In this document: positions 1 through 64,000 of the stretch, piece by piece
How the letters are laid out: each line of letters begins with the position of its first letter
Position numbering within the stretch: position 1 is the first letter of the stretch
DNA from: Rugalucina vietnamica
Lineage: Eukaryota; Mollusca; Bivalvia; Lucinida; Lucinidae
Direction of reading: 5' to 3'
Assembly: GCA_964017185.1 (NCBI GenBank)
Contig: OZ024876.1
Location: 1,238,001 to 1,302,000, forward strand
Length of the DNA: 64,000 nucleotides
The notes under the pieces: generated by a model
The model's input: the letters and a program-made list of their open reading frames with translations, nothing else
What the model was told of the DNA's origin: nothing
Databases searched by the model: none
Program-made: the position numbers and the translations under genes

Positions 1-1180
1 TTGATATCATTGACAATGCTAGCAGGAAATGGTTCTTGTCATTCAAGTTATAAAAATATGTCAAATATTTGTAAATAAAATATGCCCCGAGTGTAAATAG
101 AATCTTTAATATGACCTTCCCATATATTGAGCCGCCATCTTGGACGCCATCTTGGTTTTCTCAAAATGCTCAATGATGTCAATGCGACATCAGTTATATT
201 CTATAAGGGTAACACCTAAGCAACAAGAATCAGCCAAGAAAAAAAGTTTGAACCGCATTTCCGGGTCAAGCTTGATATCTGCAGGACTATAAATGACACT
301 AAATCATTTGCAACGAATTTGTCAGAAAATGTAAATTTGTGCCAACGTGTACCTTTTCTCACGGAAGCTGTGTGTAAATGACGTCAAATATTTTAAGCTA
401 GGCAAGAGTCACAAAGGTATGTAAGGGGGCACAGTAGCCTATGGTAGGGTAGTATATTCTGATTTGAGACGTTTGTGTTTGAGCGCGCCACGACAGAGTT
501 GTGCATGATAACGTAACCTTTCCATGGTGCTGGCTATTTTTGAACTGGTTCATACAAAGACATTTGGAAATGTTCGGGAGAACTTCAATTAATTTTCGCT
601 AATTGTCGCGAAAGTTTGTCTCGCGAAAATAAAGTTTCTCTAATAATGAATAATAATAAGCTTTATAGGCTGTATGAGTACTCCCTTGCCAATTCTAGAA
701 CTCGCCAATAATTTGGAGATAGATAATTCGTGAAATAAAAGTCACGCGAAAATTTCCGAACTTACGGTATGAGCTCTATATCAACATGACTGATCAATTA
801 CTTATTTAATTGTATGTTAAATCACAACACAAGCAAACCAAACAAATGTGTATAATACAAAGTGTAATCATACACATCTTAAAGCACGTTTGTATTTATC
901 AGTCATGAAGAAGAAAAGGGTACAACTAGCCATTATAATAACTGTTTAGACCATGGTATGAACGAAAAATGTTCAGATCCGATGTTAACGTGTTTTTAAA
1001 ACACACATGTCTGTTCACTGGCAACAGCAAAAGATAGTACAACCACATCCTACTCAGCAGCAACCGCACTCCATAGAAGCACATGTCTCCTTACTCTTGC
1101 ATCCACATTCAATCAATTTAAGTTCATCATATGGAACACGGGCAACTTCTTTAGGCACTGAAATCAGAACTAGACTTTGG
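1..1180. other. non-coding stretch, nothing recognised
   Basis: AT-rich sequence with frequent stops in all frames. No domain, no clear repeat and no splice-bounded open frame was recognised. A short open frame at 1007-1204 runs into the PLE fragment and looks accidental. Confidence 0.6.
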
Positions 1181-1312
1181 CTTACGATATGTTTCATGGT
1201 ATAAGTAAAAGATTGTTAGACTAAGTTTGGTTTTTTCCCACCTCGGTTTTTGGAGTGGGAATCTTTTTCTGATTGTGCCTTTTCCTGATCTTTGCCTACT
1301 TGTACCTTTTTG
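1181..1312 (+). mobile_element. PLE 3'-end fragment
   Basis: The stretch matches the last ~130 bp of the Penelope-like repeat found many times in this window. It runs from the block CTTACGATATGTTTCATGG through the TTTTTTCCCACCTCGG block to the shared terminus CTACTTGTACCTTT. It is a severely 5'-truncated copy with small internal differences and no coding content. Confidence 0.8.
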
Positions 1313-2590
1313 ACCGATTTCATTCCGCACCCATTCTTCTTTCCAATCATGTTATATGGGCCAGAATCCAACGAATGTTTCCAATTGTTTCTCTTTCTCT
1401 TCAAGAACTCTGTGGTTTCAGGTAGTGATAAAATCTTCACCACAGACTTTAAGAACTTTGCCACTTTATGTTTTGATATCTTCAGTTAGACCGATGTGAT
1501 ATTCTCACATACTGAGTAACTTTATCATGCATAAAAGAATGAAGGTAATTGTGAAACTATAAAAGATAATGTAACAGCAGTGTCACCCAGAATTGGAATT
1601 ATATAACCATCACGCAATACCTTTACGAATGCAATAATTATAGCTGACTGTGTCACAACCTGGAGGCATGCAAGGTAAGGAGCAATAGCTTTATTATTCT
1701 TTATTGTTTCTCTACATCAATGGCAGACATGTCCTTTACTGGCGATGAATGTACCATAACAATGCTTAGCCCTTGAGCCAGGTATTGAAAACATAACAGT
1801 AAAAGTGCATCTGTGTCATCTCCTTTCTGGTTTTCTCCTTTCATAATGGCTGAAACTCCTTTCTGGTTTTCAAGTGCTGTCAATACCATTTGCTGCATAA
1901 TGATGTCCCTTTCTTCATGAGTTCTTTTATATCACTCTTTTCAATGGTAATATCCTTGCAAACTTCTGAATAAACATGTTATCTTCTCCAGTAAACTTTC
2001 GACTTACAATTATGATTGTCTGCTACCATAGTTCACTAATAAATTTTATCACTTAATGTTGGTTTTCTCTCATGATCTGTACAACACTTTATGAGGACAA
2101 TTATCACATGTCTTGTGACACTGTTTGTGCTTAACTGTTTATCTTCCAAATATCAGATAAGCATCATTCGCTTTTGGTACAGTTTTCTGATAATTGATTG
2201 GAAATCATCCACACTGTCCTTTGACTGGTCATTTGTAGACCAACTCATAAAATGCCAGAGACACTTGATATAGAACAAGTGATTTACTTTTAATTTGACC
2301 CACATACACTTTTATTTGTTAGATTTTCTTCGATTTGCTTATTTAAGTATCGCCTAAATCTGCAAACCTCGAAAATGGCACTAGTGCAAACTCATGTCCT
2401 TATATATTTATGCCTTTTTGTCATATGATATTGCCTGTTGTCAAAGTACTCTAGTATAAATAAAAACGGTAGCAATTTCTTCATTGTAACCAATTGTAAG
2501 ATGGTTTATACTGCTGCTTGAATTTCTGCAACTTAAAAATTTCCTGATCTCATTAAAGCTTATCTGGTATTTGCTTTCAAACTGTCTAAG
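1313..2590. other. non-coding stretch, nothing recognised
   Basis: No domain-bearing open frame was seen. A ~24-bp stretch near 1774-1797 recurs at 8681-8704 inside a TIR element. The rest is AT-rich and unassigned. Confidence 0.5.
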
Positions 2591-2815
2591 AAGTCTTCCC
2601 GTGCATCATCCATAGGGCAGATTATATTTTCATTTAGGGCCTTAGAAATCAGTAAAGATATTCAAAGTGTTCAAAACACTCATGTTTAGAAAATACTTCT
2701 AAGCATTGTTTAAAGTATTTGACCCCGTTTTGGAATGGGTCTTTGATTTAGACTACTCGTGTAAATTTTTCGAAATTACAGTACAAAAGTCTGGCTTTCG
2801 TTGCCGGATTTAAAA

Positions 2816-2861
2816 GGGCTACTGATGAGAGGTCATTATCCGAAATAGCGCAATATAGTCC
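2816..2861 (+). ncRNA. decayed type I hammerhead ribozyme
   Basis: Stem I GGGCTA (2816-2821) pairs with TAGTCC (2856-2861) with one G-U. CTGATGA (2822-2828) and GAAA (2842-2845) are intact. U16.1-A17 falls at 2854-2855. Stem II has only one Watson-Crick pair plus a wobble, and stem III (ATAGC/GCAAT) has an A-A mismatch. The fold is recognisable but probably weak or inactive. Confidence 0.6.
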
Positions 2862-3100
2862 ATACATTCTCCCTTTGAATGTTTTTACTGCTTCAAAGGA
2901 TCAAACTTTTATATTTTATTTGCTATTACTGCAGCTGGTGTTGTACCGTGTGGCGGCCAAAAAAGTCTCCCCGTACATCATCCATAGTGCAGATTATATT
3001 TTTATTTAGGTCCTTAGAGATCAGTAAAGATATTCAAATTGTTCAAAACACTCACGTTTAGAAACATACTTCTAAGCATTGTTTAAAATATTTGAAAAAA

Positions 3101-3648
3101 AAGGTACAAGTAGGCAAAGATCAGGAAAAGGCGCAATTAGAAAGAGATTCCCACTCCAAAAACCGAGGTGGGAAAAAACAAACTAACAATCAGGCACTTA
3201 TACCATGAAACATATCGTAAGCCGAATGAGCAGCTATTTTCCCAATAGGTGGTCACTCAGTTACCTTAACTTAATTAAAAATATGAAAACATACATAAGG
3301 CGCCAACAGCACAAAAAAATTTTTAACACCAAGACATAAAACAAAAAGAACCACCACAGAAGTATCGCCTTGGAACGATCAGTAACACAACGTTTTTGGC
3401 GGGCTTAAACCGGTTTTAGAGGATCCTAACCTCACCCTCAGCTTCTGCAGTGGTTCATAACATTTGGTAAGTTCTTCGGTCCTCGCGGTGAATCTCTAAC
3501 TAGTCAATGAATCATCAAGAACAAACAAATAAATCATGATAAACATCCTGATGAATCAAAAACAAGGACTCACAGATTGAGTAAGCTGCCCGACGATGGA
3601 GATCTCTGGGCGCCGAATAACCTACTAACTCCGGAGCAAAAGAAAACC
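3101..3648 (-). mobile_element. PLE 3'-end insertion (minus) in the hammerhead array
   Basis: The sequence is the reverse complement of the PLE 3' region. It starts at the shared terminus (GGTACAAGTAGGCAAAG on the + strand) and extends through the non-coding tail to the CTCCGGAGCAAAAGAAAA block. It interrupts a hammerhead-repeat unit between ..TATTTGA and CCCCGTTTTGG. It carries no reverse transcriptase sequence. Confidence 0.8.
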
Positions 3649-3756
3649 CCCGTTTTGGAATGTGTCTTTGATTTAGACTTCTCGTTTAAATATTTCGAAA
3701 TTACAGTACAAAAGTCTTGCTTTCGTTGCCGGATTTTAAAGGGCTACTGATGAGAG

Positions 3757-4266
3757 TTACTTACTCAGTCTGTGAGTCCTGGTTTTTGATTCATCAGGAT
3801 GTTTATCATGATTTATTTGTTTGTTCTTGATGATTAATTGACTAGTTAGAGATTCACCACGAGGACCGAATAACTAACTAAATGTTATGAACCACTGCAG
3901 AAGCTGAGGATGAGGTTATGGCCATGTAAAACCGGTTTAAGCCCGCCAGTAACTTTGTGTTACTGATCGTTCCAAGTCGATACTTCTGTGGTGGTTCTTT
4001 TCGTTTCATGTCTTGGTGTTTGAATTTTTTTTTTATTTTTTTTTTGTGCTGTTGGCGCCTTATGTATGTTTTCATATTTTTAGTTAAGTTAAGGTAACTG
4101 AGTGGCCACCTATTGGGAAAATAGCTGCTCATTCGGCTTACGATATGTATGTGTTTCATGGTATAAGTACCTGATTGTTGGTTTGGTTTTTTCCCACCTC
4201 GGTTTTTGGAGTGGGAATCTTTTTTCTGATTGCGCCTTTTCCTGATCTTTGCCTACTTGTACCTTT
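3757..4266 (+). mobile_element. PLE 3'-end insertion (plus) inside a hammerhead core
   Basis: The copy starts at ACTTACTCAGTCTGTGAG and ends at the standard GTACCTTTT terminus. Left flank ..GGGCTACTGATGAGAG and right flank CATTACCCAAATTGCGC are the two halves of one hammerhead, so the insertion lies in stem-loop II. In the right half the conserved G of GAAA reads A, so this ribozyme was damaged twice. Confidence 0.8.
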
Positions 4267-4355
4267 TCATTACCCAAATTGCGCAATATAGTCCATACAT
4301 TATCCCTTTGAATGTTTTAACTGCTTCCAAAGGATCGAATATTTTATTTATTGCT

Positions 4356-4920
4356 TTTATATCTAGTTCATGATCTTTTAAAGCAAGAAATCATAGCTGC
4401 CTTCTGGAATGTCATCTTGAGCATTATAATAACTGCATATTGGTAAGGCAAACTAACTTGAGTAATGTTCCTGAAAGTTAAAGTGCTAATTGTATGAATC
4501 AAAACTTGAGAGTAAAAGCAAACACATGAAAAAACCTGGACTAATCTCATGTATACAGTCCAGAGAAGAGCTGCCAGATGGGTCATATTGTGGCGAAACA
4601 CAAGATGAATATAAGAAATGAAGATATTTAATAATATGAATGTTCTTTGCCACAATAGAAAACTGACAATCAAGATATTAATTTTAGAAGTTTCGACAAC
4701 ATCTGCCTGATTATAGATATCTCTGTTATTTCCCTCCTTAAATATTATCACATGTTTATGAAATAGTTTACTTCCCTCTGCAATGGTAGTCTATATTTTT
4801 TCTGTTCTTTAATCCCTCTGTTCTATTATTCCTATGTTCTGTAATTCCTGTGTTCTATATTTCCTTTGCTCTGTTATTCCTGTGATGATTATTCTTCTTT
4901 CCCTACTTTACTTCCCTACT
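4356..4920. other. non-coding stretch with a weak ~20-bp tandem repeat
   Basis: No domain was recognised. At about 4795-4885 a degenerate tandem of CTGTTCTATTATTCCTATG-like units (about 20 bp, 4 copies) lies just upstream of the next PLE copy. A minus-strand open frame at 4368-4751 has no recognisable domain. Confidence 0.5.
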
Positions 4921-6270
4921 TTATCGAGGCTTTTAATTCCACTTCTAGGTACCTCGATGACCTTTTGAACATTGACAACCCTTATTTTGAAGGTATGGTC
5001 AATCAAATTTATCCATCTGAACTACAGTTGAACAAAGCCAATATCTCGGATACCGAAGCCCCCTTTTTAGATCTACATCTTTCTGTTGCAAATGGATTTG
5101 TTTCTTCTAAACTTTATGATAAGCGCGATGACTTTGATTTTGATATAGTAAATTTTCCGTTTTTGGATGGTGACGTTCCTCGTCTGCTTCTTATGGTGTA
5201 TACATTTCACAACTTATTAGGTTTGCTAGAGTCTGCAATCATGTTACAGACTTCAACGCTCGAAATAAATCTTTAACGGCCAAACTTCTCCAACAGGGCT
5301 ATCGGTATCATAAACTTCGAAAAACCTTTTCTAAATTTTATCGTAGACACTATGAATTGATTTCCAAATATAATGTTGGGTTAAAGACGCTTTTAAGTGA
5401 GGGTCTTTCGGAGCCAGAATTTTATGGTGACTTGGTTTACAAATTTAAGAAACTTATAGGAAGTAATGATTTTTCTTTTCAGTTTAGAAAAATCATAACA
5501 CGTTACAGACGTATAGGTTATAACTTGAATGTTATGCGACAGTCTGCATGCTTAGTTTTTAACCCAATCACGGTTGATAACTATGCTGCCTTCTTTAATT
5601 GCACGCCGGTGGGTCGGGCGTCAGACTCTATGATGGCCCCGACTTAAAGCTATTCATTTTAGTTGGTTGGGGCCGGAGCTTCTTGTCTGTTGCTTGGCCC
5701 ACCGGGGTCCAACTGATGTTTTTCTTTAGCTCCGGAGTTAGTAAGTTATTTGGCGCCCAGGGATCTCCATCGTCGGGCAGCTTACTGAATCTGTGAGTCC
5801 TGGTTTTTTATTCATCAGGATGTTTATCATGATTTATTTGTTTGTTCTTGATGATTCATTTACTAGTTAGAGATTCACCACGAGTACCGAAGAACTAACT
5901 AAATGTTATGAACCACTGCAGAAGCTGAGGGTGAGGTTACGGCCGTGTAAAATCGATTTAAACCCGCCAGTAACTTTGTGTTACTGATCGTTCCAAGTCG
6001 ATACTTCTGTGGTGGTTCTTTTTGTTTTATGTCTTGGTGTTTAAAATATTTTTTGTGCTGTTGGCGCCTTATGTATGTTTGCATATTTTAGTTAAGTTAA
6101 GGTAACTGAGTGGCCACCTATTGGGAAAATAGCTGCTCATTCGGCTTACGAAATGTTTTCATGGTATAAGTACCTGATTGTTAGTTTGGTTTTTTCCCAC
6201 CTTGGTTTTTGGAGTGGGAGTCTTTTTCTGATTGTGCCTTTTCCTGATCTTTGCCTACTTGTACTTTTTT
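4921..6270 (+). mobile_element. PLE copy, 5'-truncated, with broken RT C-terminal part
   Basis: The copy begins inside the reverse transcriptase at the residues preceding the YLDD catalytic box and runs to the shared GTAC-TTTT terminus. The coding part (to 5647) reads RYLDD, then the LDLHLSVANGF and SEPEFYGDLVYKFKK blocks common to all copies, and ends MMAPT. A one-base deletion near 5191 (CGTCTGC where other copies have CGTCGTGC) splits the frame. The ~620-bp 3' tail is non-coding. No poly-A is present. Confidence 0.8.
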
Positions 6271-6436
6271 ACTGCCCTGACAACGACGTCAACATTGAGA
6301 CGTAACGTCAAAACCTTACGTCATTAATTGTTAATAGAATTAATTGGTGTAATTCTTAATTATTGCACTTAAAACTGATAGAATTAACAAACAATAGAAA
6401 ACACAAGGTCATGACAGTTGAAATCGTGGAGAATCA

Positions 6437-6610
6437 ATGACAGGTCAAACATGACTATTCCTCAAACAGCATTGCCTCGAACATGCTTGAAGACCCAGTT
6501 TGGCGATCCCTCAAAAACAGACGAATTGACTCCCAACTTATAATGTTATACAAAATCATACATGGCTATGTAGCAATTGATATACCACCGTATTTTGAGA
6601 AACCACATTA
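6437..6610 (+). pseudogene. LINE ORF2 C-terminal remnant
   Basis: A short open stretch reads WRSLKNRRIDSQLIMLYKII followed by HGYVAIDIPPYF. This is the typical C-terminal end of CR1/Jockey-type LINE ORF2 proteins downstream of the reverse transcriptase. It is only ~58 codons, with no upstream RT in frame, and downstream frames are broken. It is a 5'-truncated, decayed copy sitting between two PLE copies. The assignment rests on the LMLYKIIHG-like pattern alone. Confidence 0.5.
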
Positions 6611-7270
6611 ATTCCAGTTATACGATAAACTTCACTTGTTTCTGTAGTCAATGGTGTAATCAAAGTTCATTTTACTTTCCGGGAGCATATAATCGAAAAC
6701 TAAGAGACTTATCTTGGATTGTTTCCTCTTGTAATATACACGTATTGTCAATATTCCGGCTAGAAGCCACATGGTTGTCTACCGCAGAGGATAAGAAGTC
6801 TCCCAGGTTTTTAAACCTGGTTTGGAAACAGATTTGCAGCAAAAACATGTTTTGGCCCTGATTATAAGAAAATGATATTCACCTTTCTAATGTAAATGTC
6901 AAGGTCATTACAAAATTCTATCATTGCACATATCTTGTGGCAAGAACTATTACAATATTTACTCACTGGAATGTGATGAAATTATGATAAATTAACCGCT
7001 TAATACATGTACTTTGTTGCATTTGTTTTCTTTTTGATTTTTTGGAAGCTAATACTTGTAGCAGACACATGATTGTCATAAAAATTGCAAACAAACACTA
7101 CACTTTATGTTTGATTGCTTTTTGAATATGTATGATTCATGCAGATTTCTTCTTTTCAAAACCAATGCAGCAAAAATATGTTTTTGGCCCTGATTTTATG
7201 AAAATGACCTTGACCTTTCTTATATGTATAGGTCAAGATCATTACCAAGATGTATTATTTTATATAGCAT
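6611..7270. repeat. non-coding, probable dispersed repeat sequence
   Basis: Contains two similar blocks (about 6852-6910 and 7184-7245) built on CCTGATTWTAWGAAAATGA and AGGTCAAG-ATTAC motifs, a common style of molluscan dispersed repeat. No protein domain was seen. Confidence 0.4.
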
Positions 7271-7758
7271 CAAATAACTTACTCAATCTGTGAGTCCTGG
7301 TTTTTGATTCATCAGGATGTTTATCATGATTTATTTGTTTGTTCTTGATGATTCATAGACTAGTTAGAGATTCACCACGAGGACCGAAGAACTAACTAAA
7401 TGTTATGAACCACTGCAGAAGCTGAGGGTGAGGTTTGGCGCCTGTAAAACCGGTTTAAGCCCGCCAGTAACGTTGTGTTACTGATCGTTCCAAGGCGATA
7501 CTTCTGTGGTGGTTCTTTTTGTTTTATGTCTTGGTGTTTAAAGTTTTTTTGTGCTGTTGGCGCCTTATGTGTGTTTTCATAGTTTTATTTAAGGTAACTG
7601 AGTGGCCACCTATTGGGAAAATAGCTGCTCATTCGGCTTACGATATGTTTCATGGTATAAGTACCTGATTGTTAGTTTGGTTTTTTCCCACCTCGGTTTT
7701 TGGAGTGGGAATCTCTTTCTGATTGCGCCTTTTCCTGATCTTTACCTACTTGTACCTT
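7271..7758 (+). mobile_element. PLE 3'-tail copy
   Basis: Non-coding tail only. It starts at ACTTACTCAATCTGTGAG, the same internal point at which the copy at 3757 starts, and ends at CTACTTGTACCTT. The next PLE copy starts at the following base, giving a direct head-to-tail junction. Confidence 0.8.
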
Positions 7759-8237
7759 TCTATGATGGCCCGACTTAAAGCTATTCATTTTAGTTGGTTG
7801 GGGCCGGAGCTTCTTGTGTGTTGCCTGGCCCACCGGGGTCCAACTGGTGTTTTTCTTTTGCTCCGGGTTTCAGTAAGTTATTCGGCGCCCAGGGATCTCC
7901 TCCATCGTCGGGCAGCTTACTAAATCTGTTGAGTACTCGTTTTTGATCCATCAAGGTGATTATCATGATTTATTCGTTTGTCTTTGATGATTCATTGACT
8001 AGTTAGAGATTCACCACGAGGACCGAAGAACTAACTAAATGTTGTGAACCATGCAGAAGATGAAGGTGAGGTTAGGCGTCTGTAAAACTGGTTTAAACGC
8101 CCCAGTAATTTTATATTACTGATCGTTCCAAGGCGATACTTCTGTTGTGGTTCTAATTTTTTTGTGTTTTGAAGTCTAATTTTTGTGCTGTTTGAGCCTT
8201 ATGCACGTTTTCATATTTTAGTTCAGTTCGGGTACTA

Positions 8238-8523
8238 CATCAGGAAAACATGTCCGTGAAATTTGTACCCTCTCAAACCCCAATTTTATATAGCAAAATT
8301 GGGGTAAGCAGGGGTATACCTATTTTTCTTATTTTTGCTCCAAAGCATAGATTGTGGGTACTTGTTAGAACCGCCTCGGCGAGGCGGTTCTAACGTGTTG
8401 CCACTATCTATGTTTTGAGAAAAAAGAAGAAGAAAAATATCATTTTTTTTCTGCTGAAAATTTTTATTTTAATTTTATAGCTATAAAAATCTCTGTATAT
8501 TGCATGGACAAGTTTTCGTTATG
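8238..8523 (+). mobile_element. small TIR element (family A), copy 1
   Basis: The element is 286 bp. The left end CATCAGGAAAACATGTCCGTG and right end ..CATGGACAAGTTTTCGTTATG are imperfect inverted repeats. It contains ACCCCAATTTTATATAG-like and GGGGTATACC blocks and a perfect 15-bp-arm palindrome at 8364-8394. It is non-coding and non-autonomous. It sits in the PLE tail between GGTACT and AACTGAGTGG, so a 3-4 bp target duplication is possible. Confidence 0.7.
8364..8394. repeat. perfect palindrome in the family A element
   Basis: Arms GTTAGAACCGCCTCG and CGAGGCGGTTCTAAC flank a single G. As RNA this would be a very stable hairpin. The half-arm GTTAGAACCGCC recurs in other copies of the family (12718, 48677), so the full palindrome is a feature of this copy and the 42-kb copy keeps only part. 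Confidence 0.9.
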
Positions 8524-8595
8524 AACTGAGTGGCCGCCTATTAGCTAGTGTCATTTTAGTTTTTTCCCACCCCTCGGTTTATTGGGTGGGAGTTT

Positions 8596-9370
8596 CATCA
8601 GGAAAACATGTCACTCCGTGCAATATTTACCCCCTTAATCCCCACTTTTATATAGAAAAATGGGGTATGCAGGGGTATACCTAGCCAGGTATTGAAAACA
8701 TAACAGAAAAAGCGAGGCGGTTCTAACTTGTACCCACAATCTATGTTTTGAGCAAAAATAAGAAAAATATCATTTTTTCCATTGAAACATTTCATGTTTA
8801 CTACCAAAACATTTTCTGTATATTGCATGGAAATGGAGAGGTTGAGAAAATGAACTTGTAACTTGTACGTGTACGTGTAGGACAGTTTCATCCCCAAACT
8901 TCGTCATTTATTACAAGTTCAAAATACTCGCTACACGTTGAGAATCAGTTAGGCTGTGAATGAAATAAATTTGCGACTTGTAAGTTTTCTTTATATGTTT
9001 CCATTGATAGGTTAGGTAGGTACAAGCGGAAACGAAGTTCGATGAAGCGTTGCCAAATCGTTTTGCACGTGCAGCCGAAGTATATCTGACCAAAGGCGAA
9101 TCGACGTACATATGACCATATATGTATGTAGGTATGTACTTTCTGACGTTTGCGGTAACGCAATAAATCATCCATATTTACTTTCATATATCAACACATG
9201 TATAAACAATAAAAAATTCAGCTGTATATACTTTATGAAATCTACACGTACACGTTCGATTTTCTCAAACGATTTTACACTCAAAACGATCGTGTACGGG
9301 TAAATAAAGCTACAAATACACGTACACGTTACAAGTTTATTTTCTCAACCTCGCTATTGTTTTCGCAATG
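8596..9370 (+). mobile_element. small TIR element (family A), copy 2, with nested element
   Basis: The left end is CATCAGGAAAACATGTC and the right end is ..TTTTCGCAATG. The element is flanked by a 16-bp direct repeat with one mismatch (TATTGGGTGGGAGTTT at 8580-8595, TATTGTGTGGGAGTTT at 9371-9386). The interior is interrupted at 8838-9352 by an unrelated inverted-repeat element. There is no coding content. Confidence 0.7.
8838..9352. mobile_element. 515-bp foldback/MITE with ~43-bp inverted ends
   Basis: The left arm 8838-8880 starts GAGGTTGAGAAAATGAACTT. The right arm 9310-9352 is its reverse complement with about five mismatches. The arms carry CGTGTACGTGTA motifs. It lies inside the family A element. 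The interior shows no recognised domain; open frames at 8911-9187 (minus) look incidental. Confidence 0.65.
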
Positions 9371-9587
9371 TATTGTGTGGGAGTTTCTTTCTGATTGCGC
9401 CATTTCCTGATCATTGCCTACTAGTACGTTACTATATCGCTTTTTGCATTTATCTTAGACAATCGATACAGACAAGTTGGCTTCTTTAAAAAGAAACCAA
9501 TGAAAAGGTCAGCAGCCGTTTGTTATGAGAGATTTTGCTCTAGATTTCAGTGTTGTTGATTCTCTGGTTTGTCATTTATTTCGATTA

Positions 9588-10414
9588 CAAATTTAAGAAA
9601 CTTAAAGGAATTAATGATTTTTCTTTTCAGTTCAGAAAAATCATAACACGTTACAAACGTATAGGTTATAACTTGAATGTTATGCGACAGTCTGCATGCT
9701 TAGTTTTTAACCCAATCATGGTTGATAACTATGCTGCCTTCTTTAATTGCACGCCGGTGGGTCGGGCGTCAGACTCTATGATGGCCCCGACATAAAGCTA
9801 TTCATTTTAGTTGGTTGGGGCCGGAGCTTCTTGTCTGTTGCTTGGCCCACCGGGGTCCAACTGGTGTTTTTCTTTTGCTCCGGAGTTAGTAGGTTATTCG
9901 GCGCCCAGGGATCTCCATCGTCGGGCAGCTTACTCAGTCTGTGAGTCCTGGTTTTTGATTCATCAGGATTTTTATCATGATTTATTTGTTTATTCTTGAT
10001 GATTCATTGACTAGTTAGAGATTCACCACGAGGACCGAATAACTAACTAAATGTTATGAACCACTGCGGAAGCTGAGGGTGAGGTTATGGCCATGTAAAA
10101 CCGGTTTAAGCCCGCCAGTAACTTTGTGTTACTGATCGTTCCAAGTCGATACTTCTGTGGTGGTTCTTTTTGTTTTATGTCTTGGTGTTTAAAAAATTTT
10201 TTGTGCTGTTGGCGCCTTATGTATGTTTTCATATTTTTAGTTAAGTTAAGGTAACTGAGTGGCCACCTATTGGGAAAATAGCTGCCCATTCGGCTTACGA
10301 TTGTTTCATGGTATAAGTTCCTGATTGTTAGTTTGGTTTTTTCCCACCTCGGTTTTTGGAGTGGGAATCTTTTTCTGATTGCGCCTTTTCCTGATCTTTG
10401 CCTACTTGTACCTT
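9588..10414 (+). mobile_element. PLE copy, last ~70 codons plus tail
   Basis: The copy begins at TTACAAATTTAAGAAACTTA within the RT C-terminal region, keeps the frame to the MMAPT end at 9795, and continues through the whole 3' tail to CTACTTGTACCTT. It is close in sequence to the copies at 30 kb and 37 kb, so it is young compared with 7759-9427. Confidence 0.8.
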
Positions 10415-11218
10415 CATACGTTTCAGTTTCGTTTCCTATACATGAATGTCGTTTCTTGTTATGAACGCTTGACCAGTGTGTGTATCTGTCACTCAAGGCA
10501 TTGACCAAAATTTCTTATGTTATGGAACCAAAGCCAATACTAAAGGGAACACGATTACAATCAATATGCCGATGTGTAGATAACCATTTTGCAGTGCAGT
10601 CAATTTGTGACAGAGTTCTGAATTTTGACCTGCAGCCACACTACCAGAAACAGTCCCATGGGACCGATGTGATGGACTAAAAGTCAGCCATATAGAGTTC
10701 CTATAGTTTCTGTGCCCCTCGTCAGGGTATCTACGATCTAAACCTAGATGCGCTATGATAAGCAGTCACCACGATCGAGACTGCTTGCTAGATTTTACCG
10801 CTATTTGACGGGGAGTGTCAAAAATGGATAAATTTAATTGATTGTGGTTAACTGTCTAGTCAGTATAGACGGGTTCACTAGTTTTTATTAAGCGCTTTAT
10901 GTGACAAAACGCGTAATTGAGAGAGAGCAGTCGATCATGCGTAGAATTTTCTTCATATTCAAAGTAAACACTGTGGAAAAGGTCCCTCAGGACCTTTTCC
11001 AATAATTAACCACATAATCAAGGGACGTACGCGTGCAGAAAATCACCCTCAGCGTATCGATTTCTTCCACATCTACTAGTGTAAGTTTTAAGTTATTATA
11101 ATAAAAAATTACCCTTTCCCACAATAACATTGGGACAACCATGTGATTCTCAGCAGTGTACTTGCCAACTCTTAAACGTTAAACACACAGATGATTACTG
11201 GGATTCAAATTATTTTTC
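10415..11218. other. non-coding stretch with a 12-bp hairpin
   Basis: No domain was recognised. A perfect hairpin with arms TGGAAAAGGTCC (10974-10985) and GGACCTTTTCCA (10990-11001) and a 4-nt loop lies inside it. An open frame at 10480-10680 has no recognisable domain. Confidence 0.5.
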
Positions 11219-11349
11219 GTTACGAAAACTTGCCCATGCAAAAAAACATAGATTTTTAGAGCTTTAAAATTTGAAAAGTTCATCTGAAAAATTTTGATAT
11301 GTTTCTTATTTTTGCTCAAAAGATAGATTGTGGGTACGCGTTAGAACGC
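11219..11349 (-). mobile_element. family A TIR element, partial copy
   Basis: Starts with the family A terminus in reverse (CGTTACGAAAACTTGCCCATG) and keeps the TTATTTTTGCTCAAAA and GATTGTGGGTACGCG blocks, then stops. It is a one-ended fragment directly upstream of the CUB exon candidate. Confidence 0.6.
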
Positions 11350-11386
11350 GCCTATAAAATTCATACAGTGTCATGTCTCGTTTCAG

Positions 11387-11537
11387 ATTGTTTCGGTTCA
11401 TGATGAGTTATACGTATTTTGTGGCGAGTATGTACCTCGAACAATATCAATTTCAGACAGAGTTTCGATTGTTTTCCTCACTGACGCTGAAGGAGGTGCC
11501 GGAGGTTTCAGACTGACGTACAGAGAGATTGATAGTG
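11387..11537 (+). CDS. candidate host-gene exon: C-terminal half of a CUB domain
   Basis: An open segment follows a consensus acceptor (CTCGTTTCAG, AG at 11385-11386). Its translation contains FCGEYVPRTISISDRVSIVF and GGFRLTYREI. These match the second half of a CUB domain: the F-C-G box, P-x-x-I-x-S, the V-x-F-x-(T/S)D strand and the closing G-F-x-x-x-Y. A donor GTATAA follows at 11538; a stop would be met further on. CUB domains are extracellular protein-binding modules in secreted or membrane proteins. The start phase (0) equals the end phase of the exon candidate at 12866. Gene identity is unknown. Confidence 0.5.
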
Positions 11538-11548
11538 GTATAATTTGT

Positions 11549-11776
11549 GCCGCCTCGTGGGAAAACCAACAATGTGGTTTCCGAACAGGTCTGACACAAA
11601 TCAGTCTGCACAGTCACAGAAGCAGGCTAGAAGCTTGAAATTTCGGATTTAAGAAGAAGAGGAAGTGTGCTATCCGTGTAGCGAAAACAAAGGCGTTGAT
11701 CAGCTTCGCGGTTACCGCGAAGCTAATCTGCGTCTTTGTTTTCGCATATGCAGATTGTTGGTTTTCCGATGTGGCG
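11549..11776. mobile_element. foldback element (~228 bp)
   Basis: Ends GCCGCCTCGTGGGAAAACCA and TGGTTTTCCGATGTGGCGGC are imperfect inverted repeats. The centre is a second hairpin: GCGAAAACAAAGGCGTTGAT..AGCTTCGCGG against its complement at 11712-11745. It lies immediately after the CUB exon candidate. Confidence 0.65.
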
Positions 11777-11941
11777 GCTTATTTAGTATAATTAAGTTCT
11801 TTAGTTTCTTTATTATACATCTCGCCAAAAGTTTAGCATATTTTAATTTTAAAGTGCTAAATAGAATTATCGTGCAAAATATTCTTAAAGGATATTACGA
11901 CTTAAGCCTGTTTACATTTTGTGTATTTATAATAGAACCTA
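11777..11941. other. non-coding spacer
   Basis: AT-rich, nothing recognised. Confidence 0.4.
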
Positions 11942-12115
11942 TGCTGAAGCTGAGGGTTAGGTTATGGCCATGTAAAACAAGTTAAAGCCAGCCAGAAATT
12001 TTATATTACTGATCGTTTCAGTGCAATACTTCTGTTGTTGTTCTTATTGTTTTATGTCTTAGTGTTGAACGTTTGTGCTGTTTGCACCTTATGTGCGTTT
12101 TCATATTTTAAGTTG
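11942..12115 (+). mobile_element. PLE tail fragment
   Basis: An internal piece of the PLE 3' tail (GCTGAAGCTGAGGGTTAGG to GTTTTCATATTTTAAG). It is truncated at both ends and about as diverged as the 7759-9427 copy. Confidence 0.7.
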
Positions 12116-12548
12116 CGTATTATACGCGTAAGAAGAATTGAATTTTGACTGGCAATTGACTGATACGCGTATGAAAGAGGTGCGTATTACGCGAGTATTA
12201 CTCGCGTATGTTACGAGCATTCAGTGAGTACAATTACACAAGCGGGAGTGTATGCGGTTGCTCTTAGACAGGCGGATAATTGACGAAAACACCGGTAGAA
12301 AGAAATTGGCAGATACATGTACCTCCCAAACGAGCCGGTCAGTCCATACTTTAATCTTGATTGAAAGCATGAAAGTACTGGCATACAGTATAGACTTGGA
12401 GAAAAGCTTCAGAACAAAGCCAGCAATGCCAGTTAAGAAGATAGGAGGCAAAAAAATGATAAAACTATATAGTAAAATTAATTGTGGTCTGGGTCAAGAT
12501 TACCAGATCAGCCTTCAACACAGATTGGAATAAATTTTTTCAGATATC
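12116..12548. other. non-coding stretch
   Basis: Contains repeated TACGCGTA/ATTACGCG words at 12120-12215 and overlapping open frames on both strands at 12221-12533 without a recognisable domain. A further exon of the CUB gene cannot be excluded, but I see no CUB signature. Confidence 0.4.
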
Positions 12549-12589
12549 GACATGATTTACATCATTGCAGTCGATACGATCATGCCAAG

Positions 12590-12810
12590 CATCAGGAAAA
12601 CATGTCCGTGAAGCATCTACCCCCTTAAACCCCACTTTTATATAGTAAAACTGGGGTATGCAGGGGTATACCTATTTTTTCTTATTTTTGCTCTAAAACA
12701 TAGATTGTGAGTACTCGTTAGAACCGCCAATCAAAATTTTTCTTCTGAAAATTTCCATTTTTTACAACATTAAAAATCTTTGTATATTGCATGGGAATGT
12801 TTTCGTAATG
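12590..12810 (+). mobile_element. family A TIR element with 40-bp flanking direct repeats
   Basis: A full-length 221-bp member: CATCAGGAAAACATGTCCGTG at the left, ..GGGAATGTTTTCGTAATG at the right. It is flanked by a 40-bp direct repeat (12549-12588 and 12811-12850) matching at 38 of 40 positions and starting GACATGATT. It sits just upstream of the acceptor of the second CUB exon candidate. Confidence 0.75.
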
Positions 12811-12865
12811 GACATGATTCATATCATTGCAGTCGATACGATCATGCCAATAATATGATTTTCAG

Positions 12866-13059
12866 ATTTAGTTTGTGACAAAAGTTTCCTTAATACAATT
12901 GGGTACAGATTAGACATAAAGGGTAGCACACCAGGAACTAGCAGCGAGAGATGCGTTACAACAATAATTTCATCCCCTGATGAAGGCCTGATAAAACAGA
13001 TTTTCATAACAGAAATGGACATCCTGTTGAGTGACAAGTGCCAGCATGAGAGTCTCAAG
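12866..13059 (+). CDS. candidate host-gene exon: N-terminal half of a CUB domain
   Basis: It lies between a consensus acceptor (GATTTTCAG, AG at 12864-12865) and a donor (CTCAAG|GTAAAA at 13060). The 194 bases stay open in one frame. The translation has a cysteine near the start (LVCDKS), then ERCVTTIISS, IKQIFITEMDILLSDKC and HESLK. This is the first half of a CUB domain: paired cysteines, a hydrophobic strand, then F-x-x-x-D-I-x-x-S-x-x-C-x-x-x-x-L. It ends in phase 0 at the point where the 11387 exon begins its half. Two successive CUB domains with one shared intron position are therefore suggested. The following half-exon was not found. Confidence 0.45.
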
Positions 13060-13064
13060 GTAAA

Positions 13065-13165
13065 AATAATTGAGCCGCGACGTCAGGAAATCGATCTTCA
13101 GACGGTTACTACACAGCTGATCTGCGCCTTCGTTTTGGCATAAAATCAGGTTTTCTCGTGAGGTG
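13065..13165. mobile_element. short foldback element related to 11549-11776
   Basis: Ends ATAATTGAGCCGCGACGTC and GTGAGGTGGCTCAATTAT are imperfect inverted repeats and resemble the GCCGCCTCGTGGGAAAAC terminus of the foldback at 11549. It starts 5 bp after the predicted donor of the CUB exon candidate. Confidence 0.55.
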
Positions 13166-13214
13166 GCTCAATTATAGCGCAGTCGAGAGCAATAAAGTGG
13201 GGGTTGAGATGTAT

Positions 13215-13890
13215 TCCCGTGCGATTTTCGTGCTAAAATTGATTTCTTTGCTTTAAATGATTGTTTGTGTGTTATCATTATGAAAAATGATGGGGTTCAT
13301 TTTTTCCGACTCCTCGAGCCAATTCTGTCGGCTCTTTTTCTAGGCCACAACCATTTTTGCGCATAAACTACCGTGTTGACATTTGTCGTGTTGTTTCTGC
13401 TGCTAAAACTAGCTTTTTATCTAGTATTTTGCATCTGAGATCCCCTTTAGTAGGCTATGTAACAATAAAAACACATTTATGGTAGGTATTGGCAATGTTA
13501 GCAAATATATCTCTAAAATATAGTGGGTGGGGTAATTTAATGGGGGAATAAGTATTAAAATTAACCATACTCTATCACCAGCATATAATGACACTGAAAG
13601 AAAACAAAAACTCACCAAGCAGATGAATATTATGTAATAAACAATTGTAAACATGGTATTGTCTTTGCGGTGCCCTTAATTAACAATATACGAGGGTCAT
13701 TCAATAAGTAATGCAAATTGGCGTGCAATTTCTTCTACGTTACAATTATATGCCTTTAACTCTGTTCCTGAATATAATAAGCTAAATTCGTTAGGACAAA
13801 GCTATTGCATGTTTGATGGTGTCTACGCAGTGCCTATACATATTATATACGAGGGTCGTTAAAAAGTAGTATAGATACAGATGTAATTTC
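13215..13890 (+). repeat. left arm of a very distant inverted repeat, with mariner-like terminal motifs
   Basis: Blocks GCTTTAAATGATTGTTTGTG, ATGATGGGGTTC and GTGGGTGGGGTAATTTAATG recur in the same order in reverse complement at 39745-40430. It also holds two copies of a TATACGAGGGTC-TT-AATAAGTA motif (13689 and 13849) that resembles a mariner/Tc1 terminus with a TA flank; the opposite arm has two as well. No transposase was found. Confidence 0.6.
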
Positions 13891-14312
13891 GCGCATTGCA
13901 CTGTACATGTAATGCATAAAAATGCACACATAACATTATTACAATACAACTGTGCTAGAATCTATCTTAACGGCTAATATAATGTAAGATTACACACTTC
14001 TGGTGAATCAAATAGTGCCATGTAAACGCGGTCTTGTTGTGATTTTAATAATTGTATGATAGTTTCAAGTAATAGATAAACCGAAAGCCCATGCATTTTA
14101 TTGAATAAAATATCGTTAATAACATCCAACAATGATTTAAACATCATGCAAGTAAACAAAGATAAGCAATGACTACGCATTAGAGTCATCTTGTAAGCTG
14201 AAAGCATCAAAGACGTCCATAATTAATAACTCTAAGTGATAAATAGCAATGTATTGCAGGGTGTAGCCTCTTACATCGACATCGGTAATAACTCCGCAAA
14301 CACCTTTGTACT
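13891..14312. other. non-coding stretch
   Basis: AT-rich. Two minus-strand open frames (13974-14210, 14207-14428) show no domain. Nothing was recognised. Confidence 0.4.
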
Positions 14313-15036
14313 TTCCAAAATATGCATCTGAAAGGACAAATATCTATGCAAAGGGTGGTTAGGTTGGATATGGGCACCAGCCTATTTGGGCCTAAAGAAA
14401 TAGATGGGCTGCGTTTGCCTCCAGACAAAGCTTCTACGGTAATGACTGACCATCTGCTTACTGGTCTAAGCTGCCTAGGAAAAGTGGTTCAAGTAGAATC
14501 ATGCATAAATAAGGCTTAGTTGGGTGATTTTATTTGAAGCAATTTTTGGTTGTCATGACATCCGGCTCATTTTGGGTAAAGTCCCATAAAATGAAGGCAA
14601 CGTCCCGACATGACTATAGCTGTTGGTTTGGACGTTAAGCATCAACACAAACAAACAACACAAAATAGATATTCCATAATATGCATCTGAAAGGACAAAT
14701 ATCTATACAAAGGGTGGTTGGGTTGGATATGGGCACCAGCCTATTTGGGCCTAAAGAAATAGATGTGCTGCGTTTGCCTCCAGACAAAGCTTCTACGGTA
14801 ATGGTTGACCATCTGCTTACTGGTCTAAGCTGCCTAGGAAAATCATTTCAAGTAGAATCATACATACACAAGGCTTAGTTGGGTAATTATATTTGAAGTA
14901 ATTTTTGGTTGTCATGACAACCGGCTCATTTTGGGTAAAGTCCCATAAAATGAAGGCAACGTCCCGACATGACTATAGCTGTTGGTTTGGACGTTAAGGA
15001 TCAACACAAACAAACAACACAAAATAGATATTCCAA
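14313..15036 (+). repeat. two tandem copies of a 359-bp repeat with a SINE-like 3' end
   Basis: ATGCATCTGAAAGGACAAAT occurs at 14322 and 14681, and similarity continues for the whole 359 bp. The second half (CCCGACATGACTATAGCTG, GGACGTTAAGCATCAACAC, then AAACAAAC runs) has the look of a molluscan SINE/LINE 3' end. Each copy holds a 65-codon open frame in the same place; several of the differences between copies change amino acids, so I do not call it a gene. Confidence 0.7.
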
Positions 15037-15138
15037 AAACACATAAATAGTGTCGTTTTGATGCAAAGAGGAATGCCCTGTATGTGTTTCTTTGGTCATA
15101 CAATTTGCACAATTTGTTGTCTCATTCACTTCATTACC

Positions 15139-15300
15139 AGTAAAAATTAAAACTGAGGTCCTTTAAGAGCAGTCAACACATTAATGAGAAAGGGGATGGG
15201 CCATACCGCGGTTTCGACTATTGAAGTATCGTCAGTGACCCTTTAGATTTGGCGACATGGAGCCAAAGAGAATTACTTAAATTTTGTAACTTTCAACAGG
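15139..15300 (+). repeat. direct repeat R, left copy
   Basis: About 160 bp starting TAAAAATTAAAACTGAGG, with TGGGCCATACCGCGGTTTCG inside. It recurs in the same orientation at 35366-35527. The two copies lie just outside the BEL element on either side. Confidence 0.8.
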
Positions 15301-15663
15301 GTAATCGACACAAAGACTAGTATTATCTAAATGGGACCGAATTGATTATACAATGAGTCTAGACCAACAATGAGTTCTTAGAAAATAAATCTAGACCGAC
15401 AATAAGTTTCGAAATATACTCACTGATCTCAAAGGACCAAAAGGAAAACTTTCAACAGGGTAGTCGACACAAAGACTAGTATTATCTAAATGGGACCGAA
15501 TTGATTAAACATTGGTTAGAAAATGAATCTAGACCGATCATAAGTTTCTGATTTCTCGGAATATCCTCGCTGATCTCAAAGGACCAAAAAGAAAATATAA
15601 CCTGCACTATGGATGATGTACGGGGAGACTTTTAGGGCCACCACACGGCAAAACACCATCTGC
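15289..15663. repeat. ~160-bp tandem duplication merging into a hammerhead-repeat fragment
   Basis: CTTTCAACAGGGTARTCGACA and GACTAGTATTATCTAAATGG occur at ~15289 and ~15450. The right end (15569-15663) matches the minus-strand hammerhead repeat (GATCTCAAAGGACC, CTGCACTATGGATGATGTAC, CCACACGGC) but lacks the ribozyme itself. Confidence 0.6.
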
Positions 15664-16374
15664 CGTTGTGGTGTCACGAGTTTGTGAGTTTGTATGTCAG
15701 AGCGAGTTGTCCTATTTTGTACCGGGTGTGCGAGTCCGCTAGTTATCAAAACTTATTTTCGGGTAGTCGTTATACCATTTTCCTTCTTTGCACGCGCCAA
15801 AGTTGTCAAAGTTATCAACTCTTTTTTGAAGCTGTTTTCTGGTCTAAAATTCTTTGTATATCCACCTAGATGTAAGTACTGTAATTCTGTAGTGTTCCAT
15901 CCATTATTGTATGCTATTGACATATCATTTTTACAAAATTTAAGGTGTTTTTCGATGTTCTTCTGATTCGTACCTAAAACAGTTTTCGCCTCTAGATGTT
16001 TCGTACCTCATGAAAGTTGTTATAAACGTTTTTCCTGTATGTCTGTCTACACTTTAGGTATTGTAGAATTATTTTATGATTACTTTCTGGCAATCTTTTT
16101 AAGTAAGTCTTGCAGTCGCTCAGTCCGTTTGATAGTCATGTCTGTCATTTTTGTTGTAAACCTGTATTGAAACACTGTTTTGCTGTATTTTCAGTCTTTA
16201 CCTCCTTCATCAGCTTATATCATCATCTGATTTGCACATACGACTGACACAATTAAAGTTGAAGTTAACCCACCTCTCGTCTTTATTTGTCAACCAAGTG
16301 CAAGGGGTAAACTAGCCGTAACAGTCTCCGCAGATCTAAGGCGGCATAGTAAAGAATCTAGACGATAGAATTCC
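15664..16374 (+). repeat. probable 5' LTR / leader of the BEL element
   Basis: Non-coding stretch directly upstream of BEL gag. Its last ~60 bp (16289-16349, GTCAACCAAGTGCAAGGGG to GGCGGCATAG) recur at 35297-35357, downstream of BEL pol. Only that terminal part is shared, so either the 3' LTR is largely deleted or the LTR boundaries differ from my guess. A TGGATTGGAGGCCGG stretch at 16375 could be a primer-binding site; no tRNA was identified. Confidence 0.4.
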
Positions 16375-16699
16375 TGGATTGGAGGCCGGTTTTGTCGACA
16401 ACGTTGTCACCACCCCGTTGTTTCGCTACAGCTGGTTCGAGCTAAACACCCCGTGTTAACATCATCACCTCAGTGTGGGGGTCCATCACAACACCCCAAA
16501 TAACGTTTTGTGGAACAGGTCCATCGAAACACCCCAAACAGGTCCATCGAAACACCCCAAATAACATTTTCTCCTACAATTGAAATACCAGACTATGTGA
16601 TGAATAAACATTTATATGTTGTTGTGTTTATTCTACTGGGGCTTTTAACATGCACCCTTCCCCTCACAGAACTTGACTGTCAAAAAACAATCATCATCA
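16375..16699 (+). other. BEL 5' untranslated region with short tandem repeat
   Basis: CAGGTCCATCGAAACACCCC occurs twice in tandem (about 16517-16563), with related CACCCCAAATAAC words nearby. It lies between the probable LTR and gag. Confidence 0.45.
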
Positions 16700-17075
16700 T
16701 GAGTAAAGCAGTAACACAAACTCTCAGACTAAGACTGAAACAGAGAAAAGAACTCGAACATTGACAGAAAAGGGTGCTGAGATTTACGAGGCCAGGAAAT
16801 CTGAATATGAATTGAAAATCCAAAAGGCTTGGGATCCTGTTGCACAATTTTTGAGTGACAATTTAGTCTTTCCTTCCCCAAGTAGCCTTGAAACCCTAAA
16901 TGAACTTGAAAAAGAATTAAATAAGCTGTTCTCAACATATAAGAAACTCATACAAGAGTATATAGCTTATTTATTAAGAGTGTCAACTCAAGACAGTTTG
17001 TTAGTCAGTCAAAAGTTTCAATCACAGTTCATTAATTCATTGAAGGTGTACACAGACTTTAACAATAGATTGAAA
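16700..17075 (+). pseudogene. gag: BEL/Pao gag, N-terminal piece
   Basis: An ATG at 16700 opens a basic, helical N-terminus (LRLRLKQRKELE) that stops at 16762. The following coding sequence is in another frame (from about 16761: TEKGAEIYEARKSEYELKIQ and on). Residues before and after the break look like the basic, coiled N-terminus of BEL/Pao Gag, so a small indel near 16760 is likely. The frame is then cut at 17075 by the Gypsy element, and gag resumes in phase at 27295 after the 4-bp target duplication. Gag would form the particle that packages the element's RNA. This copy cannot make it. Confidence 0.65.
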
Positions 17076-18126
17076 TGTCATCGGCCCAGCCATATCGTAT
17101 GACGTAATATCGGGAAAGGACAACTCAGTCGGATGACAGAATTCTAAATTTTATTTCAGACTTATAATAAGTCTGAGGGTGCCTAGAACAACAGTATTTA
17201 CAATTTAATTTCAGGCACACATAGAATAACAAAGGTGTGATTAAAAACACAATTGCTTTAGATATACAAAAGCAATTACTTACTTACTCACTTGAGGGAT
17301 AATATCAGGTGTATACCGGACAAATATTAAAATAACTGCGGCAATTATTATTCGGCTAAGATTATAAATATTAGCCGAAACATATATCATATGGGCCGTG
17401 CCACCAGAACGTTTGGTTCTAGGTTTTATTGAATAACTGAGACAGTTCCGTGAAGGACTGTTATAGAAATCATAAAAGCCATAAATATCCTCAATCATTG
17501 GAGATCATTGGATATATGGGTTCAAATGACACAGCACACATGCCAAATATGTTAAAATACTATGTGAAACAAATCACCCTGAGTAATTGGCATGAACATA
17601 CAAGTAATCACATTATTACCATGTCAGTTATCCTAACCATGTGCATTTTAATCAAAGTCAACATTTGCGGAAATTCATGCCACAAAGAACATTTCAAAAC
17701 ATGACAAATTGCAGAAAAACTACAGTGAAATCGTTACCTGGATAAGTAAGGCACTGTAGAAATCAATAGATTCCTATGAAAGGAATATATGGAGTTCAAC
17801 GAAACATATTGAACAATGGATTTATGCGGAAAGCATAAATCACTACATGTTTTGAAGAATTTTTTTGCCGCTTTGTCAAAGATTTGTTCTTTTCTCTAAA
17901 ATGTGATTAAAACTCAGGGCAAAAACCAACACCAGGGTTAGTAGCCAATCACACACACGCTTCTACAACCATACACATAAAATACATTAAAAGAACCGAA
18001 AGCCTTTGAAACAAACAATTTCATTGGTCAACAACTCTTGACAGCTAGTCTATTCACACAGACAGCGTGTACCAATACCAGGTCAACTCGACCCGGTCTT
18101 TCCTATAAAAAAGTCACTCTATGACA
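17076..18126 (-). repeat. Gypsy 3' LTR
   Basis: 1051 bp, TG..CA termini, preceded (on the minus strand) by the purine run AGGGGAGAA. It is near-identical to the copy at 26242-27290. It has (CA)n one unit longer near 17950, plus G/A at ~17193 and T/A at ~17805. Small open frames within it are identical in both copies and are not credible genes. Confidence 0.93.
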
Positions 18127-18142
18127 TTCTCCCCTGCTTGGG
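18127..18142 (-). promoter_or_regulatory. Gypsy polypurine tract
   Basis: The minus strand reads CAGGGGAGAA directly against the TGTCAT start of the 3' LTR. This is the position and composition expected of the plus-strand DNA primer. Confidence 0.75.
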
Positions 18143-18674
18143 AAAAATGGCTCCCGACATTTTCAATAAACTCTATGTACTCAAAAATCAAAAAGCTTCC
18201 ATTAACCTCTTGTCTTACAAAATTGAAAGAACTTACATGAAACATAACCACTGTAGGTACACAGAAACCATGTCACAAATATTTTGAACATGAAAACTGT
18301 GAAACCACAGTAACAATGGCCAAAAGACAAGAAGTTAGTAAAATCAATAGGACAATCTTTGCTGTCCACTTTCTACTGTGCTTGAAGAATTCAATCACAA
18401 AGTAAAAATTCAATCATGTCTTCAATAAAAGCCAATACCACAGCCAAGTCACAAAGCTCAACTTCAACACTGTCCCAAATCAAAGACAAAACTATAACTC
18501 ATAAAGAATTATAGTGCTAAACTCAATTTTCAATGCTGTCTCTATTCAAAGACAACTGCATAGGCAATACAGTTGTAACTATACTCAGTAGTCAAGCACA
18601 ACATATGCAAAGAGAGACATATGACATTCTCCCCTGCACAACTAAATAAAATCAAATAAAACACTATAAAAAAA
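18143..18674 (-). other. Gypsy 3' untranslated region with duplicated polypurine tract
   Basis: Non-coding between the pol stop and the PPT. A second exact copy of the PPT plus U3 start (+ strand ATGACATTCTCCCCTGC) lies at 18621-18637, exactly 500 bp from the first at 18121-18137. The stretch is rich in CAAAG/TCAAT words. Confidence 0.7.
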
Positions 18675-21338
18675 TCAAACAAAATACTCTACTAGGAGAT
18701 CTGGGTCATCAACACTTTGTTGATAAACCCAATCACCAAAGCGCTGTGGCGCTTGCCTATTCCGTCCGGAACGGCGTGGCGGAGGTGAAGCACTCAAAGG
18801 TACAGTATTACTTCTATCAGAAGTACTATTCACAGTATTCATACTGTTTGACATTCTTGTTGATGGACTACTCTGGACTACACGGGAAGAATCACTTCTA
18901 GAAGTAGGACCTGAAGAAATGTTAGTAATATTTGAAATATTACTTCCTTCTAAATTGGTCCTTGATTTCGAAGTTGATTCACCGGATATATTCACCGGTA
19001 GTGAAACCCGGGAACCAATTGCCTTCCTTCTATGAGGCGGTATATACCTGGGAACAGGTATAACTTCTTCCTCTTCCGAGTTCGAACTATGTTCTGAATC
19101 AGAACTTTCAACCACTGGTTGAGGCTTAACCTTCTTCTTATTTGCTTTCACAGGTGCCTGTGGTAGATTTTCATCTACTTGTCCAGTACCTGGAATTGCT
19201 GAAAATGGTAACAGCATATTCCTATGAAGAGTTTTAGTCACAGAACTATCAGACTCTTTCTGGACTTTAAAAACAGGAATACCCGAAATAGGTATGTCAA
19301 CAATGACATATGGGTCTTTTACCCATTTGTCGGAAATCTTGTGTCGACCTTTAAAGCCGACTTGTCTTATTAAGACACGATCTCCGACGTCCAGAGTAGC
19401 CTCACGCACCTTCAAATCATAATTTGCCTTATGCCTTTGAGAGGATTTTTCTGCTTCCTTCGAAGCAACCTTATAAGCAAATTGAAGCCTCTTCTTCAAT
19501 TTTATGGCATAATGGTCTTGAGAGACAATTTCACACTCCTCGGGCTTCGAAATACCTAAATAGGCGTCAACAGCCAACCTCGGATGCCTACCAAACATAA
19601 GAAAATGGGGGGAGTAGCCCGTACTGGGATGTTTGGTAGCATTATAGGAATGTACCAACGGGGCAACGTAACTCTTCCAATCATCCTTTTTATGGTTCTC
19701 AAGAGTGCCTAGCATGTTGAGAAGCGTCTGATTGAACCGTTCCACCATACCGTTCCCCATAGGGTGGTATGGTGTGGTTCTAGACTTCTCAACACCAGCT
19801 AAACTACACAGCTCTCTGATAACACTACTCTCAAAGTTTCTTCCCTGATCGCTATGTATGCGAGCAGGGAAGCCGTAGTGAACAATGAAGTTCTCAAAAA
19901 GAACTTTGGCTGTAGTTTTAGCCAACTCATTCCTCGTTGGAAAAGCCTGGGCGTAGCGAGTGAAATGGTCAGTGATGACCAAAATCTTTTCAAAACCACC
20001 CTTGGACCTTTCCAACGTAAGGAAGTCAATACATATTAACTCCATTGGTTGAGTAGTAACAATGTTGACTAACTCTGCACTAGGACCAGGATTGGATTTC
20101 CTCATAATGCACCTGTCACAGGTTTTCACCTTTTTCTCGACATCTGAATCGAGACCTGGCCAAAAGAATCGAGACCGAACTAAAGAAATTGTTCTGTCAC
20201 GACCCTGATGACCTGAATCATCGTGAAGAAGTTTTAAAACAATACTCCTGTAATGTACAGGCAGAACTAACTGTGAGGTTTGTTGACCATCAATTTGTGT
20301 AGTTCTGTACAAAATATTGTTCTTGAAAGAGAACTTCTTCCAATCTTCCAAATACTTTGAGACATTCAAGTCTTCTTTCACCTGACAGGGTTTTTCAGGA
20401 TCATACCCATTTCTTAACAAATGAATAACTCTACTTAGAGTTATATCTTTTGACTGTTCTACGGCCCAGTCAACCGAACTTAACTCTGTTGACTCTAATT
20501 GAGGACATTCCTCAGAATCAACAATCTGAGACTGGTTTGTTATGACCAAAGTCTCAACATATGGGCATGAGCCACGATTCACAAGATACGCTTGTGAAAT
20601 CGCTTTAACTACATCAGGAAACATTTCTGTTGTTTCCTGTGGTCTTCTTGAAAGACCATCAGCGTCCCCGTTGGACTTTCCACTCCTATACCTCAACGTA
20701 AAATTAAAACTGCTCAAAGCAGCAAGCCATCTGTGCCCTGTAGCATCAAGCTTAGCTGATGAAAGGACATAAGTCAGGGGATTGTTGTCAGTGCATACTT
20801 CAAATTGATTACCATATAGGTAATCATGAAACTTTTCTGTCACTGACCACTTCAAACACAAAAATTCTAATTTGTGAGCAGGATAATTCCTCTCACTATT
20901 TCTCAATCCCCTGCTAGCATATGCTATCACCTTTTCTTGTCCATCTTGGACCTGGTACAAAACTGCACCCAAGCCTTCTGTTGAAGCATCAGTATGCAAA
21001 ACAAAAGGTTTGCTGAAATCAGCATATGCTAATACTGGTGGAGAAGACAATTTCTCCTTTAAAGTGTTAAAAGCACTTTGTTGGGCTTCCCCCCATTCCC
21101 ACAAAACTAACGACTTCTTTCTCTTCTTCCGCGACACCGGTTTGTGTGTCGGATGGCCCACTAACAAATCATTTAACGGTTTGACTATTTTGGCATAATC
21201 TTTGATGAAACGCCGATAGTAGCCTGTAAAACCCAGAAATGATCTGAGAGACTTAACATTGTCTGGTTCTGGCCATGAGGCCAAAGCACTGATTTTATCT
21301 GGATCTGTCTCAACGCCAGATTCACTGACAACATGGCC
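18675..21338 (-). CDS. pol: Gypsy pol, RNase H and integrase part
   Basis: The frame continues the RT frame after an in-frame TAA at 21339-21341. The first methionine-like start seen (TTG at 21284) is not a real start. Numbering from there: RNase H with FVLHTDAST (D99) and [14 protein letters not shown]. Zinc-binding integrase N-terminus [12 protein letters not shown] at ~350-395. Integrase core D-D-E at ~417 (CIDFL), ~477 (HSDQGRNF) and ~513 (MVERFNQT). Then a GPY-like module ([18 protein letters not shown]). The last ~170 residues are serine/asparagine-rich and disordered, closing with [17 protein letters not shown]. It would degrade template RNA and join element DNA to the chromosome. It is separated from RT by the stop, so this copy is unlikely to make it except by readthrough. 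Confidence 0.9.
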
Positions 21339-22954
21339 TTAGTAAGTAACCCTGTTCTTGAAGAACTCACACTTGCTGGGTTTCAACTTAAGACCATGCT
21401 GTTTCAGTCTACTGAAGACTGCTTCTAATCTTTCAAGATGTTCTTCAAAAGTAGAAGAAAATACAAGTATATCATCTAAAAAGATTAAGCATTCCTTCAA
21501 GTTCATTTCGCCCATGCAGCGTTCCATGAGGCGCTGAAAAGTTGCAGGAGCATTGGTTAATCCGAATGCCATACGATTACACTCGTAAAAACCAAGATTA
21601 CCGATAGTAAAAGCTGTCTTATGTTTATCTGACTCCTCAACTTCAACTTGCCAATATCCACTTCGTAAGTCTAACTTGGTGAAATATTTGGCACCAATTA
21701 AAGTATCAATAGTATCATCGATACGAGGCAAGTTGTAAGAATCTCTTATTGTACGACTGTTGAGTTTACGGAAGTCTATACAAAGCCGTAAACTACCATC
21801 CTTTTTACGGATAAGTACAACATTTGATGAGTACGGGCTTTCCGACTCACGAATAGCACCAGCATCAAGCATTTCTTTCAAATGTGCACGAACCTCTTCA
21901 AATAAACCTGGAGGTATCCTCCGATAAGAATCTTTGAAGGGAGTGTCATCTGTCAGCTTAATTGTATGGGTAACTAAATCTGTCTTACCAAGGTCAGTCG
22001 GGCCCTTTGAAAATATATCTGACCATTTGTTCAGAACAGACTTAACTTGGGTAAGTTGATCTGTTGTCAAATTGTCTTCATCTATCTTAACATCTAGATG
22101 TTCAGATGCTGAAGGCTTGACATCCTGTTTTTGTTGTAAATCAGGAGTCCAAGAATCAACAACAGTAACTTCACTGAGTGAACATAATAGAGACCTTGGA
22201 GGTATCTCTATCACATGAGCTGACAAATTACAGACTCTAACTGGTACTCTAACAGTCGTACCGGGAGACTTTAATGAAACCACACGTGGACAGATAGTTA
22301 AATCACCAGACAATGAACTATCTATATGTTCTGTCACTGCAGCAGTCATATCGCTCGACTTCCGAGCCAAACCATTAACGGTTTTCATTTCACCAGGACC
22401 AATACGTATACTAAAGTTATTCGTGGTTTTGACTGGAATAGCATTATCAATTAAACTGTCTAAAGCAGTTTGCCACTCTAAAGGTGTATCAGGTTTAGAG
22501 CGATAAGCTTGAAACTCACGAATAATATTGGTTCCTATAATAACTGGCACTGATTGATTAAAAGCAGTGTCTTTGACAACAAGTATAGGAACACCATGCA
22601 TTATTGGTCCTAATTTGGGCACTGAGACATCAGCAAAGATGTAACCGATATAGGCTAACTTGCTACCATTGGCGCCATACACCGAAAGATCTATGCCAAA
22701 GTCTTTGGTGTCACCTAATTTAGGTACAGGATTCATTGATCTGTAAAATGATTCTGAAAGTGATGAAATCATAGCGCCAGAATCAATCAATCCTGTAGTT
22801 TCAGTACCACAAATTTTAATACTACCAACGTTGGCAGGGCCAACCATTTTCTGTTTAAACTCAGCCTTGCTTTCTGCACTTTCACAATTTGGGCTACTGT
22901 TCAAATTAGACGACAAAACTTCCTCCGTTTGCCCAGCAACAGAGGAAGATACTA
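21339..22954 (-). CDS. pol: Gypsy pol, protease and reverse transcriptase part (truncated by a stop)
   Basis: Open in the -1 frame relative to gag from the frameshift site onward. No ATG is needed, and none is present near the start. Numbering from 22916: aspartic protease LIDSGA (D45) in a short retropepsin-like domain; RT from ~330 with KDGSLRLCIDFRKLN, FTKLDLRSGYWQ and the catalytic FLDD at 479-482. The frame stops at TAA 21339-21341, just past the RT thumb, where the next codons clearly continue the family sequence. Protease would process Gag-Pol and RT would copy the genomic RNA. The stop is the only pol defect I found. Confidence 0.9.
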
Positions 22955-22961
22955 GTTTAAA
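22919..22961 (-). promoter_or_regulatory. -1 ribosomal frameshift signal between gag and pol
   Basis: Slippery heptamer TTTAAAC (minus strand 22961-22955), read T TTA AAC in the gag frame, directly before the gag TAG (22954-22952). After a 6-nt spacer a stem-loop spans 22948-22919: CTTCCTC pairs with GAGGAAG, extended by TGTT/AACG and GC/GC around one bulged A, with loop TGG (13 pairs, one G-U). A -1 slip enters the pol frame, which is open from this point. Confidence 0.85.
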
Positions 22962-24271
22962 GAGTTGTCGCTCCTCTGAGAACCGCCACCACGGTTGGCA
23001 CCTCGGCCGTTGGCACCACCATGGCCACGACCCCTAGAGCGACCGCCCTTATAACTACCACGGTTATTGTTCTGGTAATCAGAATTTCCACTTTGGAACT
23101 CCGAATTACCCCGTCCAGCATAACCGCCTCTATTGCCTCGCCAAGGCTTCTTATAACCACGGCCTCTTCCCCGCTGGTTATTATCATAATCAACTTGTTG
23201 ATTATAGCCACGGCCTCTTCCCCGCTGATTACTATTGTAATCATAATCTTGGTAGGAAGACTGGAACTCCGCGGCTGCAGCAAATGATTGCTGCTGAGAA
23301 TCCAGTTTCTTTTCCAAAGATTTCATACATGTTACAAGTTCAGATATTTGTTTCTGAATCTTGTCATCAGAGGCAGGCTGTTCTGTTGAGACCTGACTAA
23401 AAAGCTGTTGAGCCACTTTTTGTTTTGTGGGTGGGGTGGGGGTAGAACAGGATTCTTCCTGTTCCACTTTACGGATTTCCCGTAAAAGGTCAGGGAACTT
23501 CTTGTAAGTATCATAGAGATACCTAGTGGAATTTCGCAGCTGCTGAGACCTTAGCCCTGTCCAAAATTTGCTTCTCAGCATTGAATCCTTGGCTGCTAAC
23601 TCCATGTGGCCATATCTAATGGCTCTTGACAACGTTTGTTCCAAACGGGAACCAAACGTTGCCACACATTCGCCCCCTCTCTGGGCATCACTGTAAAAAG
23701 ACTGGATGATGGCTTCCGGAGAACTAACGTTTCCATAGAAACCATCAAGTTTGTCCAAAATGTCCTCTACAGTGGCATCCTCCCCTAGAGGAATCAACAT
23801 ATCCCTGGCTGCACCCCGCAATGAAGTCCTAATTGATAACAAGAGGACATGTTCTGGCAGAGATTTCTGCAGGCATTTGACCTCATATTGCCGGACTTCA
23901 TAACTGACTTCCCCTTTTGAAGGTTCCTCCGCACCACTGAAAATTGGTAATTTGGGGAAATTGCTAGAGGGGGAATAGGCAAATGACTGATCTATCGTAG
24001 ATAGGTTTGTGCCCTTACCTGTCGGATCTTTCATTTTATCAAGCAATTGTTGCATCCTGAAGGGTGCAGCACCAGGGGTTCTAGGGGTAAATGGGGCTGT
24101 AGGGGGCTTAACACTTAATGTAGCCCGAGGAGTGCTGGTTTTGGGTATAGCACCACCCATCAAAATTTCGTACTCTTCTTTTGTGAGTACTTTGTACTTG
24201 GGATTCTCCCCAACCTGTTTGAGTGCCGCGTCAAAATCTTTGTCGGCTTCTTTGTCCCCGTCTTTAGACAT
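22952..24271 (-). CDS. gag: Gypsy gag with RG-rich tail
   Basis: 439 codons from an ATG at 24271. The central part (~150-270) has the helical Gypsy Gag pattern, including FYSDAQRGGECVATFGSRLE, FWTGLRSQQLRN and LLREIRKVEQEE. Residues ~340-435 are a low-complexity RG/RGG tail (for example NQRGRGRGYNQQVDYDNNQR). No CCHC zinc knuckle is present; the few cysteines are scattered. Gag forms the intracellular particle. Here RNA binding would rest on the arginine-glycine tail, which is inference. The frame is intact and ends in the frameshift signal. It is an unusual but coherent Gag. Confidence 0.88.
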   Translation of the reverse strand: MSKDGDKEADKDFDAALKQVGENPKYKVLTKEEYEILMGGAIPKTSTPRATLSVKPPTAPFTPRTPGAAPFRMQQLLDKMKDPTGKGTNLSTIDQSFAYSPSSNFPKLPIFSGAEEPSKGEVSYEVRQYEVKCLQKSLPEHVLLLSIRTSLRGAARDMLIPLGEDATVEDILDKLDGFYGNVSSPEAIIQSFYSDAQRGGECVATFGSRLEQTLSRAIRYGHMELAAKDSMLRSKFWTGLRSQQLRNSTRYLYDTYKKFPDLLREIRKVEQEESCSTPTPPTKQKVAQQLFSQVSTEQPASDDKIQKQISELVTCMKSLEKKLDSQQQSFAAAAEFQSSYQDYDYNSNQRGRGRGYNQQVDYDNNQRGRGRGYKKPWRGNRGGYAGRGNSEFQSGNSDYQNNNRGSYKGGRSRGRGHGGANGRGANRGGGSQRSDNSLN

Positions 24272-24621
24272 TTTGTCAATTGAAAATTCACTATTTAAAC
24301 ACTATAGAAAAATAAACACTGTAGGAAAATAAACACTATATTTCAGAAAAATAATCACTATATTGACACTGGAACTCTGGAGTATACACACCAAGATTCA
24401 AGGCACTAATATTTCAACTTTAACACATATTATGCCCAATCCTGATCATTGCTTAGAAATTCACAATACATTGGAATCAGAGAATGTATATGCAGAAATA
24501 AATCATCCACACGAGAGCAGAAAATGACAATGGTCCTAACTGTATGTTGACACAATAGAGAGTGGTTCTACTAGCGTCTACAGCTCGGACCAACTCATAT
24601 GCAACTCAAGTGCAAAGTAAT
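24272..24621 (-). other. spacer between SGNH-like ORF and gag
   Basis: 350 bp without an open frame. The SGNH-like ORF ends inside TTTTTGCAG|GTAAAT (minus strand 24632-24618), which looks like an acceptor joined to a donor, so splicing around this region is possible. Nothing else was recognised. Confidence 0.4.
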
Positions 24622-25368
24622 TTACCTGCAAAAATATAACATGTTTATTACAATTCTCTTCATCCAAGTTCTTGCTAATGTGGTTCCTGGGTGGAGGCCA
24701 TCAAAATAACCTGAGAAATTCAATGTTCTTTTCAACACTCCACCAGCTTTCTTCCTGTACTTGGTGAGATCCTTTTTGAACCTTGGGGTATTCAAGCCAG
24801 AGTTGGAATTAACCTCCCGGATGTAGTCATTGATAATTCCAATCCTTTCATTCAGTATGTACTCTTTTTCAAGAAATCCTTCAGTCTGCGGATAACGCAA
24901 ATGCTTGTTATATTGAACAATACTGTAGCACGGGATCTCCAGAAAAACAATTTTCACAGAAGGAAAATTGGATACATAGTGAATGAATTTGTCAATTTGT
25001 TGTTTAACATAATTTACAGCAAAAGCATCAGAAGAGTGTCTTAGATCTATATACTGTAACTTCTTAACTCTACTACCAAATTTGTCATACTCTGTATGCT
25101 TCACAGTAAGATCACAGGTGCCAAGCCAAACATATAGAACAATATCTCCATACTTTTCAACTTTTACAGCTAAATTTTTCTGTAACCAAATGTAATAATT
25201 CCAGAATCTGGCACCGCCAAAGAAATTGAATTCTATTGAATAGCCAAACTGTGTAATCAAATCATGATGTTTTTCTATATATCTACCTTTGCTGTCTGAT
25301 AAGAAAATTGGTTTCCTTGTCAGAACTCCATCAAAATGAATAGGTGTATTAATATATGTATCAGACAT
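24622..25368 (-). CDS. SGNH-hydrolase-like accessory ORF in the Gypsy element
   Basis: 248 codons from the ATG at 25368 (the frame is open 5 codons further without ATG). It lies between the leader and gag, in the element's coding direction. Numbered from the ATG: FLSDSKGRYI (D25-S26) resembles the GDSx nucleophile block, GGARFW (G51-G52) the glycine block, VWLGTCDLT (G83-D86) the GxND block, and YFDGLHPG (D223..H226) the DxxH block. SGNH enzymes are esterases or lipases; some LINE ORF1 proteins carry such a domain. The first glycine and the block III Asn are substituted, so activity is uncertain. An intact frame in a young element argues it is functional for the element. I know of no standard Gypsy layout with this ORF. 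Confidence 0.6.
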   Translation of the reverse strand: MSDTYINTPIHFDGVLTRKPIFLSDSKGRYIEKHHDLITQFGYSIEFNFFGGARFWNYYIWLQKNLAVKVEKYGDIVLYVWLGTCDLTVKHTEYDKFGSRVKKLQYIDLRHSSDAFAVNYVKQQIDKFIHYVSNFPSVKIVFLEIPCYSIVQYNKHLRYPQTEGFLEKEYILNERIGIINDYIREVNSNSGLNTPRFKKDLTKYRKKAGGVLKRTLNFSGYFDGLHPGTTLARTWMKRIVINMLYFCR

Positions 25369-26224
25369 GGGGAAACAAGTCAAATTTCAACTATGAATTT
25401 ATGAAAGAGTAAAGTATGTAAAACAAACGTACCTTACATCTTGAATGGTATACGGCACAACGCGAACTAATCTTTGTCACGCGAGGAGATGAACACAACC
25501 CGGTTACCGTTACAAGTATAAACCTGCAAGGTAAAATGGTACAATGAAATATTTATCACAGATACCCATTATCACAGATTTGCTAAATTAAAATCAAGTA
25601 CAGCATACAGGCATCATCACTCATTCTTTAGTGCTCTGAAATGTTAAAGAAATGTTACAATTAGTACGTGAACATGCACTATACTGGTGAATGTGACGTG
25701 CAGCGGCATTTTCACTAAATTTGGGAAAACAAAAATAGCAATATAAAGCACAACTATCACATATGTAACACAAATTTGAACACTAATGTCTGAATTTGTA
25801 TTTTTGTTTATGTTAACAAATCTGATTTGGTGACATAAACAACAATACTGCCCTGGGCTTATTTTCACAAAGAAATATAATAAATAAGTCAAAAGTCACA
25901 TATATTCACATGAAATAAACTGTCTGTCCGGTTTCTGTAGTGTCCCTCGCACACGAACTGGCTCTACAGCACCTCACTAGGACAAAGCTAGTGTTAATAA
26001 TGAAGAGAAAAAAAATCAACAATTTAGGCAAGGATTGCCTAAATTTTCTTGTAATACAAGAATCACAGTTTGCTAGATCTAGCTATATCAAATAAATTAT
26101 TATGGCCATTTTAGGGGGGAAAAGGGGTTGGAAAAGCGAACACATCTCCATTGTCCCAGATTCCACGAGTGGGTAGATAATTTCTAGCTGATTTCACCAG
26201 ACACCCTCGTCGAGTGGGTGTAAA
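25369..26224 (-). other. Gypsy 5' leader
   Basis: About 850 nt from the primer-binding site to the SGNH-like ORF, with no long frame in sense. On the minus strand, AAG|GTACGT at ~25432 and TTTTACCTTGCAG at ~25525 resemble splice donor and acceptor. A packaging signal would be expected here but cannot be recognised by eye. Confidence 0.5.
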
Positions 26225-26240
26225 CCACGTTGGAGCGCCA
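26225..26240 (-). promoter_or_regulatory. Gypsy primer-binding site
   Basis: The minus strand reads TGGCGCTCCAACGTGG, one base after the 5' LTR. TGG matches the CCA end of a tRNA, and the rest resembles but does not equal the lysine-tRNA primer site. The exact tRNA is unidentified. Confidence 0.7.
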
Positions 26241-26241
26241 C

Positions 26242-27290
26242 TGTCATCGGCCCAGCCATATCGTATGACGTAATATCGGGAAAGGACAACTCAGTCGGAT
26301 GACAGAATTCTAAATTTTATTTCAGACTTATAATAAGTCTGAGGGTGCCTAGAACAACAATATTTACAATTTAATTTCAGGCACACATAGAATAACAAAG
26401 GTGTGATTAAAAACACAATTGCTTTAGATATACAAAAGCAATTACTTACTTACTCACTTGAGGGATAATATCAGGTGTATACCGGACAAATATTAAAATA
26501 ACTGCGGCAATTATTATTCGGCTAAGATTATAAATATTAGCCGAAACATATATCATATGGGCCGTGCCACCAGAACGTTTGGTTCTAGGTTTTATTGAAT
26601 AACTGAGACAGTTCCGTGAAGGACTGTTATAGAAATCATAAAAGCCATAAATATCCTCAATCATTGGAGATCATTGGATATATGGGTTCAAATGACACAG
26701 CACACATGCCAAATATGTTAAAATACTATGTGAAACAAATCACCCTGAGTAATTGGCATGAACATACAAGTAATCACATTATTACCATGTCAGTTATCCT
26801 AACCATGTGCATTTTAATCAAAGTCAACATTTGCGGAAATTCATGCCACAAAGAACATTTCAAAACATGACAAATTGCAGAAAAACTACAGTGAAATCGT
26901 TACCTGGATAAGTAAGGCACTGTAGAAATCAATAGATTCCTATGAAAGGAATAAATGGAGTTCAACGAAACATATTGAACAATGGATTTATGCGGAAAGC
27001 ATAAATCACTACATGTTTTGAAGAATTTTTTTGCCGCTTTGTCAAAGATTTGTTCTTTTCTCTAAAATGTGATTAAAACTCAGGGCAAAAACCAACACCA
27101 GGGTTAGTAGCCAATCACACACGCTTCTACAACCATACACATAAAATACATTAAAAGAACCGAAAGCCTTTGAAACAAACAATTTCATTGGTCAACAACT
27201 CTTGACAGCTAGTCTATTCACACAGACAGCGTGTACCAATACCAGGTCAACTCGACCCGGTCTTTCCTATAAAAAAGTCACTCTATGACA
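26242..27290 (-). repeat. Gypsy 5' LTR
   Basis: 1049 bp, near-identical partner of 17076-18126, with the same TGTCAT..ATGACA ends. It is followed on the + strand by the second GAAA of the target duplication. Confidence 0.93.
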
Positions 27291-27294
27291 GAAA

Positions 27295-28674
27295 GACCTG
27301 AAAGGCATGCATAAAGAAACTTCTCATGCTTCATCTGGTTCCCATACTACATCATCTAGAATAAGCAGTGTTTTAGCTGTAAAACAGGCAGCATTAGAGG
27401 CAGTCAAGGTACGAACTGAGTATGCTGCTCGTGAAAACGTCCTTAAGAAAGAAAAAGCTCAAATTATAGAACAACAAGCAATAGCCGAAGCTGCTCGTGT
27501 TCGTAGAAAGGAGGAGTTAGAAGCCGATATCGACTTTCTTAATCAGGAAAAAGAGTTAGCGGCTTGTGCTGCTGAGACACAAGCTTTGGAGACCAGATCT
27601 AATAAATCAGTTTCGCAGGGAATCAATAGTCTACCGGTAGATGACCCTCTTGAAAGAGTAGAACAGTTCGTTCAGAAACAGCATGCTCTGAAAAACGAAG
27701 TCATTGAAATAACCTCCACAGAAAGCTCCACGTCCTATATAACAGTGAAGGAAGAGAATGATCAAGATGTTCGTACCCCAATAATTAAAAGTGAAAATCA
27801 AGTTGTGAAACCTATAAATGAGTTTTCTGAGTCTTGTGCTGCAGATTTCACCAAATTTCTATTGAGAAAAGATCTCACATTATCTTGGTTTTATCAATTT
27901 GATGATAAGCCCGAGTCGTTTAGAGTGTGGAAATGCAGTTTCAATGAAGTGGTGAAAGAGTTAGGTGTCACACCGTCTGAAGAAGTTGATCTTCTCATTA
28001 AGTGGTTAGGTCCTGAATCAAAAAAGCAGGCATTAAGCATAAGGTCATGTAATAGTTACAATCCTCAGAAAGCCTTAGAGAAAGTGTGGGAACGCCTCGA
28101 AGACCGGTATGGTGCTCCAGAAATGGTTTATTGGACAGTGTTGAAAAAGCTGAACGAATTCCCTAAAATTGGGCCTAAAGAAAATGAGAAATTGTTCCAA
28201 CTTTCTGACATTCTCGGAGAGGTTGAAGCCTTAAAAGGGGACCCCAAGTATGACATGATGCTGTCATACTTTGATTCCTCTGTAGGTATCTATCCGATAG
28301 TGTCAAAGTTACCCTTCAATTTACAAGAAAAATGGACAACCAGAGCTAATAACTTCAAGAAGGATCACAATGTAACGTATCCAAGGTTTTGGGTTTTCAC
28401 AGAGTTTGTTCATGATCAGGCCAAAATTAGGAATGACCCAGGGTTTATATATACACAGATACCCTCAGAGAAGCCACAGATTCATAGTCAAAAGAAAACT
28501 TTTATTTCAGCCAAGAAAACTGATGTTGAGAAGGAGAATAAATCAGAAACCAATGCTGATGCTCCTCGTTGTCCTATGCACAAGACTAAACATTCTATTC
28601 ATAACTGTAGAGGCTTTAAGTCCATGTCTTTTGAAGAAAGACGAGCATTTCTCAAAAATAATCACCTGTTTTAA
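27295..28674 (+). pseudogene. gag: BEL/Pao gag, main part
   Basis: Continues BEL gag in phase after the Gypsy insertion. A long charged helical region (EKAQIIEQQAIAEAARVRRK, EELEADIDFLNQEKELAA) precedes a DUF1759-like domain: FDDKPESFRVWKCSFNE, VDLLIKWLGPESKKQALSIR, KVWERLEDRYGAPEMVYWTV and LSYFDSSVG. The frame stops at 28674, where the zinc-knuckle region continues in the next frame (see 28650-29120). Particle-forming protein of the element; broken at both ends. Confidence 0.8.
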
Positions 28675-29130
28675 GTGTTGTGCATCAACAGATCATGGTG
28701 CGCGAGAATGTAAACAGAAAATTAAATGTGGTGATTGTGGCAGTGAAAGCCACTGCACAGCCATGCACATTTATAAGGATAAGTCAGATCAGTCTGTGCA
28801 TGGTGGGGAGGAGGAGACACCAAGGAAAACTGTAACTTCCAAATGTACCCAAATTTGTGGAAATAAGCAATATCTTGATGGTAAATATTGTGCCAAATTA
28901 GTTTTGGTCAATATCTATCAAAGTACAGATACCAGGTCAGACTACAAACTAAAAGCCTACGCTATTTTAGATGAACAAAGCAACCGGTCTCTTGCAAAAC
29001 CAGAATTGTTCTCAAAGCTACACATTAAAAGTGAACTATTTGAGTACACACTGAAAACATGTTCTGATACTGTGGTAAAGAGTGGTCGTAAGCTCAAAAT
29101 TGTGTCGTTGAGAGTTTGGATGGTAGTGTG
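28650..29130 (+). pseudogene. BEL zinc knuckles and protease start, frame-shifted
   Basis: In the +1 frame relative to 27295. Knuckles read CFKCCASTDHGAREC then KCGDCGSESHCTAMH, as in BEL/Pao Gag-Pol. Then the DUF1758-like aspartic protease region: AKLVLVNIYQ..LKAYAILDEQSNRSLA, with DEQSN at the usual D-S/T-G-like position. A one-base shift near 28655 disconnects it from gag, and another near 29116 disconnects it from the next block. Confidence 0.7.
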
Positions 29131-29604
29131 AGTTATCGGCTTCCTACGTTAATTGAGTGTTCTCAAATTCCCAATATTAGAGATGAGATTCCCTCCCCTA
29201 GTGTTGCAATGCATCACCCTCATTTGCAAGACATTGCCTCTAGTATTCCTGAAATTGACGAGGAAGCTGATATACTCCTATTATTTGGCAGGGACATGAT
29301 AGATGCTCATCACATTATTGAGCAGAGAACTGGCCTAGTGGGTTCCCCATTTGCCCAGCGCCTTGGGTTGGGATGGGTGGTCATCGGGGAAGCTTGTTTA
29401 GGAAGGGTTCATCAGCCTGACCTAGTTACTTGCAACAAAACATTTCTAATTGGGGAAAACCGTGCATCTGTCTGCCCTCCCTGTCAAACAAAATTAAGGT
29501 TAAAGAGTTACCTCCCTTTCAACATAATGATGACAACAATATATTCATTAAGACTGAGCAAGATGATAAGGTTGGCCTTTCTGCTGAGGACCGTGAGTTT
29601 TTAA
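29116..29604 (+). pseudogene. BEL protease C-terminal part
   Basis: Reads SVSYRLPTLIECSQIPNIRD, then ADILLLFGRDMIDAHH and PFAQRLGLGWVVIGEACLG. This is the characteristic BEL/Pao protease-to-RT linker (LPTL-EC-IP, GRD, FAQ-LGW-VIGE). It loses frame near 29500. Confidence 0.7.
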
Positions 29605-29715
29605 GCATCATGGACAGTGATTTCTGTATGCATTCAAGTGGGCACTGGGTTGCCCCCCTTCCATTTAGACAGTCTAGGCAAAGATTACCCAATAACAGGC
29701 CACAAGCCTTGCTTG
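29500..29715 (+). pseudogene. pol: BEL reverse transcriptase start, cut by an insert
   Basis: In another frame it reads LSAEDREFLSIM, then SSGHWVAPLPFRQSRQRLPN, the conserved lead into the BEL RT. It ends at 29715, where a composite insertion begins. RT sequence resumes at 31879. Confidence 0.7.
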
Positions 29716-30185
29716 GGGCAGTGGTATGCTTTGGGGCAGTGGTATGCTTTTGGGGCAGTGGTATGCTGTCTGGACATTGGTTTCCGCCACATTCCCCTTG
29801 GTCTCTTCATGTTCTCAAACTTGACTGAATCTTGCTATATTATTAGTATAATTGTATTGTTGTCCCCACTTTGATATTGCATGTTATTTCATGTTTTGTA
29901 TTGTTGCTCGCGGTTGCTGGACACAGTCTAGCTGACTGCAAACATAGGGCTTAGAGATTTATTGGAGGTTTTCGGCAGCAACGACCTAGGTAGGGAAACC
30001 ACCCAGCCAGACAGCTTGCTAACGCATGCCATCGATGAGTCTCTCAGTTTTATTTATTTGTATCATTCATTCAACGGGACAGCTTTTCATACTTGAGGAC
30101 ACCCAGTATCTTTCCTCAACTCAATTAGCAAGTAAACACCAATGTGGCACCTGCCTGTCGATCAGGGGTCAATAAATATAAATGG

Positions 30186-31500
30186 TGACCTTTTGAACAT
30201 TGACAACCCTTATTTTGAAGGTATGGTCAATCAAATTAATCCACCTGAACTTCAGTTGAACAAAGCCAATATCTCAGATACTGAAGCCCCCTTTTTAGAT
30301 CTACATCTTTCTGTTGCAAATGGATTTGTTTCTTCTAAAATTTATGATAGGCGCGATGACTTTGATTTTGATATAGTAAATTTTCCTTTTTTGGATGGTG
30401 ACGTTCCTCGTCGTGCTTCTTATGGTGTATACATTTCGCAACTTATTAGGTTTGCTAGAGTCTGCAATCATGTTACAGACTTCAACGCTCGAAATAAATG
30501 TTTAACGGCAAAACTTCTCCAACAGGGCTATCGGTATCATAAACTTCGAAAAACATTTTCTAAATTTTATCGTAGACACTATGAATTGATTTCCAAATAT
30601 AATGTTGGGTTAAAGACGCTTTTAAGTGAGGGCCTTTCGGAACCTGAATTTTATGGTGACTTGGTTTACAAATTTAAGAAATTTAAAGGAATTAGTGATT
30701 TTTCTTTTCAGTTCAGAAAAATCATAACACATTACAGACGTATAGGTTATAACTTGAATGTTATGCGACAGTCTGCATGCTTAGTTTTTAACCCAATCAT
30801 GGTTGATAACTATGCTGCCTTCTTTAATTGCACGCCGGTGGGTCGGGCGTCAGACTCTATGATGGCCCCGACATAAAGCTATTCATTTTAGTTGGTTGGG
30901 GCCGGAGCTTCTTGTCTGTTGCTTGGCCCACCGGGGTCCAACTGGTGTTTTTTCTTTTGCTCCGGAGTTAGTAGGTTATTCGGCGCCCAGGGATCTCCAT
31001 CGTCGGGCAGCTTACTCAGTCTGTGAGTCCTGGTTTTTGATTCATCAGGATGTTTATCATGATTTATTTGTTTGTTCTTGATGATTCATTGACTAGTTAG
31101 AGATTCACCACGAGGACCGAATAACTAACTAAATGTTATGAACCACTGCAGAAGCTGAGGGTGAGGTTATGGCCATGTAAAACCGGTTTAAGCCCGCCAG
31201 TAACTTTGTGTTACTGATCGTTCCAGGTCGATACTTCTGTGGTGGTTCTTTTTGTTTTATGTTTTGGTGTATTAAAAATTTTTTGTGCTGTTGGCGCCTT
31301 ATGTATGTTTTCATATGTTTAGTTAAGTTAAGGTAACCGAGTGGCCACCTATTGGGAAAATAGCTGCTCATTCGGCTTACGATATGTTTCATGGTATAAG
31401 TACCTGATTGATGGTTTGGTTTTTTCCCACCTCGGTTTTTGGAGTGGGAATCTTTTTCTGATTGCGCCTTTTCCTGATCTTTGCCTACTTGTACCTTTTT
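30186..31500 (+). mobile_element. PLE copy, truncated within the RT YLDD box
   Basis: Begins TGACCTTTTGAACATTG, i.e. at the second half of the YLDD box. It keeps one uninterrupted frame of ~230 codons to the MMAPT end at 30876, then the full tail to GTACCTTTTT. The continuous reading frame makes it one of the best preserved copies, but it lacks the catalytic core. Confidence 0.85.
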
Positions 31501-31842
31501 ATAGTGAAAAATAGTTTTATTTAGAAAATTTCACTGGTCATGCACTTATAAAGATGATATATTTTTTAAATTCTGTATGGATCAAAAGTCTCTTGTACTC
31601 ACGATGAATCACATATTACCTCAAATCTGTAATCATAAATATATCTGAGTGTCCTTAAGTTGTATTTTTCATTTTAATTCTATGCCTCATTTAAGAGCAA
31701 AAATTGTAGATATTTTGATAGGTATTCCAGACATCATATTTTGTACATATGTATATAACCATGTAAATATATGTTTTACTCTTCAGAGGACCATATGTGA
31801 GATTACTTTTGTACTAAATATGTCATCCTCTTTAAATAAAGA

Positions 31843-31878
<36 letters not shown>
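31501..31878 (+). mobile_element. LINE-type 3' end with (ATT)n tail
   Basis: About 340 bp of non-coding sequence, AATAAAG at ~31836, then 11-12 ATT units up to the point where BEL pol resumes. Simple-repeat tails like this are common in CR1/RTE/Jockey-type LINEs. There is no coding sequence to assign a clade. Confidence 0.55.
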
Positions 31879-31879
<1 letters not shown>

Positions 31880-34800
31880 GGGCCAAAATTCTTGATTCAA
31901 GCTTAAAGTCAAATTCTCTCAAGAGAAGTCATTTTGTTACTTTCATGAAGGAAATCCTGGATAGTGGCCATGCGGAGAGAGCTCCACCTTTAAGTAGCAC
32001 AGAGGAGTGTTGGTATCTTCTATTGTTTGGAGTCTATCATCCGAAGAAGCCGGACCAAATCAGAGGTGTGTTTGATGCGTCTGCGAAATATCAATGTGTT
32101 TCCTTAAATGATGTGTTATTATCTGGACCAGATCTTACAAACAGTCTGTTAGGAGTTCTGATTCGTTTCAGAAAGGAGCCTGTCGCTATGACAGCTGATA
32201 TAAAGAAGATGTTTTACTGTTTCTTAGTCAGTGAAAACCATAGAAATTTCTTAAGGTTCTTCTGGTACCTAGATAATGACCCTGACAGTGAACTTGTGGA
32301 ATACCGTATGCGGGTGCATGTCTTCGGGAATAGCCCGTCGCCTGCAGTTGCGTCTTATGGCTTACGCAAGATAGCGGATAGAAGCAAAGAGGATTTTGGT
32401 ATTGATGTTCAGGAATTCATTTCAAATGACTTTTACGTAGACGATGGTTTGACGTCAACACCCACCGTCGACACTGCAGTCAGTCTAATGAAAAGGACAC
32501 AACAGGCTTTCCAAGAAAATGGCAATATCAGACTTCACAAGATAGCTTCTAACAGCAAGGAAGTCATGAGTTCCTTTCCATCTGAAGACTTGGCAAAAGA
32601 TCTCGCTGTTCTACACCTGAACAAAGATGTTTTACCTTTGCAGCGCTCTTTAGGATTGAACTGGAACCTACAGACGGATGTCTTTACATTTTGTGTGTCT
32701 GATGAAATGAAACCGTATACTCGCCGTGGTGTGCTTTCTACGGTAAATAGTATATATGACCCAATAGGATTTGTGGCTCCAGTGAGTGTTACAGGGAAGC
32801 TTTTTCTACGAGAACTTGTTACAGGAACTATTGACTGGGACGCCCCTTTGCCTGAAGACTGTAGGAATGATTGGGAGTCTTGGAGAGATTCTCTCATCCT
32901 TTTAGAGAAGATGAAGATTCCAAGGTCGTATTTCGGTGTAGCACTAAGTGATATATCTAGACTTGAGTTACATATATATTCTGATGCTTCAGAAAAAGCT
33001 ATTGCCGCAGCTGCCTACTGTGTTGGATATAGAGGTGAAATGATTCTTTCTAAGAGCTTGGTCATGGGAAAAGCTAAAGTTGCTCCAAAGAATGGACACA
33101 CCATTCCTAGATTAGAGTTATGTGCGGCAGTTCTTGCCACAGAGATATATGACACTGTGTTAACCGAAAGTGGTTTGAGTTTTCATGAAACTTTCTTTTA
33201 CTCTGACAGCAGAGTTGTGCTTGGTTACATACAAAATAAGACTCGTAGATTTTATACGTATGTAAGTAACAGAGTGGACAAGATTTTGAGGCTTACAAAG
33301 CCAGAGCAGTGGCTTTATATCAATACTGCTGACAACCCAGCAGACTGTGCTACTCGGCCAGGTCAAGTTACAAACCTCATGGACAGTATGTGGATACATG
33401 GGCCAAGTAACATACAGGTACACGACAAGGATCAGATAAAGTCTTTCTCTCTCATTGATCCCGACGTGGACAAGGAAATACGCCCAGTGATCAACACCCT
33501 TGACACTTCTGTATTGAAACCCTCCTTAGGTTCTCAGCGGTTTGAGAGATTCTCCTCCTGGCAACATCTTGTCCGTGCAATGGAAAATCTGTTACATATT
33601 TGTTTGTCATTTAAACATGTGAATGATTCGGATTGCAGAGGTTGGCATATGTGCAAAGGTGCTAAGGATATCAGGAATAAGATGCAGGCTGAGCAGCTTG
33701 TTATCCGTACTGTACAGTCAGAAGTGTACGAAGAGGAAATGTGTGCTTTGCTTCAATCCAAGCAAGTTTCAAAGAAGAGTTCTCTGTTAGAGTTGAATCC
33801 TATTCTAGATGACAGTGGATTGCTCCGAAATGGTGGGCGTTTGAAACATGCACAGGTTCCCACGAACGAAAAACATCCTGTGATAATCCCAAAGAACAGT
33901 CACTTAGCAGTTTTGCTTATTCGTTATTATCATGAAAAAGTACGGCATCAGGGTCGTCATTTTACAGAGGGCGCAGTGAGGTTAGCAGGATACTGGATCA
34001 TATGCTGTAAGCGTCTGGTGTGTTCCACTATTCAAAAATGTGTTAAGTGCAGGAAACTGCGACAGGATGTATCAAGTCAAAAGATGTCTGACCTTCCCGC
34101 TGACCGTGTCCAGCCAGCACCCCCATTCACATTTGTCGGAGTCGACACATTTGGACCATGGGAAGTTACAGCTAGACGTACCAGAGGGGGCTATGCGAAC
34201 AGTAAAAGATGGGCTATCCTCTTTACATGCCTCACCTCCAGAGCCGTACACATAGAAGTTACTGAAGAACTTAGCTCATCAGCATTTATCAATGCTTTTC
34301 GTCGTTTCCTGGCAATACGAAATGATGTCAAGGAGATCCGGTCAGACCAAGGAACTAACTTTGTGGGTGCAACCACTGATCTAGGCATTGATGTTGTGAA
34401 AGTTGGAGTGGATCCTGTACAGACTTTCTTGCACGACAAAGGAATTTTGTGGACTTTCAATCCTCCTCATTCCTCACACATGGGCGGAGTGTGGGAGCGA
34501 ATGATTGGTGTGACAAGAAGAATCTTGGATTCTATGTTGGGTGATTTGAACACTACGCATTTGACCCATGAAGTATTAACCACATTCATGGCTGAAGTTA
34601 GTGCCATAATAAATGCTAGACCACTAGTACCCATTTCAAGTGATCCTGACTGTCCAGAAATTCTTACCCCAGCCATGTTATTAACTCAGAAATGTTCTAC
34701 CCCTGTTCAGTACAACTATCAACATGTAAGTCCTAAAGTTCAGTGGAAATATGTTCAAGCCCTATCTGACACATTTTGGAAACGTTGGCGTACAGAGTAC

Positions 34801-35049
34801 TTGCAAACTCTCCAAAATAGGCGTAAATGGCAGGCTGATGTACCCAATCTTAAACCTGGGGATGTTGTACTACTTAAAGACTGTTCTGTTCATCGTAACA
34901 ATTGGCCTATGGGTGTGATTACCAGAGTGTTTCCAAGTGAGGATGGTAGAGTAAGAAAGGCTGAAGTCAGGGTAGTGAGTCGTGAGAGTGGATGCTCTTT
35001 ATTCGTTCGTCCGATATCTCAATTGATTTTGCTGGTATCAGAAACCTAA
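31879..35049 (+). CDS. pol: BEL/Pao pol: RT, RNase H, integrase
   Basis: Open for over 1050 codons from the insertion junction; the first ATG is at 31945. Numbered from that ATG: RT with GVFDASAKYQ, MTADIKKMFY and the catalytic FYVDD at ~162-166. RNase H follows with YSDASEKA (~345) and HTIPRLELCAAVLA. Integrase H2C2 domain lies at ~662 (HEKVRHQGRHF..CVKCRKL). Integrase D-D-E are at ~732 (GVDTFGPW), ~800 (SDQGTNF) and ~848 (GVWERMIG). A DUF5641-like C-terminus (RRKWQADVPNLKPGDVVLLK) closes it. It would copy and integrate the element. Only the RT N-terminus is missing, cut off by the insert at 29716-31878. Long intact frame: the element was active not long ago. Confidence 0.9.
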
Positions 35050-35296
35050 ATGTCAGATTAAATTGTGCATCGTTAGGGTTTTTTTAGGACGTCGCGCCCT
35101 GCCATTTCATTTTTTGCAAGTGTTTCATGTTTCAAGTTAATAATACTTGAGTTGATGATTATAAGTGATTGTAATTGTCTTTTAACAGTGAATAGAGATG
35201 TCTCAGAGAAGCATATATGTTTATTTTGACATTGCATTAAGCTTCTTATCTAAAGTTTTGATAAGAGTTTCAGACATTTACATGTGTACATATTAT
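35050..35296 (+). other. BEL 3' region
   Basis: Non-coding, AT-rich, between the pol stop and the 60-bp repeat shared with the BEL 5' side. TAGGGTTTTTTTAGG at ~35073 is the nearest thing to a polypurine/T-rich boundary; I cannot place an LTR start. Confidence 0.4.
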
Positions 35297-35527
35297 GTCA
35301 ACCAAGTGCAAGGGGTAAACTAGCCGTAACAGTCTCCGCAGATCTAAGGCGGCATAGCCGTAACTCCGAATAAAAATTAAAACTGAGATCCTTTAAGAGC
35401 AGTGAACACATTAATGAGAAAGGGGATGGGCCATACCGCGGTTTCGACTATTAAAGTCTCGTCAGTGACCCTTTAGATTTGGCGACATAGAGTCAAAGAG
35501 AATTACTGAAATTTTGTAACTTTCAAC
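35297..35527 (+). repeat. 60-bp LTR-like end followed by direct repeat R
   Basis: 35297-35357 matches the end of the BEL 5' LTR candidate (16289-16349). Six bases to a few bases later repeat R starts (35366-35527), matching 15139-15300 with a handful of differences. On the left side of BEL the order is R, ~1 kb, then the 60-bp end; here the 60-bp end precedes R. Confidence 0.7.
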
Positions 35528-35716
35528 TTACAAACATTTGAATTGTACTATGTCTAGATTACTGGCAGAAATACATGTATGTCAAGCTTGGATAGCGTAT
35601 TCGATAACAAACGTACTTGTCACCGCTGCGCTCCAGTTTCAAATCCAGGTCAATGCATGTGAGAGGCGTCGGTGGTCTTTGTCGCATTTCTTACGAAACT
35701 TCCTTTCGACATTTGA
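35528..35716. other. unassigned, possible PLE 5' region
   Basis: 189 bp between repeat R and the first PLE-like open frame. No motif was recognised. Confidence 0.3.
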
Positions 35717-37935
35717 GTGAAATGGCACACCATTTCCCTTCAATACCGAGCAGTATTACATACCGAATCTAATCACATTAGAAGTTTTATTAAAATTCCT
35801 TTCATCAATAAAGGAATTGACTTTATTGATTTACCAAGCATATTCCAGGATAAATCAGTGATACAGTCTATACCTACCTACTTCCAAAATTCAGAACCTC
35901 CTATTATTTGTTACAAATATAACAAACCAATCAGAAATACAATTTTTAATTTCAATAAACTTGTTTCTGATCTTGATATCCATGCTAATACTCCTAAGTC
36001 TTGAGATTGTAAAGATTCAAAATATGTTTATCAACCCGCTGGACATATTGTTACTGGAAATTTAAAAATAATTTCGGATTCTAGAATTCGCAAAATTGTT
36101 TCTAAAGGTCCGAAATATAGATTCCCTTCCTACATTAATTTCGACAAATGTAGAGAGGAGATTTCATCTGCATTAAATGATTTCGGTAATCGATGGTGTA
36201 AACGAGAGGGTGTTGAGGATAATGCTCTTAAAGAATGGAAAAGAAGTATCTTCACTATCGTGGATAAACGTATTAAGTTTTATTCACAAAATACTAATCT
36301 TTTACCTCCTAAACCCAAATCGTCATTTAGGCATTTGAAGCAGGGTATCCAAGAATTTCATAGAAAGTATGTCTTGGTTCCGGCAGATAAAGCCGCAAAC
36401 AATATTGTTGTCGTTTGTAGGCTTCACTACGTTTACACCTTAAAACAGGAGCTTGATGGTACCAGGGCTTATCTGGAGACAGATACTGATGAGGTGTCTG
36501 TAGTTAATGCCCACTTAAACGATTTACCTGTTAAGTTTTCTGTTTGTGTCAATGAAGGCCAAGACAAACTTCCTACGATGTATTGGTTACCTAAGCTTCA
36601 CAAAAGACCATACAAAGCTAGATTTATTGCAAATTCTAGCTCTTGTACTACCACTGAACTTTCTAAATTATTAACTTCCTGTCTTACTGCTATCAAATCT
36701 CATGTTATAAGATACTGTGAGACAGTGTATGAAACTTCTAATAAAAATTGGTTTTGGTCAATTAAAAATTCTGGTGAGGTGCTCAGTAAATTGAAGTGTA
36801 GAGGGTTCCGTGCGACAAGCTTGTCCACATATGATTTTTCTACTCTGTATACAACATTACCACATAATCTAATAAAAGAAAAACTTCTGGATTTGATAGA
36901 GTGGACCTTCAAAAGGGCATTAAAAAACTATGGTTCACTTTATTTGGCATGTAATGACAGAAAGGCTTTTTTCACTTTTCACTTCCTCTGACCAAAGTCG
37001 GTATACACTTTGGTCATGTCAGAATGTATGCGACGCCTTATCCTATCTCCTTGATAATATTTATATTAGATTTGGGACCAAGTTATACAGACAAATTGTT
37101 GGAATTCCGATGGGTACAAATTGCGCACCTCTAGTAGCTGATTTATTTTTATACTGCTACGAAAGAGATTTCATGGATTCTCTTAACCATGATAATCAAG
37201 CTGATGTTATCGAGGCTTTTAATTCCACATCTAGGTACCTCGATGACCTTTTGAACATTGACAACCCTTATTTTGAAGGTATGGTCAATCAAATTTATCC
37301 ACCTGAACTTCAGTTGAACAAAGCCAATATCTCAATATACCGAAGCCCCCTTTTTAGATCTATATCTTTCTGTTGCAAATGGATTTGTTTCTTCTAAAAT
37401 TTATGATAAGCGCGATGACTTTGATTTTGATATAGTAAATTTTCCTTTTTTGGATGGTGACGTTCCTCGTCGTGCTTCTTATGGTGTATACATTTCGCAA
37501 CTTATTAGGTTTGCTAGAGTCTGCAATCATGTTACAGACTTCAACGCTCGAAATAAATGTTTAACGGCAAAACTTCTCCAACAGGACTATCGGTATCATA
37601 AGCTTCGAAAAACATTTTCTAAATTTTATCGTAGACACTATGAATTGATTTCCAAATATAATGTTGGGTTAAAGACGCTTTTAAGTGAGGGCCTTTCGGA
37701 ACCTGAATTTTATGGTGACTTGGTTTATAAATTTAAGAAACTTAAAGGAATTAATGATTTTTCTTTTCAGTTCAGAAAAATCATAACACGTTACAGACGT
37801 ATAGGTTATAACTTGAATGTTATGCGACAGTCTGCATGCTTAGTTTTTAACCCAATCATGGTTGATAGCTATGCTGCCTTCTTTAATTGCACGCCGGTGG
37901 GTCGGGCGTCAGACTGTATGATGGCCCCGACATAA
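35717..37935 (+). pseudogene. PLE reverse transcriptase, one stop and two frameshifts
   Basis: Blocks in order: N-terminal FIKIPFINKGIDFIDLPSIF; an in-frame TGA at 36002-36004; YVLVPADKAANNIVVVC; YWLPKLHK (~36585), the signature of Penelope-type RTs; STYDFSTLYTTLPH (first catalytic Asp); a frameshift near 36970; QIVGIPMGTNCAPLVADLF; RYLDD (37232-37246); a one-base insertion near 37336 (CAATATACC where other copies have CAGATACC); then the common C-terminal part to MMAPT at 37935. No GIY-YIG endonuclease follows; the frame simply stops. The enzyme would prime and copy the element RNA at the insertion site. This copy is dead. Family call rests on LPKLHK and YLDD; another minor RT clade is possible. 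Confidence 0.7.
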
Positions 37936-38562
37936 AGCTATTCATTTTAGTTGGTTGGGGCCGGAGCTTCTTGTCTGTTGCTTGGTCCACCGGGGTCCAA
38001 CTGGTGTTTTTCTTTTGCTCCGGAGTTAGTAGGTTATTCGGCGCCCAGGGATCTCCATCGTCGGGCAGCTTACTCAGTCTGTGAGTCCTGGTTTTTGATT
38101 CATCAGGATGTTTATCATGATTTATTTGTTTGTTCTTGATGATTCATTGACTAGTTAGAGATTCACCACGAGGACCGAATAACTAACTAAATGTTATGAA
38201 CCACTGCAGAAGCTGAGGGTGAGGTTATGGCCATGTAAAACCGGTTTAAGCCCGCCAGTAACTTCGTGTTACTGATCGTTCCAAGTCGATACTTCTGTGG
38301 TGGTTCTTTTTGTTTTATGTCTTGGTGTATATATAAAAAAAAATTTTTTGTGCTGTTGGCGCCATATGTATGTTTTCATATTTTTAGTTAAGTTAAGGTA
38401 ACTGAGTGGCCACCTATTGGGAAAATAGCTGCTCATTCGGCTTACGATATGTTTCATGGTATAAGTTCCTGATTGTTAGTTTGGTTTTTTCCCACCTCGG
38501 TTTTTGGAGTGGGAATCTTTTTCTGATTGCGCCTTTTCCTGATCTTTGCCTACTTGTACCTC
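35717..38562 (+). mobile_element. Penelope-like element, longest copy
   Basis: About 2.2 kb of coding sequence followed by the ~620-bp tail common to all copies, ending CTACTTGTACCT. There is no poly-A and no clear terminal repeat. It is the only copy with the full RT. At least ten further copies in this window are 5'-truncated to different points, as expected of target-primed insertion. Confidence 0.8.
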
Positions 38563-39110
38563 TTTACATAACCAATTTTATTGGGCCGTGGAATATTGAC
38601 CCTCTAAACGGTTAACTATTGCTCCTGTGGTCAGGTATTTAGCAGCTCTGTGCGGGAGACATCTTGTGACCCATCAGTTTCTTAAAGCCCTGATGCTGGA
38701 AGGCAATCCAAATATACCCATTCAGTCGCAAACAACCATAGCTGTAAATGTGACGCTAACCGTCGAATCAAACAAAGCAAGCTACATTATTGACCTCTCT
38801 AGCACCCTCTAAAACTCATTCTAACTCATTATTGTTTGTATTGTATTGCCAATTGTATTTATCAACTTATTTATTTGAAATTAAGGAGATTAAGAAGCAT
38901 AGTCATCATCAAGTGTTCCTCTTTGTTCTCATACAACACCCTTATTTGGACGCTGATACTGACCAGTCAGAATTCAGCACCGGAATATCTTACTGGTACT
39001 GGAGACTTGTTCTCCAAAATTGACAGAAACGTAGTCTGCTGCAATTACGATAGTACAATATTGGCTAGGAGTTATTACTCTGTTGTATTATTTCAGAGAT
39101 TTCACGTTTA
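38563..39110. other. non-coding stretch, nothing recognised
   Basis: Short open frames (38627-39111) carry no domain. AT-rich sequence. Confidence 0.45.
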
Positions 39111-39390
39111 GAAACATTCTAAGCAATGTTTAATATTCTAATATAATATTCTAATGTTTGATATTCTAAGCAATGTTTAAATAATTCAACCCCGTTAAAA
39201 ATATATCTTTTATTTAGACTTCTCGTGTAACGTTTCGAAATTGCAGTACAATAGTCTGGCTTTTGTTGCCGGTTTTAAAAGAGCTACTGATGACGATTTA
39301 TTACCCGAAATTGCGCAATATACTATCTCCCTTTGATTTTTTTTTACTTTTTCCAAAGGATGAAACCTTTATATTTTATTGATGGTTCGT
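39111..39390 (+). repeat. decayed hammerhead-repeat copy
   Basis: Diverged single unit: AACCCCGTTAAAAATATATC, CGTTTCGAAATTGCAGTACA, TTGCCGGTTTTAAAAGAGCT, then a hammerhead core CTGATGA..CCCGAAATTGCGCAATA (39286-39320). The 3' strand of stem I is deleted or changed (TACTAT instead of TAGTCC), so self-cleavage is unlikely. Confidence 0.65.
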
Positions 39391-39744
39391 GATAAATAGA
39401 GATCACCAAGGTTTCTGCTACAGCAAAGAATTTAGGTTTAACCATTTATCCTCGACTAAACACGTTCTGGTCATATTCGAGATCACCTTGTCTTTCCAAA
39501 AGAAACAAAAAGTACCCCAGGACACATAAACATGTACGAAATATCCATTCCGGAAGTCAATTCAGGTAATTTAGATCAATGCCTGTAAACATGCGCTTCA
39601 CCAAGACCTTAAATTGTGATTTATTCGTTTAAAATTGACTGTGATGATGACTCATAAGAACGAAACAAGTAACTTAATACTTAAAGCAACTGGACTTAGG
39701 ATGACGTTTTCAACGGTTAAGCGCTTGTTCTGTTTCGGTCTGTT
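39391..39744. other. non-coding stretch
   Basis: Nothing recognised. Confidence 0.4.
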
Positions 39745-40430
39745 TTACTTTCCTTCATATGCATTTGCATTACTTATTAAACGACCCTCGTTCATTATCT
39801 GTATAAGTATAGCTAATATAGCACTGCGCACACACGCCTGCTTTACTCATAAACATTTATTTATAGCTTTGTAAATCAAGGTATGAGAATATTCTCTGAC
39901 ATGTCAGTGGAAAAATGCATGTGAGTTCGCACTACTTATTGAATGTCCCCCGTATAAGAAGGAAATACTAGGTTTCTTCTTAAACAATAACACATGCAAC
40001 TTTTGTTTTATATTTGTTCATCTACTTCAATGTCGGTGTTTACTCTGCCAGTATATGTAAGCGATTTGAACGATTTATTCCATTGAATTTCTTCATTAAA
40101 TTACCCCACCCACCTTCATTTAGAAGAAAATGAAGAAAATATAAACAACAACTGTAATAAATTGGTCCTCTGGCATTACATAAGCCACAAAATGATACAT
40201 TCGATGCAACATACCACACAAAAGTAAAGTTTTCATTCAGAATCAGCTTTATTATTGCTTGCAGTGTAGAAAAATCTTAAAATGGGCGAACTCTTAAGAA
40301 AAAGTCCACACGATTGGGTCAAGGGGTCGAAAAAGTGGAACCCCATAATTTTTCAACAATATAAGCCATAAACAATCATTTAAAGCAAAAATATCAATTT
40401 TATTACAAAATTCGCAAGGGAGCAATATTT
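39745..40430 (-). repeat. right arm of the distant inverted repeat
   Basis: Reverse complement of 13215-13890 at the level of ordered shared blocks (for example GCTTTAAATGATTGTTTATG and GTGGGTGGGGTAATTTAATG when read on the minus strand). It also has two mariner-like terminal motifs, at ~39770-39790 and ~39930-39953. The arms are clearly diverged. Confidence 0.6.
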
Positions 40431-40562
40431 CTTATAACTCGTCCCTCACTAATACATAAATTAAAATTATTTTAGACACTTCAGGCAAAAATGCATTGCC
40501 TAATCAATCATTCAGTTGATACCATATCAGGCTGAGTACTCATGGTCTATCTGTAACTCGTC
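40431..40562. other. non-coding spacer
   Basis: Nothing recognised. Confidence 0.35.
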
Positions 40563-40568
40563 GATCGT

Positions 40569-40627
40569 GTGGCTCGGTGTGCTAGCACGGTGAGCGAGAG
40601 ACCCTGGGTTCGAGTCCCGCTTAGGCC
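40569..40627 (+). repeat. tRNA-like module 1 (SINE-type head), shortened
   Basis: TGGCTCGGTGTGCTAGCACG.. and GGTTCGAGTCCC resemble the A and B boxes of RNA polymerase III genes, closing with TAGGCCA against the 5' TGGCTCG. About 14 bp of the D-arm region is missing compared with the second module. Followed by CACGTTCTTTTTTTGCCCCT as in module 2. Confidence 0.55.
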
Positions 40628-40732
40628 ACGTTCTTTTTTTGCCCCTGTGACATTTGGTGGGCAGTGTGGGTCCGTGCTCGGGCTGCGAGCAGCAATATGG
40701 GACTGTCTCGTCGGTTCCGGCATGGTTCTGAT

Positions 40733-41587
40733 CAGTGAAACTTCAGAAGGATATTGATCGATTAGGTAGTTGGGCCCGGAAATGGGGTACGAGATTCCAA
40801 CCCGGCAAGTGCAACATGATGCAGCTGACGAATAAACGTACTAGTAAAATTCAAGCTTCTTACAAGCTTGAGGGTACTGTGTTGGAAAATGTTGAAAGGA
40901 TCAAATATTGTAACAATAACTAAGGATTTAAAATGGCACACTCACATCAGCAATGTGAGCACCAAAGCCAATAGGACCCTTGGTTTTTTTTTAGACGAAA
41001 TCTGTTTTCTTGCCCCCAAGATGTGAGAGAAGCTGCGTATAAAGGTCTGGTGAGACCTATTCTTGAATATGGCAGCTCAGTTTGGGACCCTCATTATGAA
41101 GGTCTGATAGATAATTTGGAGAAAGTGCAAAAGCGTGGGGCTAGGTAAGTAACTAGGAACTATACATATGAAAAAGGTAGTATGACTGACATCCTTAAAA
41201 AACTAAAATGGGAATCCCTGCAGAAAAGAAGGAAAGATAATTGAATTATATTGCTTTTCAAAGATCTAAAAGGGAGAGCAAAAATACCCACGGATGACCT
41301 TATCCCCAAAAATAGGTGTTGTAGGAATCAACACTCCTTGGCATTTCAGATACCTTCAGAAAGTACAAATGCCTATTTACACACTTTTTTCCCCCAGACT
41401 ATTAGAGATTGGAAGGAACTCCCTGATTCTCTGATCTCCTCTGCTGAATTGTCAGATGATTGTGTGTCTAAATTTACTTCTCTTGTGAGAGCTCGGGACT
41501 AATCCCTTCCGGTCAAGCACCATCCCTCTGGTGTGGTATTGTCAGTTTGACGTTTCACCAGTAAACTATTCTGATTCTGATTCTGAG
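40733..41587 (+). pseudogene. 5'-truncated LINE, ORF2 C-terminal part with TTCTGA tail
   Basis: Pieces in three frames read DIDRLGSWARKWGTRFQPGK, REAAYKGLVRPILEYGSSVW, then SLAFQIPSESTNAYLHTFFP and TIRDWKELPDSL. These form the RT-to-C-terminus region of a CR1/Jockey-type LINE. Stops and shifts near 40920, 41145 and 41245 break it. The 3' end is short and closes with TATTCTGATTCTGATTCTG, a simple-repeat tail typical of that group. Confidence 0.7.
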
Positions 41588-41638
41588 ATTCGGGGACGAA
41601 TTTAATTGAGCAGGGGAAAATGCAACCGGTTGATCGTG

Positions 41639-41711
41639 TGGCTCGGTAGCTCAGTGGTAGAGTGATCGCACGGTCAGCGAGAGACCCTGGGCTCGTATCC
41701 CGGTCGGGTCA
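41639..41711 (+). repeat. tRNA-like module 2 (SINE-type head)
   Basis: 73 nt that fold as a tRNA: 5' TGGCTCG against 3' CGGGTCA, a good A box (TAGCTCAGTGGTAGAG), a CTGGG/CCCGG T-arm, and a 4-bp anticodon stem with loop ACGGTCA. The T loop (CTCGTAT) and U33 are not canonical, so a functional tRNA is unlikely. Confidence 0.6.
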
Positions 41712-41730
41712 CGTTCTTTTTTCGCCCCTG

Positions 41731-42196
41731 TGACATATTTACAATCCACTTAGATACAGGTAGTTGTGTAAATATTATTGTTGGGACGCTACGCAAACAC
41801 AAACAAAATCAATTATTATTTACTATTCGGTTCCACATTCGCGACATACGGATAGTTATCAAGAATTACTTGTCTATTTTGTGTATACCTTTTCTGAGAA
41901 ATGTGCAGTTTTTGTTTTGAAGCCTTTTTTTCTCTCGAACCACGTTACATGGACTGCTGTGAAAAACATCTATAACATGTTTATAATATCTATAACATGT
42001 TTGCATTATGCAAGTCTTTTACCTTTTGAAGACATTGGTTTCTCGTTTTTAGTGATTACGGCCATCAAAATAGAGCACAGTGGATTTCTTATGCCACACC
42101 TAGATCTTTGTACAGGAAATAATTTCCACCTTGTTTAAACAGGATTTTGGAGTACTAATTCATAGATTATGAAAAGTTTGTTTTGGAAACCGTTAT
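41731..42196. other. non-coding stretch
   Basis: An open frame at 41764-42138 has no recognisable domain. Nothing else was seen. Confidence 0.4.
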
Positions 42197-42448
42197 CATT
42201 ACGAAAACTTGTCCATGCAATAAACAAAGATGTTTTTAGCTTTAAAAATTGAATATTTTCAGCGTGTAAAGTTTGATATTTTTCTTATTTTTGCTCAAAA
42301 CATAGATTGTGTGCTCGCCGAGGCGGTTCTAACGAGTATCCACATTCTACGTTTTGGAGCAAAAATAAAAATAGGCATACCCCTGCATACCCCAGTTTTG
42401 CTAAATAAAAGTGGGGTTCAATGGGGTATACATTACACGGACATGATG
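42197..42448 (-). mobile_element. family A TIR element
   Basis: Reverse orientation: CATTACGAAAACTTGTCCATG at the left, TATACATTACACGGACATGATG at the right. Keeps TTATTTTTGCTCAAAACAT, GCCGAGGCGGTTCTAAC and CCCCTGCATACCCCAG blocks. The right terminus is slightly shortened. Confidence 0.7.
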
Positions 42449-43427
42449 CAAAATTTGATTTGAAATTTTGGGTACAAATGGAGTCCATATTGCAATTGCC
42501 TCATCGAATCTCATAGGGCGATCCATAAAGAAGCAATCTGTGTGCAAATTGATTTCCAGAATCTCTCAGGGGACGCATGCATAACCGTTTTTACCAATCA
42601 GATTCTAGCTCAGTGACCCATGCCCAGAAATCTAAAACTTTTGTAACATTTTTATTCATTGGTAATTGCTGACCATTATATGTCGGTCAGAACGTCATAC
42701 GTTACATTAAAATGCGAAAAACATGCAATAACCGTGTTGCGTTATATGTTTGGCTCAGTATATTTGTTCACATCATGAAAACATTGAAAATTTGACGTTT
42801 AGTATGGGCATTCCATTGAACACAATAGAAAATGAAGTTAGTGAAAATTTCTAACGGCGAATGTTTTTAACGAAACCTTCATTCGGCATTGTTAGAAAAC
42901 ATTACAGCGTCCAATTGTTGGGACAGGAACGTCTGTAGCAAATGTTAAAATGTGAGTAAACTTGAATGGTTGGGAGTAAAAATGAGTCTTCAACTCTGTT
43001 TAAATTGAGCAAAATTGACCCTTTGACTGTAAAATTATTCATTGTCTAAAATAGGGCAGGGGTAACCCTGAAAAACCAACAGTAATTTCTAGGGTATGAA
43101 TACACGTCACATGTCGCGTTCTGGAAAATCACAATGCATTTGATTTTTTGCCAAGACCCTACCTCTGAAAAATAACTAATTTCATGAGACGCATAACGCA
43201 GAATGTTAAAAACAAGATCTTATGAGATGTGTCGATCATCTGGCAATCTTATTCAGTGGAGGAAAAGTTTATTTGATACTGTTCTTGTGTACAACAATAA
43301 AAATAAACCGATGTTGCGTTATAAGTTTGGCTCAGTATAAAATCGACTCATCTGCGTTTTAGGTTTTACTGCTATGACGTATTTATTACATTTGTTTTAT
43401 ATTCAAATATGTTGCTTATTTCAATGA
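42449..43427. other. non-coding stretch with a ~25-bp direct repeat
   Basis: GTTGCGTTATATGTTTGGCT (42737) and GTTGCGTTATAAGTTTGGCT (43313), each continuing CAGTATA, are about 575 bp apart in the same orientation. No coding was seen. Confidence 0.45.
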
Positions 43428-43486
43428 ATAAAATATAAAGGTTTGATCCTTTGGAAGCAATACGAACATTCAAAGGGAGATAGTAT

Positions 43487-43532
43487 GGACTATATTGCGC
43501 AATTTCGGGTAATGAATCCTCATCAGTAGCCC
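43487..43532 (-). ncRNA. hammerhead ribozyme, unit 1
   Basis: Minus strand: stem I GGGCTA/TAGTCC (6 pairs, one G-U), CTGATGA at 43526-43520, stem II GGAT..ACCC (3 of 4 pairs; A-C at the third), GAAA at 43506-43503, palindromic stem III ATTGCGCAAT without a loop, cleavage after A17 at 43493. All core bases are present. The loopless self-complementary stem III suggests action as a dimer. Confidence 0.85.
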
Positions 43533-43861
43533 TTTTAATACCGGCGACGAAAGCCAGATTATTGTACTGTAATTTCGAAAATTTACACGAGAAGTCTAAA
43601 TCAAAGACACCTTCCTAAACCGGGGTCAAATAATTTAAACATTGCTTAGAAGTATGTTTCTAAACTTGAATGTTTTGAACTCTTTAAATATCTTTACTGA
43701 TCTCAAAGGACCTAAATAAAAATATAATCTGCACTATGGATGATGTACGGGGAGACTTTTTACGGCCGCCACACGGCACAACACCAGCTGCAGTAATAGC
43801 AAATAAAATATAAAGGTTTGATCCTTTGGAAGCAATACGAACATTCAAAGGGAGATAGTAT

Positions 43862-43907
43862 GGACTATATTGCGCAATTTTGGGTAATGAACTCTCATCA
43901 GTAGCCC
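43862..43907 (-). ncRNA. hammerhead ribozyme, unit 2 (core mutated)
   Basis: Same fold, but the minus strand reads ACCCAAAATTG where unit 1 has ACCCGAAATTG: the invariant G12 is A. Stem II is GAGT..ACCC with A-C at the second pair. Predicted inactive. Confidence 0.75.
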
Positions 43908-44236
43908 TTTTAAAACCGGCGACGAAAGCCAGATTATTGTACTGTAATTTCGAAAATTTACACAAGAAGTCTAAATCAAAGACACCTTCCTAAACCGGGG
44001 TCAAATAATTTAAACATTGCTTAGAAGTATGTTTCAAAACTTGAATGTTTTGAACTCTTTAAATATCTTTACTGATCTCAAAGGACCTAAATAAAAATAT
44101 AATCTGCACTATGGATGATGTACGGGGAGACTTTTTACGGCCGCCACACGGCACAACACCAGCTGCAGTAATAGCAAATAAAATATAAAGGTTTGATCCT
44201 TTGGAAGCAATACGAACATTCAAAGGGAGATAGTAT

Positions 44237-44282
44237 GGACTATATTGCGCAATTTCGGGTAATGAACTCTCATCAGTAGCCC
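44237..44282 (-). ncRNA. hammerhead ribozyme, unit 3
   Basis: Complete core: GGGCTA, CTGATGA, GAGT..ACCC, GAAA, ATTGCGCAAT, A, TAGTCC. One A-C mismatch at the second pair of stem II. Confidence 0.85.
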
Positions 44283-44611
44283 TTTTAAAACCGGCGACGA
44301 AAGCCAGATTATTGTACTGTAATTTCGAAAATTTACACGAGAAGTCTAAATCAAAGACACCTTCCTAAACCGGGGTCAAATAATTTAAACATTGCTTAGA
44401 AGTATGTTTCTAAACTTGAATGTTTTGAACTCTTTAAATATCTTTACTGATCTCAAAAGACCTAAATAAAAATATAATCTGCACTATGGATGATGTACGG
44501 GGAGACTTTTTACGGCCGCCACACGGCACAACACCAGCTGCAGTAATAGCAAATAAAATATAAAGGTTTGATCCTTTGGAAGCAATACGAACATGCAAAG
44601 GGAGATAGTAT

Positions 44612-44657
44612 GGACTATATTGCGAAATTTCGGGTAATGAACTCTCATCAGTAGCCC
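44612..44657 (-). ncRNA. hammerhead ribozyme, unit 4 (stem III changed)
   Basis: Core CTGATGA and GAAA are intact, but the stem III palindrome reads ATTTCGCAAT instead of ATTGCGCAAT, which breaks its self-complementarity. Confidence 0.75.
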
Positions 44658-44951
44658 TTTTAAAACCGGCGACGAAAGCCAGATTATTGTACTGTAATTT
44701 CGAAAATTTACACGAGAAGTCTAAATCAAAGACACCTTCCTAAACCGGGGTCAAATAATTTAAACATTGCTTAGAAGTATGTTTCTAAACTTGAATGTTT
44801 TGAACTCTTTAAATATCTTTACTGATCTCAAAAGACCTAAATAAAAATATAATCTGCACTATGGATGATGTACGGGGAGACTTTTTACGGCCGCCACACG
44901 GCACAACACCAGCTGCAGTAACAGCAAATAAAATATAAAGGTTTGATCCTT

Positions 44952-45639
44952 ACTCAAAACTAGAGTACGTATTACCATGCATCAAATTGTCTGTACAGTC
45001 ATGAACTTATGCACATATAAAAATAATTGTCATAAAGGTCAGTAATAATAATAATAATAATAATAATTATAATAATAATAATGTGCAACAATGATGGATT
45101 GCGCCTTGTGCTGTAGGTTCTAATGTTGTTGTTTTTTCTGCCATGTCTTAAAGTTCTAGTTAAAGTTATATATTTCCAACTTAGATAATCTTGATATGTA
45201 CAAACATGCAGTATAAAAGACATTTTGTACGTGTTCCTTTCAGCGCCATTCATTAGCAAGAACATACACAAAATTCTAAATCAATCACTTAATTGACGCA
45301 TTTTTTTTGTTTTCTGACTTGACTATAGATAGAGGATGATGACGGCTTAATTGGTGTCTACTGTGGTCAGGATACTCCGCCTCTAATCTCTACCAAAACA
45401 CGGGCTTTATATCTGATTTACCAATATGAGGGTGACAACATGGCACGCCGAAAAAGTTTCTTCAGTTTCTATTTTGCAATTGCAGGTATTGTGTTCAATC
45501 TAAATAATGTAGACAATGGCCAGGACTTACTTCAAAGAAACACAAGCCCAACCCAAAACCAGAGGACCAATGGTCCTGTAAACGCTCACCTGAGTCTGCT
45601 GCATATACCAATAAACATATGTGAATATTATGGTATTTA
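44952..45639. other. non-coding stretch with AAT microsatellite
   Basis: (AATA/ATA)n at 45042-45081, otherwise unassigned. Short open frames around 45440-45640 show no domain. Confidence 0.5.
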
Positions 45640-48544
45640 ACCCCAGTGCAGGGGCAGATGAAGCCATTGGGCCGTTTTCTTTTGTCAGAATAATCAATAT
45701 TCTGTCCATTTGCCAATTTCTTGCTGGCTTTTCCCTTCAAATGGCATTTAAACAGTTTTCCTCATTCAAATGCATGGGCAACCCATGTTGACCTTGCCAT
45801 AAACTTGGTCAAGGTCATCACAGGGTAATGATTTATATATACATTGTAGTAGTTTAGCCATGTATGATTCACGCCAAGTTTCATTGAAATCAATCCAACG
45901 GTTTTAGAGAAGAAGATATTTGAAGGGTTTTTACCATATATGGACATGGCGGCCATCTTGGTCATGTGACCTAGATCATTAATATACACATTGGTTTCCC
46001 TATCCTATAGATGCCTCACACAAAATTTGGCTTCAATTGGTTAAGTGGTTTCAGATGAGAAGATGTTTGAATATTATGGTAATATACATGTATATTGCCC
46101 CGGGTGTGGACATATGAGCCCTTGGGTTCATTTTTTTTTTCAGAATCATTAATATTTAGTCCTAATACCCATTTCCTGCAAGATTTTCAACTCAAATGAC
46201 TTTTTCAAAAGTTTTCCCCATTCCAATGCATTGGCGACCTATGTTGACCTTGTCGTAAATTAGGTCAAGGTCACCACAAGGTCATGATTTATATACACAG
46301 TGTAGTACTTCAGCCATTGGTGCTTCATGCCAAGTTTCTTTGAAATCTCTCCACCAGATTCGGAACAGAAGATTTTTGAAGGGTTTTTAGCTCGCCTGCG
46401 CGAAGTGCACAGGTCTATTGTTGTCACCTCGGTCGTCCGCGTTTACGTGTACGTCCGCGTCCGCGTCCGCGTCACACTTTCGGTCAAAGTTTTTAAAATT
46501 GTTATATCTTGATAGTCACTGACCACAAATCATTCATATGTGGAACATTGCTGCATATGAGGGTCCTCTGTGATTTAGTGTGAAGGGACCCGTGAGGTCA
46601 TGCCTGGGGGCGGGGCTAGAGGTCAATATCTAGAACACCTTTGTACAATGCTCAGATGCTGTGTTAGTTTCTCATCAACTGTAAAGCCTAGAACTGTCAA
46701 ACCTTACATAAGGCTTCTCCTCGATGTCCCGACTTGGCATCCACATTGACCTACTGACCTTGACCTATATTTCATGCTCCAGTGACTTTGTCATTTTTGA
46801 AGCCAACCCTTAATATCTCATCAACTATAAAGCCTACAACCATCAAACCTTGCATATGGCTTCTCCTTGATGTCTCGACTCGGCACGCACATTGACCTAC
46901 TAACCTTGACCTATATTTCATGCTCCATTGACTTTGTCATTTTTGAAGCCAACTCTTAATATCTCGTCAACTATAAAGCCTACAACCATCAAACCTTGCA
47001 TATGGCTTCTCCTTGATGTCCCGACTCGGCACCCACATTCGCCTAGTGACCTTGACCATTTCATGCTCCAGTGACTTTGTCATTTTTGAAGCCAACCCTT
47101 AATATCTCATCAACTATAAAGCCTACAACCATCAAACCTTGCATATGGCTTCTCCTTGATGTCTCGACTCGGCACGCACATTGACCTACTAACCTTGACC
47201 TATATTTCGTGCTCTAGTGACTTTGTCATTTTTGAAGCCAACCCTTAATATCTCATCAACTATAAAGCCTACAACCATCAAACTTTGCATATGGCTTCTC
47301 CTTGATATCCCGACTCGGCACCCACATTGACCTACTGACCCTGACCTATATTTCATGCTCCAGTGACTTTGTCATTTTTTAAGCCAACCCTTAATATCTC
47401 ATCAACTATAAAGCCTACAACCATCAAACCTTGCATATGGCTTCTCCTCGATGTCCCGACTCTGCACCCACTTTGATCTAGTGACCTTGACCTATATTTC
47501 GTGCTCTAGTGACTTTTTTATTAAAGTTTTTAGAAGTCTATATCTCTTGAACATGTTGATGGATCAATTTGATACTTTGCATGTTGGTAGATATTGGTCT
47601 GAAGTTTTATGCAGTACCATCATGACCTACCCTGAGTAAACTTGAGGTCAAGGTCATGGCCTTAGAAATTTTTTGTTAAAGTTTTCGGTTAAACTTTGCA
47701 TGTTTGTGGATATTGGTCTGACATTTTATGCTGTACCATCACAACCCACCTGAGTGACCTTGAGGTCAAGGTCATGGGTCATAGATTTTGATAAATTTAG
47801 TGGCAAAGCACAAGTCAGGCGAGCTACGCTATCCTGCGACAGCTCTTATTACCATATATGGGCATGACAGCAATCTTGGTCATGTGAACTAGATAATTTA
47901 TATGTACATTAATTCCCCCATTCCATAGGTGCTTCACATACAATTTGGCTTTGATTCGCCAAGCGGTTTCAGAGGAGAAGACGTTTGAATATTATGGTAA
48001 TATACATGTATATTGCCCCGGGGTGGGGGCAGATGAGCCCCTGGGGTCCATTTTTTTTTCAAAATCATTAATATTCAGTCCTACTGCCCATTTCCTGCAA
48101 GACTTTTACTTTAAATGACATTTTAAAAGTTATCCCTATTCAAATGCATTGACGACCTATGTTGACCTTGCCATAAAAAAAGGTCAACGTCATCTCAGGG
48201 TCATGATTTATATACACATTGTAGTACATGAGCCATCAACGCTTCATGCCAAGTTTCTTTGAAAACGATCCACCGGTTCTGGAGAAGAATATTTTTGAAG
48301 GGTTTTTTCCAAAATATGGGCATGGCAGCCATCTTGGTCATGTGACCTGGATTTATTATACACACATTGATTCCCCCTTCCTATAGATGCTTCATATAAA
48401 ATTTGGCTTTGATTGGCTAAGCGGTTTCAGAGAAGAAGATCTTTGAAATTGTGGACGGACGGACGGACGACGTACGGACGGACGGACGCCGGATCATGGC
48501 CATCCTATAAGCTCACCTTGTGAGCCTAACGGCTCAGGTGAGCT
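45640..48544 (+). repeat. dispersed-repeat block, ~460-bp units with (GGAC)n end
   Basis: Units starting at CCCCRG-GCAGATGA-like blocks (~45643, ~46096, ~48016 after removing an inner element) share GACCTATGTTGACCTTG, CATGCCAAGTTTC and GCCATCTTGGTCATGTGACC. It ends in (GGAC)n at 48454-48488 and a hairpin AGCTCACCT..AGGTGAGCT (48510-48544). The style is common in bivalve genomes. No coding was seen. Confidence 0.6.
46389..47846 (+). mobile_element. inner element with 146-bp tandem repeats
   Basis: Starts AGCTCGCCTGCGCGAAG and ends CAGGCGAGCTACGCTATCCTG, i.e. inverted AGCTCGCCTG termini. It interrupts the surrounding repeat between TTTTTGAAGGGTTTTT and ACCATATATGGGCATG. About six tandem units fill 46640-47520: TGACTTTG recurs at 46783, 46929, 47072, 47218, 47364 and 47510 (146, 143, 146, 146, 146 bp). 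Confidence 0.65.
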
Positions 48545-48555
48545 AAAAATGCCGG

Positions 48556-48806
48556 CTTTGCGAAAACTTGCCCATGCAATATACGGATATATTTTTTCAG
48601 CTGTAAAAAGTGACAATTTCATTTGGAAAATGTTATTTTTATATTTTATTTCAAAACATTGATTGTGGGTACACGTTAGAACCGCCCAACAGTCTATGTT
48701 TTGGATCAAAAATGAGGAAAATAGGTATACCCCTGCATACCACAGTTTTGCTGTATAAAGGATGGGTTCAAGGGGATGTACATTACACGGACATGTTTTC
48801 GTGATG
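48556..48806 (-). mobile_element. family A TIR element
   Basis: GCGAAAACTTGCCCATGCAA at the left and CACGGACATGTTTTCGTGATG at the right, with the GGGTACACGTTAGAACCGCC and TACCCCTGCATACC blocks between. Essentially full length. Confidence 0.7.
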
Positions 48807-49001
48807 AGATGTAAAACAGCAGATTACACATTGAAATAAGTTATACTGCGTTTACACTATGTTCCCGGCGGTCACGGCGGCCACGTTTCAGACAACCGTG
48901 ATCAAAACGGGATAACCGTGAGACAACGCAGGGGAACGGGATAGGCAAACGTAGGTGGCCGTGATAACCGTGGACACCGTGGCAATTTTTTGACAGTTTA
49001 A

Positions 49002-49987
49002 TACTGCGTTTACACTATGCTCGCGGCGGCTCCGGCAGCCCCGTTTGCTCGAAACGTAGCGTGCGGTGGAACTTTGGTCAAATATTTCTCTGTTTTCAAG
49101 ATCTATTACGTCTACGTTTCATTACGATATTTATAACAAGCTGTGATTGTGATAAGCCGTTGTGTCACGGAGACGCTAAGGTACGTTACGGTTGTCTACG
49201 ATCTATCACGATTATTAGCACGTTTTTTTTCGGCCAGTTACGTTCTGTTACGGTCAGTTACGTTTTAACCAAGGTGTAACACGGTTTTTCGTGCTACGGA
49301 CGAAACGTAGACACCATGCAATTTAAAGCGTTTTATGTGCCTTTTATATAACAATAAGCCATCGCGCTCATCTTCAACCGACTGCAAAGTTGATTAAGAA
49401 AGTTCGGGATTTTATTTCTCCTTCAATGACATAGTGCAGCGCATGGTCTCTATTGTTCACTATAGTGACTGCTCCAATATGAAGGAACTTGTCCCATGAT
49501 ATGTAATGTTATATCTTTACACTCCACGCGTCATGATAACCGTAACATAACGTGACATACGCAGTAGAACGGGATCAACACCGTCAAAGGCCGTAATGCA
49601 CCGTTACTTAACGCAACAAAACGTGTTGAGTATTCCGTAGGAAACAAGACGAGACGTGAGACGACCGTGAACAAACGCAGCTGAACATGGACGATCCGTA
49701 GCTTGCCGGGCTATTCACTAGCTTCCCGTTGCACTACGGACCGCCTCCAAGTTTCGCTACGTACTGTTACGTTCTGTCACGGTGTGTTACGGTGTGTTAC
49801 GTTCAGTCCGTTTTATCATGTCACATTACGTTTCTCATTTCCGTCGTGACTGCCGTGGCAGATTTTTAAACTCTCAAAACATTTGCCACGGTGTCTACGG
49901 TTATCCCGGCGTGCTACGTTTGCCTATCCTGTTCCTCTGCGTTGCCTCACGTTCCGCGACCGCCGGGAACATAGTGTAAACGCAGTA
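49002..49987. mobile_element. Harbinger-like TIR element (inner)
   Basis: 986 bp, same termini as the outer element, flanked by TAA (48999-49001, 49988-49990). It lies in the opposite orientation to the outer copy: its left end matches the outer right end. No transposase. Confidence 0.8.
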
Positions 49988-50522
49988 TAAAAAATCTGCC
50001 ACGGCAGTCACGGCGGAAATGAGAAACGTAATGGGCCGTGATAAAACGGGTTGAACGTAACACACCGATAAGATAAGATAAGATAAGATAAGATAAGATA
50101 TTTTTATTCCAATCATGGACCATAACATGGTATGAATTATGCTTAATAATGCTGAACATAACGAAAATAACAAAATATCTCATTAAGTTGATTAGTGGAA
50201 CAAAAATATACATATACATTTACACAAATACAAAAATATCACAATGAACATATTCATATTTATGATGCAACAATATCTGTCATAATAACCAAACTGGTCG
50301 AAAAATCCATATGATAATCTTATCCACGTAGAGTAAAACATGTATACACAAATTGTCCATATCTATTCAAAATGTCTTCATTTTCGCACGTCATCAGCCA
50401 GATAAATTTATCATGACTACTTAAGGAAACAAACTTTGGAACTTTACGATTTATGTAATCAAAAAATTCAAGTCTTTCGCGGTTATAAAAAGAACAATCA
50501 CAAATAAAATGTACTTCGTCTT

Positions 50523-53500
50523 CTACTTCATTCTGAAAACATTTCTACATAATCTATCACTAACTTGTTTTTTGCTATATCTTCCACTTTCTATTTCTAA
50601 CTTGTGTGCACTAATTCTTAATTTTGTGAGAGCTTGTTGATGGTTACGGTCTTTTACAATATCTAAATAAATCTCTTTTTGAAACAATGACTTGAAATTA
50701 TAGAAAGTCCTTAATTTCCCCTTTTTGATTATCGCTTCATCTTGCAATTTATTATACCACAATTCTTTATACATATTTTTCAATGAAAATTTCCCTTTAT
50801 TACAATTTGTTTCATCTACATTTATTTCTTTGAGAATAGTATTTACACCTAAAAACCATGACTTGTCGCCTGATTGATGCAGTTTCTTACTAACAAGTAA
50901 AGTTTGACCAACTAAGGAGTCTTCGCTTTTCTGACACGCATAAAAATAATATTTCAATATATTATTACAAAAATCAACATATATTGGAAATCTACCTAGT
51001 TCGCCAACACAAGCTATGTTAGAAGCTTTAGAATGTACACCCAATACATATTTACAGAATTTTGTATGCAGTTTTTCCCCATGCATATTCTGGTAAATCT
51101 TATCAAGAATATTGTCTACTGACCGTACATTCTTACTCATTGAAGCCCAAATCTCGCTCCCATAGGTTAATATTGGTTTGATGGTATGATCAAATATGTG
51201 AAAGGCAATGGAAGAATTTGGATAAGTAGAGCCGAAAACACTTTTCAGTTTGAATATACCTTTGAGTGCTTTCTTGTATAACTCTGAAGAAGCAACTGAA
51301 AATGATCCAGAAATACAAAATATAACTCCTAGATACTTATATTCTCGCACGTTTTCCAACGTCTCACCATTGTATTTAAATTCGTAATTATACAATTTAC
51401 CTGCTTTGTTAAAGATCAATACTTTTGTTTTATCCAAATTAACATCCAGACACCAATCAGTACAGTAATTTTCAAGTTTGTTTAAACAGTTCTGCAGACC
51501 TGTTTCATTTTGTGACAGTAATATGACATCATCAGCATACAATAAACAATTCAAATGATATGTACCAATATCAACACCATGACAAGTATTATCAAAAATA
51601 TCAGGCAAATCGTTTATAAAAATTTTGAATAAATCGGGGCTCAGTGTATCACCTTGCCTGACCCCAATGTTGAACAAGAAAGATTGTGTCAGACCGTTAT
51701 GCATTTTAACACTTAGGTAATTACCAACATACATATCTTTGATAACATTGTAAAAATTTCCAGCGATTCCAATTTTTATTAACTTATATAGCATAATATC
51801 ATGAATAACTGTATCAAATGCTTTGCGAAAGTCTATGAAGCATGCAAACAATTTACCACTTTTATCTTTTGTATATTTTTCAATTAGAGTTCTTAAAACA
51901 AACATGTGATCAGCAGTACGAGCTTTCTTTGTAAAACCTATCTGAACCGGATTAATTAGGGAATTATCTTGTAAAAAGTTGTCTAAGCGCTTTGTAAGTA
52001 TGACATTGAATAATTTTGCAGCACAAGAAAGAATTGAAATCCCCCTATAATTATTAGGGTTATCAGAGGTCCCGCCTTTATGGATTGGAGAAAGATATGC
52101 TTTCTTCCATTGAGAAGGATATGATCCATTAGTAAGGATAGAGTTAAAAAGTTTCAACAAACAATTCTTTAAGTGCGAAAATCCGCATTTAAGCATTTCA
52201 TTTGAAATACTATCAAGACCTACGGCTTTATTGTTTTTTAGGCAAACTATCGCCGCTTGGAGTTCTTGAGGCGAAATTTGAAAATCCAGATTGGAAAATG
52301 TTTTCAGCTTTTCCTCATGAGTCAATAAATCAGAAATTTCATCAACTCTAGGTTTGAACTTCTCTTGTAAAGTATTTAAACTGGAGAAATGGTCAACCCA
52401 TTCATCAGGTGATATCTGTGGTTCAGCATTAGACTTATCTTCGCTTTTTAAATCCTCTAAAAGTTTCCAGTAAGCTTTTGGGTCGTTCTCGTGAAGTCGT
52501 TCTAATTTTTCAATTACATGCCCCTTATATTCTTTACGCTTCCTTTTACAAGACTTGACATACAACTTCCTAAATTTATAGTATGATCCACGTATAAACG
52601 GATCGCTCGGATACTTGGCATATAAATGCCCCTTCTGATCAAGATATCTGCGCATTTTATAAAGCTCAGTGTCGTACCACTTTTTAGAAGATTTATTATT
52701 CTTAGAACTTTTCTTAACTTTTTTACGAAGTGAAAAATCAGCAGTTGCAATAATGATATTTTCAAGTTTATCGACCAAAATTTCTGTCGAAGAACTGGCA
52801 TCTAAGTTTTCGAAATCCTTGATTTTTTGTTTAATTGCACAAGAACACAGGGCATCTTTAAAACTTTCCGAAGAAGTCTCAGTCCATTTATATTTTGCGG
52901 GAAAAGGCAACAAATTCGATGACTTACATTGTATTGAATAATTGGCCATTATTTTACAACTTATTTTTGAATGATCAGACAATCTCGATCTATTAAGACC
53001 GACATTGAAATACAAAACTTGAGATAATAAATTTTCAGATGCCATCATGTAATCAACTACGCTATTTCCGTTATATTTATACGATGTAAACATTCCTTGA
53101 GTGTCACCAAACGTTCTGCCATTAAGAATGCGCATTTGGCTTTCTATACAAAAATCTAATAGATCCCGCCCTCTTGCATCAATGTGTTTGTCTTGGCTAT
53201 TACGACATTCTAAAAAGGTATCCTGCAAATATTTTTCGGACAGCGGAATATACGACGAATCGTCATTTTGAATAAAATCAAGCTCATTGTGGCCAGTCCT
53301 GGCATTCAAATCACCACAAATAAGTATTTGACCGTTTTTGCTATACTGTGACATATCAACGTTGACTTGTTCAAATAAATCACTATCGTTAGAACAATTT
53401 ACATTATAGGTAGAATTCCTTGGAAAAAAATATACGCAGCAAATATAAATATCATATGCAAAGCCAAAAAAGTCTTTGTTAAGAAGAAACCATTGGTACT

Positions 53501-53780
53501 CTGATGACGTGTTTTGCAAAAACTTAACTCCTTGTCTTAACTCATTCTTAACTAAAATTGCTAAACCACCGTGTACATGACCTTTTCTTGTCTGCTTTCT
53601 TTGCACAATATGAGATCGATAACCTTCAAAACTTATATTGTCCATATTACACTTAATCTCAGATAAACAGACAATGTCAAAACATGAAATTTCCTTCAAA
53701 AACAGATTATCTTGTGACTTATCAAACAATTTGGATTTTAGACAGTTTATATTCCAATAGGCTAAATTAACAGAAGTTTC
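50523..53780 (-). CDS. LINE A ORF2: endonuclease and reverse transcriptase
   Basis: Open from 53780 to the stop at 50523 without interruption. The natural start is unclear: the frame opens right after a TGA, has no ATG before the endonuclease (next ATG ~53645), and begins 21 nt after the ORF1 stop, so re-initiation is possible. APE-type endonuclease: AYWNINCLKSKL, FDIVCLSEIK, LICGDLNARTG, SRLSDHSKI. RT: NYRGISILSCAAKLFN, ACFIDFRKAFDT, GVRQGDTLSPDLF, LLYADDVILL (YADD near 51540). The ~300-residue C-terminus has no recognised domain. It resembles CR1/Jockey-group LINEs; clade not certain. It would nick DNA and copy the LINE RNA in place. Confidence 0.88.
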   Translation of the reverse strand, partial: ETSVNLAYWNINCLKSKLFDKSQDNLFLKEISCFDIVCLSEIKCNMDNISFEGYRSHIVQRKQTRKGHVHGGLAILVKNELRQGVKFLQNTSSEYQWFLLNKDFFGFAYDIYICCVYFFPRNSTYNVNCSNDSDLFEQVNVDMSQYSKNGQILICGDLNARTGHNELDFIQNDDSSYIPLSEKYLQDTFLECRNSQDKHIDARGRDLLDFCIESQMRILNGRTFGDTQGMFTSYKYNGNSVVDYMMASENLLSQVLYFNVGLNRSRLSDHSKISCKIMANYSIQCKSSNLLPFPAKYKWTETSSESFKDALCSCAIKQKIKDFENLDASSSTEILVDKLENIIIATADFSLRKKVKKSSKNNKSSKKWYDTELYKMRRYLDQKGHLYAKYPSDPFIRGSYYKFRKLYVKSCKRKRKEYKGHVIEKLERLHENDPKAYWKLLEDLKSEDKSNAEPQISPDEWVDHFSSLNTLQEKFKPRVDEISDLLTHEEKLKTFSNLDFQISPQELQAAIVCLKNNKAVGLDSISNEMLKCGFSHLKNCLLKLFNSILTNGSYPSQWKKAYLSPIHKGGTSDNPNNYRGISILSCAAKLFNVILTKRLDNFLQDNSLINPVQIGFTKKARTADHMFVLRTLIEKYTKDKSGKLFACFIDFRKAFDTVIHDIMLYKLIKIGIAGNFYNVIKDMYVGNYLSVKMHNGLTQSFLFNIGVRQGDTLSPDLFKIFINDLPDIFDNTCHGVDIGTYHLNCLLYADDVILLSQNETGLQNCLNKLENYCTDWCLDVNLDKTKVLIFNKAGKLYNYEFKYNGETLENVREYKYLGVIFCISGSFSVASSELYKKALKGIFKLKSVFGSTYPNSSIAFHIFDHTIKPILTYGSEIWASMSKNVRSVDNILDKIYQNMHGEKLHTKFCKYVLGVHSKASNIACVGELGRFPIYVDFCNNILKYYFYACQKSEDSLVGQTLLVSKKLHQSGDKSWFLGVNTILKEINVDETNCNKGKFSLKNMYKELWYNKLQDEAIIKKGKLRTFYNFKSLFQKEIYLDIVKDRNHQQALTKLRISAHKLEIESGRYSKKQVSDRLCRNVFRMK

Positions 53781-53801
53781 TCATCGTCTTTAGTCCACTA
53801 C

Positions 53802-54722
53802 TTATCGCCGAGAACGATCATTGCTGAAACCCGCACGATAACCGGTTGATCTATGTCCGCCAAACTTCCTGTAGTTACCTCCCCTCGACCGTAAACCCCT
53901 CGACTCCGATTCTCCACCAGTGTTGTAAATACACGACCGAAAATTGTTGTTCAATGTGTACACGCCCCGTCTGGAAACATGAACGCCGTCATCTTCTAAC
54001 ATTCCATGAGCTGGTTTACCTCTGTACGAAAGGTTACTGTTATCACACAGTCTGATACCTTGTACCCCGAATAAGCGTTCTTTGATCATAGCATTTGCGA
54101 TTTCAAGTTTATTGTAGATCTTCGGATCCTTACAAGGTAGACCAAGGGAGACAATCACCTGCGCACTGGGATACTTTTCCTTGATTAAATTAACGAGATT
54201 GCAATACGCCGTCGCGTGATCTGTTGCTGAGAGACTTTTGATATCGTTGCAAGACAGGTGAAGTAGAAACTTGGACACTTTTTCATTAATCTCCAAAGAA
54301 CCAATATATTCCGTTGCCTCAGAGACAGTGTACTTTATCACCTTGCGTACGTAATATCGTTCGCCTGCAATGTATCTTGTACTAAGAAAACGCACATTAG
54401 ACGTTCCAATTAAGAGCACGGTATCTTTTACGCTTTCAGTACGATTAACGTCATTGGTGTTAGGTTGTGTCGAATGTTTTCCTTTCTTTGACGCTGATTC
54501 TGTCGCCGAAACATTCAGATTATTCGCCGCCGCATTGTTCCCTTTCGATTTATCCGCCAGACTGAACGTCGCTGATTCCGCCCCCGAGGTACGTTGATGA
54601 TCTGACGTCGACGTCGCGCTATGTTGAGTGACGTTGATTCGTGCTGAAGCCGCCGCGCTGTATGTATTACTCCCGGTCTCGCTGTCAGAGATAATTACTG
54701 GAGAGTTTTCCGTTGATCCCAC
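53802..54722 (-). CDS. LINE A ORF1 with SGNH-like domain
   Basis: About 306 codons, open upstream to ~54765, but no ATG starts the frame (the first codon usable here is GTG). Residues 1-100 are low-complexity S/T/N/A-rich. From ~101: VLLIGTSNVR (GDSx-like, G106-S108), LHLSCNDIKS (GxND-like), and DDGVHVSRRGV (D..H block). The C-terminal 40 residues are G/R-rich (SRGLRSRGGNYRKFGGHRST). An esterase-like ORF1 is known from CR1-type LINEs; the basic tail probably binds RNA. The changed GDS block makes enzyme activity uncertain. Confidence 0.7.
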   Translation of the reverse strand: MGSTENSPVIISDSETGSNTYSAAASARINVTQHSATSTSDHQRTSGAESATFSLADKSKGNNAAANNLNVSATESASKKGKHSTQPNTNDVNRTESVKDTVLLIGTSNVRFLSTRYIAGERYYVRKVIKYTVSEATEYIGSLEINEKVSKFLLHLSCNDIKSLSATDHATAYCNLVNLIKEKYPSAQVIVSLGLPCKDPKIYNKLEIANAMIKERLFGVQGIRLCDNSNLSYRGKPAHGMLEDDGVHVSRRGVYTLNNNFRSCIYNTGGESESRGLRSRGGNYRKFGGHRSTGYRAGFSNDRSRR

Positions 54723-55562
54723 CAGTAACGAATCATCGGCCCGTGAAGCATGCGATTTTTTTTATTTACGTCACCGTGACGTAACGTAACAGTTCGAGCG
54801 AAACTTGGAGGCGGTCCGTAGTGCAACGGGAAGCTAGTGAATAGCCCGGCAAACTAGGGATCTTCCACTGCTGCGTTTGATCACGGTCGTCTCACGTCTC
54901 GTCCCGTTTCCTACGGAATACTCAACACGTTTTGTTGCGTAAAGTTACGGTGCGTTACGGTCTTTGACGGTGTTCACCCTGTTCTACTACGTATGTCACG
55001 TTATGTTACGGTTATCACGGCGCGTGAAGTTTATAGATATAAAATGGCATACGATGGGGACAAATTCCTTCATATTGGAGCAGTCACTATAGTGAACAAT
55101 AGAGACCATACGCTGCACTATGCAAATGAAGAGGAAATACAATCCCGAACTTAATCAACTCTGCCGTCGGTTGTTGAGGAGCGCGGTTGTTATAATTTCA
55201 AAGGACGTTTTCGTATACAAAAGGAAAAAAAAGTGCTTGATATTGTATGGTGTCTACGTTTTGTCCGTAGCTGACCTTGACAGAACGAAAAAAACGTGTT
55301 ACGCCTTGGTCAGCATGCAACTGACCGCATAAGAAAGTAACAGGCCGTAATAGAACGTGCTAATGATCGTGATACATCGTGGATAACCGTAACGTACATG
55401 AGCGCCTTCGTGACACACCGGCTTATCACTACCACGGCTTGTTACGGATATCGTAATACAATGTAAGAAAACTAAATGTATTACCAAAAATCCACGGCAC
55501 GCTACGTTTCTAGCAAACGGGGCTGCCGGGGCCGCCGGGAACATAGTGTAAACGCAGTATTA

Positions 55563-55833
55563 GTGAATACCTGTGACAATGTGAAGACTAACTTTATCTA
55601 CGACTGTTAACTTTCCTTTTTGTAAATCTTAGGAGGTAGTAAGAAAAGATGGGCCAGGAATCGATGCAGTTCTTATTGTTTTTAAAATCTGTCGTATCAT
55701 AAATTGCTTCTATGTGAAAATGTCGGATGAACATCAAACATAAACTGCGGGCGGCATCGGTCATCTTTAATTAAGAAAATTTATGCCAAATTTTATGCAA
55801 TCACTTCGTTCTATGAATGCACATTTTAGATAG
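55563..55833. other. non-coding spacer
   Basis: Nothing recognised. Confidence 0.4.
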
Positions 55834-56037
55834 CATTACGAAAACATGCCTAGTAATCATACAGAGACTTTTTAACTTTCATAAAATGAAAATTTTCAGT
55901 AGAATTTTTTTCATATTTTTTCATTATTTTTTCTTTTTTTTTTCTTTTATTTTCTTTTTTTTTTTTGGTTTTATTTATTTTTTTTTTTTTGCTCAAAACA
56001 TAAATTGTGGGCACACGTTAGAACCAGTACCACGGGG
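55834..56037 (-). mobile_element. family A TIR element, partial
   Basis: CATTACGAAAACATGCCTAG terminus, long T-rich stretch (55906-55991), then GCTCAAAACATAAATTGTGG and CACACGTTAGAACC, after which the left inverted arm begins. The second half of the element is not seen here. Confidence 0.6.
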
Positions 56038-56472
56038 ACCCAACTGTTAATCGTGATAATTGATGCGACGTGGAATGTTGATGCATGATATTATGAAGTG
56101 CCGTATGCGTCGGCGAGATCGTTACGAATGCGACGTTCCACATCCTCTGCCCTTGGACGGTAAGTACCACATGTTTTGCCCTCGTGAAAATAAACAAAGC
56201 CGCGTTTACAAAATCGGCGTCCACTTTGATCTGCAAAATTCTTCTATGTTCCCACTTGAAGTCAATTGGAATACTTACGGCACTTGTGTTTTTCAGCTAA
56301 TGGTTTATAAAGTTGACGGGCAGATACAAGGGGTCCACGGAATCTCTTAAAATCCTTGTGTTTTTCTTTGTCTTGGCTGTAAACTAAGAAGTGTAAGACA
56401 GTCCTGTAGATGTCTTTGTTGAAATATGTATTCAAACGGCTTTGTAAAAGCACATTTATCTCGTGAGCCTTG

Positions 56473-56516
<44 letters not shown>

Positions 56517-56560
56517 GATAAGCATTTTTGTATGCATCGAAGACGTTGTTAAAATTTAAT
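56038..56560 (+). repeat. left arm of a ~520-bp inverted repeat around LINE B
   Basis: Starts ACCCAACTGTTAATCGTGAT and shares ordered blocks with the minus strand of 62580-63092 (CGACGTTCCACATCCT, CAGTCCTGT, ACGGCTTTGTAAA, GTATGCATCGAAGACG). Both arms can encode a short similar peptide (YECDVPHPL, GKYHMF, RVYKIGVHFDLQ). A GGTAAGTA donor-like site lies at ~56160. A 43-bp poly-A (56470-56512) is specific to this arm. Confidence 0.65.
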
Positions 56561-56632
56561 ATGCGACACAGAAATGCATCGTGGAAGAATGAGACCGATG
56601 AATCAGTAAAATAAAATAGCAAATATTACGAT

Positions 56633-57547
56633 ATGGAGACAGTGATACATTTTCTTCAATTAATATTTTCTAATGCCGGATCATATATAGAAGACACTGG
56701 TGAGTCTGATGAACAGGTCCGAGACGTACAGCTGAATCTAGACTCTGCTCTCGGGGGTGATGCTGAAACGGGCGAGGATTCGCAATCATTGAAAGATACA
56801 TGTATGATAAATCCAGAATCAAATACAGCAAGCGACGTGAATAACATTCCCATTTCAAAAACAGAAACTACTTTTGAAAGGTTATCAAGAGAAAGAATCT
56901 TCTTGGTAATTGGTGACTCAAACTCACAACGAATCCACTTCAAGGACCCGGATGTGAAAAACGTTTCAATGTCGGGCGGATCTGCTATCAACATTGATGA
57001 ATTGCTTTCGAGGGCTGTCGCAGAGGCAGGAGACAAAGCTGTCAAGCGTATTGTTGTCCATCTAGGAACTAATGATATAACCAGGTATAAGGCAGATGCC
57101 AACCAGGTTATATTAGAGATAACAACTGCTATGAATAAAATACGGGAGAAGTTTCCTTCCTCTGAGATAGCTTTCTCAAGCATTCCTCACAGACGGGGAA
57201 AATCAAATATAACACTAAATCTAAATAACAGTATTAAGATGGTGAACGAATTCTTCTTGAAAATGGCAAAACGGGAAAAATATCTGTGTTTTTTGAACAA
57301 TGATGACTATCTCTTGAAAGGTGGCGTACCCGTCCCATCAATGTATGACAGTAGCGATGCTAGAGGTGTCCATGTGAGCACTAAAGGCGCCACCTTCCTT
57401 GAAGACAATATGCAATGTTTCTTTGACAGTGAGGAATCATCGGAGCTGGATATTGACGTTGAAACGCCTTCCAACAGGAAGCGGAATCGTAGCGTCATGT
57501 CGAACATGCCCCCTTCCGAAAGCAGTCGGATAAAACAAAAAAACTAA
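56633..57547 (+). CDS. LINE B ORF1 with SGNH-like domain
   Basis: 304 codons from ATG 56633. Residues 1-88 are acidic and low in structure. LVIGDSNSQRI (G94-N97) is a good GDSN block, HLGTNDI (G145-D148) a good GxND block, and SDARGVHVSTKG the histidine block, although the usual Asp three before His is Arg here with an Asp two further upstream. The last 40 residues are basic (SNRKRNRSV, SSRIKQKN). Such ORF1 proteins probably bind the LINE RNA; the hydrolase role is not settled. ORF2 begins 22 nt downstream. Confidence 0.72.
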   Translation: METVIHFLQLIFSNAGSYIEDTGESDEQVRDVQLNLDSALGGDAETGEDSQSLKDTCMINPESNTASDVNNIPISKTETTFERLSRERIFLVIGDSNSQRIHFKDPDVKNVSMSGGSAINIDELLSRAVAEAGDKAVKRIVVHLGTNDITRYKADANQVILEITTAMNKIREKFPSSEIAFSSIPHRRGKSNITLNLNNSIKMVNEFFLKMAKREKYLCFLNNDDYLLKGGVPVPSMYDSSDARGVHVSTKGATFLEDNMQCFFDSEESSELDIDVETPSNRKRNRSVMSNMPPSESSRIKQKN

Positions 57548-57569
57548 CATCCCAGTAGCCGTTTATAAT

Positions 57570-59708
57570 ATGGTTCGTATTGCATCAGTAAACGTAAACG
57601 GTTTGAATAATAAATCAAAAAGACAAAACATTTTCAGATGGTTTGAAAAGCAACGTTTTGACATCATATTGATACAAGAAACCCATTGTAGTAATGCCGA
57701 TATAGAAAATAGCTGGATTAAAGATTGGAGTGGTGAAAGTTTTTGGAACCACGGTACTAACTTATCGAAAGGGGTTAGTGTTCTGTTTAAAAAATCGCAC
57801 ATATTCGTTATAAATGATGTCATTAGTTTCATAGATGGGCGAGTCACGTCTGTCAAATTAACTATTAATGATCAGAAAATTCAAATTATAAACGTATATG
57901 CTCCTAATAATTCCGTTGACAGAAAACGTTTCAACGTCAATATATCCACGATATTAGATGATAATTATGTTCATATACTTGCGGGCGATTTTAATTGTGC
58001 TCAGAATAATCAAAAGGACAGAGACCCAAAACAAAAAAATGATGATCAAGGCTTGAAAGAATTGTTGGACATGATAAAACAATATAGTCTCGAAGACATA
58101 TATCGAAAGCGATATCCAAATAAAAGCAGTTTTACTTTCTCTAGAGGTAATTCGAGATCGCGAATTGATTATTTTCTGACATCAGCAATGCTAGACGGAT
58201 ACATAAATGATACGGCCGTCATAAATTTTCCTTTCAGCGACCATGATGCCATTACGTTGCAATTAGATTTATCTAAATCTCTAAAAGGTCCAGGTGTCTG
58301 GAAAATGAATGTGAATACAATTCAATCGGATACCTTTCGAGAGTCTTTAGAAAAATTATGGCCAAACTGGGTCAGTCGTATAAATGACTATGAAAACATA
58401 TTAATATGGTGGGAAATGATAAAAATATTAGTAAAACAGTTAACAATTGAAATAAGTAAAAGCTTAAGTATCAATAAACATCAGCTTGAACAATTAGAAA
58501 ATCGTTTGAATGAAATAAAAGATTCTAATAATCATATGCATAAACAAGAAAGTAAAATTCTACAAAATAAGATAAAACTGTATTACGAAAAGCAGACTGA
58601 AGCAGCTAAAATAAGATCAAGGGTAAAACATTTTGAAGAAGGCGAAAAGTCTTCTAAATATTTCTTTAATTTAGAAAAACATAATGTAAGTAATAAAATA
58701 TGGACAAAAATAAAATGTAAAGATGGGTCATATAAATGCGATATAACTTCTATTCTTGAAGAACAGAAAAACTTTTTCGAGCAATTATTTAGGTCAGAGG
58801 GAATAAACACAACTGAAGCAGAATCCTTATTACAGTCAGTTGACGTACAATTATCAGAAGACGAGAAGTCATTTTGTGAAAAAGAGGTCACACAGGAAGA
58901 AATTTATAAAGTAATTAAGTTGTTAAAGTCTAATAAGTCTCCGGGCGATGATGGGATAATTGCTGAATTTTATCAAACATACTGGTATCTTATACACGAT
59001 GAATTAACACTTGTTATTAAATATGCACTTGAAAATGGCTCCTTAAGCAACAGTCAATATAACGCAATTATAACCCTTTTATATAAAAAGGGAAATAGGG
59101 AAGAAATAACAAACTGGAGGCCCATTTCTTTATTAAATAATGACTATAAGATAATCACAAAAATACTTGCTGAGAGACTGAAACTGTTTTTGCCCAAACT
59201 TATCCACACCGATCAAAAAGGATTTGTTAAAAGTAGAAATATTTCCGAAGCAAACCGTTTTATACAAGATGTTATTGAATATGCTGATCAAAGAAACATG
59301 CCCGGTTCTATTATTTTTATCGATTATATGAAAGCCTTTGACCGGGTAGAATGGGAGTGGACGCTGAAATGCTTAGAAACTTTTGACTTTGGACATAAAT
59401 TTAGATCTTGGATAAAAATGATATTTAAAAATGCCAAAACATGCATACTGACGAACGGTTTCAGATCTTCTTACTTCAAAATATCTCGTTCAATGCGGCA
59501 AGGCTGTCCGATCAGTCCGCTTTTATATATTCTACAAGCTGAACCGTTGGCATGTGCGATTCGAAAAAGTGACAGCATAATCGGAATACCTCTACCATAT
59601 ATTAACCCTAATACTGGTAAACAAGCAGAGGCTAAAATTGTTTCGTATGTGGATGATTTCCAATTTTTCAACAGTTCTGAAGAATCTATGTCGAGACATT
59701 TAAAATAA
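57570..59708 (+). pseudogene. LINE B ORF2: endonuclease and RT, cut after YVDD
   Basis: ATG at 57570; 712 codons to a stop at 59706-59708. Endonuclease: ASVNVNGLNNKSKR, IILIQETHC, INVYAPNN, LAGDFNCAQNN, SRIDYFL, FPFSDHDAI. RT: WRPISLLNNDYKIITK, IFIDYMKAFDRVEW, MRQGCPISPLLYIL and catalytic YVDD at ~693-696. The pattern is L1/Tx1-like, unlike LINE A. The stop follows a shift in an AAAA run near 59700; coding continues in another frame. Confidence 0.8.
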
Positions 59709-60511
59709 CAGAAAAGTTTGAAAAGGCGTCTGGGGCTAATATACATAAACATAAAACTGTCGGTTTATATATAGGAGCATGGAAAAATAAAAACCCTGGC
59801 TTTACAGATATATCATGGACAAAAACAAATGTCAAAACATTAGGGATCCATCATGGGTATGACATAAACGAAACCGCTATATGGATGGAAAAAATCAACA
59901 AAATTAAAAGTTGTATACATATTTGGAAAACTCGTGAATTATCATATGTAGGAAAAGTTTTAATAATAAAATCCTTATTAGTGTCTCAGATTGGATACTT
60001 AGCAGATATAAAACCTGTGCCAAATAACGTGATAAAAGAAATCGAGGGTCTATTTTGGAATTTTCTATGGAATAATAAACAGCCACTTGTAAATAGGAAA
60101 ACTATGTATCTTAACCGCAATGAAGGTGGGGTAAAAATGCTGAACTTAAAGGACTTTATTGACTCAAAGCATATACACTTTATGTATAAGATAATTTCAT
60201 CTAATTATGATAACTGGAATATTATTGGTAAACACTGGCTCAAATACCTAGATTCAGAATACAACATTGATTATTTCATTTGTAAATGTACCAGTATTAA
60301 AGGTCTTAACATAAGCAGACTTCCAATATTCTATAGAGACAGTATTAAAGCATGGGTTAAATTTAAGAGTGTTTTATCTTTTAAAGACAAAAAAAGCATC
60401 TTAGATTCTCTCTTGTTTGGAAACAAATACTTAACGCATCGAAATACACCTGTCTTTATAAGTTCCTTTAGTAAATTAACATTAAAAAGGTCAGGGATAT
60501 ATGGGACATAG
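59700..60511 (+). pseudogene. LINE B ORF2, RT thumb and connection region, frame-shifted
   Basis: Continues the ORF2 protein in a different frame: KNKNPGFTDISWTKTNVKTL, ELSYVGKVLIIKSLLVSQIG and GLFWNFLWNNKQPLVNR. These are the region after YxDD in L1/Tx1-type proteins. It ends at 60511 after a second shift in an AAAAA run near 60485. Confidence 0.75.
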
Positions 60512-61347
60512 AAACGAATACTTTTGTAGCACAAAATTCTATTCAGAACAGACTTAACGATTATACAGGTTGGATCGCTAAATATAACAAAATAAAGGCA
60601 AGTTTTTCAGCCGCCATGTTAGAAATTTTGACAGGACCAAGCCAAAATGAAATGAAAACAGTCACTTTTAATAATGACCTTACTCTTTTAGTAAATAACA
60701 AGCATTTGGAGTCGCGAGTCTTAAAACTTAAATTTATACAAAACATTATTCAAGACAGCAATTTCGAACGGAAATATCAGGTTAAATGGGGTACCGTCTT
60801 CAATCAAAATTTTAACTGGAAAGAAATTTGGCTTGTAAATCTCGAAATACCTCTTAGTAATAAAGAAAAGGAATTCCAGTGGAAAATAATACATAACGCT
60901 ATTTATACGGAACACAAACTACTTCTTATGAATATGTCGGAAGATGGATTTTGTCATTTTTGCAAATCAAATTTGGAAACAGTAGCACATCTGTTCTTTT
61001 ACTGTAGAAGAATTAATTGGATATGTTTTAAAATAGAACAAAAATTGAATCGTGTGCTAGCAGAAGACTCAAAGTCTGCAATTAAAATCGCTCCACACCA
61101 ATTCATTCTTGGGTATTTGCACGAAAACAAGAATGTCAGGGTTTTCGTTAATCTAATCATCGTACTGGTTAAATGGGAAATATGGAAAATTAGAAATGGC
61201 ATAAAATTTGATAATAAACAAGTTAGCAACAACTTTATTTTGGAACATATAATGCAGAAAATAAAATCAGTTATAAGATTTCTAGAAGGCACTAATATTG
61301 CATGCAAATACCAAAACGAGATAAAATTATGGAAAATGTTAGATTGA
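60490..61347 (+). pseudogene. LINE B ORF2 C-terminal part with zinc knuckle
   Basis: Third frame. Reads WKIIHNAIYTEHKLLLMN, then CHFCKSNLETVAHLFFYC, the C-x2-C-x7-H-x4-C knuckle usual at the L1-type ORF2 C-terminus. Stop at 61347. Confidence 0.75.
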
Positions 61348-61407
61348 AAAGTCATAAGAAATATTTATAGATTATTTATTTTGAACATCACAGATTATAC
61401 AACACAG

Positions 61408-61448
<41 letters not shown>

Positions 61449-62000
61449 GTTTGTTAGTCTTCCATAAGTTCATCTTCATCTATCTGTTTGACTTACTATC
61501 ATCTCACTTAATCATGTATGTATATACCCAAACATAATTGACCTTGATCTATTCTTCAAACCTTCTCGTGGATCAACTGTTTATGCACGAGTACTACATC
61601 ACTTTTCTAACTTCCTTCGTTCCTTTTGTTTTTTAAATGATTCTTTTGTATTTAAAATGATATCAAATGATATAACTAGTAGTAAAAATGAAAGAATAAT
61701 AAAACCGAATAGAAACAACAGAAAAGTGTGCAAAACTAGCTATGTTAAAATGTTAAATAAATTGAGTTATATACTATTTATATATTAAAAATAAACCTAT
61801 ATAATTTGTTACTATCATCCTACCATTCAATCATCATGTTAAAATGTTAAATAAATTTAGTGTTACATGTATATACTATTTATATATTGAAAATAAAACT
61901 TAATATTTTGTTATCATCATCCTACCATTCAATCATCATCTGTCTGTCATATCATTCACCCATCGGAGAAGCCTGCGGCAAAAAAAAAAAAAAAAAAAAA
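61348..62000 (+). repeat. LINE B 3' region: (ATC)n, tandem 93-bp repeat, poly-A
   Basis: ATC repeated ~15 times (61404-61448). Then AAATGTTAAATAAATT-GAGTTA-type units twice (61744, 61838) with ATCATCCTACCATTCAATCA between. Poly-A run at 61980-62000. Confidence 0.7.
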
Positions 62001-62579
62001 TATTTTCTAGATACATGTTAATGGGGTCAACCATGGGTTTTAGGCGTGTAGGGTCGACTCGAACATATAATGCCCGATCGCTAGCTTATCCGCTTCTTCG
62101 TCTGTTCCTTTATCTTTCTTTTTTCAAACAATGACATCAATGAAGTAAACCAGACTGTGGCCGTACCAGGGGTTTTAGGGCGGCAAAGGAGAAGGGCCTT
62201 TTATTTTTATTTTCTGGGAGCGGGGGAGCACTAAAATATTTCAAGGGAACTGGGGAGCAAGCAAAATCTTTTTTGGGGTTTTATGGAGTAGGAGTTGGGT
62301 AAAACATTTTATGGAGCTAACGCCATTTGTTTTTCAGGGAGTAGGGAGTTAACTACGGGATTCAACTTGCGTGAAAGCCATCGCTTCCTGCAAACCTTCA
62401 TTGCTTGTTGTGTAGTTATGTTACTCGAATGTTAACAAAGCTGTATCAGAAACCCCACGCTGTGACCTCATTTAAATAGAAATAGCATATGCTTTGAACT
62501 TGTAGTCCAGGGAAAAGATACGCCATGCAATATTGCGCTTCATAAAGACACTCGTTATGCTTCTGTATTGACGTAAATA
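62001..62579. other. non-coding stretch
   Basis: Contains G-rich GGGAGC / GGGGAGCAAG words at 62215-62350. No domain or known repeat was recognised. Confidence 0.4.
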
Positions 62580-63092
62580 ACTTTTGAAAGAGCACGAAAT
62601 GCTAATTCTTCCATGACTCATTCTAGTAGTGCGTACCTTCGTCTTCGATGCATACAAAATATGCTTATCTTACTGTTTTTCACGCTCAGTAGATAAATGA
62701 GCATTTACAAAGCCGTTTGTATACATAGTTCAATAAAGACACAAACAGGACTGTGTTATACTTCTGCGTTTAAGACCGAGACAAAGAAAAACAAAATGAC
62801 TTAAAGAATTAATGACTTTCCGTGGCACCGTTGTAACTACCCGTCAACTTTATAAACCATAAGCTGAAAAACACAAGTGGGAACATTGAAGACTTTTGCA
62901 GATCAAAGTGGACGCCGATTTTGTAAACTCGGATTTGTTTATTTTCACGAGAGAAAAACATGTGGTACTTGCCGTCCAATGCCAAAGGATGTGGAACGTC
63001 GCATTCGTAACAATAGCGCCGACGCATACGAAAGTTCAAAATAACATGCATTAACATTCCACTTCGCATCAATAATCACGATTAACAGTTGG
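62580..63092 (-). repeat. right arm of the inverted repeat around LINE B
   Basis: Reverse complement of 56038-56560 with clear divergence (indels and many substitutions). The short peptide frame at 62809-63072 (minus) parallels that of the left arm. Confidence 0.65.
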
Positions 63093-63180
63093 GTCCCATC
63101 TATGCTTTAGAACAAAAATAAGACCAAAAAAAAAAAAAAAAAGGTATAAACCTGCATGCCCCAGTTTTATCCTATCCTTA
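63093..63180 (+). mobile_element. family A TIR element remnant
   Basis: CATCTATGCTTTAGAACAAAAATAAG, a poly-A run (63125-63142), then GGTATAAACCTGCATGCCCC and CAGTTTTA, after which PLE sequence follows. The terminus is missing. Confidence 0.55.
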
Positions 63181-64000
63181 TCCTATCCGACGCCTTATCC
63201 TATCTCCTTGATAATATTTATATTAGATTTGGGACCAAGTTATACAGACAAATTGTTGGAATTCCGATGGGTACAAATTGCGCATCTCTCGTAGCTGATT
63301 TATTTTTATACTGCTACGAAAGAGATTTCATGGATTCTCTTAACCATGATAATCAAGCTGATGTTATCGAGGCTTTTAATTCCACATCTAGGTACCTCGA
63401 TGACCTTTTGAACATTGACAACCCTTATTTTGAAGGTATGGTCAATCAAATTTATCCACCTGAACTTCAGTTGAACAAAGCTAATATCTCAGATACCGAA
63501 GCCCCCTTTTTAGATCTACATCTTTCTGTTGCAAATGGATTTGTTTCTTCTAAAATTTATGATAAGCGCGATGACTTTGATTTTGATATAGTAAATTTTC
63601 CTTTTCTGGATGGTGACGTTCCTCGTCGTGCTTCTTATGGTGTATACATTTCGCAACTTATTAGGTTTGCTAGAGTCTGCAATCATGTTACAGACTTCAA
63701 CGCTCGAAATAAAGGTTTAAGCCCGCCAGTAACTTTGTGTTACTGATCGTTCCAAGTCGATACTTCTGTAGTGGTTCTTTTTGTTTTATCTCTTGGTGTT
63801 TAAAAAAAATTTTTGTGCTGTTGACGCCTTATGTATGTTTTCCTATTTCATAGTTAAGTTAAGGTAACTGAGTGGCCACCTATTGGGAAAATAGCTGCTC
63901 ATTCGGCTTACGATATGTTTCATGGTATAAGTACCTGACTGTTAATTTGGTTTTTTCCCACCTCGGTTTTTGGACTGGGAATCTTTTTCTGATTGCGCCT
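63181..64000 (+). mobile_element. PLE copy with internal deletion, runs off the window
   Basis: Starts in the RT just before GIPMGTNCA, preceded by three CTTATCCTATCC-like units. It keeps RYLDD (63390-63404) and one open frame to ~63712. The copy then jumps from ..CGCTCGAAATAAAG to GTTTAAGCCCGCC in the 3' tail, losing ~690 bp at a shared GTTTAA. The tail continues to the window end. Confidence 0.8.

Follow-up and report, generated by a model that had tools for sequence, protein, structure and literature searches.

The tandem array at 43427..44951 (minus strand) is probably a copy of a non-coding animal retrozyme, the RNA circle of which would have been reverse-transcribed from a fixed internal start, most likely by a Penelope-like enzyme. 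The array lies in a stretch of 64,000 nucleotides from the bivalve Rugalucina vietnamica, here called the window. At stake are the enzyme that moves animal retrozymes and the question whether the circle is really the template.

The array, assigned to family A, consists of four 375-bp units starting at 43427, 43802, 44177 and 44552, followed by 25 bp; the RNA sense is the minus strand. Tandem Repeats Finder presented a period of 375 with 4.1 copies and 98 % matches, and a repeat search yielded spacings of 375, 375 and 375 before a fifth piece of 25 nt. The two analyses agree on the four-unit periodicity reported in the first-pass annotation; of its span, 43428..44951, the end was retained and the start was placed one base earlier. 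The units had been described as near-identical; pairwise they differ in 3 to 7 of 375 bases. Variants are shared in a nested manner along 43427-44926, one in units 2-4 and another in units 3-4. One round of copying would not be expected to leave this pattern, which hints at exchange or duplication after the insertion. The unit has a low GC content (0.365). No long open frame runs through it, and neither a reverse transcriptase gene nor an endonuclease gene was present in the unit; a stop-free run of 101 codons on the RNA strand had a length reached by 13 of 500 shuffles and is shorter, 47-67 codons, in three family C units. An LTR structure was not seen in the array.

Each unit carries on the minus strand the parts of a hammerhead ribozyme: stem I GGGCUA/UAGUCC, CUGAUGA, stem II, GAAA (AAAA in unit 2), a short stem III, UA and the predicted cut. 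The order of the parts claimed in the first-pass annotation was thus found in all four units, their integrity was unequal. In unit 1 (43487..43532, minus strand, predicted cut 43492/43493) the core is intact and the third stem II pair is lost; the hammerhead reads GGATTCATTACCC followed by GAAA. Unit 2 (43862..43907, minus strand, cut site 43867/43868) is predicted to be inactive, with AAAA in place of GAAA. Unit 3 (44237..44282, minus strand, predicted cut 44242/44243) has an intact core with an A-C mismatch in stem II and reads GAGTTCATTACCC followed by GAAA, while unit 4 (44612..44657, minus strand, predicted cut 44617/44618) combines a stem II mismatch with a changed loop III, TTTCGCAA. 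The majority stem II over 69 aligned copies, a number that includes the array of locus L005 twice (the second time as L033), is GGGU-UCAUU-ACCC. Since the family majority is GGGT/ACCC in the DNA and the window units have GGA (unit 1) or GAG (units 2-4), stem II is weakened in all four of them. The array of the window has thus decayed to some extent and is not a clean source.

A strict scan for an exact CTGATGA core with a stem II of at least 2 bp and a stem I of at least 5 bp found unit 1 alone in the window, and 300 dinucleotide shuffles of the 64 kb gave 2 matches. A covariance-model match above threshold, which the first-pass annotation had proposed as a check and the absence of which it would count as a refutation, failed to appear: with the Rfam models no hammerhead in the window attained the gathering score, the best match being RAGATH-1-hammerhead with 21.2 bits against a cut-off of 56.3. 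Nor did four other family A loci yield a hammerhead match, even with E values up to 5 admitted. The same models found no match in four Penelope-like loci, all four of which have hammerhead-like motifs detected by pattern; the Rfam models thus seem not to cover such hammerheads, and their failure says little on the family A hammerhead. Single-strand folding of the window units did not form the hammerhead. A single majority sequence reaches -11.0 in a fold that contains stems II and I and is slightly better than the exact hammerhead, which scores -8.3. Two majority copies folded together form stem II and a shared stem III of 10 bp, stem I is not formed; in window units the shared stem III appears as well, but stem II is missing. 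Compared to 100 shuffles per strand, the circle folds better than shuffled sequences on the RNA strand (z -2.1), which is not the case on the other strand (z +1.3).

The predicted hammerhead motif of three related families is supported by helices that change in step. Eight sites sharing unit positions 344-375 were fetched, among them members of families B and C, and 17 hammerheads (14 distinct) of families A, B and C were aligned. In this alignment 96.4 % of the cells are paired, a value reached by none of 500 shuffles, and 29 sequence-pair cells have changed on both sides and are still paired, again reached by 0 of 500, where cells count sequences rather than events and kinship among the sequences can beat shuffles. 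The covariation score was likewise reached by no shuffle of 500, and slid structures gave at most 8 cells changed on both sides. Other measures discriminated less: 5 of 12 pairs have changed on both sides, equalled by 58 of 500 shuffles, and the number of pair types was reached by all 500. A fold predicted from the alignment alone recovers the same three helices less one pair. Within family A alone change in step was not found, and shuffles do equally well. Between families A and C the hammerhead stretch (0.92-0.96 in unit positions 76-100) is conserved to about the same degree as the domain at unit positions 298-375. A variant common to at least five arrays occurs at 1 of 46 hammerhead positions versus 31 of 329 positions elsewhere in the unit (one-sided P 0.07, or 0.016 without N7, with arrays that are not independent). 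The sole hammerhead position with such a variant is N7 in CUGANGA, a site that is free to vary. The frequency of variants in the hammerhead is not lower than elsewhere in the unit. A hammerhead model built from 38 family A copies matched ten places in the window, where its own members match by construction, and a related hammerhead in locus L062.

Additional copies of the families lie in the window. A second family A array of about 2.9 units at 2587..4349, with the plus strand as RNA sense, is split by two Naiad-like insertions. An old family A copy at 39164..39380 (plus strand) spans positions 225 to 1 and ends at the same fixed end as the other family A copies. The family B copy at 15141..15666 (minus strand) comprises a hammerhead (15179-15252) and a partial conserved domain, and a family B fragment of tail and hammerhead at 35369..35482 (minus strand) starts, as read by eye, at the homologous fixed end.

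The manner of insertion was deduced from genome copies. A search of the genome (1.09 Gb, 47 contigs) for unit positions 1-32, with up to 3 mismatches allowed, counted 6801 copies, against 0 for the backward control; among the matches listed, family A was present on 15 contigs and additionally on contig C1. From near the head of this list 40 exact sites were sampled in list order, not by similarity; all are on contig C1, and 35 had a left flank. Selection by an exact match to positions 1-32 passes over old copies and those that end before position 32. Unrelated DNA adjoins position 1 exactly in 31 of the 35 sites, and the other four are unit-unit junctions. Of the 35 pieces in another set, ordered by similarity, 26 begin at position 4 or less. 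The mirror check on eight sites chosen by positions 344-375 found AATAAAA next in all eight. Positions 344-375 occur more often (10141 times) than positions 1-32, at first sight a contradiction of the proposed mechanism; that families B and C share the 344-375 end may explain the surplus. The opposite end is ragged: 29 of 31 sites were measurable and extend over 60 to 539 nt, five of them beyond one unit, while two run past the fetched stretch. For L066 the far end was taken as 115, since 712 arises from bridging a gap, and two measurements disagree for L080 (539 vs 518), L078 and L069. The 31 include L084, to which the copy at 39164-39380 in the window is paralogous. Many copies in the genome are shorter than two units. 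Target-primed reverse transcription typically leaves such a pair of ends, one fixed and one ragged.

The fixed end lies 66 nt 3' of the predicted hammerhead cut, hence copying did not begin at the 3' end made by the ribozyme. The tail between predicted cut and fixed end (unit positions 1-66, in the first unit 43427..43492, minus strand) contains a hairpin AAAGG/CCUUU, as seen by eye, and has the same layout in every unit. None of 38 insertions ends at 65-67, the predicted cut, thus the insertions carry no footprint of a self-cleaved template; a cluster of ends at 69-80 was considered as such a footprint and rejected, as it was not significant after correction for scanning (P 0.19). Target duplications of at least 5 bp were absent from 26 arrays, with a shuffled mean of 1.0. 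Three insertions into Naiad-like copies were compared by eye with uninterrupted copies and had duplications of 0, 3 and 0 bp. Both insertions without a duplication have a short microhomology at the ragged end, and the one with 3 bp also carries a few filler bases (all read by eye). A Helitron-type insertion was rejected because fixed flanking bases are missing. The flanks of the copies are only mildly AT-rich.

Multi-unit insertions indicate what was copied. Among 49 units with more than 94 % identity over at least 100 positions, two units of the same array diverge on average by 1.5 % (31 pairs) and two units of different arrays by 3.4 % (1111 pairs). In four arrays (L007, L010, L015 and L028) nearly all variants are common to every unit. 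That these copies of more than one unit carry the same private variants throughout suggests repeated reading of one unit, hence the template would be a circle. The units are not near-identical in this sense in the window array, L016, L020, L025, L026 and L035.

A conserved domain at unit positions 298-375 (in the first unit 43724..43801, minus strand) is located directly 3' of the start of reverse transcription in the RNA circle and is well conserved among the three families. The identity at 344-375 in the eight fetched loci exists by construction, since the loci were chosen by those positions; free of this bias are only positions 298-343 and the family B copy of the window. In the eight loci 42 to 46 of 46 bases match at positions 298-343, and 35 to 44 of 46-47 match at positions 251-297 of these bait-chosen loci. 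The window family B copy matches in 42 of 45 bases at 298-343 versus 36 of 47 at 251-297. Alternatively, the domain could be a promoter.

For the proposed cycle, a multi-unit transcript across the array would be cut by the hammerheads into pieces of 375 nt, which a host ligase would probably circularize; ligation in vitro has been shown for other animal retrozymes, according to excerpts of PMC7229834. A reverse transcriptase, most likely of the Penelope-like type, may then bind the conserved domain, nick chromosomal DNA and begin synthesis at a constant internal position, which lies 66 nt 3' of the predicted cut. Copying would proceed once or several times around the same circle, as supported by the lengths and the shared variants, and would stop anywhere, leaving the ragged end; the other end would be joined with no or a short target duplication, as in the three Naiad sites. 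The step from circle to re-insertion by a borrowed reverse transcriptase, suggested in the first-pass annotation, gains genomic support from these copies, while the enzyme itself is one we infer, since no sequence in common with the unit was found at 30 Penelope-like loci. It is a tentative generalization, to which we give slightly less than even weight, that a Penelope-like enzyme copies animal retrozymes around the RNA circle while binding a domain 3' of the fixed internal start. The genomic copies would in that case record rolling-circle reverse transcription, because the domain is kept only if the template is circular. That a primed circRNA gives tandem cDNA, with Penelope-like elements as strong candidates, has already been proposed in PMC7229834, as far as the excerpts go. 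Titles and abstract openings of the retrozyme papers found by literature searches report no fixed start for animal retrozymes, and the excerpted review PMC7761336 states that metazoan repeats show no motif helping to deduce the autonomous partner. A fixed start with a conserved domain would be such a signature of the autonomous partner, open to checking in other animal genomes that contain retrozymes and, with a single enzyme and a small RNA, in vitro.

Which enzyme copied the element, and from which template, can be read differently. The same element may have been copied by a LINE (non-LTR) enzyme, a reading that is unlikely and still deserves some weight. Target-primed insertion with ragged 5' ends is a LINE trait too, frames judged by eye as LINE-like occur in the window (50523-53780 and 57534-61347), and no sequence shared with the unit was found in the Penelope-like loci compared; against this enzyme speak the lack of an A tail or simple-repeat tail at the fixed end (by eye) and the conserved domain 3' of the start, which would be absent from a linear RNA ending at the start. 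For the template, a linear multi-unit transcript with its 3' end at position 1 would yield the same fixed start as a circle, and mixed units in some arrays agree with it. The Penelope-like enzyme of PMC11167929 used unprocessed RNA in vitro without a need for hammerhead cleavage, according to the excerpted text. We consider a linear template quite unlikely, as the private variants that recur in every unit of several arrays suggest repeated copying of one unit and as such a template would lack the domain conserved 3' of the start.

Two further readings dispense with the retrozyme. The unit may be the terminal repeat of a Penelope-like element and the array a fragment thereof, since hammerheads are found in such elements, the copies of which can be arranged in tandem or inverted (PMC3846280 and PMC11167929, in excerpts). 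An inverted pair of unit arrays was indeed found at L014 885-2013 / L035 6396-7524, which are one locus; the two arrays are probably separate insertions because their divergence differs (85-91 % vs 97-98 % identity to the majority sequence). Multi-unit arrays that repeat the unit only, the lack of a long frame through the unit and of a sequence match to the 30 Penelope-like loci render the terminal repeat improbable. The tandem and non-coding character and the signs of exchange between the window units would also suit an ordinary satellite with an incidental hammerhead, which unequal crossing-over or re-insertion of DNA circles had spread. A random starting phase is expected from such a satellite, yet position 1 is the start in 31 of 35 sites, and the hammerhead helices change in step across families; this origin is very improbable. 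The retrozyme copied from a circle by a Penelope-like enzyme is the reading we prefer.

Penelope-like elements occur in the genome. At least 150 GIY-YIG matches exceeded the cut-off, with 150 of 451 candidates scored, and some of these elements stand in tandem with open frames of 964 codons. Reverse transcriptase and GIY-YIG were located in one frame in all four frames tested, with one RVT_1 score 0.1 bit under the cut-off. Tandem elements with 964-codon frames and a period of about 3.9 kb were observed at C15:425918-437860 and elsewhere (L036-L065), their sequences suggesting recent activity. In two groups of these elements hammerhead-like motifs were seen by eye, followed by a tail of about 41 nt in one (2 copies) and 77 nt in the other (3 copies). 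When the 30 Penelope-like loci were compared with the unit, the sole matches in sequence were a piece of family B lying within L062 and a stretch of 17 nt with E 0.36. The hammerhead model, applied to 24 of these loci, detected nothing but the L062 piece and a single match at chance level.

The window itself is rich in other elements. The frames 4845-5689, 9585-10413, 30136-31501, 36005-38566 and 63150-64000 resemble by eye a Penelope-type reverse transcriptase; RVT_1 matched only at E 0.09, below the cut-off. Several are followed by SECIS elements (four Rfam matches, 5622, 9770, 30851 and 37910), and we take these frames to be probably Naiad-type elements coding a selenoprotein. Naiad-like copies are dense in the window, and most share an end near 38560-38570. 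Naiad-like sequence adjoins the unit near position 225; the Naiad-like element was rejected as a partner, as it sits inside units as nested insertions and has its own shared end. Long open frames at 18675-24301 (minus), 27289-35049 (plus), 50523-54761 (minus) and 56615-61347 (plus) resemble by eye Gypsy, BEL and two LINE elements. Another tandem array at 46670-47516 has a period of 146 or 289 bp, with 5.8 copies of the 146-bp unit, and a 359-bp unit occurs at 14313-15038 in two copies with 94 % matches. A tRNA-like Rfam match at 41640-41711 (37.8 bits) is possibly part of a SINE.

Among known systems, plant LTR retrozymes are alike in being non-autonomous with RNA circles processed by hammerheads (excerpts of PMC7229834 and PMC7761336; also PMC4918200), but have type III hammerheads, long terminal repeats, a primer-binding site and 4-bp duplications in the excerpts of the former two. 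Penelope-like elements with hammerheads share with family A the hammerhead followed by a short tail, a fixed internal start, tandem copies and no or short duplications. In the excerpts of PMC11167929 a lizard element initiates internally 111-118 nt into the ORF, its hammerhead cuts at +26 and the needed RNA extends to +172, with start and target lacking homology. The distance from cut to start computed from these values is 85-92 nt, compared to 66 nt in the unit. Unlike these elements, the unit lacks a reverse transcriptase or endonuclease gene and similarity to the 30 loci, and the surroundings of the insertions differ: several Penelope-like copies run into TA repeats, which in L051 begin about 10 nt after the cut (by eye), unlike the retrozyme flanks. 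The closest likeness is to the animal non-LTR retrozymes of PMC7229834, described in its excerpts as short tandem non-coding repeats of low GC with a type I hammerhead motif and variable multimers, about 150-450 bp long and from dimers up, with mussel units of 350-390 bp. The first-pass annotation had assigned the array to this class, and the 375-bp non-coding tandem units, their low GC, thousands of copies and signatures of retroposition fit the assignment; a type I motif with an open stem I is present in the sequence of each unit, with a broken core in unit 2. Target duplications of animal retrozymes, when present, are longer than 4 bp in the excerpted paper, whereas none of at least 5 bp was found in 26 family A arrays. 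Family A adds to that description a fixed internal start, a ragged far end and a conserved domain.
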